This document shows, piece after piece, positions 1-48,063 of a DNA stretch of 48,063 nucleotides. The first letter of the stretch is position 1. Each line of letters begins with the position of its first letter. Origin of the DNA: a virus. Where the stretch lies: the IMG/VR virus record IMGVR_UViG_3300008267_008295, positions 1-48,063 of that record. One strand, 5' to 3'. The position numbers and the translations under genes are program-made. The notes beneath the pieces were generated by a model that ran no database searches, was not told the DNA's origin, and was given only the letters and a program-made list of their open reading frames with translations.

Positions 1-1
1 T

Positions 2-331
2 GATCAGATTAACTGTTCACCTAAACTAGCCAACTCTGGTATGACAATCAAGCAGAGAATTGTACCACATGCTATTGAGCGTATTATGGAACACGACAAC
101 TATCAATTCAAGTTTGTTATTAGTACGGAAGATGACGTTAAGGAATTGTTTGAGGACTTTGTTAAGCCATTCAACATTCCACTAAAGAATGTTGTCTGTA
201 TGCCCGGATTGGATGATCAAGCAGATTTCCATGAAAGAACTCAGTTTGTATTGGAAATGGCAAAGAAATACCGATTCACTGGTCTCACGAGATTACATAT
301 ATCAGCCTATAATCAGACGCTTAATGTGTAA
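2..331 (+). CDS. queE: 7-carboxy-7-deazaguanine synthase, C-terminal part (5' end outside window)
   Basis: The reading frame is open from the first bases of the window, so the start codon and the radical-SAM CxxxCxxC motif lie upstream. The visible 109 residues begin CSPKLANSG and end with GLTRLHISAYNQTLNV, which match the SPK and C-terminal RLHI regions of QueE proteins. QueE converts 6-carboxytetrahydropterin to 7-carboxy-7-deazaguanine, the step after QueD in preQ0 synthesis. The neighbourhood (QueD-like, FolE and DpdA-like genes within 6 kb) supports a role in making a modified guanine for phage DNA. An ATG at 41 is internal, not the start. Family call from sequence pattern is good but the catalytic half is not visible. 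Confidence 0.8.
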   Translation, partial: DQINCSPKLANSGMTIKQRIVPHAIERIMEHDNYQFKFVISTEDDVKELFEDFVKPFNIPLKNVVCMPGLDDQADFHERTQFVLEMAKKYRFTGLTRLHISAYNQTLNV

Positions 332-367
332 TTAGCTTGGGATAAAACCTTAAATCGGACTATTTAT

Positions 368-375
368 TATAAATA
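368..375 (+). promoter_or_regulatory. TATAAATA box upstream of HNH gene
   Basis: The sequence TATTTATTATAAATA runs up to 8 nt before the ATG at 383. TATAAATA is identical to the T4 late promoter box, and TATTTATT just before it resembles the TATTTATA boxes seen ahead of four other genes here. A promoter role is inference only. Confidence 0.3.
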
Positions 376-382
376 AAATAGT

Positions 383-1024
383 ATGAAAGGATATCACCAA
401 ACTGAGGTAGAGTACCTATGTACAAAATGTAATAGTGCTTTTACTAGCAAAACAGTAAAACAGCACATTAATAAGTTCTGTAGCGAGGAGTGTCGAATAG
501 CCTACGGATTCAAAGACGAGCAGTGTGAACAGTGTGAAGTTGCACTAAAAGTCAGAAAGAATAAGGTTAGTGCAAATTATTTCTGCTCTAAGAAATGCTA
601 TCATACTTGGCAAAGCATTAATGTTAAACCTCCACAAACAGAGAATAGGAGAGCAAGAGCAAATACTCCGGAAGCTATTCAAAAAATGCTCCAGACTAAG
701 TTAGACAAGGGTATTATAGTAGATTGGAGAAATAACAAAGATTGGAAACGGTATTACAAAAAATGTGACAGTTTAACAAGAAAAATGCGAAAGGAGATGT
801 TGTTTGAGTGGGATGGTTATGACTATTACGATGGTGAGTATATTAAGGATTATCTAAAATTAGATCCTCACCACAAAAACTATCCAACTCTTGACCACAA
901 GTACCCTAGAAGCAAAGCATTTCAGGACGGACTTACACCGCATGAAATTACGGTAAGAGAAAACCTTGTCTGGACTAAGAGAACTAACAATAGTAGAAAA
1001 GGAAACAAAACATTAAACGTATAA
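383..1024 (+). CDS. HNH endonuclease with N-terminal zinc fingers
   Basis: The 213-residue protein starts with cysteine pairs (CTKC at ~13, CSEEC at ~33, CEQC at ~48, CSKKC at ~68) typical of treble-clef or TRASH-like zinc fingers often fused to phage HNH enzymes. The C-terminal region carries a probable HNH core: TLDHKYPRS at ~169 and an Asn/His-containing tail ENLVWTKRTNNSRKGNK, where DH and the NSRKGNK stretch match family features. Such proteins are free-standing homing-type nucleases in phages. It sits between queE and a dUTPase-like gene and may be an insertion into the nucleotide block. The target cannot be told from sequence. Confidence 0.75.
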   Translation: MKGYHQTEVEYLCTKCNSAFTSKTVKQHINKFCSEECRIAYGFKDEQCEQCEVALKVRKNKVSANYFCSKKCYHTWQSINVKPPQTENRRARANTPEAIQKMLQTKLDKGIIVDWRNNKDWKRYYKKCDSLTRKMRKEMLFEWDGYDYYDGEYIKDYLKLDPHHKNYPTLDHKYPRSKAFQDGLTPHEITVRENLVWTKRTNNSRKGNKTLNV

Positions 1025-1025
1025 T

Positions 1026-1157
1026 ATGGATACACTAACACAAATTATCATTAACATGGTGAAAACTACACCTAATGATGTAGATCTAGGTAAAAAAGTA
1101 CGAGCTCTTGTACAAGAGATTGATTCTAAATGCAGATATGCAGCTACAATATCTTAA
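1026..1157 (+). CDS. small hypothetical protein, 43 aa
   Basis: An ATG 1 nt after the HNH stop opens a 43-residue frame (MDTLTQIIINMVKTTPNDVD...) that ends inside the first codons of the next gene, overlapping it by 20 nt. The tight spacing on both sides favours a real coupled gene. It looks like one or two amphipathic helices with no recognisable domain. Coding is not proven. Confidence 0.45.
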   Translation: MDTLTQIIINMVKTTPNDVDLGKKVRALVQEIDSKCRYAATIS

Positions 1158-1602
1158 TACAAGAGGTTTAGGTAGCAAAGCACAAGTTGGTTATGATTTA
1201 ACCTTAAAATCAGTAAAGAGTATCAATGGCGGAGCTGTTATGGTTGATAAAACGGCCGTTGAAGAGTATACAGAAGTTACACCATATATGAGTGAGGTTG
1301 GTAAGCTGTTATTCAAGCTAGATCCAGGTACCTACTCACTAACCTTTGAACAAGGTGTAAAACTAGACACTCACCACACTGCATTTATAAGACATAGATC
1401 TAGTGTACTAAGATGTGGTGGCATCATTACGTCAGGTGTATATGATCCAGGTTTTGAAGTAGATGAAATGGGTGCTATATTAGTTGCTACTAAGCAATTA
1501 GTAGTTGAGAAAGGTGCTCGTGTTGCTCAGATAGTACTGTTTGAAAACTACAGTGCAGATGCTTATACCGGCCAGTGGCAAGGTGCAAAAGACGTAAAGT
1601 AA
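1138..1602 (+). CDS. dUTPase / dCTP-deaminase-like trimeric nucleotide hydrolase
   Basis: The ATG at 1138 gives 154 residues; an upstream TTG at 1108 would run through the preceding small gene and is less likely. The protein has the family hallmarks in order: GYDLTL near the N terminus, RHRSSVLRCGG (substrate-binding motif with Arg-Ser-Ser), GVYDPGFEVDEMGAI, a GARVAQIV strand and the C-terminal YTGQWQG loop. The DUT/DCD family removes or makes dUMP, keeping uracil out of DNA and feeding dTMP synthesis. Whether this one hydrolyses dUTP or deaminates dCTP cannot be decided without alignment. Its place beside queE and folE fits nucleotide metabolism. Confidence 0.85.
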   Translation: MQLQYLNTRGLGSKAQVGYDLTLKSVKSINGGAVMVDKTAVEEYTEVTPYMSEVGKLLFKLDPGTYSLTFEQGVKLDTHHTAFIRHRSSVLRCGGIITSGVYDPGFEVDEMGAILVATKQLVVEKGARVAQIVLFENYSADAYTGQWQGAKDVK

Positions 1603-1605
1603 GAC

Positions 1606-1613
1606 TATTTATA
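1606..1613 (+). promoter_or_regulatory. TATTTATA box upstream of C1A protease
   Basis: TATTTATA lies 13 nt before the ATG at 1627, a spacing repeated at 8040 and 39062 (14 and 13 nt). The recurrence ahead of genes suggests a phage promoter element, but no -33 partner is obvious and this is inference. Confidence 0.35.
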
Positions 1614-1626
1614 GGAAAACACTCCT

Positions 1627-2415
1627 ATGGAAATCTTTGACGAACAAGACAACTTTCAAGCACCAGGACTATTAGGTTGGATTCCTGATACTCCTGACCA
1701 CCGTGACTATATGCTCACACTGCCTCCAATGGCAGAAGAATTACCTACAAAGGTAGACTTACGTGAGATGGATAGTCCAATTTTCAATCAAGGTTCATTA
1801 GGATCTTGTACTGGACAGGCAACTGCTGGTGCTTATATGTTTAATCTGAAAAAGCAGAAGGAAGACTTTTTTGTACCATCTCGTTTGTTTATCTACTATA
1901 ATGGTAGAAAAGCACTTGGTACTATCAAACAAGATAGTGGTGCAATGTTAAGAGACTGTATTAAGTCTGTACATACCGATGGTGTTTGTAATGAAGACCT
2001 TTGGCCATATGATATTACACAGTTTACTAAGAAGCCACCAAGAAAGCTTTACAGAACAGCTAAGGATTATCAATCCTTAACATATAGTCGTGTACCAAGA
2101 ACACTTGACAGTTTCAAGTCATGCTTAGCAAGTGGTTTACCATTTGTATTTGGATTTGCAGTATATGAGTCCTTTATGACAAGAGAAGTTGCAAGAACTG
2201 GTATGATGCCTTGGCCATTAACATCTGAGAAATCATATGGCGGACATGCTGTACTAGCTGTTGGATATGATGACAGTTTAGAAGGTGGTAGATTCATTGT
2301 AAGAAATTCTTGGGGCGAAAAATGGGGTGATAAAGGTTATTTTTATATGCCATATGAATATTTAACTGGTAGAGGCTTAGCCGATGACTTTTGGGTAATT
2401 CAAACTGTCGAATAA
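1627..2415 (+). CDS. papain-family (C1A) cysteine protease
   Basis: The 262-residue protein has all four catalytic positions of peptidase family C1A: Gln55 in FNQGSLGSC, the nucleophile Cys61, His207 in YGGHAVLAVGY and Asn227 in RNSWGEKWG. It has no clear signal peptide or long pro-region; the first 40 residues (LGWIPDTPDHRDY) match the short lead seen in prokaryotic and viral C1A enzymes. Possible roles are processing of virion proteins or of host proteins. It is followed 1 nt later by an exported-protein gene, so the two are probably co-transcribed. The activity call is strong and the biological role is unknown. Confidence 0.9.
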   Translation: MEIFDEQDNFQAPGLLGWIPDTPDHRDYMLTLPPMAEELPTKVDLREMDSPIFNQGSLGSCTGQATAGAYMFNLKKQKEDFFVPSRLFIYYNGRKALGTIKQDSGAMLRDCIKSVHTDGVCNEDLWPYDITQFTKKPPRKLYRTAKDYQSLTYSRVPRTLDSFKSCLASGLPFVFGFAVYESFMTREVARTGMMPWPLTSEKSYGGHAVLAVGYDDSLEGGRFIVRNSWGEKWGDKGYFYMPYEYLTGRGLADDFWVIQTVE

Positions 2416-2416
2416 T

Positions 2417-2878
2417 ATGAAAAAACTTATTACACTATTAACATTTTGTTTATTGACTGTTGGAGTTTCTGCACAAAGCAGAATAACCTACTCTGAAATT
2501 AATGCCGGTATATCAACCGGAGTAATACCAATCTTTCCAGGAGCATCCTCTTTAGTTGGTGCAACTGTTAGATATCCAAGTGGGTTCATTGTAGATTATC
2601 AAGGTGGCATTGCTTTCCCAACTCTACTTACTGGTAAGGTTGGTGTTGGTTTACCGGTTGACTACAATATGGACTTGACTGTAGGTGTTAGAGTATTACC
2701 ATCTTCAATCTATGCTCAGTTGCTTGTTAAAAGACCAACTAAAAAATCCGATTTGGTATTTACAGCCGAAGCATTAGCTTGGAGTCCAGCATTTGGTCAG
2801 TATTCTATATTAACTGTTGGTTGGAGATTCAACGATGATAACAAACTATTTGGTTGGAAAAATAAGTTAAACAAATAA
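2417..2878 (+). CDS. exported beta-rich protein, possible small outer-membrane barrel
   Basis: A Bacteroidetes-style signal peptide (MKKLITLLTFCLLTVGVSAQ, cleavage after SAQ) leads a mature part of about 133 residues rich in Gly and alternating hydrophobic strands, ending ILTVGWRFN and a basic tail. The pattern suggests an outer-membrane or periplasmic beta-structure. It directly follows the C1A protease and precedes a second exported protein. No family was recognised. Confidence 0.7.
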   Translation: MKKLITLLTFCLLTVGVSAQSRITYSEINAGISTGVIPIFPGASSLVGATVRYPSGFIVDYQGGIAFPTLLTGKVGVGLPVDYNMDLTVGVRVLPSSIYAQLLVKRPTKKSDLVFTAEALAWSPAFGQYSILTVGWRFNDDNKLFGWKNKLNK

Positions 2879-2885
2879 AAATAAA

Positions 2886-3428
2886 ATGATGAAAAAACTA
2901 TTACTACTCGTTACACTACTACTGTCTGTTGGTATTGTCTCAGCGCAAACCTTTAGACCAAACTCGGATCAGGTTCGCACTATTAAAACAGATGCACTGA
3001 AGACTAGCTTCAGAAACAACATGCTTGGTGACTACACTGTTGATATGACAATGAGAACACCAGCACTACAATTGACCTTCACTCAAATTGAAAAGATTGA
3101 TGGTCAATACAAACTAACAACACCAATCTTGATTGGTTACTCCTACATCTTTACATATGCTAATGGAGTAGTACATCAAGATAGCTCTATCACAGTAGAA
3201 AATAAATTCTTCTTCGGTGGTGGTGTTAATTTTGGTATCGCACCTGATGTAACTAATGGTGGTGAACTTATCACATCGTTCCCAGTTGGTGCTGTTGTTG
3301 GTTATGCAAAATATGGTGGATTTGTTGGATATGATTTAATTAACAAGAAGCCTTTGTTTGGTGTATCAATTAATTTATTGAATGTGCCTATTCTACAGAG
3401 CACAACTAGATTTACTATTAAGGACTAA
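2886..3428 (+). CDS. exported beta-rich protein
   Basis: Two tandem ATGs (2886, 2889) precede a signal peptide ending VGIVSAQ. The mature region of about 160 residues has Gly/aromatic-rich strands (FFFGGGVNFGI, GAVVGYAKYGGFVGYD) and no Cys, consistent with an envelope beta-protein. It lies 7 nt after another exported protein of similar build and is followed by a terminator, closing this unit. Function unknown; it may act at the host outer membrane, by analogy only. Confidence 0.7.
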   Translation: MMKKLLLLVTLLLSVGIVSAQTFRPNSDQVRTIKTDALKTSFRNNMLGDYTVDMTMRTPALQLTFTQIEKIDGQYKLTTPILIGYSYIFTYANGVVHQDSSITVENKFFFGGGVNFGIAPDVTNGGELITSFPVGAVVGYAKYGGFVGYDLINKKPLFGVSINLLNVPILQSTTRFTIKD

Positions 3429-3452
3429 TTTTATTTTAGAATTTTTTTTAGG

Positions 3453-3478
3453 AAAAGCCAACCAAAAGTTGGCTTTTT
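3453..3478 (+). terminator. Rho-independent terminator
   Basis: A perfect 10-bp stem (AAAAGCCAAC at 3453-3462 with GTTGGCTTTT at 3468-3477) encloses a 5-nt loop and runs into a T-rich tract, 24 nt after the stop at 3428. Confidence 0.9.
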
Positions 3479-3499
3479 CATTTTTATTTAGTATTTTTG
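3469..3499 (+). promoter_or_regulatory. Bacteroidetes-type promoter for the QueD-like/FolE unit
   Basis: TATTTTTG at 3492-3499 matches the Bacteroidetes -7 consensus TAnnTTTG exactly, with TTGG at 3469-3472 nineteen nt upstream as a -33 element (inside the terminator stem). The ATG at 3504 is only 5 nt past the box, which would give a leaderless or nearly leaderless message. Confidence 0.5.
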
Positions 3500-3503
3500 T
3501 TAT

Positions 3504-3848
3504 ATGAGAACAGTTATATTTGTAAAATTAGAAGTAGAAGGCTTACATTGCTGGCCAGCTGCTAGAGAGATGTTTCAAGAAGTTGCATATCTCTCTGATC
3601 CACATAGACACGTATTTCACGTAGAATGTAAAAAGGAAGTATTCCACGATGATAGGGATGTGGAGTTCATTATGTTTAAGCATGAGGTAAAGAAGTACTT
3701 TGGTAAGTACTATAAACCAGAGCTTGGAATGTGTGACTTTGGTTCCAGATCATGTGAAATGCTTGCAAAAGAAGTGTTAGAGCAATTTGATTGTTTATCA
3801 GTAACAGTATCGGAGGACAATGAGAATGGAGCAATCGTCTACAAATAA
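3504..3848 (+). CDS. QueD / 6-pyruvoyl-tetrahydropterin-synthase-like protein (divergent)
   Basis: The 114-residue protein carries a possible zinc triad of the QueD/PTPS fold: His15 in LHCWPAA and His34/His36 in PHRHVFHV, followed by a second strand with HDDRDVEF. The C-terminal part (SCEMLAKEVLEQF, then LSVTVSEDNENGAIVY) resembles the QueD helix and the strand with the substrate-binding Glu (Glu104). QueD makes 6-carboxytetrahydropterin from dihydroneopterin triphosphate, the product of FolE, which is encoded 450 bp downstream. The match is by pattern only, and several canonical QueD motifs are altered. A related T-fold enzyme with another role is possible. Confidence 0.5.
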   Translation: MRTVIFVKLEVEGLHCWPAAREMFQEVAYLSDPHRHVFHVECKKEVFHDDRDVEFIMFKHEVKKYFGKYYKPELGMCDFGSRSCEMLAKEVLEQFDCLSVTVSEDNENGAIVYK

Positions 3849-4308
3849 GATTACACTACTATTCGGTAGAATATGTAGTGGTAAATCAACAATGTATCCA
3901 GATGCCAAAAGGATCATTGTGTCTAATATTGTGAAGGGTATAATGCAAACAACAGATCGAAGTAAATTGCAGGAATCTACGCACCTAGACTTGGAGATTG
4001 CAAGATCTATTTGCGTGAATTTATATTATTATGCAGAACAGTATCCACACGTTGTGGTTGATGGTATTAGACAGAATACTATTGTAGACTTTGTCTTACA
4101 AGAGTTTCCTGATGTGGAAATGGTGTGGCTTGAAGTGCCCACTGAAGAAAGAAAACGTAGATATGAACTAAGAAAGGACACAAAGGATGTGGAACCTTTT
4201 GAAATAGCTGATAATAAACCAATAGAGTTGGAATGTCAGAAAATATTTACTACATTTAATAAAAGACTAAAAGTTATAAACAATTATGAAGCTAATTACA
4301 AAGGCTAA
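3820..4308 (+). CDS. P-loop kinase-like protein
   Basis: A Walker A motif GRICSGKST occurs within the first 25 residues, followed by a conserved Asp in VVVDGIRQN (~80) and an Arg-rich lid-like region PTEERKRRYELR (~112), the layout of small nucleoside or nucleotide kinases (AAA_18/AAA_33 type). The start overlaps the QueD-like gene by 29 nt (ATG at 3820; ATG at 3826 is equally possible), and the end overlaps folE by 23 nt, so the three are tightly coupled. A role in phosphorylating a nucleotide precursor of the modified base is a guess from position. Confidence 0.7.
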   Translation: MRMEQSSTNKITLLFGRICSGKSTMYPDAKRIIVSNIVKGIMQTTDRSKLQESTHLDLEIARSICVNLYYYAEQYPHVVVDGIRQNTIVDFVLQEFPDVEMVWLEVPTEERKRRYELRKDTKDVEPFEIADNKPIELECQKIFTTFNKRLKVINNYEANYKG

Positions 4309-4927
4309 CGGTAACATTGTGCGTACCGATCAAGAGAAGCAGCAGATGATAGATCAAGCTGCTGAATACTATGGTAAATTCTTAACTGCACTTGGTTACG
4401 ACTGGGCAGCAGATCCACATAGTGAAAATACACCTCGTAGGGTTGCGAAAGCATGGGTTAATGACCTTATCAGTGGTGCAATCAATCCTGAACCTGAGAT
4501 TAAAGCATTTCCTAATGATGAAGGGTACACTGGACTAATTTGTCAGACTCGTATTCCTGTAGTTAGCTTGTGTGCACATCATAACTTATCATTTACCGGA
4601 GTTGCTCACGTAGCCTATATTGCAGGTAAAGAGAAGACTGATATGGTTATTGGTTTAAGTAAACTAAACCGCATTGTAGACTTCTATTCACGTAGACCAA
4701 ACATCCAAGAGTCACTTACTAAGCAGATTCACGATCACATTGATCGTTTGTGTATTGGTAACAGAGGTGTTGCAGTGGTGATTGAGTCTCAACATAATTG
4801 TGTGAAGTGTAGAGGTATTAAGCAGGATAGTGTTATGAAGACATCACAAATGTCAGGATACTTCTGGACTAATGAAGTTGGTACTCGTCAAGAATTCTTT
4901 AACCTTATAGACCAATCACGTTACTAA
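4286..4927 (+). CDS. folE: GTP cyclohydrolase I
   Basis: The 213-residue protein has the full FolE signature: HSENTPRRVAKAW, zinc/catalytic Cys-His in SLCAHHNLSF, VIGLSKLNRIVDFYSRRPNIQESLT, and the C-terminal HNCVKCRGIKQ with the second zinc Cys. FolE converts GTP to dihydroneopterin triphosphate, the first step to tetrahydrofolate and to 7-deazaguanines. Together with queE, a QueD-like gene and a DpdA-like gene it most likely feeds preQ0-type base synthesis. The gene begins inside the kinase gene and is separated from the next gene by 1 nt. Catalytic residues all look intact. Confidence 0.95.
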   Translation: MKLITKANGNIVRTDQEKQQMIDQAAEYYGKFLTALGYDWAADPHSENTPRRVAKAWVNDLISGAINPEPEIKAFPNDEGYTGLICQTRIPVVSLCAHHNLSFTGVAHVAYIAGKEKTDMVIGLSKLNRIVDFYSRRPNIQESLTKQIHDHIDRLCIGNRGVAVVIESQHNCVKCRGIKQDSVMKTSQMSGYFWTNEVGTRQEFFNLIDQSRY

Positions 4928-4928
4928 G

Positions 4929-5717
4929 ATGGATTTTTATGTTATATCACCGGTCTCTAATTTAGAGCCAATGAAGATGGGCAATCGCATATTTGCACTT
5001 GCTCACCTATGGGTACAATTCCCACACTACAGAGACTTCATCTTACAATGCAGTAATGACGGATACTGGATTACATTAGACAACTCAGCAGCCGAAAGAG
5101 CTCTTGTTACAGAGGATGTGCTTATTAACATTTGCCATGATCTGATGCCAGACGAAGTAATTGCTCCTGATGTTCTCTTCAATAAGGATGAAACAATCAA
5201 GAATGCAGTTAGTTTCAAAGCTAGAATGGAAAAAGAGGGTCTACTAGATGATATTCAGATCTTCTTCTGCCCACAAGGTAAAACTAAAGAGGATTGGTTG
5301 GAGTGTTACAATTGGGGTGTAATTCAAGATTGGGTATCTACAATTGGATTCTCAAAAATTGCAATACCACAAGCATTCCTATCAGATTGGAAAGATGATC
5401 AGGGTATTAAAGAAGCTCGTCACATGGCATTCGATTACTTGAAAAGCCGCAATTTACTACTTAAACCAATCCACTGTTTAGGTCAAGGTGACCCAACTGA
5501 GTTTGCGTATTATGATCATCCAATGATGAGAAGTACAGATTCAGTGTTTCCAATCCTAGCAGCATCATTTGGTCAAGACTTTGAAAAGGATCACACTACC
5601 CGTAGGCCAACTCCACACAATTTCTTGGAGACATATGACATGAGTCAGATTGATATGAATATAGTTAAATCAAATGTTGAATTTCTAAGACAATCCTGTC
5701 GTAAAGATTTTTTCTAA
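4929..5717 (+). CDS. DpdA-like tRNA-guanine-transglycosylase-fold protein
   Basis: The 262-residue protein reads as a short TGT/DpdA TIM barrel: ITLDNSAAE (position of the TGT LDSGGF-type loop), DEVIAPDVL, IFFCPQGKTKEDW (the VQG-like segment) and HCLGQGDPTEFAYYDHPMMRSTDSVFP, where LG.G.P and the following Asp resemble the TGT substrate loop and nucleophile (FDCVLPT). DpdA enzymes exchange guanine for a 7-deazaguanine in phage DNA. Adjacency to folE and upstream of polA fits this. No zinc-binding CxCxxC tail of tRNA TGTs is present, arguing for a DNA-type enzyme. The assignment is from motif reading, not alignment. Confidence 0.7.
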   Translation: MDFYVISPVSNLEPMKMGNRIFALAHLWVQFPHYRDFILQCSNDGYWITLDNSAAERALVTEDVLINICHDLMPDEVIAPDVLFNKDETIKNAVSFKARMEKEGLLDDIQIFFCPQGKTKEDWLECYNWGVIQDWVSTIGFSKIAIPQAFLSDWKDDQGIKEARHMAFDYLKSRNLLLKPIHCLGQGDPTEFAYYDHPMMRSTDSVFPILAASFGQDFEKDHTTRRPTPHNFLETYDMSQIDMNIVKSNVEFLRQSCRKDFF

Positions 5718-5718
5718 G

Positions 5719-8025
5719 ATGTCAGATACAAAACACTACATAATAGTACGTGATAAGGTCCAGTTGATGGACCTTTTCCGTCATATCACAGAATCTACAA
5801 TGATTGCATACGATATTGAGACTGATTCTCTTAATCCTCGAACGGGTAAGATTATTGGTTTCTCAGTATCAGGTGAGATTGGTATAGGTTATTACTTCCC
5901 AACTAGAATTTGGGATACTGATAAAGAACAGCTTGTTGATCTTTACATAGATGACAAAAAATGTGATGATCTAGCTATCAAGCTAATTGAGATGCTTAAA
6001 GGTAAGAACCTAGTAATGCACAACGGATCATTTGATATTAGATTCACGAAGAACTTCTATGGTGTCGATCTTCGTGATGATTTATTTTGTGATACCATGT
6101 TACTTCGACATACTATGAAGGAAGATGGACCATTTGGTTTGAAGGATATTGCTATTGAGCTACAACATGAACTTGAACTAGATGCTGAAAAGGATGCCAA
6201 CGAAGAGCAGATCCTAATGAAGGAGAATATCAAGAAGAATGGTGGTTCAACAGCAAAAGACAACTATGAGATCTTTAAAGCTGATATGGATTTGCTTGGT
6301 AAATATGCTGCTGCGGATACTGATTTAACATTGCGAGTAATGACACACTATCTACCTCTATTAAAAGAGCAAGGATTGTGGGACTTCTTCTTTACTGAGG
6401 AGGTAATGCCTCTTTACAGAGAAGTTACTATTTCAATGGAAGAGGGTGGTACTGAATTAGACATTCCACTCATTAAACAAGTTGATAGTGAAATTACAGC
6501 TGAGATGAAAAGACTTGAAGATGAGATCATACAAGATCTTGCTTCAATGACTCAAGTACAAGATTGGATTGTTAATCGTGCACTTAAAAAGTATCCACCA
6601 TCACGCAAAGGTTCGTTTGCACAGAAATTAATTGAGATGAATGGGCAAACTCATTTACCAAAGTCAGCAAACGGCAATTATGTACTCAATGCCAAGTCTA
6701 TACAGCTAGTAACTGAACCTTCAGTTAAAGAGTTCTTGGAAACTGGTATAGACCTTTATCTTGAACAAAGTAAGTCCATTGCAGTTAGTTTACAGCTACT
6801 AAAAGAGGACGAAGGTGCTCTTATCAATATTGCAAGTAAACAGCAAATGGGTCAAATCGCTTTTGATCATCTTGGTATTGAACCAATTTCACAGACAAGG
6901 AAAGGTAATGATCAGTTTAATGATGACTTAATCGAGGTACTATCAAAAGATCATAGTTGGGCTGCTAAGTTGCGTGACTTTAACAAGCTCACAAAAATTA
7001 AGAGCTCTTACGTTGATCGATTCCTTGAAGGTCAAGAGAATGGTAGATACTACTGGTACTTCAAACAACATGGTACAACTAGTGGTCGATTCAGTTCAGA
7101 CTGCCAACAGATTCCTCGTATACTTGAGCCAGGTGAGGTAAGTGATACAGTACTCAAGTTTAACAACATACTTCGCTCTTTCTTAATAGCCGAAAAAGGT
7201 AGGAAGTTTATTATTAGTGATCAATCTTCTCTTGAACCAAGAGTATTTGCTTCAGTTAGTGGTGATCCTAACCTAATTAATGTATTTGTTAATAATGAGG
7301 ATCTTTATAGTAGAGTTGCAATTCAAGCTTTCAAGTTGAAGGGTATGTCTGCAAACAAGAGAGATGATAATTACGTTAAGAATATTAGACCAGAGTTGAG
7401 ACAGAGAGCTAAGTCTATTGCACTCGCTATTCCATATGGTGCAGGTGCTTGGCAGATTGGTCAAACACTTGGCATTGCACCGGCACAAGCACAACACCTG
7501 ATTGATGGATACCTAGAAGGTTTTCCTGAATTAGCACGTTGGATGTCAGATACTAACTTGAGAGCACAGACTATTGGTCAAATTAAGTCAAAGACCGGTC
7601 GTATCAGACACTTGGATCGAGTAGCACAGATTTATGGTCACTTTGAAGACAATCTAATGGATCCAAGAACCTTTGGTCAGATGAAAAAGATGATGAAATC
7701 ACCTGATCAACTACAAAAACTGATCCAGCTGAGAATGGAGTATAAGAACGGTCTCAATAATGCTAAGAACTTCCAAATCCAATCACTTGCAGCATCTATT
7801 ATGAATAGATCAGCTATCAGAATCCATAGAGAGTTTAAGAAGCACAATCTAGATGCTAGAATCATGTTGCAGATTCACGATGAGTTTGTTATCAATTGTA
7901 AAGAGGAGGATGCAAAGAAAGCAGCAGAGATTGTTAAAGATTGCATGGAAACTACAGTACAAATTGAGACTGGGCTAGTAGCTGAGCCAAATATTGCCGA
8001 TTCGTTTGGTGAGGGGCATGCCTAA
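5719..8025 (+). CDS. polA: DNA polymerase family A with 3'-5' exonuclease
   Basis: The 768-residue protein has exonuclease motifs IAYDIETD, MHNGSFDIRF and AAADTDLT in the first 210 residues, then polymerase motif A (ISDQSSLEPRV, Asp501), motif B (RQRAKSIALAIPYG, 561-574) and motif C (LQIHDEF). It lacks the 5'-3' exonuclease domain of bacterial Pol I, as usual for phage replicative enzymes. The residue matching E. coli Phe762 is Leu569. It starts 1 nt after the DpdA-like gene, linking replication with base modification. This is very likely the phage replicase. Confidence 0.95.
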   Translation: MSDTKHYIIVRDKVQLMDLFRHITESTMIAYDIETDSLNPRTGKIIGFSVSGEIGIGYYFPTRIWDTDKEQLVDLYIDDKKCDDLAIKLIEMLKGKNLVMHNGSFDIRFTKNFYGVDLRDDLFCDTMLLRHTMKEDGPFGLKDIAIELQHELELDAEKDANEEQILMKENIKKNGGSTAKDNYEIFKADMDLLGKYAAADTDLTLRVMTHYLPLLKEQGLWDFFFTEEVMPLYREVTISMEEGGTELDIPLIKQVDSEITAEMKRLEDEIIQDLASMTQVQDWIVNRALKKYPPSRKGSFAQKLIEMNGQTHLPKSANGNYVLNAKSIQLVTEPSVKEFLETGIDLYLEQSKSIAVSLQLLKEDEGALINIASKQQMGQIAFDHLGIEPISQTRKGNDQFNDDLIEVLSKDHSWAAKLRDFNKLTKIKSSYVDRFLEGQENGRYYWYFKQHGTTSGRFSSDCQQIPRILEPGEVSDTVLKFNNILRSFLIAEKGRKFIISDQSSLEPRVFASVSGDPNLINVFVNNEDLYSRVAIQAFKLKGMSANKRDDNYVKNIRPELRQRAKSIALAIPYGAGAWQIGQTLGIAPAQAQHLIDGYLEGFPELARWMSDTNLRAQTIGQIKSKTGRIRHLDRVAQIYGHFEDNLMDPRTFGQMKKMMKSPDQLQKLIQLRMEYKNGLNNAKNFQIQSLAASIMNRSAIRIHREFKKHNLDARIMLQIHDEFVINCKEEDAKKAAEIVKDCMETTVQIETGLVAEPNIADSFGEGHA

Positions 8026-8039
8026 ACTAAAAAACAAGA

Positions 8040-8047
8040 TATTTATA
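8040..8047 (+). promoter_or_regulatory. TATTTATA box upstream of leader-tagged protein gene
   Basis: TATTTATA lies 14 nt before the ATG at 8062 and 14 nt after the polymerase stop, in the short gap between the two genes. It matches boxes at 1606 and 39062 in sequence and spacing. Promoter activity is inferred. Confidence 0.35.
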
Positions 8048-8061
8048 AGAAACTTTGTGTA

Positions 8062-8367
8062 ATGAACAAATCACAATTATCTAATATCATCAGAGAAGAG
8101 TTAAAAGCAGTTTTAGAGGCTGATGGTGTTGCATTAAAGGGCGCATCGTTACCAATACAAGCTTTGAAGCAAATTGGAGTAGTGAAACCAGAGTATTTAA
8201 CTGTTGTTTTAGGTAAAGTAGCAAAGGGTGAAAAATTACCACCAATTGATGACAAATATCTTGCTGATGTATTCTTGAAGATATTAGCAACATCAGATAT
8301 AAATGCCATGTCTCAAATTTTCAATACCATTAGGGCATTATCAGCAAAAAAAGATAGCAATCAATGA
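8062..8367 (+). CDS. small protein with shared N-terminal leader (copy 1)
   Basis: The 101-residue protein begins MNKSQLSNIIREELKAVLEA, nearly the same as the N termini of the proteins at 8944 and 9317, while the remainder is unrelated to them. The rest is helical (LPIQALKQIGVVKPEYLTVVLGKV...) with no known domain. Its stop overlaps the ferritin start (ATGA). The shared leader could be a targeting or capsid-packaging signal; T4 packages internal proteins with short N-terminal sequences that a protease removes after (L/I)xE. Function is otherwise unknown. Confidence 0.75.
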   Translation: MNKSQLSNIIREELKAVLEADGVALKGASLPIQALKQIGVVKPEYLTVVLGKVAKGEKLPPIDDKYLADVFLKILATSDINAMSQIFNTIRALSAKKDSNQ

Positions 8368-8942
8368 AGCCAGTTGACAATCAGTTAAAAGAAATTATTA
8401 AAGGTGCTATTGTAGAAGTACAAGCCCAAGTTGCAAGCACATCAAATATAAAAGAACCAAAGACCTTAGCAGAGCCAATCGTTAAGTTACTAGAAGAAAG
8501 AATTGGAGATGAGTACAATGCTCACTTCTTCTATGTTAATGCAGCTAATTGGTGTCAAGGAGTTGGTTACTTGAAAGCAGCTGCATTCTTTACAAAAGAG
8601 GCAGCTAATGAACTAGAGCACTCAGCTGAAGTACAAAAGTACCTTGTGGATTGGAACGTAGATCCAAAGATCCCAACACCAAGAACACAAGCTACATTTA
8701 ACACACTAATTGATATAGTTGGTCAAGCTTATGATATGGAGTACGCTTTGTATGATGCATATAACAAAACATCAATGGCTTTATTTCAAGCAGACTTAGC
8801 AACATTCGATTTTCTGCAACCACTAAGAATTGGACAAAGACAGTCAGTAGCGGAATACTCTGATTTCTTAAACGCAGCTAAGTTAATCAATGTAAACAAT
8901 CCACTTGACTTATTATATTACGAACAAACTTATTTTATATAA
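8364..8942 (+). CDS. ferritin-like iron storage protein
   Basis: The 192-residue four-helix protein carries the ferroxidase ligands of bacterial ferritin at matching spacing: Glu50 (GDEYNAHFFY), Glu83 and His86 (NELEHSAEV), Glu126 (DMEYALYDAY) and Gln158/Gln160 (IGQRQSVAEY). In E. coli FtnA the corresponding residues are Glu17, Glu50, His53, Glu94 and Gln127, so the 33- and 3-residue steps are identical. Ferritins oxidise Fe(II) and store it as a mineral. About 33 extra N-terminal residues (MKPVDNQLKEIIKGAIVEV...) precede the first helix and loosely resemble the leaders of its neighbours. Start overlaps the previous gene by 4 nt. A phage-borne ferritin is unusual. Confidence 0.85.
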   Translation: MKPVDNQLKEIIKGAIVEVQAQVASTSNIKEPKTLAEPIVKLLEERIGDEYNAHFFYVNAANWCQGVGYLKAAAFFTKEAANELEHSAEVQKYLVDWNVDPKIPTPRTQATFNTLIDIVGQAYDMEYALYDAYNKTSMALFQADLATFDFLQPLRIGQRQSVAEYSDFLNAAKLINVNNPLDLLYYEQTYFI

Positions 8943-8943
8943 A

Positions 8944-9291
8944 ATGAATAAACAACAACTACAATCTCTTATAAGAGAGGAGCTGAAAAAGAACCTCAAT
9001 GAAGGTGCTCTACCAAATGGCATAAGTGTGAAATATTTGTCAGGTAATGAATATGTAATGTACTTCAGTAAGTTCGATTGGGAACCTACGTTAGCAGATC
9101 TTGAGAAGTCACTAGCAATAGTCTATAAGACGTTAAAAACAAAAGAAGATCTTGTAGGGTTAATAAAGATATCGGCAAAACCATCAGTATTTGTTATAGA
9201 TGGTAATGTAGGTATTGGTGATACCTTCACATCAAGAATGAAACCTAGAGAGATGGATGATTCAGTGGGGTTAACAAACGATGAGTATTAG
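8944..9291 (+). CDS. small protein with shared N-terminal leader (copy 2)
   Basis: The ATG at 8944 follows the ferritin stop by 1 nt and gives 115 residues starting MNKQQLQSLIREELKKNLNE; an upstream TTG at 8905 lies inside the ferritin gene and is rejected. After the leader comes an alpha/beta domain (VKYLSGNEYVMYFSKFDWEPT, then IKISAKPSVFVIDGNVGIGD) of unknown family. The LNE at the end of the leader fits a (L/I)xE prohead-protease site of the T4 type. It lies between the ferritin and another leader-tagged gene. Confidence 0.7.
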   Translation: MNKQQLQSLIREELKKNLNEGALPNGISVKYLSGNEYVMYFSKFDWEPTLADLEKSLAIVYKTLKTKEDLVGLIKISAKPSVFVIDGNVGIGDTFTSRMKPREMDDSVGLTNDEY

Positions 9292-9316
9292 TCAAACACA
9301 ATACAATAGTGATAAA

Positions 9317-9796
9317 ATGAATAAAGATCAACTACAACAAATCATAAAAGAAGAGCTTCAAAGCGTATTGAATGAGTACTCTTCAAACAACTTTAAGTTT
9401 GATGCTCAAAAGAGTGGATATGGTAACCCAATTAATCCATCTTTGCTTGCTAAGCTGTTACCAAAATCAGCTCAAACTACAAAAGAAGCTGAAGAAAGAC
9501 TCAAGAGCTTCGAAGGTGGTAATATGTTTATGCATAGTCAAGTACACTATGTCAAACCAAATGGTAATAGACCAGATCGTCCACTACTATACTTTGGTCA
9601 AACACAATACTGGCTACACTCCCCTAAAAATGTTAACGTAACGTTTTTATTAATTGAAGATGTAACAGAAGATGGTACGCAATACAAATCACCTTCAGAG
9701 CGTAAAGCAAAACAACTTGGTTGGGCTTACGTTTCAACTGATGTCTTTTTGAAGGAGATGCAAACTATGTATGAAGTAGTTAAAAAGAGTTCTTAA
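9317..9796 (+). CDS. small protein with shared N-terminal leader (copy 3)
   Basis: The ATG at 9317 is chosen because it begins the leader MNKDQLQQIIKEELQSVLNE and shares the AAAATGAATAAA start context with 8944; the ATG at 9281 would add 12 residues that overlap the previous gene. The 159-residue protein then has a Ser/Asn-rich stretch and an alpha/beta region (RPLLYFGQTQYWLHSP, VTFLLIEDVTEDGTQY) with no recognised domain. It ends the unit, just before three tandem hairpins. Confidence 0.7.
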   Translation: MNKDQLQQIIKEELQSVLNEYSSNNFKFDAQKSGYGNPINPSLLAKLLPKSAQTTKEAEERLKSFEGGNMFMHSQVHYVKPNGNRPDRPLLYFGQTQYWLHSPKNVNVTFLLIEDVTEDGTQYKSPSERKAKQLGWAYVSTDVFLKEMQTMYEVVKKSS

Positions 9797-9832
9797 TATA
9801 CGTCTTAGGACCGTATAGTTGCGATTGGCAAC
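9797..9832 (+). other. two tandem hairpins in the 3' untranslated region
   Basis: Immediately after the stop at 9796 come TATACG-9 nt-CGTATA (9797-9817, perfect 6-bp stem) and GTTGC-5 nt-GCAAC (9818-9832, perfect 5-bp stem), followed 3 nt later by the terminator stem. Three abutting perfect hairpins in 69 nt suggest a structured 3' end or a small RNA released from it. Confidence 0.5.
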
Positions 9833-9835
9833 TTA

Positions 9836-9871
9836 AACCCGGACACCGCTACCCCCGTCCGGGTTTTTTTA
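9836..9871 (+). terminator. Rho-independent terminator
   Basis: Stem AACCCGGAC (9836-9844) pairs with GTCCGGGTT (9857-9865), 12-nt loop, followed by a run of seven Ts including the stem end. It separates the leader-tagged/ferritin unit from the chaperone operon. Confidence 0.9.
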
Positions 9872-9876
9872 TTGAG

Positions 9877-9907
9877 TTGCATTTTTTTTGAAAATGTAGT
9901 ATATTTA
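9877..9907 (+). promoter_or_regulatory. promoter of the hsp20-groES-groEL operon
   Basis: TTGC at 9877-9880, a 19-nt spacer and TATATTTA at 9900-9907 fit the Bacteroidetes promoter (-33 TTTG, -7 TAnnTTTG; 7 of 8 at -7). The leader to the ATG at 9972 is about 55 nt. No CIRCE-type inverted repeat was seen. Confidence 0.5.
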
Positions 9908-9971
9908 TTTATGCAAGTGCATCCAAGGTGGCTTGCAAAAATTTAAGTTTAACAAATTAAATTAATGTACT

Positions 9972-10427
9972 ATGAAAAGTTACCCTGTACTTCTCTCACA
10001 GAGAGACAATTTCGTCGATTCATTCGACAAGGTGTTTGACAAATTAATGCAAGCACATTTTCCAACACTACAACAAGAGTTTGGTGTTGATTTTATCTCA
10101 AAATCTGCGTACCCAAGAGTGGACGTAGTAGATTTCCCCGACAAACTTGTTATTACTGCCGAAGTTGCTGGTTTAGCAAAAGAAGATGTTGACATTACTT
10201 TTAAAGATAGTGTCCTCACCATTGCTGGCAACAAGAGGGAAGAAACCCAAGAAGGTACTGTCCTTTGGAAAGAGTTGAAGCATTCCTCATTTAAGAGATC
10301 CTTTAAACTCGCTGACAATCTACTTGGTGACAAAGCCAAGGCAAAATTCAATAATGGTATTTTAGACATCACTATTCCAAAGGCTGATCCTAAGGTTGAG
10401 GTGTCTACAAAAATTATTATTGAATAA
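9972..10427 (+). CDS. small heat shock protein (Hsp20 / alpha-crystallin)
   Basis: The 151-residue protein has a central alpha-crystallin domain (PRVDVVDFPDKLVITAEVAGL to the conserved NGILDITIPKA) and a short C-terminal tail with an I-I-I motif that can dock in the oligomer. Small heat shock proteins hold unfolded proteins without ATP; Hsp20 genes are known from cyanophages. It leads an operon with groES and groEL, giving a complete hold-and-fold set, probably for phage protein assembly. The family call is clear. Confidence 0.93.
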   Translation: MKSYPVLLSQRDNFVDSFDKVFDKLMQAHFPTLQQEFGVDFISKSAYPRVDVVDFPDKLVITAEVAGLAKEDVDITFKDSVLTIAGNKREETQEGTVLWKELKHSSFKRSFKLADNLLGDKAKAKFNNGILDITIPKADPKVEVSTKIIIE

Positions 10428-10481
10428 GTTTGTAGATTGAAAAATTAGTTGTATATTCAAATAAAATCATAAGAGAAAACT

Positions 10482-10770
10482 ATGTTACAATTTCAACCGT
10501 TAGGCGATAAGCTTATTGTCAAGCCTATAGAGGCAGACGAAATGTCCAGTGGAGGCATTATTATTGCTGATCTAGAAAATCAGCGCACAATCAAAGCAGA
10601 AGTAGTTGCAGCAGGTCCAGGTACCTATCAGTTTGGTGAATTTGTACCAAATGATGTTAAAGTAGGTGACTTGGTAATCTATCAACACTTCTCAGCACTA
10701 AAGTTCGAGTATGAGAACGATGAGTACCACACAGTAAAAGCAACAGAAATTATTTGTAAATTAGGAAAAG

Positions 10771-10781
<11 letters not shown>
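10482..10781 (+). CDS. groES: co-chaperonin GroES
   Basis: The 99-residue protein has the Cpn10 fold pattern: QPLGDKLIVKPIEADE at the start, a mobile loop with the hydrophobic GGIII segment that binds GroEL, then AEVVAAGPG, VKVGDLVIYQ and a C-terminal VKATEIICKL. It caps the GroEL ring during folding. The gap after hsp20 is 54 nt, and its end overlaps groEL by 11 nt. Phage co-chaperonins such as T4 gp31 usually work with host GroEL; here the partner is encoded next door. Confidence 0.93.
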
Positions 10782-12408
<1,627 letters not shown>

Positions 12409-12428
12409 GATTTAATAAGGTTACAAAC

Positions 12429-12454
12429 AAGGGGGTGCTAAAAACACCCCCTTT
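12429..12454 (+). terminator. terminator of the chaperone operon
   Basis: A perfect 9-bp GC-rich stem AAGGGGGTG (12429-12437) / CACCCCCTT (12445-12453) encloses a 7-nt A-rich loop. The T tract is short (TTT then AATATATAAAG), so some read-through to the next gene is likely. Confidence 0.75.
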
Positions 12455-12467
12455 AATATATAAAGTT

Positions 12468-12695
12468 ATGCAGAATCAAAATAAACCAATTCAACAAAAA
12501 GTAAATATTGATATATCACAGGCAACATCAATGACTTGTGTGGACTGTGGTAGTGAGCAGTTTAAAATGGAGTACTTAATTAAGAAGGTGTCCGCATTAC
12601 TGTCACCAACTGGTGATGAAATGGTCATTCCGGTACAAGTTTTTTCTTGTAGTAAATGTGGGATAATTCCAGAAGATTTCTTACCTTCTAATTAA
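12468..12695 (+). CDS. zinc-ribbon protein
   Basis: The ATG at 12468 gives 75 residues; the in-frame start at 12435 lies in the terminator. Two cysteine pairs, CVDCG at ~25 and CSKCG at ~61, flank a central stretch LIKKVSALLSPTGDEMVIPVQVF and form a probable zinc ribbon. Similar short proteins are common in large marine phages but their function is not known to me. It overlaps the nuclease gene that follows by one base (TAATG), indicating coupling. Confidence 0.75.
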   Translation: MQNQNKPIQQKVNIDISQATSMTCVDCGSEQFKMEYLIKKVSALLSPTGDEMVIPVQVFSCSKCGIIPEDFLPSN

Positions 12696-13591
12696 TGAAA
12701 ACTGTATCATACTCACAATTTAGTCTATATCTGCAATGTCCAAAACGATGGAAACTAGACTATGCAGACAATCTGCGTAAATACGAGCAGAATATTAACA
12801 CAACATTCGGATCAGCATTCCACTCAACTATTCAGAATTATTTGAAGGTTATGTATGAGGATTCTGTTAAGAAAGCTGATGAGATAGACTTAGGCAAATA
12901 CCTTCAAGAGTGCATGATGACAGAGTATAAAAATGCACTCACAAAGAACAACAACCAACACTATACAACACCCGAACAATTAACAGAGTATTGTACAGAT
13001 GGTATGTTCATTCTAGATTATTTCAAAAGGCATAGAACTGCCTACTTCACATCCAAACAACACACTCTACTTGGAATTGAAACTCCACTTAACCTACCAC
13101 TAAGAAATGGAATTCGTTTTACTGGCTTTATTGATATTGTTATCAGAGATGAAAGGGATGGTCGCATTAAGATCTATGATTTTAAGACAAGCACAGCGGG
13201 TTGGAACAAATATCAAAAAGCTGATAAGTCGAAGACCTCACAAATGATACTATACAAATCATTCTATGCTGAGCAGTTTGGTGTGGATGAGGAGATGATA
13301 GATGTTGAGTACATTATTGTACGAAGAAAGATCAACGAGGAGCTAGAGTTTGTACCAAAAAGAATACAAACCTTCATACCAGCAAGCGGTAAGGTTACAA
13401 GAAACAAGATCAAAAAGATGTTTGAAGAGTTTCTCGATAACTGCTTTACTGAAGAAGGGGAATATAAGATGGAGAGTAGCTATCCTGCATTAGTTAGTTC
13501 AGCATGTAACTATTGCCCATACTTAAAAGAGGATGCACTTTGTCCAAAGAAGGAGCGAATCAAAGTAAAAGATGAGGCAGGAACTGATTGA
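12695..13591 (+). CDS. PD-(D/E)XK nuclease, Cas4/RecB-like with probable Fe-S cluster
   Basis: The 298-residue protein has SYSQFSLYLQCPKRWKLDY (first cluster Cys15), FGSAFHSTI (conserved His), FTGFIDIVI (Asp), KIYDFKTS (the DxK of the catalytic core) and QMILYKSFYAEQFG (motif QxxxY). Near the C terminus ACNYCPYLKEDALCPKK supplies three Cys that with Cys15 can hold a 4Fe-4S cluster, as in Cas4 and AddB-like exonucleases. It probably processes DNA ends in replication or recombination. Its end overlaps the next gene by 20 nt. Confidence 0.85.
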   Translation: MKTVSYSQFSLYLQCPKRWKLDYADNLRKYEQNINTTFGSAFHSTIQNYLKVMYEDSVKKADEIDLGKYLQECMMTEYKNALTKNNNQHYTTPEQLTEYCTDGMFILDYFKRHRTAYFTSKQHTLLGIETPLNLPLRNGIRFTGFIDIVIRDERDGRIKIYDFKTSTAGWNKYQKADKSKTSQMILYKSFYAEQFGVDEEMIDVEYIIVRRKINEELEFVPKRIQTFIPASGKVTRNKIKKMFEEFLDNCFTEEGEYKMESSYPALVSSACNYCPYLKEDALCPKKERIKVKDEAGTD

Positions 13592-14063
13592 AAAATCTTA
13601 CCGAAGGATATTAACACTTCATCCACAACTACAAGCGTCAGCATTTAAATGTTATGACGCTTGTTTAGCTAAGGATATACCTTTGTATATTGTTTGGGCA
13701 AGAAGATCGAAGCAAGAGCAAGATCTACTATACAGAATAGGTAGGGATACACCAGGTAGCATTGTTACATATACAAAAAGTGATTACTCACTTCATTGCT
13801 ATGGTTTATGTCTAGATTTTTGCTTATACAATGGAGATCAATTCTATGAATGGCCACAGTGTGAAAATTCTAAGTATTGGAGATGGAAATGGCTTAAAGT
13901 ACAAAAAGCATTTGAACAAGATGGTTGGGAAAGTGGTTGGAGATGGACTAACTTCCAACCAGGATATGTGCAAAATTTGTTAGGCAAATCTATAATTGAA
14001 CACAAAAATGACGCAGACAATCAAACCGATAAAGATAGGGATTACTGGAGGTCGAACTTATGA
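13572..14063 (+). CDS. M15 peptidase-like protein with altered zinc site
   Basis: The 163-residue protein follows the VanY/endolysin M15 layout: VWARRSKQEQDLLYR, the motif SLHCYGLCLDF supplying His75 and Asp82, and EQDGWESGWRW at ~115-125. Active enzymes then have a W...D.PH segment with the third zinc ligand; here the equivalent reads WTNFQPGYVQ, so the His is missing. The extra length after this (LLGKSIIEHKN...) has a His at ~143 but not at the expected place. It may be an inactive peptidoglycan-binding form. There is no signal peptide. Confidence 0.7.
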   Translation: MRQELIEKSYRRILTLHPQLQASAFKCYDACLAKDIPLYIVWARRSKQEQDLLYRIGRDTPGSIVTYTKSDYSLHCYGLCLDFCLYNGDQFYEWPQCENSKYWRWKWLKVQKAFEQDGWESGWRWTNFQPGYVQNLLGKSIIEHKNDADNQTDKDRDYWRSNL

Positions 14064-14430
14064 AAATAAGATTCAGATCAAAAGGTTTTTACACAAACTA
14101 AAAGAGCAAACAAACGACAAGATTGTAATTGTATCTCTTGGAGATGGTAATGGAGCAGATAAGTACGTAAAAAAGTATGCACTTGAGTTTGGTTATCAGT
14201 ATCAAGAGTGTAATCCTGAATACACAAACAAGAACTTATATAGTATATTGTCAGAGGCACATTACAACAAACCATACACACCAAAGAGCATACACGTAAG
14301 AGATAAAATCTTTTGTATGTATGTTGATAAGTGTGTAGTTTTTGACAACACTAACATGACAGACATAAAAATAGTTAATTTAGTTAAGTTGTTTACACGT
14401 AGAAAAAAACCTCTAATCGTCTTGCCTTGA
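14008..14430 (+). CDS. SLOG-superfamily (YspA/DUF2493-like) protein
   Basis: The ATG at 14008 yields 140 residues; an earlier TTG at 13996 is less likely. It opens with a Rossmann-like IKIGITGGRTYENK and continues with IVIVSLGDGNGADKYVKKYALEFG, the paired glycine motifs of DUF2493/SLOG proteins, which bind nucleotides or nucleotide-derived signals. The C-terminal half (VRDKIFCMYVDKCVVFDN) matches the later part of that fold. It overlaps the upstream gene by 56 nt. SLOG proteins occur in phage and defence contexts; no specific role can be given. Confidence 0.65.
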   Translation: MTQTIKPIKIGITGGRTYENKIQIKRFLHKLKEQTNDKIVIVSLGDGNGADKYVKKYALEFGYQYQECNPEYTNKNLYSILSEAHYNKPYTPKSIHVRDKIFCMYVDKCVVFDNTNMTDIKIVNLVKLFTRRKKPLIVLP

Positions 14431-14438
14431 TATTTATA
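14431..14438 (+). promoter_or_regulatory. TATTTATA box upstream of metalloprotease-like gene
   Basis: TATTTATA follows the preceding stop directly and ends 4 nt before the ATG at 14443. The spacing is shorter than at the other sites, so a promoter function is doubtful here. Confidence 0.25.
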
Positions 14439-14442
14439 GGTA

Positions 14443-14841
14443 ATGGAAAAGCAATTCAAAAAGCATCTCGCTAGATTAACAGAATACTTGAAAGAGTGTG
14501 GTTGGAACGTATCACCATACCCCCAAGTTGTTATGAAAAGAGATGATATGGAGGCACAAAACTTATTTGGTAAGACTGCCTATTATGAGCCAGTTTCAAA
14601 GACTATTGTACTTTATACTACCGGCCGTCATCCTAAAGATGTACTAAGAAGCTATGCTCACGAGATGAGACATCACCATCAGAATCTATCTGGTATGATG
14701 GGAAATGATAGAGCTGCAGAAGCAGGTGACCCTAAGTACGCACAAAACAGTGAGGGACTTAGAAAGCTTGAGGAGGATGCTTATTTGAATGGTAATATGG
14801 CTTTTCGTGATTATTGTGACAATACCAAATACGGCAAATGA
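14443..14841 (+). CDS. small zinc metalloprotease-like protein (HExxH)
   Basis: The 132-residue protein contains YAHEMRHHHQNL at ~71-82, an HExxH zinc motif (His-Glu-Met-Arg-His), followed about 35 residues later by LRKLEEDAYLNG, where Glu may be the third ligand as in gluzincin-type enzymes. Similar short phage proteins are often found beside virion genes, but I cannot name a family. It overlaps the next gene by 4 nt (ATGA). Proteolytic activity is predicted, not shown. Confidence 0.65.
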   Translation: MEKQFKKHLARLTEYLKECGWNVSPYPQVVMKRDDMEAQNLFGKTAYYEPVSKTIVLYTTGRHPKDVLRSYAHEMRHHHQNLSGMMGNDRAAEAGDPKYAQNSEGLRKLEEDAYLNGNMAFRDYCDNTKYGK

Positions 14842-15485
14842 AATTAGATAAAATAGTTGAGCAGCTTATAAAAGAAGCTGAAGACAAACAACAAGTAGCT
14901 GCACTTGATCAGGCTATGGGCAATGCCTTTAAGTCAATGGGTGACCTATTAAAGTCTAGCGAAGATCAGCTTAAACAAGATGTACAACAAGCTGACATTG
15001 AAATAAAAGAATCTATTACAGTTGCCACTGTGGCAGGTATATTATTAGCTGCTCCTAAGATTGTTGAGCTTATGGCTAAAGGACTTAGTGGTATGATCAA
15101 TATGTTCAAAAAGGCATTTCCACGTAAAGGTGCTAAAACTGAAGAGGAGCAGAATGATGTAGCTAACAAGATAGTTGAGTTCACCCACAAATGGCATAAA
15201 TCCTATGTAAAAGGATTAAAGTGGATTTTAAAAGTCACTGGTCTATTTGACAAAGCTGGCATTCAAGGTGATGCTGATCAAACAAGAGCAGCAGAGATGA
15301 TATACTATACAATAATTGCTGCGCTAGCAGTTTACAGCGGAGTTGGTGCCGCATCGGCATTCAAAAGTGCCATTGCAGCTAAAGATGCTGGACATCTTAG
15401 CATAGCTGCATTAGAAACAGCAATGGCATCTATTAAAACAGGAGAAGTTGCGGCATTTATTGGGGAACTTGGATTAAAAGCATAA
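14838..15485 (+). CDS. helical protein with hydrophobic segments, unknown function
   Basis: The 215-residue protein starts MKLDKIVEQLIKEAEDKQQ, similar in style to the leader-tagged proteins at 8-9.8 kb. It has two hydrophobic stretches (about residues 58-88 and 150-176) that could insert in a membrane or pack as helices, separated by a basic region FKKAFPRKGAK. The start overlaps the metalloprotease gene by 4 nt. No family was recognised; a virion-internal or membrane protein is possible. Confidence 0.65.
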   Translation: MKLDKIVEQLIKEAEDKQQVAALDQAMGNAFKSMGDLLKSSEDQLKQDVQQADIEIKESITVATVAGILLAAPKIVELMAKGLSGMINMFKKAFPRKGAKTEEEQNDVANKIVEFTHKWHKSYVKGLKWILKVTGLFDKAGIQGDADQTRAAEMIYYTIIAALAVYSGVGAASAFKSAIAAKDAGHLSIAALETAMASIKTGEVAAFIGELGLKA

Positions 15486-15489
15486 TGAT

Positions 15490-15882
15490 ATGAAACTAAA
15501 GAAGCTTTTTGAAGATTTAACAAATCTAACACAATCACAACCTCAAAAGGTTGATGATCACGAAGGAACAATGGCGATTGCTGACTTAAAGCAGTTAGCA
15601 GAACAAGCAGCGGAGTTAGCACAAAAAATACAAGCAGGTGATGAGCTAGAAGGTTGGGTACAATCCAAAATTACCAAAGCATCAGACTACATACAAGCTG
15701 TATACAAGTATTATCACTACAATCCTGAAACTGGAACCGGTGAAGGTTGTACTAGTTGTGGTGATTCTATTAACGAAGTTGCATCAACTTGTTGTGGTAA
15801 ATGTGGGCATAAACACGTTAAAGGTACTTCTTGTCCTAAACCTTACTTAACTGGTAAAAGACATTGCAGAAACAGAAAATAA
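15490..15882 (+). CDS. helical protein with C-terminal Cys/His cluster
   Basis: The 130-residue protein has a helical N-terminal half with LAEQAAELAQKIQAG and LEGWVQSKITKASDYIQAVYKYY, a phrase I associate with small proteins of large marine phages. The last 40 residues hold eight Cys (CTSCG, CCGKCGHKH, SCPKP, HCRNRK) and should bind zinc. It lies 4 nt after the previous gene and before the sugar island promoter. Virion association is suspected only. Confidence 0.65.
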   Translation: MKLKKLFEDLTNLTQSQPQKVDDHEGTMAIADLKQLAEQAAELAQKIQAGDELEGWVQSKITKASDYIQAVYKYYHYNPETGTGEGCTSCGDSINEVASTCCGKCGHKHVKGTSCPKPYLTGKRHCRNRK

Positions 15883-15885
15883 AAG

Positions 15886-15916
15886 TTTGAATTCTCAAAT
15901 AAAATAGTTATATTGT
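15886..15916 (+). promoter_or_regulatory. promoter of the sugar island
   Basis: TTTG at 15886-15889, a 19-nt spacer and TATATTGT at 15909-15916 fit the Bacteroidetes -33/-7 arrangement (6 of 8 at -7). The leader to the ATG at 15935 would be about 12-18 nt. It is the only clear promoter candidate before the 17-kb island. Confidence 0.45.
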
Positions 15917-15934
15917 AATCAAAGTTATAAATTT

Positions 15935-17416
15935 ATGATAGAAGGTTATATTCCAAAAAGCGATAGAAAGACTATACTCTTTTTAGCAGACGATATGCGT
16001 TTGCCAAGTGGTATAGGTACAATGACAAGAGAGCTGATCGCAGGCTCCGCCCACCATTACAATTTCCTACACGTTGGAGCTGCACTAAATCACCCTGATG
16101 CTGGCAAATACTTCGATGTATCCACAGATTTGAATAACGAGCTTGGTCTACAAGACTCCTTTGTTCGAATCATACCATACAGTGGTTATGGTAATCAGGA
16201 TCTAATTAGGCAAATTCTAAACACTGAAAAAATTGATGCTATAGTGCATTTTACTGATCCTAGATATTGGGATTGGTTGTACCATATGTCTGCAGAAATT
16301 AGACAGATGATACCAATCTTCTATTATCATATATGGGATGATCTACCAGCACCACATTACAACAAGCCATTCTATGAGTCATGTGACTTGTTAATGGGAA
16401 TTAGTAAACAGTCTGTTAATATTAGTAGACTTGTTCTTGGTAAGGGTAATTATGTGGAGTTAAATAGTAAAACTACAAAAGAGGATATTAGTAAGCCTAT
16501 CCCAAAGGTTTCTTATGTACCACATGGTATTAATACAAAATACTTCTATCCAGTAGAGTCTGATAACAAAGAGCTACTTGACTTCAAACAGAAGTTGTTT
16601 GGAGATAGACAACCAAGCTACTCAATACTATACAACAATCGAAACATACGTCGTAAGATGACATCGGATCTTGTATTGGCTTTTAAACTGTTTATGGATA
16701 AAGCACAAGACAAAGATGCAGTATTAGTATTACACACAGCACCAGTAGATGAAAACGGAACTGATCTGTATGCAGTAATTAATACACTATGTCCTGAGTA
16801 CGCTAACAATATTATATTCACACACAATAAGTTTGATCCTAAAGGTATGAACTTACTTTACAATTCATGTGATGTTGTTATTAATATTGGCTCTAATGAA
16901 GGATGGGGATTAAGTTCAACAGAAGCCTTAATGACCGGTAAAGTTATCATTAACAATGTTACTGGAGGTTTGCAAGATCAATTACGTTTTGAGAATGAAA
17001 AGGGTGAGTGGATTGAGTTTGATGAGAACTTTGCAACTAATCACCTTGGTAAATACAAAACTCATGGTGTATGGGGCAAGGCCGTCTATCCAGCAAGTAT
17101 CAACTTACAAGGATCAATACCAACACCATATATTTTTGATGATAGAGCAGACATTAGAGATGTTGCCAAAGCAATGATGTATTGGTATGTAGCTGGGCCT
17201 AAAGAGAGAATGGATTGTGGTATGGCTGGTTATGAATGGGTTACTGGTCCTGAATCTAAAATGACTGCAAAGGCAATGGCCAATAGCTTTATTGAGAATT
17301 GTGATGCAGTATTAGATAATTGGCAATCACCTAGTAGATTTACTATGTACAATTGTCAAGTAGAATTTGAAAAAGATAAATTTAAACCAACAGGAATAGA
17401 ACTTAGTTATGAATAA
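15935..17416 (+). CDS. glycosyltransferase, GT4-like (GT-B fold)
   Basis: The 493-residue protein has a GT-B layout: N-terminal ILFLADDMRLPSGIGTMTRELI with the glycine loop, a central VPHGINTKYFYP linker, and a C-terminal donor domain with YNSCDVVINIGSNEGWGLSSTEALMTGKVIINNVTGG, the EX7E-type nucleotide-sugar motif. It transfers a sugar from an activated donor to an unknown acceptor in the cytoplasm. It opens the surface-sugar island and overlaps the second GT4 gene by 8 nt. The N-terminal domain is long compared with typical GT4 enzymes. Confidence 0.85.
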   Translation: MIEGYIPKSDRKTILFLADDMRLPSGIGTMTRELIAGSAHHYNFLHVGAALNHPDAGKYFDVSTDLNNELGLQDSFVRIIPYSGYGNQDLIRQILNTEKIDAIVHFTDPRYWDWLYHMSAEIRQMIPIFYYHIWDDLPAPHYNKPFYESCDLLMGISKQSVNISRLVLGKGNYVELNSKTTKEDISKPIPKVSYVPHGINTKYFYPVESDNKELLDFKQKLFGDRQPSYSILYNNRNIRRKMTSDLVLAFKLFMDKAQDKDAVLVLHTAPVDENGTDLYAVINTLCPEYANNIIFTHNKFDPKGMNLLYNSCDVVINIGSNEGWGLSSTEALMTGKVIINNVTGGLQDQLRFENEKGEWIEFDENFATNHLGKYKTHGVWGKAVYPASINLQGSIPTPYIFDDRADIRDVAKAMMYWYVAGPKERMDCGMAGYEWVTGPESKMTAKAMANSFIENCDAVLDNWQSPSRFTMYNCQVEFEKDKFKPTGIELSYE

Positions 17417-18710
17417 GCAATTAGTATTATTGATGGCACCGGTGACAACGGTGTCTGGTTATGGTGCTCGTAGTAGAGATATTGCAACTGCACTCATTAA
17501 AAATGATAAATATGATGTGTACATTTACCCAACTCGTTGGGGACAAACACCTCAGAATGCTCTCGAGTCAGACAATGCCGAGCATCAGGAGATAAGTAAA
17601 AGGCTATTGAGTAGTCAAACTATACCACAACAACCTGATATCTTCATACAAGTAACTGTACCTAATGAGTTTCAGAGAGTTGGTAAATACAATATTGGTA
17701 TAACAGCTGGTATTGAAACAACCTTGGCAAGTGGTGATTGGATTGAAGGTTGTAATAGAATGGATCTTGTATTAGTCTCCTCACAACATGCAAAGGAAGT
17801 GTTTGAGAAGTCTGTTTGGACTAAGTATGATCAAAATACCAAACAGCCAGTTGGAGAGGTTCGGTTGAATAAACCAGTGGAAGTGTTGTTTGAAGGAGTT
17901 GATTTAACCAAATACTATCAAACTAAGGAGATACATAAATCAATAGATGATCAACTTAAGCAGGTAACAGAACAGTTTTCTTTTTTGTTTGTTGGTCACT
18001 GGTTACAAGGTGATATTGGTGAGGATAGAAAAAACATCAGCATGTTGTGTAAAGTGTTTCTTGAAACATTTAAAAACAAAGCAAAACATAATCAACCAGC
18101 TCTTATCCTAAAGACAAGTAGAGCAGATTTTTCACCAATTGATAAGAAGTTTATACTAGATAGAATTAAATCTGTATACAATACAGTGAAAGGTTCAAAT
18201 CTACCAAACATCTATGTAATACATGGTGATCTTACTGATCAAGAGATTAACTCACTATACAACCATCCCAAAATTAAAGCTCACGTAACCTTTACTAAAG
18301 GTGAAGGATATGGTAGACCGTTGGCTGAAGCGTCATTGAGTGTAAAACCAATTATAGCTCCAAACTACTCTGGGCACAAAGATTTCTTACAACATGGTGT
18401 ACTATTACCAGGTCAGTTAACAAAAGTACATCAATCTGCAGCATGGGATGGAGTTATTTTAAAGGATGCTGAGTGGATGACTATTGACTATGGGTATGCC
18501 GGTGCAGTTATGGCTGACGTTGTTGAGAATTACAAAAAGTATGAACGTGATGCAAAGTCACAAGCAACCTTGATTAAGAAAGAATTTTCATTTGATAGTA
18601 TGAGCGATAAGCTAATTAGTATTCTCGAAGAAAAAGCTCCTAAACAAATAGCACTGAAGTTACCACAGCTAAAAAAAGTTGAATTACCAAAACTAGAAAA
18701 AGTAAAATAA
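17409..18710 (+). CDS. glycosyltransferase, GT4-like (GT-B fold)
   Basis: The 433-residue protein starts LVLLMAPVTTVSGYGARSRDIATAL and ends with the donor-binding segment FTKGEGYGRPLAEASLSVKPIIAPNYSGHKDF, typical of GT4. The middle contains VLFEGVDLTKYY (linker). It is paired with the preceding GT4 gene (8-nt overlap), so the two likely act on the same glycan. Its last 25 residues are a Lys/Leu-rich tail with repeated LPQLKKVELPKLEKVK. Substrate unknown. Confidence 0.85.
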   Translation: MNKQLVLLMAPVTTVSGYGARSRDIATALIKNDKYDVYIYPTRWGQTPQNALESDNAEHQEISKRLLSSQTIPQQPDIFIQVTVPNEFQRVGKYNIGITAGIETTLASGDWIEGCNRMDLVLVSSQHAKEVFEKSVWTKYDQNTKQPVGEVRLNKPVEVLFEGVDLTKYYQTKEIHKSIDDQLKQVTEQFSFLFVGHWLQGDIGEDRKNISMLCKVFLETFKNKAKHNQPALILKTSRADFSPIDKKFILDRIKSVYNTVKGSNLPNIYVIHGDLTDQEINSLYNHPKIKAHVTFTKGEGYGRPLAEASLSVKPIIAPNYSGHKDFLQHGVLLPGQLTKVHQSAAWDGVILKDAEWMTIDYGYAGAVMADVVENYKKYERDAKSQATLIKKEFSFDSMSDKLISILEEKAPKQIALKLPQLKKVELPKLEKVK

Positions 18711-18711
18711 A

Positions 18712-19194
18712 ATGGAATTATTAGTAGACAACGCAAAAGTTATATGTCCAAGGTGTAGCAGTAAAAACTGCTTCCAAGAGGACTACAAAGTGGAGACCAA
18801 CTCAGTTAGCTCGTTTATGTGCATGGGTTGTGGATACACTACAACCAGCTTATACAAGATTGGTTCAGATATAGTAAAAGACTTTGAAGAAGGGTGTCCT
18901 GAATTATTTAAAAGTATTAAATACAATGATAGCACTTCAGGCTTGGTATGGTACCCAATCGTACTAAACTTCCCTGACAAAGGATTAATATTTCCAGATG
19001 GTACTAATTCTTTCGATTGGAAGTGGAGAGCCGTACCGGTCAAAGAAGTATCAGAAGAGGAAAAGAACAAATATCCTATCCCAGATAAACCAGGAGAGTT
19101 TTATGAAACGAAGGCCGATATGGAATCTAGCAGATTATACCCACAGAGTGAATTTCAAGAAGCATGTAGATACCTTAATATAATTGAAAGCTAA
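18712..19194 (+). CDS. zinc-ribbon protein, unknown function
   Basis: The 160-residue protein has a four-Cys ribbon, CPRCSSKNC at ~14 and CMGCGY at ~38, followed by a domain with VWYPIVLNFPDKGLIFPDG and KWRAVPV. Proteins of this shape recur in large marine phages, without assigned function to my knowledge. It begins 1 nt after a glycosyltransferase and overlaps the next gene by one base, so it is inside the island operon although it is not an obvious sugar enzyme. Confidence 0.7.
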   Translation: MELLVDNAKVICPRCSSKNCFQEDYKVETNSVSSFMCMGCGYTTTSLYKIGSDIVKDFEEGCPELFKSIKYNDSTSGLVWYPIVLNFPDKGLIFPDGTNSFDWKWRAVPVKEVSEEEKNKYPIPDKPGEFYETKADMESSRLYPQSEFQEACRYLNIIES

Positions 19195-19442
19195 TGACAC
19201 AAGATGAATTTATTAATTGGCTCCAAAAGTATTTGGAACAATGTGAAAAAGAGCAAATTACTCTGATCAAAGAAAAGCTTGCACTAGTAAATGCTAAATC
19301 CATAGGGTACAATTACTCAGCAATGCTTGACAAACAAAAAACATCGATCGCTGGAGAGAAACTAAATTGGTCCGTCGATAACAACAACGGAACGTACTCC
19401 ACACAATATGTAGACACGTTTACCGACAGTGATCCACAATAA
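19194..19442 (+). CDS. small helical hypothetical protein, 82 aa
   Basis: The gene shares one base with the upstream stop (TAATG). The first 40 residues form a charged helix (FINWLQKYLEQCEKEQITLIKEKLALV), the rest is polar and Asn/Thr-rich. No domain recognised. Tight packing between two confident genes supports coding. Confidence 0.6.
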   Translation: MTQDEFINWLQKYLEQCEKEQITLIKEKLALVNAKSIGYNYSAMLDKQKTSIAGEKLNWSVDNNNGTYSTQYVDTFTDSDPQ

Positions 19443-19450
19443 TAGTTAAA

Positions 19451-20503
19451 ATGAAATTAGAAAAATTTAACCTGCTCAAAAAAAGGTTTGAAGAAAATGC
19501 CTTTGAGCACAACTTTATAACACTGGATAGAATCTTATATTGGTTCTCCTTCTTAGGTAATATCTTTTCCATAATATTCTCCTACTTCTTTGTAAAAACT
19601 GTAACGGATACAATACCTACCTTCTTTGAAGGTCAGGATATTGCTTTTTCCATATTCATTATTATTTTTATGACAGGGTATGAGTTCTTGAAACGGTTTA
19701 CCTTTGAGCAAGTTGTTGTTTATGTTTGTAAACTAAGGAAGCTTACCACATCACTTGTAGTGGGTGGACTGTTTGCAATTCTATTAATTGTTGGTTCATT
19801 TTATATGAGTTTAAATGGATCCCATAGAATTATTGATCAAACAGAAACAGTAAACAGTGTTACAGAAAATACAACTCAGGTTAAAGTTGATTCCATTACA
19901 GCAATTTATGAAACTCGTATTGGTGAATATCAATCACTTATATCACAAATAAATGCAAATGCTGTTAATGGTAGGTTGAAAGCTAAGGATAAGACTGACA
20001 TCAAAAATTACGAAGGTAAAATAAGCTCACTACAATCTGAACTAGATAGTAAAGTGCAGCAGATAGAAACAAAACTTCAATCAAAGGCAGATAAGAAAAT
20101 TGATACAGCAAAAACAAACACATTCGCTCTAGTGATACTTACACTCTTTATGGAGTTGATAATCCTGTTAGGTGTTGGATTTAATGGCTTTTACAGTATT
20201 ACATCCTTCGCTGATATGAAGCATCTAATGAATACACCTAAATATAAAACTGTACAGCTTAATCTATCACTACTACAGCTATATTATCAGAAAGGTAATA
20301 AGAAGGAAGGTGATCAAACTCTATCTGTTGCTAAGCTCAAGGCGCTTGCTTCCAATCAAAAAGTGGATGCAAGAGGCAAGGATATTGATGAATTTATAGC
20401 ATTGTGTACAGAATTAGGTATTGTTAATGTTGGTAATAATAAGAAAAAGTACTATGTTGTAGCATACGAAAAAGCTAAAGACCTTTTAACAAATCAACTA
20501 TGA
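19451..20503 (+). CDS. membrane protein with four helices and coiled coil
   Basis: The 350-residue protein has hydrophobic segments at about 28-50, 62-80, 98-118 and 222-245. The stretch between the third and fourth (about 125-220) is polar and heptad-like (YQSLISQINANA, YEGKISSLQSELDSKVQQIETKLQS), a probable coiled coil on one side of the membrane. The C-terminal 100 residues are soluble and may be winged-helix-like. Family not recognised. Its location before sugar-transfer genes would fit a membrane scaffold, but that is conjecture. Confidence 0.65.
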   Translation: MKLEKFNLLKKRFEENAFEHNFITLDRILYWFSFLGNIFSIIFSYFFVKTVTDTIPTFFEGQDIAFSIFIIIFMTGYEFLKRFTFEQVVVYVCKLRKLTTSLVVGGLFAILLIVGSFYMSLNGSHRIIDQTETVNSVTENTTQVKVDSITAIYETRIGEYQSLISQINANAVNGRLKAKDKTDIKNYEGKISSLQSELDSKVQQIETKLQSKADKKIDTAKTNTFALVILTLFMELIILLGVGFNGFYSITSFADMKHLMNTPKYKTVQLNLSLLQLYYQKGNKKEGDQTLSVAKLKALASNQKVDARGKDIDEFIALCTELGIVNVGNNKKKYYVVAYEKAKDLLTNQL

Positions 20504-21135
20504 CAATAAGCTACGGATTAACAGTTTGCAACGAACACATCGAGTTAAAAAATTTAATTGAATACCTGTTACCAAAAATTGATAAGGATGATGAGATAGT
20601 TGTTGTATATGATCAGAATAGAGTAACGGATGAAGTGCATCATATACTAGCAATGTATCCTGAAGTAAGTTCATATCCTTTTGATTTCAAACAAAACTTT
20701 TTAGAGAACAAGAACTTTCTTAATTCAAAATGTACAAAAGACTATATTTTTCAAATTGATGCTGATGAGATACCAAGTGAGTTCTTGTTAGAAAATTTAA
20801 AAGTAGTTTTAGATAGTAATCCGGTTGATCTACTAATAACACCCCGCAAAAACTTAGTTGAGGGGTTGACACAGGAGCACGTAAAAAGATGGGGATGGAT
20901 GGTTACACCCCAAGGATGGGTAAACTGGCCTGACGCTCAGAAAAGAATCTATAGGAATGATTCATCTATACAGTGGAAAGGTCATCAAGTACATGGTATG
21001 GTTGAAGGCTACAAAACATATGCAATATTGCCCATGGAAGAGGATTGGTCTATTATTCACAATAAGTCAATAGATAGACAAGAACAGCAAAATGATAGAT
21101 ATACAAAAATAGAAACAAAACAAATTTATGAATAA
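20500..21135 (+). CDS. glycosyltransferase family 2-like
   Basis: The 211-residue protein begins SYGLTVCNEHIELKNLI and has FQIDADEIPSEF at ~85, where DAD/E is the metal-binding DxD motif, and WPDAQKRIYRNDSSIQWKGHQVH in the acceptor half. This matches short GT2 enzymes that act on sugar precursors. Start overlaps the membrane-protein gene by 4 nt; end overlaps the dehydrogenase gene by 8 nt. Substrate unknown. Confidence 0.8.
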   Translation: MTISYGLTVCNEHIELKNLIEYLLPKIDKDDEIVVVYDQNRVTDEVHHILAMYPEVSSYPFDFKQNFLENKNFLNSKCTKDYIFQIDADEIPSEFLLENLKVVLDSNPVDLLITPRKNLVEGLTQEHVKRWGWMVTPQGWVNWPDAQKRIYRNDSSIQWKGHQVHGMVEGYKTYAILPMEEDWSIIHNKSIDRQEQQNDRYTKIETKQIYE

Positions 21136-22204
21136 TATATCGGTATTAGGAGTTGGTAAGTTGGGATTATGCTTGGCACTCAATCTAGAACGAAAGGGGT
21201 TTAATGTTTTAGGTGTTGATATTTCTGAGAATTACATTCAATCCTTGAATAATAAAACATTTACTAGTTCCGAGCCATTTCTCAACGAATACCTTCAGAA
21301 TGCAACAAGCATTAATTTTACAACTGATTTGAAAGCATCATTACAAAATGATATACTGTTTGTTGTTGTTAGAACGCCCTCAACACACGACTGGAAATAT
21401 GATCATACACAAATTGAAAATATTGCAGACAACTTAATATCTTTGGGTAGACAGCAAGCTAGAAAAGATATAATTATCAATTGTACAACTTTTCCTGGAT
21501 ATTGTGATACTCTGCAGACAAAGCTTCAAGAGTATAACTACTACGTTTCATATAATCCTGAGTTTATAGCTCAAGGAACTATAATTAAAGATCAAATTAA
21601 TTGTGATAATGTGCTGATAGGATCCGCAGATGAATATGCTGCTCAGTTAATTAAAAACATATACTCTAATATGGTTGAGTCTAATCCCACATACAACGTG
21701 ATGAGTAGGACTGAAGCTGAATTGACTAAGCTAGCTGTTAATTGTTTTTTGACTACTAAAATCAGCTACGCCAATATGGTTGGTGATATAGCAAATAGAT
21801 TAGGATGCAACTCAGATATAGTGCTTAAAGCCGTAGGTACTGATTCGAGAATAGGTTCTAAGTATATTAAACCTGGATTCGGTTTTGGAGGTCCATGTTT
21901 CCCTAGAGACAATCGAGCTCTAGCCCGTTGTGGTGAAGAAGTTGGTATTGAAGCTATAATATCAAAAGCAACGGATGAAATGAACGAAAAGCATTTGTTA
22001 TATCAAATTGAAGATTTTTTAAAAAAACATCCGAATAAAGATGAAACCATAAAAATTGATTTTGTAACTTATAAAAAAGATAGTACTCTGATAGAAGAAT
22101 CGCAGCAGCTTAAGTTTGCTTTAAGATTGAAAGAGTTGGGCTATACTATAGAAATCTTAGACACTAGAGATGAGGTTCTTTCACAACTAAAACACATAAT
22201 CTAA
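21128..22204 (+). CDS. UDP-glucose/GDP-mannose dehydrogenase family, UDP-glucose 6-dehydrogenase-like
   Basis: The 358-residue protein has NAD-binding ISVLGVGKLGLCLALNLERKGF, YNPEFIAQGTI, the catalytic-domain Lys in ELTKLAVNCFLT and the thiol nucleophile in FGFGGPCFPRDNRAL. These enzymes oxidise a nucleotide sugar to its uronic acid with two NAD+. The most likely product is UDP-glucuronate, though other substrates cannot be excluded. It is about 70-80 residues shorter than many homologues, mainly in the C-terminal NDP-sugar domain. Heavy NAD+ use fits the NAD synthetase gene 2 nt downstream. Confidence 0.88.
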   Translation: MNNISVLGVGKLGLCLALNLERKGFNVLGVDISENYIQSLNNKTFTSSEPFLNEYLQNATSINFTTDLKASLQNDILFVVVRTPSTHDWKYDHTQIENIADNLISLGRQQARKDIIINCTTFPGYCDTLQTKLQEYNYYVSYNPEFIAQGTIIKDQINCDNVLIGSADEYAAQLIKNIYSNMVESNPTYNVMSRTEAELTKLAVNCFLTTKISYANMVGDIANRLGCNSDIVLKAVGTDSRIGSKYIKPGFGFGGPCFPRDNRALARCGEEVGIEAIISKATDEMNEKHLLYQIEDFLKKHPNKDETIKIDFVTYKKDSTLIEESQQLKFALRLKELGYTIEILDTRDEVLSQLKHII

Positions 22205-22206
22205 TA

Positions 22207-22959
22207 ATGTTATACGATCAAATATCCAGTTGGATTAACGAGTATCTACAATCTACTAATTTAAATTGTTTGGTAGTGGGCATAAGTGGAGGCGTTGACT
22301 CTGCAGTGGTATCTACACTATGCGCTCGTACGGGTAAGTGTACTATGGTGTTGAGTATGCCTATACATCAGAAGCAAGACCAGTTAACTAGAGCTCAAAA
22401 CCATATTAATTGGTTAAAAACCAAATACTCAAATGTAATATCATTTGAATATGATTTATCTCAAACCTTTGATACGTTTAAATCATTGTTTGAACTAGAA
22501 GATTCATTAGCCTTAGCTAATTCTCGTTCTCGATTGCGAATGGTTACGCTGTACCAAATATCCAGCACATATAACGGAATTGTTGTAGGTACCGGTAATA
22601 AAGTTGAAGATTTCGGTGTTGGATTTTTCACTAAATATGGTGATGGGGGAGTTGATATATCTCCCATTGCAGACTTAACAAAGACGGAGGTTAAACAAAT
22701 GGCTATGGATTTAGGAGTTTCGGAGGACATTGTAAACGCTAAACCTACTGACGGTCTTTGGGAAGATGATCGTACAGATGAAGACCAGTTGGGAGCTACT
22801 TATGAGGAGTTAGAATGGGCAATGAATTACAAAGGTTCTGTCGATGCATTATTTGGTAGACAGTTAGAAATTTATTATATTTACGATAAGTTCAATAGAC
22901 AAAATAAACATAAAATGGTAGAGATACCTATTTTTAAAAAAACAAAATATGAAATATAA
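22207..22959 (+). CDS. nadE: NH3-dependent NAD+ synthetase
   Basis: The 250-residue protein has the PP-loop SGGVDSAVVSTL, then VGTGNKVEDFGVGFFTKYGDGGVDISPIADLTKTEV and the C-terminal PTDGLWEDDRTDEDQLGATYEELEWAM, all diagnostic of NadE rather than QueC or GuaA. NadE amidates nicotinic acid adenine dinucleotide using ammonia; the glutaminase domain is absent. It sits between a dehydrogenase and a methyltransferase in the sugar island (2-nt gap upstream, 11-nt overlap downstream). It could sustain NAD+ for sugar oxidation or counter NAD-depleting host defences. Confidence 0.92.
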   Translation: MLYDQISSWINEYLQSTNLNCLVVGISGGVDSAVVSTLCARTGKCTMVLSMPIHQKQDQLTRAQNHINWLKTKYSNVISFEYDLSQTFDTFKSLFELEDSLALANSRSRLRMVTLYQISSTYNGIVVGTGNKVEDFGVGFFTKYGDGGVDISPIADLTKTEVKQMAMDLGVSEDIVNAKPTDGLWEDDRTDEDQLGATYEELEWAMNYKGSVDALFGRQLEIYYIYDKFNRQNKHKMVEIPIFKKTKYEI

Positions 22960-23566
22960 TCAAACATTTTTATATCCGGAAGATAATTACTCCGGATATG
23001 AGCAGGCTACTGTGATTTTGTTTAGAAACTTAATCAAAAGCGATTGGACTGTATTTGATTGCGGAGCCAAAACAGGATACTTTACTTTATTGTTTTCAGA
23101 AATATGTGAGACAGGCCTGGTTCATGCTTTTGAACCGACATCTACCTATGATATGTTGGTTAGTAATGTGAATGCTTATAACATAACAAATGTGGTAGCA
23201 AACAAACTAGCTTTAGGTGATAAAGTAGGTAACATAGAGGATTCTATTTTTAGAATTTGGGGACTCCCGGCGGAGAAGATGGTTTATGAATTCACAACTA
23301 TTGATGAGTATTGTAAGAAAAATAATATTAATAGGCTTGATTTAATTAAAGTAGATGTTGATTCCTACGATTTTGATTTATTAAAGGGGTCAGTGAATAC
23401 ACTAAAAACTCTAAAACCCATAATTACCGTTGAATTGAATTATGCTCTCAGTTACAGAGGATCTAGCAAAGACGAGGTTATAAGTTTTTTAGAACAAAAT
23501 GAATATGTTTTATCGCAAATAACCAATGATGAAAATCACACGTTTATACATAAAGAAAAAATATAA
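22949..23566 (+). CDS. FkbM-family SAM methyltransferase
   Basis: The 205-residue protein has a SAM-binding VFDCGAKTGYFTLLFSEI, then HAFEPTSTYDMLVSNV and the family-typical RLDLIKVDVDSYDFDLLKGSVNTL. FkbM enzymes O-methylate sugars or polyketides; in surface-glycan loci they cap or decorate sugar residues. It overlaps nadE by 11 nt and abuts another methyltransferase. Acceptor unknown. Confidence 0.85.
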   Translation: MKYNQTFLYPEDNYSGYEQATVILFRNLIKSDWTVFDCGAKTGYFTLLFSEICETGLVHAFEPTSTYDMLVSNVNAYNITNVVANKLALGDKVGNIEDSIFRIWGLPAEKMVYEFTTIDEYCKKNNINRLDLIKVDVDSYDFDLLKGSVNTLKTLKPIITVELNYALSYRGSSKDEVISFLEQNEYVLSQITNDENHTFIHKEKI

Positions 23567-24142
23567 ATGACACAAGGCGCATTAGAGGATACTTTTGTAT
23601 ACCGAGAGTTTGAAAGACTTATCAAACAGTTTAATATATCTAAAATCATTGAAACCGGAACATATCAAGGATGGTCTACTATGAAATTAGCAGAATTTAA
23701 TATTCCAGTTATCACTATTGAATCGGTGAAATCTACATATGATATCGCAATTGAAAATTTCAAAAATAACAAAAAAAATAATATTCAAGCAATATTAGGA
23801 AGTTCCCCAGAGGTGCTAATGGAAATTCTAGAACCCAGTGAAGATGGAGTGTTTCTATTTTTAGATGCTCATTGGCATGATTACTGGCCTGTACACGATG
23901 AGTTGAGTGTTTGTATTGAGAAGAAAGTAACTCCAGTTATAGCTATACATGATTTTTTTGTTCCAGATATTAATGGATATCCTAGGTTTGGTTTTGATAG
24001 ATACCAAAATCAAAATTTAGATTTAGATTATATCAAACCTTTCATAGACCAAATATATGGAGAAACAGGATATGAATATTTTTACAATTCAGAATCGGAT
24101 GCCGTTGGACAAGGTGTAATTTATATACACAAAAAGATATGA
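23567..24142 (+). CDS. class I SAM methyltransferase
   Basis: The 191-residue protein shows a SAM-fold pattern IIETGTYQGWSTMKLAEFNIPVITIES and FLFLDAHWHDYWPVHDEL, similar to cephalosporin-hydroxylase/Methyltransf_24 type small enzymes found in sugar clusters. It is the second of three methyltransferases in a row, starting the base after the previous stop and overlapping the next gene by 4 nt. Substrate cannot be inferred. Confidence 0.75.
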   Translation: MTQGALEDTFVYREFERLIKQFNISKIIETGTYQGWSTMKLAEFNIPVITIESVKSTYDIAIENFKNNKKNNIQAILGSSPEVLMEILEPSEDGVFLFLDAHWHDYWPVHDELSVCIEKKVTPVIAIHDFFVPDINGYPRFGFDRYQNQNLDLDYIKPFIDQIYGETGYEYFYNSESDAVGQGVIYIHKKI

Positions 24143-24852
24143 TTGATGAAATTAGAAATCGATTATTCTCAGATGTTCTAGAGAATAATCGAATTAAAAT
24201 ACCCGTATGGGCCAAAAAGGTTAAGATCGATGTAGGAACATCACTAAATGCCCCTAACTCAGAGTATTGGTTAAACGATGATCCTGAATTATGTGTATTT
24301 GGGTTTGAACCCAACATATACAATATTCAAAAACTCTATTCAGGTCAACATCAGTGGCCATTAAAATTCACTTCAAGTAAAATTGGTAAGTCCTTTTTTT
24401 GTATTAACTGTGCGCTGTCAAATGTAATACGTGAAGATGTTGATTTTTATTGCACCGACGATGTAAATTCAGGAACTTCTAGTTTGTTTAAACCTAAACA
24501 GCATGTAATTAAATCTATAGAAAAAGTTACTGTTATACGATTATCCGATTTTTTTGATATTTTTCCATGGGATGTGATACCTCACATAGATCAGGTTAAA
24601 ATAGATGCACAATCTGCAGATTTTGATATAGTAAAAGGAATGGGTGATTATCTTTCCGATCGTGTAGTGTATCTTGATGTAGAAGCTACTACCGGAAATC
24701 AATATTATAATCAAGAAGATGGCCATGAATTTAAAAACTATATAGAATCGAGGGGATTCGAATGTTTAGAATGGTCAATGAATGGTCGATTCCGAAATTT
24801 AAAATATCAAAATAGTTTTAATGACATAAAATACACATTTGCTAACGATTAA
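24139..24852 (+). CDS. FkbM-like SAM methyltransferase
   Basis: The 237-residue protein has VKIDVGTSLNAPNSEYWL as a modified SAM loop, CVFGFEPNIYNIQKL, and IDQVKIDAQSADFDIVKGMGDYL, the FkbM core motif. The SAM glycine motif (DVGTSLN) is less glycine-rich than in the neighbouring FkbM protein, so activity is probable but not certain. It is the third methyltransferase of a tight run. Confidence 0.75.
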   Translation: MIDEIRNRLFSDVLENNRIKIPVWAKKVKIDVGTSLNAPNSEYWLNDDPELCVFGFEPNIYNIQKLYSGQHQWPLKFTSSKIGKSFFCINCALSNVIREDVDFYCTDDVNSGTSSLFKPKQHVIKSIEKVTVIRLSDFFDIFPWDVIPHIDQVKIDAQSADFDIVKGMGDYLSDRVVYLDVEATTGNQYYNQEDGHEFKNYIESRGFECLEWSMNGRFRNLKYQNSFNDIKYTFAND

Positions 24853-24872
24853 AAGCCTCATAGTAGAAGATA

Positions 24873-25763
24873 ATGAAAAACATATATTTTACAACGAACT
24901 CAGATGGTGGTAGTACGGAAGGCATAGGCGCAATGGCCCAGTATCAGATTATATGCTATGCCCTAAGCAGGTATCTTGACACAAAATATACTTTTAGTGG
25001 ATTTCACAACCTTTCTCACTACCAATACTTTGAAATTAGTCCAAATCAATGGAGTGAAATGATTACTAGATTTTTTAATCTACGTGGAGCGCAAGTTAAT
25101 TCAATACTATCAACTGTACAATTTAATGGAACTTTACAAGACCTACAGAACCTGTGTGCGAATAGTGATAATGTGTTAATTCTACTAGATCCACAATTTC
25201 TAATGAGAACCGTTGATTTAATAATTGATAGTGAGTTGTGTAGTAAGGCATTTCAGTCTATAAAAGATAGTCTTGTATTTGATACCAAGCAGATATACTT
25301 TGATAGGAATTCCTTTAACATATCATTTCACATCAGAAGATTTACTAAAACAGACAACTGCACTGCAAGTGTTCGAGAGTATTATTCTCCCGAAAAGATT
25401 AGCAAATACAAGAATACAATAGCACTAGTATATCAACACACTAAACACCTTAATCCAGCATTTCACATCTACTCTCAGGGAATTGAGGCAGATTTTGATC
25501 AACTGAGGGATCCTAAATTAAACATAAACTTTCATATTGAGGAGGTGCCTACAACATCACTATACCACATGATACACTCCGACATGCTTATTTGTGCTAA
25601 TAGCTCTTTTAGCTACGTTGCCCATCTTTTAAATCAAGGATGTGTATCTTTAGGCAGAGACTCATTTGTACACAAGTGGAAACTTGATAGTATTAATCTC
25701 GATATTGATGGTGGATTTGAAACTAACATTTTAAAAAAACAATTATATGCAAGGTATAACTAG
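24873..25763 (+). CDS. fucosyltransferase-fold glycosyltransferase
   Basis: The 296-residue protein has SFHIRRFTKTDNC at ~150, which resembles the HxRxxD motif I of GT11/GT23/GT65 fucosyltransferases, followed by FHIYSQG and HMIHSDMLICANSSFSYVAHLLNQG, the motif III-like donor region. Its N terminus (TTNSDGGSTEGIGAMAQYQIICYA) parallels the GGxGNQ start of GT11. It overlaps the true GT11 gene by 17 nt, and the two may use the same GDP-sugar. Donor is unproven. Confidence 0.65.
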   Translation: MKNIYFTTNSDGGSTEGIGAMAQYQIICYALSRYLDTKYTFSGFHNLSHYQYFEISPNQWSEMITRFFNLRGAQVNSILSTVQFNGTLQDLQNLCANSDNVLILLDPQFLMRTVDLIIDSELCSKAFQSIKDSLVFDTKQIYFDRNSFNISFHIRRFTKTDNCTASVREYYSPEKISKYKNTIALVYQHTKHLNPAFHIYSQGIEADFDQLRDPKLNINFHIEEVPTTSLYHMIHSDMLICANSSFSYVAHLLNQGCVSLGRDSFVHKWKLDSINLDIDGGFETNILKKQLYARYN

Positions 25764-26601
25764 TCTACAAATATTAAACGATGATGAAGGAAGATGGGGT
25801 AATCAGTTATTTAGAATAGGTACTATTATAGGTTATTCTAAAAAACACAATTACAAATTTCATGTACCAGCTGACTGGAAGCATAAACAATTTTTTGAGA
25901 GCACAGAATTGATCAGTACAGACACAGATTATCTCAAGGAGCACATTAATTATCAGTTTTGCGAAGATGGTTTTCATTATCAAGAAATACCAAAGATATC
26001 CGAAGACGATGCGATGTTGGAACTTATTGGATATTATCAGTCTTACAAATACTTTGATCATGCCAAGGCAGAGGTGCTTGATTTTTTTACTTTTAAGTCT
26101 GACATAGTAAATAAAGTTAAGCAGTTATATTTTTCTGACTCCAAAGTTAGATTGAGTGTACACATTCGACACGGTGATTATTATGATAGAAGTAGGAATA
26201 AAGGGCATTCGGGTAATGAGCACTATCACCCAGTTATGACTACAAATTATTACAAAAAATGCATTCAATATATTATATCTAAGACAAGAATAGATGAATT
26301 ACTTATATTCACAGATCATCCAAGTGCACGAGCCTTCGTGCAGGATGAATTTAATGAATTTAATATTGATACGGTTTATGTTGATTATAAGAATGACTTT
26401 ATATATGATTTTATAGCACAGACGTTGTGTGATCATGCAATTATACCAAATAGTAGTTTTTCATGGTGGTCGGCTTATTTGAACAAAAACAGTAATAAGA
26501 TTATATGCTCACCTCAACCGACTTCGTGGTTTGGTTTAGGTTATAGTCACTTTATAATGGATGATCTACTTCCCGAATCGTGGATTAAAATTGATCAATA
26601 A
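25747..26601 (+). CDS. glycosyltransferase family 11 (alpha-1,2-fucosyltransferase-like)
   Basis: The 284-residue protein has the GT11 hallmarks in order: EGRWGNQLFRIGTIIGYSKKH, LSVHIRHGDYYDR, ELLIFTDHPSARAF and AIIPNSSFSWWSAYLNK. Family members move L-fucose from GDP-fucose; because a GDP-mannose 3,5-epimerase is encoded nearby, GDP-L-galactose is an alternative donor. The gene starts within the previous one and lies 4 nt before the GT25 start. Confidence 0.9.
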   Translation: MQGITSLQILNDDEGRWGNQLFRIGTIIGYSKKHNYKFHVPADWKHKQFFESTELISTDTDYLKEHINYQFCEDGFHYQEIPKISEDDAMLELIGYYQSYKYFDHAKAEVLDFFTFKSDIVNKVKQLYFSDSKVRLSVHIRHGDYYDRSRNKGHSGNEHYHPVMTTNYYKKCIQYIISKTRIDELLIFTDHPSARAFVQDEFNEFNIDTVYVDYKNDFIYDFIAQTLCDHAIIPNSSFSWWSAYLNKNSNKIICSPQPTSWFGLGYSHFIMDDLLPESWIKIDQ

Positions 26602-26605
26602 CACT

Positions 26606-27190
26606 ATGGTAGGATATATTATTAATCTTGAGCATAGAGTAGATAGACTAGCGGAGATCACTACTGAGTTACCTAAACTCCCAAACGTAAATTTTAACAT
26701 TGTCCGAGCTGTCTATGACGATGTTGGATGGAGAGGTTGTTTTTTATCTCACAAAAAGTGTATTGCCGATGCGCTGCAGCAAGGGTACGAGAGTGTACTA
26801 ATTATAGAGGATGATACACTCTTTGCCGACAACGCGGCGACAGTTCTAGAAAAATCCTACAGCGAGGCCACCGGGAGAGGTTGGGATATGTTTTATTTAG
26901 GTGCAAACATAACAAGCCCAATCACCAGGTTAACATCAAATTTAATCAAGCTTAATTCAGCACATGCCGCTCACGCTTACATAATTAATTCATCTCTATA
27001 CGATGTTGTATTGTCATACGAGATTAATAAGCCAATAGATGTTTATTACCACGACCTAATGAAAGAGCGCACAGTTCTAATGTGTGATCCAATGATTGCA
27101 ATCCAAAGACCATCCTATTCAGATATTGAAGTTGGTTTTAGAGATTACACAGACCTACTACTAACCAGATATAGAACAAACATAAGATAA
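26606..27190 (+). CDS. glycosyltransferase family 25 (LPS-type)
   Basis: The ATG at 26606 gives 194 residues starting MVGYIINLEHRVDRLAE, the normal N terminus for GT25; the earlier in-frame start at 26561 lies inside the previous gene. The motif GCFLSHKKCIADALQQGYESVLIIEDD contains the conserved SH and the EDD metal site. GT25 enzymes add galactose or glucose to lipooligosaccharide in Gram-negative bacteria. A 14-nt gap follows before the GT10 gene. Confidence 0.88.
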   Translation: MVGYIINLEHRVDRLAEITTELPKLPNVNFNIVRAVYDDVGWRGCFLSHKKCIADALQQGYESVLIIEDDTLFADNAATVLEKSYSEATGRGWDMFYLGANITSPITRLTSNLIKLNSAHAAHAYIINSSLYDVVLSYEINKPIDVYYHDLMKERTVLMCDPMIAIQRPSYSDIEVGFRDYTDLLLTRYRTNIR

Positions 27191-27204
27191 ATAACCAATA
27201 TTAT

Positions 27205-28041
27205 ATGCTACCAGTACACTCACCATATGGCTGCCCAGGAGACTACTTTCATGCGGAGACGGATAAAAAAATAAAATTAATAATTGATCCTAAAATAAGT
27301 TATTTTTACAATGATATGCGAGAGGATAGAAAAAACTACGACATACTAGTATTAATTCACGGTATGGAGCCTAGAGAAATTAATGACATATCGATACAAG
27401 TTATACAGCATCATAATCAGTTTGATAAAGTGCTCAGCTCATATCCCGAAGTTGTGAGTTCTTGTAATAATGCAGAGTTGTTTTTATATGCATCTTCCTG
27501 GATATTAACCAAAGCTGATAAATCGAGGGCCGATTATCGCAAGGACTACACAAACATTTTTACAACTAATAAAAAATTTTCATTAAGCTTTGTTATGAGT
27601 CAAAAACAACAGCTGCCTGGTCACATTTTGAGATTTAAAGCGTATAATACGATTGTTGAGGAGAGAGCCTATGAGCTTATATTTCCATCATCAATTCCAA
27701 TAGATTACAAATACAAATTATTTGAAGACTCAATGTTTCACATTGCTATTGAAAATACAAAAAATATTAACTATATTAGTGAAAAGATCGTTGACTGCTT
27801 TATGTCATTTACATTACCAATATATTGGGGCTGTCCTACTATTGGTAATTTTTTTAATACCGATGGTATAATACAATTTAATGATGAAAGAGAATTAGCA
27901 TCAATACTAGACTCTCTTACACCAAATGACTATTATAAAAGACTAGAGGCTATAGTTGATAATTACAAAATTGCAAGCGAAAAGTATGCCTTTCACGCTG
28001 ATAGAGTTAATGAATGTATTAATAAACTTTTAATAAAATAA
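27205..28041 (+). CDS. glycosyltransferase family 10 (alpha-1,3-fucosyltransferase-like)
   Basis: The 278-residue protein ends with the GT10 donor domain: YKYKLFEDSMFHIAIENTKNINYISEKIVDCFMSFTLPIYWGCPTIGNFF, matching the conserved IAxENS...YxTEK...A...PIYWG pattern. The N-terminal half is acceptor-binding and divergent. With the GT11 gene it implies a fucosylated or L-galactosylated glycan. No membrane anchor or C-terminal heptad repeats as in Helicobacter enzymes are seen. Confidence 0.82.
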   Translation: MLPVHSPYGCPGDYFHAETDKKIKLIIDPKISYFYNDMREDRKNYDILVLIHGMEPREINDISIQVIQHHNQFDKVLSSYPEVVSSCNNAELFLYASSWILTKADKSRADYRKDYTNIFTTNKKFSLSFVMSQKQQLPGHILRFKAYNTIVEERAYELIFPSSIPIDYKYKLFEDSMFHIAIENTKNINYISEKIVDCFMSFTLPIYWGCPTIGNFFNTDGIIQFNDERELASILDSLTPNDYYKRLEAIVDNYKIASEKYAFHADRVNECINKLLIK

Positions 28042-28043
28042 TC

Positions 28044-28652
28044 ATGTCAAACACAATACCACAACTAGAAGAGAAGATACACCAACTATTATCCTATAAA
28101 ACAGAGGGTTACTTTGTTGATATCGGTGCCTATGATGGAGTAGCAATAAGTAACACAAAATTTTTGGAAGATCTTGGTTGGGAAGGAGTGTGCATTGAGC
28201 CTCATCCTATTGTATTTAAAGAGTTACTAAATAATAGACAGTGTGAAAAGGTCAATTGCGCAATCTGGAAGGAAGATACGAGGGTTAATTTTCTATCCCT
28301 AACAGGTTACACTGAAATGTTGAGTGGCATATACGAATCCTATGATCCAAGACACTATAACCGCATATTAACTGAACTCCAACATTATGGTGGAACCTCT
28401 GAGATGATAGAAATAGACGCAAAGAAATTTGAATCAGTTGTTAGTAGAAAACACATAGACTTCCTTAGTATAGATACTGAAGGATCGGAGCTGCAGATTT
28501 TAGAGCAAATAGATTTCAGTGCATATGATATTGGTCTTATTTGCATTGAAAATAATTTTTTTGAATCTAGGTTTAATGATTTCTTTAAAGTTAGAGGGTA
28601 TGAGTTAAGTGCAAACGTAAACATTGATTATCTTTATACAAAAGTTATATGA
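28044..28652 (+). CDS. FkbM-family SAM methyltransferase
   Basis: The 202-residue protein has YFVDIGAYDGVAISNTKFLEDLGWEGVCIEPHP, a clear SAM site, and HIDFLSIDTEGSELQILEQIDF, the FkbM core. It is the fourth methyltransferase of the island and overlaps the epimerase gene by 4 nt. Likely sugar O-methylation; acceptor unknown. Confidence 0.87.
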   Translation: MSNTIPQLEEKIHQLLSYKTEGYFVDIGAYDGVAISNTKFLEDLGWEGVCIEPHPIVFKELLNNRQCEKVNCAIWKEDTRVNFLSLTGYTEMLSGIYESYDPRHYNRILTELQHYGGTSEMIEIDAKKFESVVSRKHIDFLSIDTEGSELQILEQIDFSAYDIGLICIENNFFESRFNDFFKVRGYELSANVNIDYLYTKVI

Positions 28653-29734
28653 CAAAATACGCACTCATTACAGGATGCTCTGGCCTAATAGGTTCCGAAT
28701 CTGTTAAGTTCTTTATAAGAAAAGGTTATACCGTGATAGGAATCGACAATCACATGAGAGGTTACTTCTTTGGCTCAGATGCATCTACAGAGGAAACTAC
28801 AAAAAGGTTAATACAAGATTTTGATGAAAACTTTATTTACAATGATGTTGATATAAGAGACTTTGATTCCATAGAAAACATATTTAAAGAATACGCTAAC
28901 AAGATAAACGTTATTATTCACGCAGCTGCGCAGCCGTCACATGATTGGGCAGCAAAAGAGCCTTTAACAGACTTTTTTGTAAATGCAGTAGGTACATTAA
29001 ATTTGTTGGAGCTAACAAGATTATATAGTAAAACAGCTTCTTTTATATTTACATCAACAAACAAGGTTTATGGAGACAACCCAAATAAATTAACCATTTT
29101 AGAGTCGGAGAAACGCTATCATTTAAATGATAAAGCTTTTGGTAATTCCATAGATGAAACGTTATCAGTAGATAACTGTTTACACTCGTTGTTTGGAGCG
29201 TCTAAACTGTCTGCAGATGTTTTGGTGCAGGAATATGGAAAATACTTTGGCATGAATACTGTATGCTTTAGAGGAGGATGTTTAACTGGTCCAAATCACG
29301 CTGGTGCTGAACTTCATGGTTTTCTCTCTTATTTAGTTAAATGTATAGTACATAACAAAGAGTATAGAGTATTTGGTTACAAAGGTAAACAGGTAAGAGA
29401 CAACATACATTCACACGACCTGGTTAATATGTTTTGGTACTATCACTTAAATCCAAAGCAAGGTGTTGTTTATAATGCGGGTGGTGGTATAGATAATTCA
29501 ATATCTATACTTGAGTCAATTGATTTAATCAACGAGGTGTGCGCAAAAAACTTAATTAGCTGGGAAAATTGGAATAAATTTACTATATTGGATGAGAATA
29601 GAATTGGTGATCATATATGCTATATTACCAATTTTAACAAATTTAAAAGTGATTATCCAAATTGGCCTGGTATAACAATATCCCTTAGTAGTATAATTGA
29701 AGAAATGACATTAAAAGAAATTAACAGTTTATGA
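28649..29734 (+). CDS. NAD-dependent sugar epimerase, CDP-paratose 2-epimerase-like
   Basis: The 361-residue SDR protein has YALITGCSGLIGSESVKFF (NAD loop), IIHAAAQPSHDWAAKEP, IFTSTNKVYGDNPNKL and FRGGCLTGPNHAGAELHGFLSYL, phrases typical of CDP-paratose/tyvelose 2-epimerase relatives. The position of the usual YxxxK pair reads FGASK, so the catalytic Tyr appears to be Phe; this may be a subfamily trait. It overlaps both neighbours by 4 nt. The exact nucleotide sugar is uncertain. Confidence 0.8.
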   Translation: MTKYALITGCSGLIGSESVKFFIRKGYTVIGIDNHMRGYFFGSDASTEETTKRLIQDFDENFIYNDVDIRDFDSIENIFKEYANKINVIIHAAAQPSHDWAAKEPLTDFFVNAVGTLNLLELTRLYSKTASFIFTSTNKVYGDNPNKLTILESEKRYHLNDKAFGNSIDETLSVDNCLHSLFGASKLSADVLVQEYGKYFGMNTVCFRGGCLTGPNHAGAELHGFLSYLVKCIVHNKEYRVFGYKGKQVRDNIHSHDLVNMFWYYHLNPKQGVVYNAGGGIDNSISILESIDLINEVCAKNLISWENWNKFTILDENRIGDHICYITNFNKFKSDYPNWPGITISLSSIIEEMTLKEINSL

Positions 29735-30813
29735 AAAAAGTATTAATACTTGGTGGTGGTGGTTTTATTGGAGGTCACCTCGCTAAAAAATTAAAATTAG
29801 ATGGTTGTTGGGTACGCATTGTTGACATTAAACCCAACCATGAATATTGGTCAACTGAGGATATTTGTGATGATTATATGTGTGGTGATTTGAGAGATCC
29901 CATGTTTGTATCATTAGCAATGTTTGCACCCAATCAACAATCAATACATAAACCAGTCGACTTTGAAAATTATAATAAAGATTATAGTATAGATAATTCA
30001 TTTGATGAGGTATATCAACTTGCTGCAGACATGGGAGGTGCTGGATACATCTTTACTGGAAATAATGATGCAAATGTTATGCATAATTCAGCACTTATTA
30101 ACTTGAATGTTGTGCATTATGCGTGCTTGATGAAAGTAAAAAGAGTATTTTATTCATCATCTGCATGTATGTATCCCGAACATAACCAATTAGATCCTAA
30201 TAATCCAAATTGTGAGGAGTCGAGTGCATATCCTGCAAATCCTGATTCAGAGTATGGATGGGAAAAGCTATTTAGTGAAAGATTGTTTTTAGCATTTAAT
30301 CGTAATTATGGTTTAGATGTGCGCATTGCTCGTTTCCATAATATATTTGGACCACAAGGTACTTGGAATGGCGGTAAAGAAAAGGCACCTGCAGCAATGT
30401 GCAGAAAAGTTGCTGAGGCTTCAGATAACAATGAGATAGAGGTTTGGGGTGATGGTAAGCAAACGAGATCATTTCTTTATATAGATGATTGTGTAGATGC
30501 AATATTAGCATTTATGAGACAAACAGAATTCCTAGGACCTGTTAACATTGGATCTGAGGAAATGGTTAGCATTAATCAACTAGCGCAAATGGCTATTGAA
30601 GCTTCAGGAAAAGGCATAACAATAAAAAATATAGATGGTGATGAGTTTGTTGCAAAGTATGGATTTAAGTGTCCAGTTGGTGTAAGAGGCCGCAATTCTG
30701 ACAACAAACTTTATATATCCCAAATGGGTAGAGAATTTGGTAGACCACTCAAAGATGGTATCAAACTTACGTATGAATGGATAAACAGTCAAACTAATAG
30801 TATATGTCAATAA
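29731..30813 (+). CDS. GDP-mannose 3,5-epimerase-like enzyme
   Basis: The 360-residue protein matches the plant/bacterial GME pattern: VLILGGGGFIGGHLAKKL, YQLAADMGGAGYI, SSSACMYPE with the catalytic Cys, EYGWEKL (YxxxK), RFHNIFGPQGTWNGGKEKAPAAMCRK with the catalytic Lys, and GVRGRNSDN. GME converts GDP-D-mannose to GDP-L-galactose (and GDP-L-gulose). All catalytic residues known from the Arabidopsis enzyme appear present. GDP-L-galactose is a credible donor for the fucosyltransferase-like genes upstream. Confidence 0.85.
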   Translation: MKKVLILGGGGFIGGHLAKKLKLDGCWVRIVDIKPNHEYWSTEDICDDYMCGDLRDPMFVSLAMFAPNQQSIHKPVDFENYNKDYSIDNSFDEVYQLAADMGGAGYIFTGNNDANVMHNSALINLNVVHYACLMKVKRVFYSSSACMYPEHNQLDPNNPNCEESSAYPANPDSEYGWEKLFSERLFLAFNRNYGLDVRIARFHNIFGPQGTWNGGKEKAPAAMCRKVAEASDNNEIEVWGDGKQTRSFLYIDDCVDAILAFMRQTEFLGPVNIGSEEMVSINQLAQMAIEASGKGITIKNIDGDEFVAKYGFKCPVGVRGRNSDNKLYISQMGREFGRPLKDGIKLTYEWINSQTNSICQ

Positions 30814-31457
30814 CCAAGAGACTTACAGTTATTATACCATGTTTCGGTAGACCACAGAGAACAAGGCGATTATTAAATTGCCTCTCAGAGCAGACTATGA
30901 TGGATTTTGAAGCGTTTATTATCGGTGATGCATGTCCAGATTTTCAAAGCCTAATTAGTAGTGATGAGTTTGCTTTGTGGAAATCTTCAATGAAACAATT
31001 AGGTGCTAGCATTGAAAGTTTTAACTTACATGAGAATTATGGTGGACATGGCTACTACATAAGAAATTATGGAATACAAAATGCTACTACTTCATACATA
31101 GTTTTTGTTGACAATGATGATGTTATAGCAAAGGATCACTTTGAGCATTATCTATCTGAAATCGAAGGTACCGACTATGCAATGGTTTATTATAATACTT
31201 TAGTTAGACCTAGCAACGATCAGATAAGATATCCTGAGCTTAGACTTGCAGGTATAGGACATTCAGAAATCATTATATCCACAGACATTGCAAGAAAAGT
31301 ACCACAACAAACATCCGAATATGGACATGATTGGAAATTTATAGAAGGCATTGTTAACATGAACCTACCAATCAAAAAGGCTAGTAGCAATAAAACGACC
31401 TATTACATTATGAGTGTTGGACCAGAAAAGCATAGGATTGATAGCTACATTGATTAA
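30804..31457 (+). CDS. glycosyltransferase family 2
   Basis: The 217-residue protein starts RLTVIIPCFGRPQRTRRLLNCLSEQTMMDFEAFIIGDACPD and has SYIVFVDNDDVIAKDHF, the metal-binding DNDD motif, making a clear GT-A type GT2 enzyme. It overlaps the GME gene by 10 nt. Donor and acceptor unknown. Confidence 0.87.
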   Translation: MSITKRLTVIIPCFGRPQRTRRLLNCLSEQTMMDFEAFIIGDACPDFQSLISSDEFALWKSSMKQLGASIESFNLHENYGGHGYYIRNYGIQNATTSYIVFVDNDDVIAKDHFEHYLSEIEGTDYAMVYYNTLVRPSNDQIRYPELRLAGIGHSEIIISTDIARKVPQQTSEYGHDWKFIEGIVNMNLPIKKASSNKTTYYIMSVGPEKHRIDSYID

Positions 31458-31458
31458 T

Positions 31459-32154
31459 ATGAAGATAATTTATAGAATATCCGATGCAGGTTATAACAAA
31501 ATAAAACCTGATTATATTAACAACGAAACTTGTTTAAGAAATGCTTTGCAAGTATTTCCTTGGTCAAAGTACGATTGGTCTATTATAGCCGATAATATAT
31601 CAGAGGAAACTAATAACATGATCCAAAAGTATATTACAAGAGATCATATTCTATATGTTTCAGTCGGTCATGGTGCAGGAACTTTCAATATTGCCCTTGA
31701 CGAAGCTTTACAGGGAGTTGATGATGATGTTGTTTATTTCTTGGAAAATGACTACCTTCATAAAAAGCAATCGGATACCATACTGCTTGAAGGATTTAAT
31801 TTAGGTGCATCGTTTGTGTCATTGTACGACCATCCCGACAAATATATCGAGCCTTATAAAGGTGGTAACCCTTATTGTGAAGGAGGAGCAGAGGACACTA
31901 GAGTGTATCTAACAAAGTCTAGTCACTGGAAGATTACAAATTCAACAACGATGACCTTTGCTTCCAAAGTATCAACACTAAAGCGAACAGAACCAACTCT
32001 AAGAAAATGGACATCGGGACAACATCCAGATGACTTCAAGATGTTCTTAGAACTGAGAGAGCAAAATGAATTGTTAATAACATCTATACCAGGCTATTCA
32101 ACACATGGTGAAACGGCTTGGCTATCACCTTTAACTGATTGGAGTAATTTATGA
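31459..32154 (+). CDS. GT-A-like glycosyltransferase of unknown family
   Basis: The ATG at 31459 (1 nt after the GT2 stop) gives 231 residues starting MKIIYRISDAGYNK; an in-frame upstream start at 31414 is inside the GT2 gene. The segment DDDVVYFLENDYLH at ~91-104 is a DxD-like metal site, and the sequence is followed by SFVSLYDHPDKYIEPYKG. Similar proteins are annotated as sugar-transfer or hypothetical in glycan loci. The final part (HPDDFKMFLELRE) has no known motif. Confidence 0.65.
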   Translation: MKIIYRISDAGYNKIKPDYINNETCLRNALQVFPWSKYDWSIIADNISEETNNMIQKYITRDHILYVSVGHGAGTFNIALDEALQGVDDDVVYFLENDYLHKKQSDTILLEGFNLGASFVSLYDHPDKYIEPYKGGNPYCEGGAEDTRVYLTKSSHWKITNSTTMTFASKVSTLKRTEPTLRKWTSGQHPDDFKMFLELREQNELLITSIPGYSTHGETAWLSPLTDWSNL

Positions 32155-32903
32155 TCTCAGTAATAATACCAACATACAAAAGTCCAGATGCTCTCGATCT
32201 ATGTCTACGTTCTTGTGTAGAAGGTCAACAAAATAAAAACCAGATCATAGTTGTTGTTGATGGTTTTTATGATCTAAATAAAGAGGTACTTGAAAAGTGG
32301 TCTGATCATATAGATATACTTAACTTACAAGAGAATGTAGGACTATGTAGAGGTACTAATTTAGGAGTATACAATGCTCAGTATGATAAGGTACTTATTG
32401 TGAATGATGATAATGTATTTCCATTTGGATGGGATGTTGAGTTATTAAAAGTTTATAAACCAAATGCAGTCATATCACCAAATCAAATTGAACCATCACC
32501 TAGTATGTTTAAGCAGTTCCACATTAGAGATTGTGGACGGGATCCCAAAACACTTAACTTGGATGGCTATTGGAAATATGAAGAGTCACTACGTGGATTA
32601 CCAACTGATGATGCTGGATCAACATTACCAATCTTTATGTCTAAAATAGATTATTTGAGAGTAGGTGGATGGGATGAAAACTATGAGCATGGTATGGTAG
32701 CTGATTGGGACTTCTTCTTAAAATGCCAACTATCAGGATTACAAATGTTAAGATCGTATAACTGTCACTTCTACCATTTTGCATCAATATCTGTTAATGG
32801 TGAGAAGAGGCAGCAAGCTGAGCTGAATGGCCATGAATATGCAAAGTATAAATGGGGCTCCTATATTAGACATAATCCAATCAACAACTTAAAATACATA
32901 TAA
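32151..32903 (+). CDS. glycosyltransferase family 2
   Basis: The 250-residue protein opens MISVIIPTYKSPDALDLCLRSC and has YDKVLIVNDDNVFP, with NDDN as the metal site, and VGGWDENYEHGMVADWDFFLKC, the acceptor-side ED-type motif of GT2. It overlaps the previous gene by 4 nt and shares a base with the next. It is the last obvious enzyme of the island. Confidence 0.88.
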   Translation: MISVIIPTYKSPDALDLCLRSCVEGQQNKNQIIVVVDGFYDLNKEVLEKWSDHIDILNLQENVGLCRGTNLGVYNAQYDKVLIVNDDNVFPFGWDVELLKVYKPNAVISPNQIEPSPSMFKQFHIRDCGRDPKTLNLDGYWKYEESLRGLPTDDAGSTLPIFMSKIDYLRVGGWDENYEHGMVADWDFFLKCQLSGLQMLRSYNCHFYHFASISVNGEKRQQAELNGHEYAKYKWGSYIRHNPINNLKYI

Positions 32904-33148
32904 TGCAATATTATATCATATTACCCCAAGATAAGGAATCGGATCTATCAGATGCAAACTTTCTTGGTGAAAGTAGTTTTGATAGTTTTTGGCCTGGAGG
33001 TGGGTTAAAGGTGTTGATGAACTTGGTTGACAAACATCCAAATCAATTACCAAGCGTTATTATTAAAACTGACGCAAATAAAAACATTACAATAGAGCAA
33101 TTTCTGACTGAAATTGGCAAATTAAAGATACGTAGTCATATTTATTGA
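32903..33148 (+). CDS. small conserved-looking phage protein, 81 aa
   Basis: The protein (QYYIILPQDKESDLSDANFLGESSFDSFWPGGGLKVL...) has a compact alpha/beta pattern and a C-terminal FLTEIGKLKIR. I have the impression of similar short proteins in large marine phages but cannot name a family. It shares one base with the GT2 stop. Confidence 0.6.
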   Translation: MQYYIILPQDKESDLSDANFLGESSFDSFWPGGGLKVLMNLVDKHPNQLPSVIIKTDANKNITIEQFLTEIGKLKIRSHIY

Positions 33149-33160
33149 AAAGGAGGTTAG

Positions 33161-33316
33161 GTGAAGTCATATGTATATTATCTAAAAAACTCAATAGTTA
33201 AGGAGAAGCTCGGGACAACTACAACACCATCTAGATTACTTGCAGCTAAATACTTCGCTAATCGCAAACTGCTACCTCTTCGTGAATTTCTAACAATATA
33301 CACTGTATCAAAATGA
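33161..33316 (+). CDS. small protein with GTG start, 51 aa
   Basis: A GTG at 33161 preceded by AAAAGGAGG (33148-33156) opens a 51-residue frame reading VKSYVYYLKNSIVKEKLG... and rich in Lys, Leu and aromatics. Its stop overlaps the next ATG (ATGA at 33313). The Shine-Dalgarno site is unusually strong for this genome. Function unknown. Confidence 0.6.
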   Translation: MKSYVYYLKNSIVKEKLGTTTTPSRLLAAKYFANRKLLPLREFLTIYTVSK

Positions 33317-33828
33317 TCAAGATAGTAGCTGAATCTGTTAGTAAGAGAAACAAGACTGTGTTCGTTGTGAAAGTTGTTGATGGAGACAACATATTAGAGG
33401 AGGAGACAGCAACTAGTATAAATGGTAGGGATCAACTTATCTGGAACTTTGCTGAGCAATTTAATACAACGGACATTGTTATACTCAATAAAGGTGCAAC
33501 AAAGGAGTCCACTAACGAAGTAAAAGGTAAAAAGGGATTCAAGTTTTCTGAAATACCATCCATACCGGTACTTGACATGGAAGATGCAGCAGACTTCTTT
33601 GATGAGCATGAGGATATAGTATATGATAGAGTGATAGTGGCAGTTCGTGAAGGAATAGAATCAGGTAGAGATATTATTAGATTGTTTGAATTGAATGGAT
33701 CCGGTGTATTTCTAACTTCTGAGAAAGAGGATTGGAAGCCTGGATTAGAGAATGCTGAAAAGCATTTTCTAATAAAAGAGGAATATGAGAAATGTGCAAT
33801 GTGTAGAGATTTAATAAAACAGTTATGA
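33313..33828 (+). CDS. hypothetical protein, 171 aa
   Basis: An acidic alpha/beta protein with repeated short strands (IKIVAESVSKRNKTVFVVKVVDG) and a C-terminal CAMCRDL, a lone Cys pair. It overlaps both neighbours by 4 nt (ATGA), so it is part of a translationally coupled chain. No family recognised. Confidence 0.6.
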   Translation: MIKIVAESVSKRNKTVFVVKVVDGDNILEEETATSINGRDQLIWNFAEQFNTTDIVILNKGATKESTNEVKGKKGFKFSEIPSIPVLDMEDAADFFDEHEDIVYDRVIVAVREGIESGRDIIRLFELNGSGVFLTSEKEDWKPGLENAEKHFLIKEEYEKCAMCRDLIKQL

Positions 33829-34031
33829 TGCATGCAATATTTGGTAGAAGTTATGTCTACCACAACGATACAATGTTTTATGTTGTAAGAGTTATAAGAG
33901 AAAGTCATAAACCAATAATTGAAACCTGGAAAGAGCATTTACATTGTGATATGGTTCTAAAAAAAGAAGGTTTCTACTATTTTTGTCAAAAGGTTGATGA
34001 TGCGGAGGTTATAGAATATGAGCAGATTTAA
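33825..34031 (+). CDS. small hypothetical protein, 68 aa
   Basis: Short, aromatic-rich protein (FGRSYVYHNDTMFYVVRVIRES) that starts in the previous stop (ATGATG) and overlaps the HNH gene by 14 nt. No known domain. Confidence 0.55.
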   Translation: MMHAIFGRSYVYHNDTMFYVVRVIRESHKPIIETWKEHLHCDMVLKKEGFYYFCQKVDDAEVIEYEQI

Positions 34032-34647
34032 AGGTGGCAGGACAATATATTTAACAAAGCCACAAATAGAACAGGCAATTAGATTAACACGGAGTAATCA
34101 AGCAGCCGCAGAGTACCTTAAAGTGTCTTTTCCAACATACAAGAAGTATGCAAAGATGTTTAAGAATGCGGAAGGTGTAACTTTATTTGATTTACACAAA
34201 AACCAGTCAGGTCGAGGAATGGTAAAGCCTCGTGAAGATGATCGCAAGTTTAAGCTTGATGATATCTTAATGGGTAAACACCCAACCTACCCAAAAGACA
34301 AACTGTTTAGGAGAATCTTAGCAAGTAGGTACATCCCAGAACAATGCTCTCATTGTGGATTCCATCAAAGGAGAGCAACGGATCTTAAAGTGCCATTAAT
34401 TATGAATCATAAGAATGGTAACAGTACTGATCATAGAATTGATAACATTGAACTACTTTGCTACAATTGCTATTTTCTAAACATAGGTAACTTAAACACA
34501 GCTACTCTACGAAATGTAGAAAAGTACATAAATACATCACCAGATCAAAATGTTACATACTCTGCAATAGTTGATAGTAGTGATGTAGATGATGTGTTGA
34601 CTGATCAGGAAAAAATTGATATGATTAAATCAATACAAGGCTTATGA
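34018..34647 (+). CDS. HNH endonuclease with N-terminal helix-turn-helix
   Basis: The 209-residue protein has an N-terminal HTH-like region (IEQAIRLTRSNQAAAEYLKVSFPTYKKYA), a zinc knuckle CSHCGFHQRRATDLK and the HNH core LIMNHKNGNSTDHRIDNIELLCYNC with His, Asn and His plus the second Cys pair. It resembles phage homing-type nucleases with DNA-binding N termini. It overlaps the upstream small gene by 14 nt. It is a different subfamily from the HNH gene at 383. Confidence 0.85.
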   Translation: MSRFKGGRTIYLTKPQIEQAIRLTRSNQAAAEYLKVSFPTYKKYAKMFKNAEGVTLFDLHKNQSGRGMVKPREDDRKFKLDDILMGKHPTYPKDKLFRRILASRYIPEQCSHCGFHQRRATDLKVPLIMNHKNGNSTDHRIDNIELLCYNCYFLNIGNLNTATLRNVEKYINTSPDQNVTYSAIVDSSDVDDVLTDQEKIDMIKSIQGL

Positions 34648-34988
34648 AAAAGATATTCAAAGTAATTATGTGGACTATGCTTACTGTTAGTTGGCCTTTT
34701 GTTTGGCTACACAGAAAGTATACCAAGAGGAAAACTGACATTAAGTTTGCTAATATTGTAGATGGCTTTGCCAATTACACATTTCCAAATAAAAAAATGG
34801 AGGAAATAGCAACAGTAAGAGCTGAAATTTGCTCAAGATGTCCTTTTGCTAAGAAGAGTGACGTTGCTAAGCTGATAATTATAGATAATAGAACTAAGCA
34901 AGTACAAGGAGCCTATTGTGATATATGTGGTTGCAACTTGTCTGCCAAGGTCAGAAGTAATGATTGGTGCCCCAAAGGAAAATGGTAA
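34644..34988 (+). CDS. membrane-anchored zinc-finger-like protein
   Basis: A hydrophobic N terminus (IFKVIMWTMLTVSWPFVWLHRKY) precedes a soluble part with CSRCPFAKKS, CDICGC and WCPKG, a six-Cys cluster that could bind zinc. Overlaps HNH by 4 nt and clpS by 7 nt. Function unknown. Confidence 0.6.
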   Translation: MKKIFKVIMWTMLTVSWPFVWLHRKYTKRKTDIKFANIVDGFANYTFPNKKMEEIATVRAEICSRCPFAKKSDVAKLIIIDNRTKQVQGAYCDICGCNLSAKVRSNDWCPKGKW

Positions 34989-35239
34989 AGATAGTTAAAT
35001 TTGGAATAGTAGTACTCAACGACTCTGTTCACAGCTTCAATGATGTGATCAAAGTGTTTCAGATGCTTTTTGGCCATGATGAAACACAAGCAGCTAACTG
35101 TGCCAACATAATACATCTTAAAGGTGAGTATGCTGTAAAGTGGTATGACTCTGAGAAAGATGCGTTGATGATGGCAGAGAAATTAAGATCGTACGGTCTT
35201 AGTGTGAAGATACTATTAGATAAAACTACAGAGATATGA
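34982..35239 (+). CDS. clpS: ClpS-like N-end-rule adaptor
   Basis: The ATG at 34982 gives 85 residues: FGIVVLNDSVHSFNDVIKVFQMLFG... with Asn13-Asp14 and His45 at the same 32-residue spacing as Asn34-Asp35 and His66 of E. coli ClpS, the residues that hold the N-degron. The second Asp (Asp36) is Ser here. ClpS delivers proteins with bulky N-terminal residues to ClpAP/ClpCP. A phage copy could redirect host Clp protease. The disordered N-terminal extension of E. coli ClpS is very short here. Confidence 0.8.
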   Translation: MVKIVKFGIVVLNDSVHSFNDVIKVFQMLFGHDETQAANCANIIHLKGEYAVKWYDSEKDALMMAEKLRSYGLSVKILLDKTTEI

Positions 35240-35445
35240 AGTTAGCTAATTACGTTGTGTCCACTATATTAGTGATTATTGCGTTTTTTGTGGCACTTGT
35301 ACTTACAGTATTACTATACACACTTGAGTACTTGTTGTTTGTATGGAATAAAATTACTATATTTGTTAAAAATAAAAAAAGTTATGACAAAGTATTTCAC
35401 AGTATCAGTAAAGTTCAAAAGAGAGAACGACAAAGGAAAAGTTAA
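35236..35445 (+). CDS. small membrane protein, 69 aa
   Basis: One or two hydrophobic helices (residues ~5-40, VVSTILVIIAFFVALVLTVLLYTLEYLLFV) are followed by a basic tail. It starts in the clpS stop (ATGA) and overlaps the next gene by 62 nt. No known family. Confidence 0.55.
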   Translation: MKLANYVVSTILVIIAFFVALVLTVLLYTLEYLLFVWNKITIFVKNKKSYDKVFHSISKVQKRERQRKS

Positions 35446-35599
35446 AACTGTAACAGAACGCTATCTTGTTGACTCAATGAGTGTTACAGAAGCGGAAGCT
35501 CGCGTAGTTAAGTTTTTAGAGTCTTGTCCCGACGAGTATCAAATCTCTTCTGCATCCGAATCAAGAATCTTAGAAGTTATTGAAGTAGATGGAGAATAA
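35384..35599 (+). CDS. DUF4494-like protein
   Basis: The ATG at 35384 yields 71 residues reading YFTVSVKFKRENDKGKVKT, VTERYLVDSMSVTEAEAR and a C-terminal EVIEVDGE. The phrase VTExYLVDxxSxTEAEAR is typical of DUF4494, a family confined largely to Bacteroidetes and their phages, so it is also a host clue. The upstream in-frame start at 35279 lies within the membrane-protein gene. Function is unknown. Confidence 0.7.
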   Translation: MTKYFTVSVKFKRENDKGKVKTVTERYLVDSMSVTEAEARVVKFLESCPDEYQISSASESRILEVIEVDGE

Positions 35600-35939
35600 G
35601 ACTGAAAGCTCGATACCTAAACTAAAAGAGAAGTATCCGGATATTGCAAAAGCCTTCGAGAGTATTATGAAAGAAGAGTATGAACTCTTTGCTCGTAAGA
35701 TGCTTGATTACGGCAAAGCCAATATTGCAGTTGGTACTAATCTTGAAACAAAGCAAGAACTAGATCTTGCAATGACTGGACTATTCTTCAGAATGAATGA
35801 CAAGGTGCAACGAATTAAGAATCTTGTTGTTATGAAGAACGAAGCTCAAGTAAAGGATGAGTCTGTAATGGATACATTCAAGGACCTATCAATCTATGGC
35901 ATTATTGCACAGATTGTTGCTACGGGGCAGTGGAAGTAA
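35589..35939 (+). CDS. DUF1599 / nucleotide-modification-associated domain 1 protein
   Basis: The 116-residue protein has the family pattern: FARKMLDYGKANIAVGT, GLFFRMNDKVQRIKNLV and KDESVMDTFKDLSIYGIIAQIV. DUF1599 (Nmad1) is all-alpha, related to MazG-type pyrophosphatase folds in outline, and is often found in phages with modified nucleotides. That matches the 7-deazaguanine block at 1-6 kb, though it is 30 kb away. It ends inside the left arm of a strong terminator. Confidence 0.75.
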   Translation: MENKTESSIPKLKEKYPDIAKAFESIMKEEYELFARKMLDYGKANIAVGTNLETKQELDLAMTGLFFRMNDKVQRIKNLVVMKNEAQVKDESVMDTFKDLSIYGIIAQIVATGQWK

Positions 35940-36002
35940 AATTATCTCCTTGATAATCAAATAGTTATACTAAGTGATTGATACTCAAGGAGATAATTTT
36001 TT
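35938..36002 (+). terminator. terminator with long perfect stem (hairpin family member C)
   Basis: A 16-bp perfect stem, AAAATTATCTCCTTGA (35938-35953) with TCAAGGAGATAATTTT (35985-36000), encloses a 31-nt loop and ends in T6. The left arm overlaps the stop codon of the DUF1599 gene. Its upper part resembles hairpins at 40494, 40554 and 43868. Confidence 0.9.
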
Positions 36003-36011
36003 GCATGATTG

Positions 36012-36042
36012 TTGTTTATTCAGATATTTAAGGGTATCTTTA
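36012..36042 (+). promoter_or_regulatory. promoter after hairpin C
   Basis: TTGT at 36012-36015, 19-nt spacer and TATCTTTA at 36035-36042 (7 of 8 to TAnnTTTG). The block CAGATA...AAGGGT-ATCTTTATAT is shared with promoters at 40617 and 43940. Confidence 0.6.
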
Positions 36043-36065
36043 TATTCTTATAAAAACAACACATT

Positions 36066-36296
36066 ATGAAAAAATGCAAAATTTGTAATGAGCCGATCCC
36101 GGAGGGGAGACTAAAGGCTCTGCCTGGAACTGACACTTGTACCGAGCACTCGAGTGCATCAGCCTACCGTAGTAACATTGTTAACATTGGATCGAGTGAA
36201 GACGACTCATATCAAGAGATCGATATAATTCGCGACCAAAGTACATTCGAGAAACTTGAACACTACAGATCTCAAGTTGGACAATTCAAAAATTAA
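36066..36296 (+). CDS. DksA/TraR-type zinc-finger protein
   Basis: The 76-residue protein starts KKCKICNEPIPEGRLKALPGTDTC, the DksA/TraR C4-type knuckle with CxxC and a later CxxH instead of CxxC. DksA-like proteins bind the RNA polymerase secondary channel; short phage versions may modulate host transcription. It is the first gene after a strong promoter, which fits an early regulator. The rest is acidic and without recognised domain. Confidence 0.75.
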   Translation: MKKCKICNEPIPEGRLKALPGTDTCTEHSSASAYRSNIVNIGSSEDDSYQEIDIIRDQSTFEKLEHYRSQVGQFKN

Positions 36297-36338
36297 CCTT
36301 ATATTAACATAAATTAAATCAAAAACAAAAACAAAAAA

Positions 36339-36524
36339 ATGAAAAATTACATTGCAATTGCCGCTTTGGTTTTGCTTGCTTCTTGCAGCACTGCCACAAC
36401 TGAATCAACTACCACTGCTACTGACACTACTGCAGCCGTTAGTACAACCACAGTTGACACAACAGCTTTGGTTGCTGATAGCACTGCTACTGTCACTGCT
36501 ACAGATACAACCACTACGAAGTAA
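36339..36524 (+). CDS. Thr-rich small lipoprotein
   Basis: The 61-residue protein has a lipobox (VLLASC, Cys16) after a short hydrophobic start, then 45 residues composed almost only of Thr, Ala, Ser, Val and Asp (for example TTESTTTATDTTAAVSTTTV). Such a chain would be an extended, possibly O-glycosylated, stalk on the host envelope. It follows the DksA-like gene and ends 7 nt before a tRNA. Confidence 0.7.
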   Translation: MKNYIAIAALVLLASCSTATTESTTTATDTTAAVSTTTVDTTALVADSTATVTATDTTTTK

Positions 36525-36531
36525 TTCGTAT

Positions 36532-36645
36532 GTCTTTGTAATTTAATTGAGCTACTAGCAATCCGCGGGAAGCTCGAGGCAAAATCCACAATTGAGGCTG
36601 GTACCGGCCATTTGTGAAATGTAGGTTCGAATCCTACCAAGGACG
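36532..36645 (+). tRNA. tRNA with intact stems but inserts in D loop and anticodon loop
   Basis: Acceptor GTCTTTG/CAAGGAC pairs over 7 bp (one G-T), D stem is ATTT (36541-36544)/AAAT (36582-36585), anticodon stem CACAA (36587-36591)/TTGTG (36612-36616), variable AAAT, T arm GTAGG-TTCGAAT-CCTAC, discriminator G. The D loop is 37 nt; removing 36550-36578 leaves AATTGGCA, a normal loop. The anticodon loop is 20 nt (36592-36611, starts TT, ends GCCAT) instead of 7. Both inserts fold on themselves. Removing the extra 13 nt before GCC would give anticodon GCC (Gly), but other choices exist. CCA is not encoded. Confidence 0.65.
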
Positions 36646-36665
36646 CAACTAAATCTATATAAGTT

Positions 36666-36821
36666 ATGAATCATCCTGATCCTAAGAAGCATAAACAAAT
36701 TAGCTTCGGTAAATCGGCATTAAGAATCGCCGGTTTCATTCTATTACCTTGGAATATAATGTTTGCAGCAACACTGCTCATACTTGCAGAAGCTGCTGGT
36801 GTTTGGGAGGAAACTGTTTAA
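36666..36821 (+). CDS. small membrane protein, 51 aa
   Basis: ATG at 36666 opens a 51-residue frame with a basic N terminus (NHPDPKKHKQISFGK) and one long hydrophobic helix (IAGFILLPWNIMFAATLLIL), ending AAGVWEETV. The 20-nt gap after the tRNA and close next start support expression. Function unknown. Confidence 0.6.
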   Translation: MNHPDPKKHKQISFGKSALRIAGFILLPWNIMFAATLLILAEAAGVWEETV

Positions 36822-36824
36822 GCT

Positions 36825-36947
36825 ATGCACGAACTGTTACATACAATTGGTTTGTGTAGTGATAGCATCACACACCCTGACATGATTGACTTCATACTAC
36901 TACATTACAACCACTTCCGTAGTTTACTATCAATATTCATTAAATGA
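36825..36947 (+). CDS. small hypothetical protein, 40 aa
   Basis: The frame MHELLHTIGLCSDSITHPD... starts 3 nt after the previous stop and its stop overlaps the ATG of the next gene (ATGA at 36944). Such coupling on both sides supports a genuine short gene. No domain. Confidence 0.5.
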   Translation: MHELLHTIGLCSDSITHPDMIDFILLHYNHFRSLLSIFIK

Positions 36948-37243
36948 TCTACGCTTTGATAGCAGTATTCCTGCTGTGGGCACTGTCTACAGCTTACTGC
37001 ATACGACACATAGCTCTTATTAACAAAGAGTTGGAGGAGCTTGGTTTGGAACAACACACTCAGAATAAGGACATCATGCACTTATTGAAAATGGATTATG
37101 ATATTGCAAAGGCAGTTGATACCAATGCAAAATCATTGCTCGAAACACAAGCTGTGTTAGAGTATACCTTGGAGAAGGTTGATCCATCTGTAATGAAAAC
37201 TAATAACACTACTATATTTAACACCCCAAAAGGAGAAGCCTAA
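36944..37243 (+). CDS. single-helix membrane protein, 99 aa
   Basis: An N-terminal membrane segment (IYALIAVFLLWALSTAYCI) is followed by an amphipathic stretch with heptad character (LINKELEELGLEQHTQNKDIMHLLKM). It is coupled by ATGA to the previous gene and 1 nt from the next. A small envelope or lysis-related protein is possible. Confidence 0.6.
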   Translation: MIYALIAVFLLWALSTAYCIRHIALINKELEELGLEQHTQNKDIMHLLKMDYDIAKAVDTNAKSLLETQAVLEYTLEKVDPSVMKTNNTTIFNTPKGEA

Positions 37244-37244
37244 T

Positions 37245-37790
37245 ATGAAAGAAAAATCCTATCAAAATCGCTACGGTGATAACATCACCTTTACTGAACG
37301 GCCTGACGGCAAAATCGAAATGACTGGTTATAATCCTGAGTGGATTAGATACGGTTATTCTAATGATTACTCAGCAGCTTATCAAGTTTATCTAAATCAG
37401 TGTAATGCTTTGACTGAGCCGGATTACTTTTATCTCGTTGAAGATAATAGTGAGAATAAACTACGTCCAATGACCTATCAGGAGTTTGCCAATGAAGTAG
37501 AGACCAATGAAAATTACAGACCATATCTCAAACTGACAAAGTCTGATACTGAAGTCTTTTCTATGGTAGATCCGTCAGGTGGGCCTTATATTGCACTTGA
37601 TACAGATATTGGTAGATACTTTGAGGATGGTATCTCGAGATTTGTTACCGAAATTGATATTGCAAAAACAAAAATTATATTCACAACAACAAACCAAAAA
37701 AAGAAAAATGAAAAAGTTACTCGCAGCCGTGCTTATCGCACTAAGTCTAAACGCAACAGCTCAAACAACAATCAATCTAAATCAGCTTGA
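37245..37790 (+). CDS. hypothetical protein, 181 aa, with overlapped basic tail
   Basis: The first 145 residues form a polar alpha/beta region (FTERPDGKIEMTGYNPEWIRYGYSND..., then GPYIALDTDIGRYFEDG). The last 35 residues (TNQKKKNEKVTRSRAYRTKSKRNSSNN...) are low-complexity and basic and are encoded by the same DNA as the signal peptide of the next gene in another frame. A run of A residues at 37693-37708 could allow slippage. Family unknown. Confidence 0.55.
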   Translation: MKEKSYQNRYGDNITFTERPDGKIEMTGYNPEWIRYGYSNDYSAAYQVYLNQCNALTEPDYFYLVEDNSENKLRPMTYQEFANEVETNENYRPYLKLTKSDTEVFSMVDPSGGPYIALDTDIGRYFEDGISRFVTEIDIAKTKIIFTTTNQKKKNEKVTRSRAYRTKSKRNSSNNNQSKSA

Positions 37791-38136
37791 TAGTACAGCT
37801 ACAGTTGCTACACCGAAAGTAGATTCTTCTTTGTACACAATGACAAAGATGCAACTAACTGAAGTCTACTTGGATGAGGTAACTAAGCTCGCATTTAGTA
37901 CACCCTATGTTCCATTTACTATGGGTACTAATGACACTATTCACGGAGAGTTGGATATTCCGGTAAGTCGCTACACTGCTCGTAAAAGAGAAACTATTGA
38001 AGAGCAATCAAAGCAGTATGGTGAGATAATGAAAGAGAAGTTATATGAGCTTGTACCATACTCAGATAAGAAGGATATCATCAGAGCTATCATATATCTA
38101 CGTGAAGTAAACGCAAATTTTAATTCTGCAAAGTAA
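37708..38136 (+). CDS. exported protein nested in the 3' end of the upstream gene
   Basis: The ATG at 37708 gives 142 residues with signal peptide MKKLLAAVLIALSLNATAQ. The mature part is polar and helical (YTMTKMQLTEVYLDEVTKLAF, KRETIEEQSKQYGEIMKEKLYEL). The gene begins 83 nt before the previous gene ends, in the +1 frame, and overlaps the next by one base (TAATG). The overlap resembles embedded secretory genes in phage lysis cassettes. Role uncertain. Confidence 0.7.
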   Translation: MKKLLAAVLIALSLNATAQTTINLNQLDSTATVATPKVDSSLYTMTKMQLTEVYLDEVTKLAFSTPYVPFTMGTNDTIHGELDIPVSRYTARKRETIEEQSKQYGEIMKEKLYELVPYSDKKDIIRAIIYLREVNANFNSAK

Positions 38137-38510
38137 TGAACAATAAGACACAAATAATCAAAGTAGCTGCAGGTGTTGGTATATTCCTCACCTGCATATA
38201 CTTCATTTACAATTCCAAAGGACCAGACGTTAGTCAAGACCTCGAAGTAACTAAAACTCAGTCTGTTGATACAACTGTCACGACTGATACAACTATCAAT
38301 GTTGAGCAAGATATGCAAGAGGTATATGATGTGAAGATCCAAGACTTGCAGGACTCCATTTTTATATTAAAATTCAAACTACACGACTACGAATCAAAAA
38401 TAACAGACACAAAAAATAAATCAAATGAAAAAGTTAATACTATTATCAGCAATGATGCTGAGCAGCTTGTCCAGTTTTTGTCAAACAGATATAAAGACAG
38501 CATCCGTTGA
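38136..38510 (+). CDS. inner-membrane coiled-coil protein, possible i-spanin
   Basis: The 124-residue protein has one N-terminal membrane helix (VAAGVGIFLTCIYFIYN) and a long periplasmic region with heptads (VEQDMQEVYDVKIQDLQDSIFILKFKLHDYE). This is the topology of Rz-like i-spanins. An exported protein gene starts inside its 3' end, as Rz1 does in Rz. Homology to known spanins was not established. Confidence 0.6.
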   Translation: MNNKTQIIKVAAGVGIFLTCIYFIYNSKGPDVSQDLEVTKTQSVDTTVTTDTTINVEQDMQEVYDVKIQDLQDSIFILKFKLHDYESKITDTKNKSNEKVNTIISNDAEQLVQFLSNRYKDSIR

Positions 38511-38838
38511 TAGTGGCAATGTAGTACTACCTATTACGATAGTTCGTTATATGACACAGGACTTGATTCGCTACGATGCCTGTAAGACTGAGAACGAAAT
38601 CTTACGTAGTGTAGTTGATAATAGAGATAGTACTATAAAGGTTCAAGATGAGTTGACACTAACTCTGAGAAAGAAGAATATTGCTTATCAGTCAACAATT
38701 CAAGAGTATCAGTCACTTGACGAGTTCCAATCCAAATCATTGGAAGTCTTGAAAAACAAACAAAAGAAAACTAGAAGACAGCGAAATGGATTCATCTATT
38801 TTAGTACAGCTTTAATTGTAGCCTTAATTGCAAAATGA
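38425..38838 (+). CDS. exported protein with C-terminal membrane helix, nested start
   Basis: The 137-residue protein has a signal peptide (KKLILLSAMMLSSLSSFCQ), a helical central region (CKTENEILRSVVDNRDSTIKV...) with coiled-coil character, a very basic segment KNKQKKTRRQRNG and a C-terminal membrane helix (FIYFSTALIVALIAK). It starts 86 nt before the end of the upstream gene in the +1 frame. It might be a partner of the upstream protein spanning the periplasm. It is not a lipoprotein by strict lipobox rules (SSFC). Confidence 0.6.
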   Translation: MKKLILLSAMMLSSLSSFCQTDIKTASVDSGNVVLPITIVRYMTQDLIRYDACKTENEILRSVVDNRDSTIKVQDELTLTLRKKNIAYQSTIQEYQSLDEFQSKSLEVLKNKQKKTRRQRNGFIYFSTALIVALIAK

Positions 38839-39086
38839 TAGATTACATTGGATGGTTTGCAACATTGCTGGTACTGAGTGGATATATACTCAATGCCAGC
38901 AAGAAGCATTTTGCAGCAGTAATAGTTTGGATTGTTGGTGATGTATTATGGATCACGTATGATCTAATAAGAGAAATATATCCACATCTTGGATTGAGCT
39001 GTGTAATCATATGTATAAACCTTTACGCTATTTACAACACACTTAAACCTAAAAAAACCAATATTTATAATAAAACAAATTTATGA
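38835..39086 (+). CDS. three-helix membrane protein, 83 aa
   Basis: Three hydrophobic helices (IGWFATLLVLSGYILNA, AAVIVWIVGDVLWITYDLI, GLSCVIICINLYAIYN) make a small transporter-like half-fold; the WxxxxxGxxxN and Trp-rich pattern recalls PnuC/SemiSWEET-type proteins but is not decisive. Starts in the previous stop (ATGA) and overlaps the OmpA-like gene by 4 nt. Confidence 0.55.
   Translation: MIDYIGWFATLLVLSGYILNASKKHFAAVIVWIVGDVLWITYDLIREIYPHLGLSCVIICINLYAIYNTLKPKKTNIYNKTNL
39062..39069 (+). promoter_or_regulatory. TATTTATA box upstream of OmpA-like gene
   Basis: TATTTATA lies 13 nt before the ATG at 39083, within the tail of the upstream gene. Sequence and spacing match the boxes at 1606 and 8040. 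Promoter function is inferred. Confidence 0.3.
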
Positions 39087-40174
39087 AAAAACTATTTACA
39101 TTGTTACTGCTGTTATGTGTTACGTCAGCATTTGCACAACAGAGCCAGGACACTCTGAAACTGAAACACTTTAGTACCTGGGCCATTGCACCATCTTTAT
39201 CCGTTCCATTCCAATATATGGACATTGAACCAATTTCTGCTAGTAAGAAGTTGGGTTTTGGATTAAACATTGAAAAGCATCTATCACACTATACAAGCTT
39301 TCAAGTAGCCTACAATACGGCTCCAATCTACAGTACTAATGAAGGTCTTAATTATGAGATCCGTCTTAGTCAGTGGGATGCTAGATTCTATTTACATTTA
39401 ACTAACGGACATACTTTAAGAAATTGGAGTAGTACTCAACTATACTTGTATGGTGGATTAGGTAGATTATCTCACAAGTCTGATATATTTAGCGATACAA
39501 CAGATCAACTACTTAAATCACAAAACGGCAAAGCTACTGTTGCTTTGATTGGTGGAGGTGCTAAGTATAGACTTGGTAATCGTACAGCACTATTCTTGGA
39601 TGGATGTGCCAATTTCACAAGCTCAGACAAACTTGATGCTACTAAGGTAAATTACACTTTTAACGACGGGTATTTCAGGTTATCAGCTGGTATTAGCTAT
39701 ACTCTCGGTAAGAAGAAAATTATTGAGTGGGACAATCCATATCACTATCTTGTACCTGAGGTAGTTCACGATACTACAGTTGTATTGAAGACTGTTAAGT
39801 ATGAAGCTCCACCAAAGCCAAAAGTTGAATTACCTGACTCAGCAACTATCTACTTTATGTCTAATAGTGCATCTATGGAAGTTGCATATTTGGATATACT
39901 TGATTCTGTTCTTGAGAAAGCAATACAAAGTGATGATGACTATAAACACATAAAAATTAGTGCATATTGTGACACAACCGGATCTGACAAAGCAAATAAA
40001 GCTCTTGTTGAGAAGAGAGCCGATACTGTTGCAGAATACGTTAATAGTGTTATCAAAAAGAGAACTGGAGTAGATGTAACCGAACTTACAATTATTGAGT
40101 TGTATGATGAGAGTGCAGCAGTATATGCTCCTGATGCTCGTAATAGAAAAGTTATTGTAAGCATAACAAGATAA
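39083..40174 (+). CDS. OmpA-family outer-membrane protein
   Basis: The 363-residue protein has signal peptide KKLFTLLLLLCVTSAFAQ, a beta-barrel-like region to about residue 215 (repeated amphipathic strands such as LSQWDARFYLHLTNG and YLYGGLGRLSHK), then an OmpA-like peptidoglycan-binding domain: TIYFMSNSASMEVAYLDILDSVLEKAI, KISAYCDTTGSDKANKALVEKRADTVAEYV and DARNRKVIVSI. Phage-encoded outer-membrane proteins can block superinfection or remodel the envelope. The barrel is shorter than that of many host OmpA proteins. Confidence 0.85.
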   Translation: MKKLFTLLLLLCVTSAFAQQSQDTLKLKHFSTWAIAPSLSVPFQYMDIEPISASKKLGFGLNIEKHLSHYTSFQVAYNTAPIYSTNEGLNYEIRLSQWDARFYLHLTNGHTLRNWSSTQLYLYGGLGRLSHKSDIFSDTTDQLLKSQNGKATVALIGGGAKYRLGNRTALFLDGCANFTSSDKLDATKVNYTFNDGYFRLSAGISYTLGKKKIIEWDNPYHYLVPEVVHDTTVVLKTVKYEAPPKPKVELPDSATIYFMSNSASMEVAYLDILDSVLEKAIQSDDDYKHIKISAYCDTTGSDKANKALVEKRADTVAEYVNSVIKKRTGVDVTELTIIELYDESAAVYAPDARNRKVIVSITR

Positions 40175-40180
40175 GAGACA

Positions 40181-40477
40181 ATGAATAAAGAACATGACGC
40201 AACAGCACATCACGATGATGTCGATGAGGTAGAATTCAATGAATTCGAAGAAGAAATTGATATTGATGAGGATCAGAACTACTCTTTTGGTTATCAAATG
40301 GGATTCGATGCTGGTTATATAGAAGGCTATGAGCAAGGTCAAACAACACTTGCTTTAGAAAGTGAGAGTACAATTTATAACAAATCACTTGATGATGTAC
40401 TTGAGCAAGTATCAAAATTCAATTTTGAATTGAAAGATACTGTGATTGAAGTATTGCAGTCCCTGCGTAGAGCATAA
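40181..40477 (+). CDS. acidic hypothetical protein, 98 aa
   Basis: Very acidic N-terminal half (HDDVDEVEFNEFEEEIDIDEDQ) followed by a Gly/Tyr repeat-like piece (FGYQMGFDAGYIEGYEQGQ) and a helical end. DNA-mimic-like acidity is notable but no family is recognised. It is the last gene before a terminator. Confidence 0.6.
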   Translation: MNKEHDATAHHDDVDEVEFNEFEEEIDIDEDQNYSFGYQMGFDAGYIEGYEQGQTTLALESESTIYNKSLDDVLEQVSKFNFELKDTVIEVLQSLRRA

Positions 40478-40493
40478 TCCCGCAGCAGATAGG

Positions 40494-40550
40494 ATCTCTC
40501 TGATTCTCAGTTAGTTAACTTAACTACTTGATTATCAGGGAGATTTTTTT
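40494..40550 (+). terminator. terminator (hairpin family member A1)
   Basis: Left arm 40494-40509 (ATCTCTCTGATTCTCA) pairs with right arm 40529-40544 (TGATTATCAGGGAGAT) with one wobble and two mismatches; the apex holds an inner GTTAGTTA/TAACTAC stem. A run of Ts (40544-40550) follows. Confidence 0.85.
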
Positions 40551-40553
40551 GTG

Positions 40554-40594
40554 CCTGATACTCAGTTAGTTACGCTAACTACTTGATTACCAGG
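40554..40594 (+). repeat. second hairpin, direct repeat of A1 (member A2)
   Basis: CCTGATACTCAGTTAG...CTAACTACTTGATTACCAGG repeats the core of the preceding hairpin with few changes and folds the same way (outer CCTG/CAGG, inner GTTAG/CTAAC). It lacks a T run, so it is more likely a regulatory or processing hairpin at the start of the next transcript. Confidence 0.7.
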
Positions 40595-40616
40595 TAGAAA
40601 GATTCACCGTTGAATG

Positions 40617-40646
40617 TTGCAGATACGGAAAAAAGGGTGATCTTTA
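40617..40646 (+). promoter_or_regulatory. promoter after hairpin A2
   Basis: TTGC at 40617-40620, 18-nt spacer and GATCTTTA at 40639-40646. From 40593 to 40650 the sequence is nearly identical to 43916-43973, including CAGATACGGAAA and AGGGTGATCTTTA. Confidence 0.6.
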
Positions 40647-40664
40647 CATTCTAAATTACACTAT

Positions 40665-40835
40665 ATGAAAAACAGTCAAACAACCGACTACAGCTTCCGT
40701 GCGTTCCTGCAGGAGCTTCGCACGAAGAGAGATGTTCAAATTCTCGCAGTACAAACACTTGTATTTATGTTCTCAATGGTCTTCGGACTTGCAATTGTAT
40801 TAACTGTGTATAACATTGTAACCGGCATATACTAA
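40665..40835 (+). CDS. small membrane protein, 56 aa
   Basis: ATG at 40665, 18 nt after the promoter box, opens a 56-residue frame with a charged N terminus (SFRAFLQELRTKRDVQIL) and a membrane helix (LVFMFSMVFGLAIVLTVYNIV). It leads this transcription unit and ends 1 nt before the SWIM gene. Function unknown; the position suggests early expression. Confidence 0.65.
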   Translation: MKNSQTTDYSFRAFLQELRTKRDVQILAVQTLVFMFSMVFGLAIVLTVYNIVTGIY

Positions 40836-40836
40836 G

Positions 40837-41181
40837 ATGCTAACTGCTAAATCACTACCCGAAAAAATTGAATCACTACTACCACCATTGGTGTTTGTCG
40901 GACCGGCTACCAAGACCAAGTACGCAATCATCGGTGGTATTTGGTTTGACTGTGACGATTCGGTAACTTCCGAACTGCTAAACAAACGTTGGAGTAGACC
41001 GGTGCGTGCACAAGAAGCTAAACCAAGCGTAGGTGATTTGAGTGTGCAGGTGAAATCTTCAACCGGTAAAGGTTCATACACTGTTGAGTATAGAAATAAT
41101 CAATGGTCCTGCTCTTGCCCAGCATTTGGGTTCCGAAGAAAATGCAAACACATCGATGAAGTTAAATCTAAAAAACACTAA
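40837..41181 (+). CDS. SWIM zinc-finger protein
   Basis: The 114-residue protein ends with a SWIM motif: WSCSCPAFGFRRKCKHIDEV (CxC...CxH) preceded by YTVEYRNN. SWIM domains bind DNA or proteins. The N-terminal part (VFVGPATKTKYAIIGGIWFDCDDSV) has no known motif. It follows the small membrane protein by 1 nt and precedes a DUF6011-like protein. Confidence 0.8.
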   Translation: MLTAKSLPEKIESLLPPLVFVGPATKTKYAIIGGIWFDCDDSVTSELLNKRWSRPVRAQEAKPSVGDLSVQVKSSTGKGSYTVEYRNNQWSCSCPAFGFRRKCKHIDEVKSKKH

Positions 41182-41185
41182 CACT

Positions 41186-42166
41186 ATGGCATACTATAGA
41201 CGACAATATCAAAACTACCAACCGGTCGCAAAGTATATGAGTCCGGATCATATTCAAGGCTTTTGTACTGCCGAAGAGGCTCAGAAGCTTGTTCAACACC
41301 TAAGAAACTATGGTGGTACATATAATCTAATGACTGAGATGAGGGACAAGTTTAATGGCCAAAATGGCTTTAAGCAAAGCGGCTTGTCAGAGAAGCAATG
41401 GGGGATCGTTCGTAAGAATATGCAGATTGAAACACCCTCTAAAGCATTCGTACCAGTTATGTTTCTTCATCCGTGTGACATTACAGTCAACAAAGGTGCT
41501 GCATTCAATCACTTCAAGAAAAAGCTTGGAATGAAATATGGCATCTTCACGCTTCGTGTACACAACATTAAGAACGTAGAGCGGTCTCGTGGTGGTAGCC
41601 ATTACAAGATTACTATGGACGTTTCACCTAACGCTGATGGTACTGTGAGTGCTTGTCGTGTGTGTGGTAAATCTTTAACTGATCACACATCCATTGCTAC
41701 TGGTATTGGACCAACTTGTGCAAAGCATATTGGTGCTATCAAAGCATACAAGAACGATGTTAAATTGTTTATGGAAGAGGTGAAGAAGGAGTTTGCAAAG
41801 GTTGGTGTAACTGAAATGACTATTTGGGATTCCAACATTGTGCAAGGAGTACAGCCAATTATGACTGAGATTGAGAATCACTTCGCTCAACCGGTAAAAG
41901 TAGAGCATGCAACTATTTCTGCTGATCATATTAAGTGGGTACCGGAAATGAAATCCTTTAATGTCGATATATCAATGCACCATCATCAGGATATAAAAAT
42001 GTTGTATGATGTTTTGAAATCGAATGAAATTGTGTATGTTAATGTAGTCAACCCAAAAACAACTAATTGGGTTAAGTTTGTTAGAACTATTGTTGACAGC
42101 AATAAGCATATATTCAAACCTTGTGACCCACACTCTAAAGTAGACAACCTAATCGTAAAATACTAA
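41186..42166 (+). CDS. DUF6011-like zinc-finger protein
   Basis: The ATG at 41186 gives 326 residues beginning MAYYRRQYQNYQP; upstream TTG at 41084 is inside the SWIM gene. A central Cys motif CRVCGKSLTDHTSIATG, GPTCAKH (~185-210) matches the short treble-clef DUF6011 type. The remainder has a helical acceptor-like region and a C-terminal alpha/beta domain. It may be a nucleic-acid-binding protein; evidence is only the finger. Confidence 0.65.
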   Translation: MAYYRRQYQNYQPVAKYMSPDHIQGFCTAEEAQKLVQHLRNYGGTYNLMTEMRDKFNGQNGFKQSGLSEKQWGIVRKNMQIETPSKAFVPVMFLHPCDITVNKGAAFNHFKKKLGMKYGIFTLRVHNIKNVERSRGGSHYKITMDVSPNADGTVSACRVCGKSLTDHTSIATGIGPTCAKHIGAIKAYKNDVKLFMEEVKKEFAKVGVTEMTIWDSNIVQGVQPIMTEIENHFAQPVKVEHATISADHIKWVPEMKSFNVDISMHHHQDIKMLYDVLKSNEIVYVNVVNPKTTNWVKFVRTIVDSNKHIFKPCDPHSKVDNLIVKY

Positions 42167-42167
42167 T

Positions 42168-42380
42168 ATGGAAAATATCTTAAAAACAATTGCAGTCTTT
42201 GCTGTAGCGTGCGTTGCCTTTGCGTTGTTCTTTGGCCTACCAGTAATGTGGCTGTGGAATACTTGTCTTGTTGGAGCTGTTGATGGTATACATGAAATCA
42301 ACTTCTCACAAGCACTTGGTATCGTAGTACTTGTAGCATTGTTGACATATAAACCTCAGCAACCACCTAATAACGACTAA
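42168..42380 (+). CDS. two-helix membrane protein, 70 aa
   Basis: Two hydrophobic helices (TIAVFAVACVAFALFFGLPVMWL and ALGIVVLVALLTY) separated by a short loop, with a polar Pro-rich end. It begins 1 nt after the DUF6011-like gene and ends 6 nt before the tRNA. Confidence 0.6.
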   Translation: MENILKTIAVFAVACVAFALFFGLPVMWLWNTCLVGAVDGIHEINFSQALGIVVLVALLTYKPQQPPNND

Positions 42381-42386
42381 TAATAT

Positions 42387-42460
42387 GCACCCGTAGCTCA
42401 GCTGGATAGAGCAATAACCTTCTAAGTTATGGGCCGTTGGTTCGAATCCAACCGGGTGTA
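42387..42460 (+). tRNA. tRNA-Arg (anticodon TCT)
   Basis: Canonical 74-nt cloverleaf: acceptor GCACCCG/CGGGTGT (first pair G-T), D arm GCTC-AGCTGGATA-GAGC, anticodon stem ATAAC/GTTAT with loop CTTCTAA (anticodon TCT), T arm GTTGG-TTCGAAT-CCAAC, discriminator A, CCA not encoded. It reads AGA/AGG, by eye the commonest Arg codons in this AT-rich window. Confidence 0.95.
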
Positions 42461-42475
42461 CAAAACACAATCAAT

Positions 42476-42739
42476 ATGAAAAAACTATTACTTTACTTAA
42501 TGGTGGTGATGATGGCATCGTCCTGTGTCACACCATACTCAGGACTATCAGTCTATCAGACTAAGAATGTCAACAAGTTCTCGAAGAAGAAGAACTACCG
42601 TCCTAATAAAGGACAGAGTGGACCACGCTATGTGCGTCCAGGTAGGAGAGGTGAGTTGAATCATCCTGCTGTAACTAAGCAGACTCGTAAGATTAAGAAG
42701 AGTGAGATCCGCCGTCAACGAATGACAAGTAGTAACTAA
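42476..42739 (+). CDS. basic small lipoprotein
   Basis: The ATG at 42476 gives 87 residues with lipobox MASSC (Cys17) and a strongly basic mature part (NVNKFSKKKNYRPNKG..., KQTRKIKKSEIRRQR). The in-frame start at 42437 lies inside the tRNA. A basic outer- or inner-membrane lipoprotein could bind peptidoglycan or lipopolysaccharide, but this is guesswork. Confidence 0.7.
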   Translation: MKKLLLYLMVVMMASSCVTPYSGLSVYQTKNVNKFSKKKNYRPNKGQSGPRYVRPGRRGELNHPAVTKQTRKIKKSEIRRQRMTSSN

Positions 42740-42753
42740 ACAACACACAACAT

Positions 42754-43848
42754 ATGAGATACAGATTTGCAACATTATTTAAAAGAGCCACTAACGGAAA
42801 AGTATCTGAGTGGTCTATTGAAACTGACATGAACAAGTATCGTACTACTTCAGGTTATACTGATGGTGCGAAGACTACATCTGAATGGACTCATTGCACT
42901 GGTAAGAATACTAATCGAGCAAATGAGACGTCAGCTGTTGAACAAGCCAATAAAGAGGCACAAGCATTATGGCAAAAGAAGATTGATTCCGGTTACTTTG
43001 ATAATACAAAGGACATTGACAAGAAAACATTCTTTAGTCCAATGCTTGCCAAGGATTGGAATGATTACAAAGATGGAATTAAATTCCCACTTTACTCGCA
43101 GCCGAAACTTGACGGTATCCGTTGTATTGTAAGTGAAGATGGTATGTGGACTAGAAACGGTAAACCGATTGATTCAGCTCCTCATATATTTGAAGCATTG
43201 TCACCATTATTTGCAAACAATCCAGATCTGATATTTGATGGTGAGTTGTATGCTGATAAGTTTGCAAATGACTTCAACAAGATATGTTCTTTAGTTAAAA
43301 AGACTAAGCCTACTAAAGAGGATCTTAAAGAGAGTGCTAATGCGATTGAGTATCACATATATGACTTACCTTCACATAAAGGTACATTCACTGAACGATA
43401 TGCTGAGTTGATGTCTATTCAATTACCCAACTGTTGTGTGATTGTTGAAACTAACCAAGCAGATAATGAGAATGATGTTCATGGCTTCTACGAAGATTAT
43501 GTCGATAGAGGTTATGAAGGTCAGATCTTGAGGCAAGATACCAAGTATGAATGCAAACGTACTAAGTCCTTATTAAAACATAAGTCCTTTCAGGACGATG
43601 AATATACTATCCTTGATGTGTGTGAGGGTGAGGGGAATAAAACCGGTATGGTTGGGTTCATGGTTTTCCAATCTAACGATGGCATTCCATTCAAGTCTAA
43701 TGTGAAAGCGAATTGGGAGTTGGCAACTGAGATGTGGAAAAACAGAAAAGCGTTAATAGGCAAAGAGGCTACTATCAAGTACTTCAACCTCACACCGGAT
43801 GGTGTACCGCGATTCCCGTACGTAATTGCCGTGCGGGATTATGAATAA
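42754..43848 (+). CDS. ATP-dependent DNA ligase with WGR-like N terminus
   Basis: The 364-residue protein has the ligase motifs: YSQPKLDGIRCI (motif I, adenylated Lys), IFDGELYADKF (III), GYEGQILRQ (IV) and SLLKHKSFQDDEYTI (V). The first ~75 residues (FATLFKRATNGKVSEWSIETD...) resemble a WGR domain, seen in other phage ligases. It seals nicks in replication or repair. Typical length for phage enzymes with an oligonucleotide-binding tail. Confidence 0.9.
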   Translation: MRYRFATLFKRATNGKVSEWSIETDMNKYRTTSGYTDGAKTTSEWTHCTGKNTNRANETSAVEQANKEAQALWQKKIDSGYFDNTKDIDKKTFFSPMLAKDWNDYKDGIKFPLYSQPKLDGIRCIVSEDGMWTRNGKPIDSAPHIFEALSPLFANNPDLIFDGELYADKFANDFNKICSLVKKTKPTKEDLKESANAIEYHIYDLPSHKGTFTERYAELMSIQLPNCCVIVETNQADNENDVHGFYEDYVDRGYEGQILRQDTKYECKRTKSLLKHKSFQDDEYTILDVCEGEGNKTGMVGFMVFQSNDGIPFKSNVKANWELATEMWKNRKALIGKEATIKYFNLTPDGVPRFPYVIAVRDYE

Positions 43849-43867
43849 GATTCTGCAGGAGCACGGA

Positions 43868-43927
43868 AATCTTTCTATCTGAGAATCAATGAGTTATGTA
43901 ACTTGCTGATAATCAGGGAGAAAGATT
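43868..43927 (+). repeat. long intergenic hairpin (family member B)
   Basis: AATCTTTC...GAAAGATT closes a nested, interrupted hairpin: CTGA/TCAG, ATCA/TGAT and an apex AGTTA-TG-TAACT. It resembles hairpins A1, A2 and C and lies right before promoter B. No T run follows, so it may cap or regulate rather than terminate. Confidence 0.7.
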
Positions 43928-43939
43928 CGCTATTGACTG

Positions 43940-43969
43940 TTGTAGATACGGAAATTAGGGTGATCTTTA
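43940..43969 (+). promoter_or_regulatory. promoter after hairpin B
   Basis: TTGT at 43940-43943, 18-nt spacer and GATCTTTA at 43962-43969, within a near copy of the promoter at 40617. The 5' leader to the ATG at 44038 is about 60 nt and includes an ACTCA...TGAGT stem. Confidence 0.6.
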
Positions 43970-44037
43970 TATATTGAATCTCCACTCAAGTGCTATCGCT
44001 ATGTACCTGAGTATCAAGCAATTATAACTAACTGATT

Positions 44038-44367
44038 ATGAGCAGAAAAAGACGTTCCGACCGAAACCATTTGGTGTATGAAATTGAGTGTATCCCGACG
44101 GGGTCGACATACATCGGTATCACAGTAATGAAAGGTATAGCTAAAAAACGCACGCTTATGCAACGTTGGAAAGCGCATCAGTATAAAGCTATTAACCTCA
44201 ATGAGGATTGGGCATTACCGAAAGCTATTCGCAAGTACGGAGTCGATAACTTCGACATTCGTATTCTTGAGACTATTCGTGGTAAGGCTGAAGCATATGC
44301 TTACGAGGCTGATCTTATTAACGAACTTAAACCTAAACTTAACACTCGTAAAAAAATGAAATCATAA
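44038..44367 (+). CDS. GIY-YIG nuclease
   Basis: The 109-residue protein has the family start LVYEIECIPTGSTYIGIT (the GIY and YIG equivalents VYE and YIG), the Arg of RWKAHQYKA and the catalytic Glu in YEADLINEL. Single-domain phage GIY-YIG proteins are homing or repair-type nucleases. It opens the unit after promoter B and abuts the next gene (TAATGA). Third mobile-type nuclease in the window. Confidence 0.85.
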   Translation: MSRKRRSDRNHLVYEIECIPTGSTYIGITVMKGIAKKRTLMQRWKAHQYKAINLNEDWALPKAIRKYGVDNFDIRILETIRGKAEAYAYEADLINELKPKLNTRKKMKS

Positions 44368-44735
44368 TGACAACCTACAATATCGGAACTGTGTCAAAGG
44401 ATTATCCTGATGCGGTGCAAGAACTAGTTAACACAACTATGGAAGTAGCATACTACTATGACCTTATGGATGAGGTGGACCCAGCTGTACTCGAAGAACT
44501 ACTATGTGAGTCTGCATTGCAGAAATTCTTTGGTGGTGGTGAGATGAAGTGGGATGAAGAAGAGTTTACTGAAACTATTGGTATTGCAACTGCTCACACT
44601 CACATTAACCATCTCAAGAAGCTTGGCTTTGTAGACAGTATTGAAGATGATAAGGGTGATGAGATTATTTGGGTAACTGATAAAGGTAAGGAGTTAGTAT
44701 CAACAATTAAAACTAATCAAAAGGAGGATAAATGA
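44367..44735 (+). CDS. winged-helix-like small protein
   Basis: The 122-residue protein has an acidic N-terminal half and a C-terminal segment TAHTHINHLKKLGFVDSIEDDKGDEIIWVTDKGKEL that reads as a winged-helix domain with a recognition helix and beta wing, as in small transcription regulators. It overlaps its neighbours by 1 and 4 nt. DNA binding is predicted only. Confidence 0.6.
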   Translation: MTTYNIGTVSKDYPDAVQELVNTTMEVAYYYDLMDEVDPAVLEELLCESALQKFFGGGEMKWDEEEFTETIGIATAHTHINHLKKLGFVDSIEDDKGDEIIWVTDKGKELVSTIKTNQKEDK

Positions 44736-44851
44736 CTGCTGAACAACAGCTTGGCTGCGAATACGTAATTAACGTATCGGAGCACGAATCATTACAACTA
44801 AGACGATTAGGTGATAACATTGTTCAAGTTTCTTTGGATGATACTGTATAA
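44732..44851 (+). CDS. small hypothetical protein, 39 aa
   Basis: ATG at 44732 overlaps the previous stop (ATGA) and is preceded by AAAGGAGG (44720-44727). The frame encodes MTAEQQLGCEYVINVSEHE... with no domain. Its end overlaps the next small gene by 14 nt. Confidence 0.5.
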   Translation: MTAEQQLGCEYVINVSEHESLQLRRLGDNIVQVSLDDTV

Positions 44852-44987
44852 GTATCTTGCAGCTCGTCCACCACAGGACTTTCCTGAGATTGCTACGTTT
44901 ACAAGAGTGTTTACGTGTGCACAGAGAAGGTTTATTGTATCAGTTAAATCAGCACATCGATCGATGTCAAAACAACTATCAAAATGA
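44838..44987 (+). CDS. small basic hypothetical protein, 49 aa
   Basis: ATG at 44838 encodes a Pro/Arg-containing helical protein (ILYKYLAARPPQDFPEIATF...). Its stop overlaps the start of the lysis lipoprotein (ATGA at 44984). Coupling on both sides suggests it is real. Confidence 0.5.
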   Translation: MILYKYLAARPPQDFPEIATFTRVFTCAQRRFIVSVKSAHRSMSKQLSK

Positions 44988-45409
44988 AAAAGTGGTTCCT
45001 ATGTCTCGCATTACTTGTCGCTTGTACATCTCACAGTAAAGATGACACAAAGCATCATACAATTACTATACCTTGTCCTGAGCCGTCTCGCAAAGCTGTA
45101 CTAGCTGAGCTTCGACGGCTTGGTGTAAAGCATTCGAGAATTGTACTTGCACAAAGTATACTTGAGACTGGGCATTACAAGAGTGCACTTACTCGTACGC
45201 ACAACAATCTATTTGGATTTCGTACTTCAAAAGGGTATCTTAGATTTGCGGATTGGAAAGAGTGTTGTGCATACTACAAGAGATGGCAAGATCGACACTA
45301 CAAACCAAACCAACACAGATCTTATTATGGCTTCCTTAGATGGATAGGCTATGCGGAAGATCCTGAATATACAACTAAAGTAAAAACTATAGCAAATGCA
45401 TCCAACTGA
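44984..45409 (+). CDS. GH73 glucosaminidase lysis lipoprotein
   Basis: The 141-residue protein has a lipobox (LLVAC, Cys14) followed by a GH73/FlgJ-type domain: KHSRIVLAQSILETGHYKSALTRTHNNLFGF with the catalytic Glu and RFADWKECCAYYKRWQ. GH73 enzymes cut the glycan of peptidoglycan. As a lipoprotein it would act from the outer membrane at lysis or as a cell-wall remodeller. Coupled by ATGA to the gene upstream. Confidence 0.85.
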   Translation: MKKWFLCLALLVACTSHSKDDTKHHTITIPCPEPSRKAVLAELRRLGVKHSRIVLAQSILETGHYKSALTRTHNNLFGFRTSKGYLRFADWKECCAYYKRWQDRHYKPNQHRSYYGFLRWIGYAEDPEYTTKVKTIANASN

Positions 45410-45899
45410 TCAAAAACTAAATCGCTTCTTAGCAACATGCATTGCTGAGAATGTGGACACTCTTGGCAACTTCTTACAAAAGCTAATGATTGAAGCCTAT
45501 CAACAAGGCTACAATGATGCGCTTGATGTTGCTGATGAATTAGCAAACACACCTAAGCAAGCCTACGTACTCGGCTACCGCAATAAAGTAACTGGTATGG
45601 ATTATATGAGAGGTCATGATGGCAAGTATTACCCAACTGAAAGTGGAGACTTTGCTGGTATCGATAGATCATTCCTACTTAGCACTGAATGGAGTATCTC
45701 AATGATTGTTACCAATAAGAATCTTGTCTACGAGGTTGATCGCTATTGTGAGCTTGAAGGAGTCAGGTATACAATCTACAGCTTTACTGAAAAGGCTGAT
45801 GGAGAGATACTTGCTGGTATTGGACCAACCATAACAGAATACTTTGACAAGAGTGTGGATAAGAAGATGAAAGTAGTTAACGTAAATGACCTCGACTAA
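45396..45899 (+). CDS. hypothetical protein, 167 aa
   Basis: Overlaps the GH73 gene by 14 nt. The N-terminal 45 residues are helical (IAENVDTLGNFLQKLMIEAYQQGYNDALDVADELA), the rest is alpha/beta (YVLGYRNKVTGMDYMRG, then LEGVRYTIYSFTEKADGEIL). No family recognised. Shares one base with the next start. Confidence 0.6.
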   Translation: MHPTDQKLNRFLATCIAENVDTLGNFLQKLMIEAYQQGYNDALDVADELANTPKQAYVLGYRNKVTGMDYMRGHDGKYYPTESGDFAGIDRSFLLSTEWSISMIVTNKNLVYEVDRYCELEGVRYTIYSFTEKADGEILAGIGPTITEYFDKSVDKKMKVVNVNDLD

Positions 45900-46057
45900 T
45901 GTCTAAGTTCACAAAAACACTTGTTCTGCTATTACTTGGTAGCTTTGCTGCCACTTTATGGTGGAACTTTCCAACTACACTGTTTATCGGTTTAACCGGT
46001 TTACTACTCATTATGAGTTGGGCTACAATTATTGATACATTACGTAAAAAAAAATAA
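45899..46057 (+). CDS. small two-helix membrane protein, 52 aa
   Basis: Starts with the last base of the previous stop (TAATG). Two adjoining hydrophobic stretches (TLVLLLLGSFAATLWW and LFIGLTGLLLIMSWATII) end in a Lys tail. Next to a lysis enzyme it could be a holin-like protein, but that is only positional. Confidence 0.55.
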   Translation: MSKFTKTLVLLLLGSFAATLWWNFPTTLFIGLTGLLLIMSWATIIDTLRKKK

Positions 46058-46061
46058 ACAT

Positions 46062-46523
46062 ATGAACTGCAAGAAGTGTGACAACAAAATTCCCAAGGCT
46101 CGTGTAGCGCTTGGTTTCGTACATTGTACTGACTGCTCAGAGGTTGAGACCTACGGCTGTGTGGATATTGTATACCACAAGACCGGCAACACTGTGCAAG
46201 TGATGACTAAGGAGCAAGCCGCTTCTATCAACAAGCATGCTCGTAAGAGGTTTGGTACTGTGCTCAAGGGTGGTAGCAAGTCAACTACTTACAATCCGAA
46301 AGGTATTGTGAAAGGTTGTAGTACATCCTTTGTTGGTACAGAAGAAGCTTATGAGAAGGTTGGTCAGATGATGATGGACTTACTCGATGCAAGAGGATTC
46401 GATACAGCTTCTGCTTACATTGATAAGCAAGTTACTAACTACACTATTCGCAGTACACAAGCATTCAAATTAAAACAACTACTAAACAACATAACACAAC
46501 ATGGACTACAATTACATTCTTAA
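46062..46523 (+). CDS. zinc-finger protein (TraR/DksA-like knuckle)
   Basis: The ATG at 46062 gives 153 residues starting NCKKCDNKIPKARVALGFVHCTDC, a CxxC-x16-CxxC knuckle. The body contains VDIVYHKTGNTVQVM and a helical end; no other domain. The in-frame start at 46032 would run through the upstream gene. It overlaps the next gene by 23 nt. Confidence 0.7.
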   Translation: MNCKKCDNKIPKARVALGFVHCTDCSEVETYGCVDIVYHKTGNTVQVMTKEQAASINKHARKRFGTVLKGGSKSTTYNPKGIVKGCSTSFVGTEEAYEKVGQMMMDLLDARGFDTASAYIDKQVTNYTIRSTQAFKLKQLLNNITQHGLQLHS

Positions 46524-46794
46524 ATTCTTATCGGTAATGATTGCAATGACATTAGCCGACGTATGCTGGACTCTTTACTTTATGAAGATTGCTGAAAAGA
46601 AAGCTGCGCAAGCAGCTGCATGGGGATCAATCATTATCTTGTTTGGAGCTATCTCTACTACATCATATGTAGATGATCACTCCTTAATCATTGCTGCTGT
46701 CATCGGTGCCTTCCTTGGTACTTATGCAACAATCAAATACAAGAACAACAAAGAAGCCAATGAAAAGGTTGATAATAAAGTTACTGCACTTTAA
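46501..46794 (+). CDS. multi-helix membrane protein, 97 aa
   Basis: Three or four membrane helices (ILKFLSVMIAMTLADVCWTLYFM, AAAWGSIIILFGAISTTSY, LIIAAVIGAFLGTYATI) and a charged C-terminal tail. Not recognised. Starts inside the upstream gene and overlaps the small ribbon gene. Confidence 0.65.
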   Translation: MDYNYILKFLSVMIAMTLADVCWTLYFMKIAEKKAAQAAAWGSIIILFGAISTTSYVDDHSLIIAAVIGAFLGTYATIKYKNNKEANEKVDNKVTAL

Positions 46795-46891
46795 TCACGA
46801 AGTGTGGTTTAAGTGTACCGGATGCGGTGAGCACTACGATGCTCGAGACTACAACTACTATTGTCCTAACTGTAAAACTAAAAATAAATGA
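46760..46891 (+). CDS. zinc-ribbon (rubredoxin-like) small protein, 43 aa
   Basis: ATG at 46760 encodes KRLIIKLLHFNHEVWFKCTGCG... with CTGCG and CPNC pairs 18-20 residues apart. It overlaps the membrane-protein gene by 35 nt, and its stop overlaps the next ATG (ATGA). Confidence 0.55.
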   Translation: MKRLIIKLLHFNHEVWFKCTGCGEHYDARDYNYYCPNCKTKNK

Positions 46892-47055
46892 TATCAAAAA
46901 CTATTATGTCAGTGTTAGTACTACTTGGAATCATCTTCCTCTGTGCACTAATGTTTAATCACATTTCACCTTGGCTTGGTATTGGTATTGCTGTACTAGC
47001 AATCTACTTAGCCGGAAAACAACTTAATAACCAAATTGATAAAAACAACAAATAA
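46888..47055 (+). CDS. small membrane protein, 55 aa
   Basis: ATG at 46888 opens a frame with two helices (IMSVLVLLGIIFLCALMFN and WLGIGIAVLAIYLAG) and a polar KQLNNQIDKNNK end. It ends 4 nt before the SPFH gene. Unknown function. Confidence 0.55.
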   Translation: MISKTIMSVLVLLGIIFLCALMFNHISPWLGIGIAVLAIYLAGKQLNNQIDKNNK

Positions 47056-47059
47056 CAAC

Positions 47060-47860
47060 ATGAAAAACAAAATTACAATGTTTATCGTTGCAGTAGCTGC
47101 AACTATGACAATGACCTCTTGCGAACGAGTTGCTCCTAACTTTGCAGGTGTATTGATGGAGAATTATGGTAAGAGTGGTAAGTCTGATTACAGCCGACAG
47201 CAAGGTCGAGTATTCACTGCCGGTCCTGGTACTGAGTTATTCCAAGTGCCGTTGTATGAGCAACGTGCTAACTTTGGAGATCAGGTATTGCATTTGAAGG
47301 CTGCTGACAATACTGAGTTTACAGCAAAGCCACTGTACTCCTACAAAGCTATTGATGGTAGAGTAGTTGATCTTGTATTCCAAAATGCTCGTTTAGGTAG
47401 TGGTGATAACTTTATGACAGCATTGGAGGATAATGTATTGGAGCCTCACATCTACGATTTGATTAAAGAGGAATCACGTAAGTACGTTACAGATAGCTTG
47501 ATGGCTTCTGGTGGATCTCTTAAGTTTGAGAAAACGATTGAGGAGCTTGTACGTAAAGCATTTGACAATAAAGGATTGGAGTTATTGACGTTTAGTGCTA
47601 ACCTGGACTTCTCTGATAAAGTAAAGCAAAAGATTGATACTCGTAATGAGGTAAACACTAACGTGTCTGTACTAGATCAGCAAATCATTGAGCAACGTAA
47701 GCGTAACGAGCTTGCAAGGTTGCAAACAGAATACAATAAGATTCTCTCAGAAGGTTTAACTGAGCAAATCCTTACCGATAAATTTATTAGTAAGTGGGAT
47801 GGTAAGACACCTTTGTATGGTAGTCAAGTTCCAGTTACGTTGATGAAGTCAATTAAATAA
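47060..47860 (+). CDS. SPFH/Band 7 lipoprotein (prohibitin-like)
   Basis: The ATG at 47060 gives 266 residues with signal and lipobox (MTMTSC, Cys21), then a Band 7-type domain (NFAGVLMENYGKSGKS..., FQVPLYEQRANFGDQVLHLKAADNTEFTAKPLYSY) and a C-terminal helical region (DFSDKVKQKIDTRNEVNTNVSVLDQQIIEQRKRNEL) like prohibitin coiled coils. SPFH proteins form membrane cages that control proteases such as FtsH in bacteria. A phage copy might shield phage proteins or organise the host envelope. The lipoprotein form is common in Bacteroidetes. Confidence 0.8.
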   Translation: MKNKITMFIVAVAATMTMTSCERVAPNFAGVLMENYGKSGKSDYSRQQGRVFTAGPGTELFQVPLYEQRANFGDQVLHLKAADNTEFTAKPLYSYKAIDGRVVDLVFQNARLGSGDNFMTALEDNVLEPHIYDLIKEESRKYVTDSLMASGGSLKFEKTIEELVRKAFDNKGLELLTFSANLDFSDKVKQKIDTRNEVNTNVSVLDQQIIEQRKRNELARLQTEYNKILSEGLTEQILTDKFISKWDGKTPLYGSQVPVTLMKSIK

Positions 47861-47868
47861 AACAGGTT

Positions 47869-47950
47869 GGTCAGGTGGCGTAATTGGCTAAAGCAACGAG
47901 TTACTGGATATCCATCTCGTCTGATGCAGGTTCGAATCCTGTCCTGACTA
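47869..47950 (+). tRNA. tRNA with 15-nt anticodon loop
   Basis: Acceptor GGTCAGG/CCTGACT (first pair G-T), D arm GCGT-AATTGGCTA-AAGC (one mismatch), perfect anticodon stem ACGAG (47896-47900)/CTCGT (47916-47920), variable CTGAT, T arm GCAGG-TTCGAAT-CCTGT, discriminator A. Everything has class I dimensions except the anticodon loop, TTACTGGATATCCAT, 8 nt too long and with a TGG/CCA inner stem. If the 8 nt before TCC are removed the anticodon is TCC (Gly); other choices exist. CCA is not encoded. Confidence 0.75.
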
Positions 47951-47973
47951 CAAACAACTAAATAAACAACAAC

Positions 47974-48063
47974 ATGAGCGGAGGACATTTTGATTATGAC
48001 CAATACAAGATTGGTTATATGGCAGACTCGATTGAGAGTTTGATTGAACGTAGTGGTCGCAAA
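47974..48063 (+). CDS. phage conserved hypothetical protein, 5' part (continues past window)
   Basis: ATG at 47974 opens MSGGHFDYDQYKIGYMADSI..., 30 residues to the window edge. The MSGGHFDY start is familiar from small hypothetical proteins of many phages. It lies 23 nt after the tRNA. Function unknown. Confidence 0.65.
   Translation, partial: MSGGHFDYDQYKIGYMADSIESLIERSGRK

Follow-up and report, generated by a model that had tools for sequence, protein, structure and literature searches.

The window, by which we mean the whole stretch of DNA analysed (48,063 nucleotides), is a linear 48-kb virus record and represents a fragment of a large phage. This phage encodes a DNA polymerase, a GroEL-type chaperonin (10771–12408; Pfam Cpn60_TCP1, 257.9 bits; PHROG groEL), an exonuclease, a DNA ligase, and a large sugar-nucleotide/glycosyltransferase cluster (15935–32903) that includes UDP-glucose dehydrogenase, epimerases, and glycosyltransferases. 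A short Thr/Ser-rich lipoprotein gene (36340–36525, plus strand), recognized from its sequence, lies directly 5' of the element of interest, a tRNA-like RNA that extends on the same strand from the acceptor stem to discriminator base G73 (36532–36645) and is identified by both Rfam RF00005 and its fold.

The acceptor stem pairs GTCTTTG (36532–36538) with CAAGGAC in seven base pairs, one of them G-U; the 3' strand together with G73 occupies 36638–36645, and CCA is not encoded. ATTT (36541–36544) and AAAT (36582–36585) form the D stem, CACAA (36587–36591) and TTGTG (36612–36616) form the anticodon stem, the variable loop is AAAT, and the T arm (36621–36637) reads GTAGG-TTCGAAT-CCTAC. Two hairpins expand the loops of this frame. 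A 29-nt insert (36550–36578, its exact placement being ambiguous by 1–2 bases) folds as GAGCT...AGCTC between positions 18 and 19 of the D loop, which reads AATTGGCA once the insert is removed. The second hairpin, GGCTG-GTAC-CGGCC (36596–36609), is situated where the anticodon would be, within a 20-nt loop (36592–36611).

RF00005 aligns to the element over its full length (1–71) with a score of 39.7 bits (E = 1.2e-8 for the record), skipping stretches of 34 nt in the D loop and 16 nt in the anticodon loop. The predicted single-strand fold has an energy of −36.1 kcal/mol, compared with −25.5 ± 3.5 for shuffled sequences (z = −3.1), and contains the acceptor, anticodon, and T stems along with both insert hairpins. 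An initial annotation of this DNA had described a 114-nt element with intact stems, a 4-nt variable loop, and self-complementary inserts in two loops (GAGCT/AGCTC and GGCTG/CGGCC), and had called for a covariance-model check. The sequence and the Rfam alignment bear out this description and both hairpins form in the computed fold, with one qualification: all stems are complementary, but the D stem, composed of four A-U pairs, fits the tRNA model and is missing from the minimum-energy fold. The element therefore has the acceptor, D, anticodon, and T stems of a decoding tRNA, but where a readable anticodon would be expected in a 7-nt loop with U33 it presents a 20-nt hairpin loop.

Two further elements in the window, both on the plus strand, provide a comparison. 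An ordinary tRNA-Arg(TCT) is found at 42387–42460 by ARAGORN and Rfam (68.7 bits), while 36532–36645 was not reported when ARAGORN was run on the window. A second tRNA-like RNA (47869–47950; Rfam 46.2 bits) has the ends GGTCAGG...CCTGACT followed by A73 and an intact cloverleaf, and its 15-nt anticodon loop, TTACTGGATATCCAT, includes a small hairpin, TGG-ATAT-CCA.

A family of tRNA-like elements in viral contigs

To place these elements, we took 80 IMG/VR relatives of the DNA ligase encoded in the window and looked in them for T arms whose following acceptor strand could pair with a 5' strand some distance away. The AGTCAGG...CCTGACT acceptor, as in 47869–47950, recurs among these relatives around interiors of every length. 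A pattern search of IMG/VR with the family's 3' half gave at least 120 stretches, and the family comprises at least 244 distinct viral elements with the ends AGTCAGGTGGCGGAATTGG...ACAGGTTCGAATCCTGTCCTGACTAC and lengths of about 60–190 nt. Up to 12 pattern matches occur in a single 27.5-kb contig, and orientation is nearly always uniform within whole records. Because genomes from 84,980 species of bacteria and archaea yielded just eight matching stretches, all in metagenome-assembled genomes and mostly from Bacteroidetes, the AGTCAGG family is essentially viral.

The upper half of the tRNA is retained in these elements. Among the 244, the acceptor is paired 7/7 in 93% and the T arm 5/5 in 95%, although both figures are partly biased since the search key consisted of the T arm and the 3' acceptor strand and at least six acceptor pairs were required. 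U8 is present in 97.5% and A73 in 93%. The D-arm and anticodon-arm figures are unaffected by the search: 82% of the 244 have a D arm that contains GG toward its 3' side, compared with 39% after interior shuffling, whereas an anticodon arm of canonical form (a 5-bp stem and a 7-nt loop with U33) was found in only 6 of 199 measurable elements (1.5 expected from shuffled sequences). In 48 of the 244, the D arm is GGCGGAATTGGTAGACGC, exactly or one base shorter, which we take to be the D arm of bacterial tRNA-Leu. Clean D-loop inserts with a closing hairpin are located between A15 and G18 in six relatives (L215, L210, L185, L106, L114, and L135). Rfam assigns the family elements to 'tRNA' alone; in a census of 36 records with the Rfam tRNA model, restricted to the best 150 matches, the inserted tRNAs were not among the matches listed.

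These figures bear on whether such an element could be a decayed tRNA pseudogene or an integration leftover. Integrase-linked tRNA-Leu fragments are known in phages (S-TIP37 and S-TIP28), and ARAGORN's silence on 36532–36645 would fit a degenerate gene. Yet all of its stems are intact, hundreds of relatives retain both acceptor and T arms, and the elements occur in co-oriented multi-copy arrays and exchange their interiors as cassettes (see below), so that we regard decay as extremely unlikely. The initial annotation had likewise argued against a pseudogene and had named random stem decay in homologues as the outcome that would overturn its view; the homologues point the other way, bearing in mind the search bias in their stem figures.

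The element at 36532–36645 is not itself a sequence member of this family. Its ends, GTCTTTG...CAAGGAC with G73, differ from the family's AGTCAGG...CCTGACT with A73, to which 47869–47950 conforms, and no sequence homologue was found among the accessible IMG/VR records by 20-mer, by T-arm/acceptor pattern, or by an 18-mer from the D insert; the neighbouring protein (37245–37790), used as an IMG/VR query, also gave no homologous locus. It does share the family's architecture, in which the top half is intact and the lower half altered or expanded, and its D insert occupies the same loop region as the A15–G18 inserts of the relatives, following A15 and preceding the GG-containing 3' portion. Unlike most AGTCAGG elements, it still has an anticodon stem. 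Given its own acceptor sequence, its G73, and the lack of a sequence homologue, membership is by architecture and possibly by position, and we treat 36532–36645 as a member of an architectural class rather than of the AGTCAGG sequence family. Comparison shows that, in its predicted architecture, it groups with a large set of elements nearly confined to viral contigs. The order of lipoprotein gene followed by element is common to the window and a relative, L198, where a similar small lipoprotein gene directly precedes an AGTCAGG-type element (AGTCAGT); as these lipoproteins are short and of low complexity, their homology is only possible.

Comparison with the family also addresses the suggestion of the initial annotation that the inserts might be spliced mini-introns, 36532–36645 then being a functional tRNA that matures to 72 nt by loss of two very small introns. 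Excising both inserts does give a plausible cloverleaf with the loop AATTGGCA; the remaining anticodon loop, however, holds no unambiguous anticodon, and the interiors of the relatives share no size or boundary sequence and mostly leave no anticodon arm after removal. The inserts are far below the size of any group I intron, the anticodon loop having only about 13–14 extra nt and no group I core, and no intron family appeared among the Rfam matches to the element up to E = 10. We therefore give splicing very little credence.

Similar elements are present in cultured phages. One, about 170 nt long and unannotated, is found in Flavobacterium phage FL-1 (host Flavobacterium sp. B183; about 19626–19798 of KY421186). 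It combines a Leu-type D arm with a T arm, its paired ends are GGAGTG/CACTCC, and no exact copy of its 5' half was found in IMG/VR. In Tenacibaculum phage pT24 (L223), three genes annotated as tRNA-Undet or tRNA-Pro have no normal anticodon loop (8790–8868, 8953–9025, and 9157–9235): a long hairpin replaces the anticodon arm in the two 'tRNA-Undet' genes, which ARAGORN calls tRNA-Ile, and the 'tRNA-Pro' gene has a 5-nt loop. Two of these elements correspond to 192032–192110 and 192399–192477 of the pT24 record LC168164. The paper describing pT24 merely counts four tRNAs (PMC5502841). A possible further tRNA-like stretch is seen at about 8500–8590 of this genome. Matches in S-TIP37 and S-TIP28, considered as anticodon-less tRNAs, were rejected as the tRNA-Leu fragments mentioned above.

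Several additional observations concern other tRNA-like RNAs in the records examined. A second family (L079 4605–4751, L083 8795–8953, L119 5303–5469, and L169 836–991) has the acceptors TGTAAGG, TGACAGG, and TGTAGAG and a very long variable arm in which a CGTCT loop and sequence resembling GGGTTGACCACAAAGCCGGC occur; a D-loop insert is also present in some. Gene-poor arrays in L093, L104, L213, and L215 alternate ordinary tRNAs, tRNA-like elements, and structured recurring spacer RNAs, and spacer types recur across phages, such as GGGCTAAGTTAGATACAATTCCTCGGAGCTGGGAGTAGAATGC in L092, L094, and L141. The regions examined in the huge phages LR756511 and LR745206 contain mostly ordinary tRNAs; within a cluster of these in LR745206 (L225), a tRNA-like element of 123 nt (45525–45647) retains its acceptor and T arm intact.

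Exchange and structure of the interiors

Two syntenic loci allow interiors to be compared between otherwise similar phages. At the first, which from the flanking proteins we read as a tail-gene module, nine small phages have flanks that are 84–93% identical (150 nt per side) and carry seven interior types. Identity between types is 19–48%, about the level of unrelated sequences, while interiors of the same type (L197/L162 and L100/L156) are 95–98% identical and thus exceed the identity of their flanks. The upstream flank is also present in a tenth phage, L151, whose interior is of the L197 type (93–98%). No cultured relative of these phages was found. The second locus lies directly 5' of the large terminase gene in L194; here L188 and L133 are 96% identical in the flank and 46% in the interior, whereas L133 and L152 are 85% identical in the flank and 100% in the interior. 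No interiors of intermediate identity were observed at either locus, and this division into same-type or unrelated interiors argues against gradual neutral drift. As judged from these alignments, the interiors at the syntenic loci are swapped as allelic cassettes, and some interior types are common to different phage groups.

Parts of the element also appear to move separately. L215 and L210 have a D-loop insert in common (90% identity over 88 nt), but their acceptor stems differ, that of L210 being GGCAAGG/CCTTGCT, and their lower interiors are unrelated. Because the same insert sits on different acceptors, exchange acts independently on the acceptor stem, the D-loop module, and the lower module. 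This bears on 36532–36645, whose GTCTTTG/CAAGGAC acceptor is unique to it.

Recurrent interiors retain their base pairing. Thirty-three recurrent interior clusters take in 80 of the 244 family elements, or about a third. The 'CGACA' type, found in L213, L124 (two copies), L114, and L192, has double compensatory changes in all three inner helices: 13 cells contain double changes compared with 4.8 in shuffled alignments, and the covariation of 0.316 (0.144 shuffled) was equalled in 0 of 500 shuffles and was far lower for slid structures, these results resting on few sequences per interior type. L094 and L125 differ by the swapping of three neighbouring pairs around an unchanged loop, AAGCTGGGTAAT, although this comparison of two sequences is not significant by itself (61/500). 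As a group, interiors fold slightly better than shuffled sequences (mean z −0.56), a weak signal.

The surroundings of the elements provide clues to expression and processing. Flanking ORFs are on the same strand as the element in 330 cases and on the opposite strand in 62, and the elements lie at heads or joints of gene blocks, between co-directional genes or non-coding RNAs. A Bacteroidetes-type box, TAnnTTTG, is located 2–6 nt 5' of 14 elements (about 0.4 expected), a position from which transcription may start at the first base of the element at some loci. A hairpin motif, TGAC-stem-GGAAAGA-stem-AA, in which stem sequence varies and pairing is kept, lies 3–5 nt 5' of elements in L196, L112, L144, L166, L093, L018, L207, L218, and others; it had no match in Rfam.

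This placement is what would be expected if the elements were tRNA punctuation, merely marking RNase P and RNase Z cut sites between transcripts with an interior that is not read and is free to vary, and the conserved part does consist of processing determinants. Nevertheless, same-type interiors keep their pairs through compensatory change and at a shared locus are more alike (93–98%) than their flanks (84–93%), where neutral interiors should drift, and D-loop inserts are swapped as intact modules. Punctuation is thus an unlikely explanation on present evidence. Integron attC sites have conserved self-complementary ends and a variable middle, and the elements recall them in outline, raising the question of whether they are DNA recombination sites (attC-like or attP-like hairpins) rather than RNA genes. 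We judge this very unlikely: the D arm, U8, and T loop obey tRNA rules, a promoter-like box accompanies some elements, and single elements lie between conserved flanks on both sides in tail and terminase modules that are themselves conserved.

A proposed non-decoding RNA on a tRNA scaffold

On balance, we lean toward 36532–36645 being an RNA with a tRNA scaffold, exchangeable structured interiors, and no decoding role. A non-translational RNA was among the options raised in the initial annotation, and the family comparison, with its near absence of canonical anticodon arms, favours it. In the set with which it groups, comparison shows the conserved portion to be the parts that processing enzymes read, namely the acceptor stem, the D/T-loop elbow, and the T arm; structured modules replace the anticodon arm, enlarge the D loop at a single permissive site (A15–G18), or both, with modules and acceptor stems exchanged independently as cassettes. 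Such an RNA would be matured and stabilized like a tRNA by host enzymes (RNase P, RNase Z, and CCA addition), and the variable hairpins would be its working part, acting as exchangeable modules that recognize molecules of the host or the phage. To our knowledge, unrelated alleles between conserved flanks are familiar for proteins under diversifying selection, and we know of no case in a non-coding RNA. Since such alleles are the product of diversifying or frequency-dependent selection, we favour a role in conflict (counter-defence or phage-phage competition) above housekeeping, with regulation by RNA-RNA contact as the next possibility. The fuller proposal, that phages possess an RNA effector system in which a conserved, host-processed tRNA frame displays a large and quickly changing set of cassette modules against host defences or rival phages, is put forward tentatively and, in our estimation, falls somewhat short of an even chance.

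A conflict role could also take the form of a sponge or decoy for host enzymes that act on tRNA, such as anticodon or tRNA-tail nucleases, the element offering them a tRNA that can be cut or bound but is useless for translation. A T5 tRNA reportedly evades the PARIS defence, an example of a phage tRNA escaping a tRNA-targeting system. Phage tRNAs are reported to evade tRNA-targeting defences by anticodon-loop changes (PMC10264068) and to counter retron-type immunity (PMC11555353), and tRNA tails are the target of one CRISPR nuclease (PMC12851939); in our elements it is the acceptor end that is intact. A decoy for an anticodon nuclease, as the initial annotation had suggested, should nonetheless retain the anticodon loop, and the feature that such a nuclease cuts is precisely the one missing, with 97% of measurable relatives lacking it. 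A pure acceptor-end decoy, in turn, leaves the structured, exchanged interiors unexplained, and we consider either form of decoy decidedly improbable. The defence-evading phage tRNAs of those accounts (PMC10264068 and PMC11555353) are likewise tRNA-shaped, likely products of an arms race, and often located in tRNA clusters, but they decode with an altered anticodon loop, whereas the elements here have an absent or replaced anticodon arm and swapped interiors. The retained loop with altered bases that characterizes a nuclease-resistant phage tRNA is not found in 36532–36645.

The scaffold reading is further defined by comparison with known RNAs. tmRNA (RF00023) and permuted tmRNA (RF04321) also place a tRNA top half on non-tRNA structure without an anticodon arm. 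However, tmRNA needs an alanine-type acceptor (G3-U70), and the AGTCAGG family has U-A at position 3-70, where 36532–36645 has C-G; the Rfam tmRNA models did not match the tRNA-like elements, no consistent tmRNA-type tag reading frame was seen in them by eye, and the only Rfam match to 36532–36645 besides RF00005 was one chance match on the other strand. Two phages that carry tRNA-like elements also encode tmRNAs, one permuted (RF04321, 64.6 bits; L198 8755–9123, minus strand) and one of ordinary order (68.5 bits; L155 5724–6218). Bacterial tRNA-Leu resembles the AGTCAGG family in its D arm and A73, but the family has no anticodon arm, no ordered variable arm, and a different acceptor. GOLLD and ROOL, said to have been first found in lake and rumen samples near tRNAs, are likewise structured, phage-associated non-coding RNAs (PMC12286853), but they are much larger, have conserved folds, and lack a tRNA base; the elements did not match the Rfam GOLLD and ROOL models. 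Allo-tRNA, tRNA-Sec, tRNA-Pyl, and mitochondrial tRNAs also have altered stems or loops, and some are metagenomic, as here, but these decode by anticodon, and the review that covers them does not contain the word phage (PMC7609411).

We found no prior description of such RNAs in the open-access literature searched, and a set of viral tRNA look-alikes with interchangeable inserts is apparently undescribed. If our reading is true, phage tRNA clusters, which are annotated by anticodon, would hide a class of RNA without any anticodon, and automatic annotation would drop these RNAs or assign them the label 'tRNA-Undet' or an incorrect amino acid. In that case nature would use the tRNA frame as a general display scaffold, as RNA engineering does. 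The cultured phages FL-1 and pT24 make this reading testable, and the finding bears on why phages carry so many tRNA genes.
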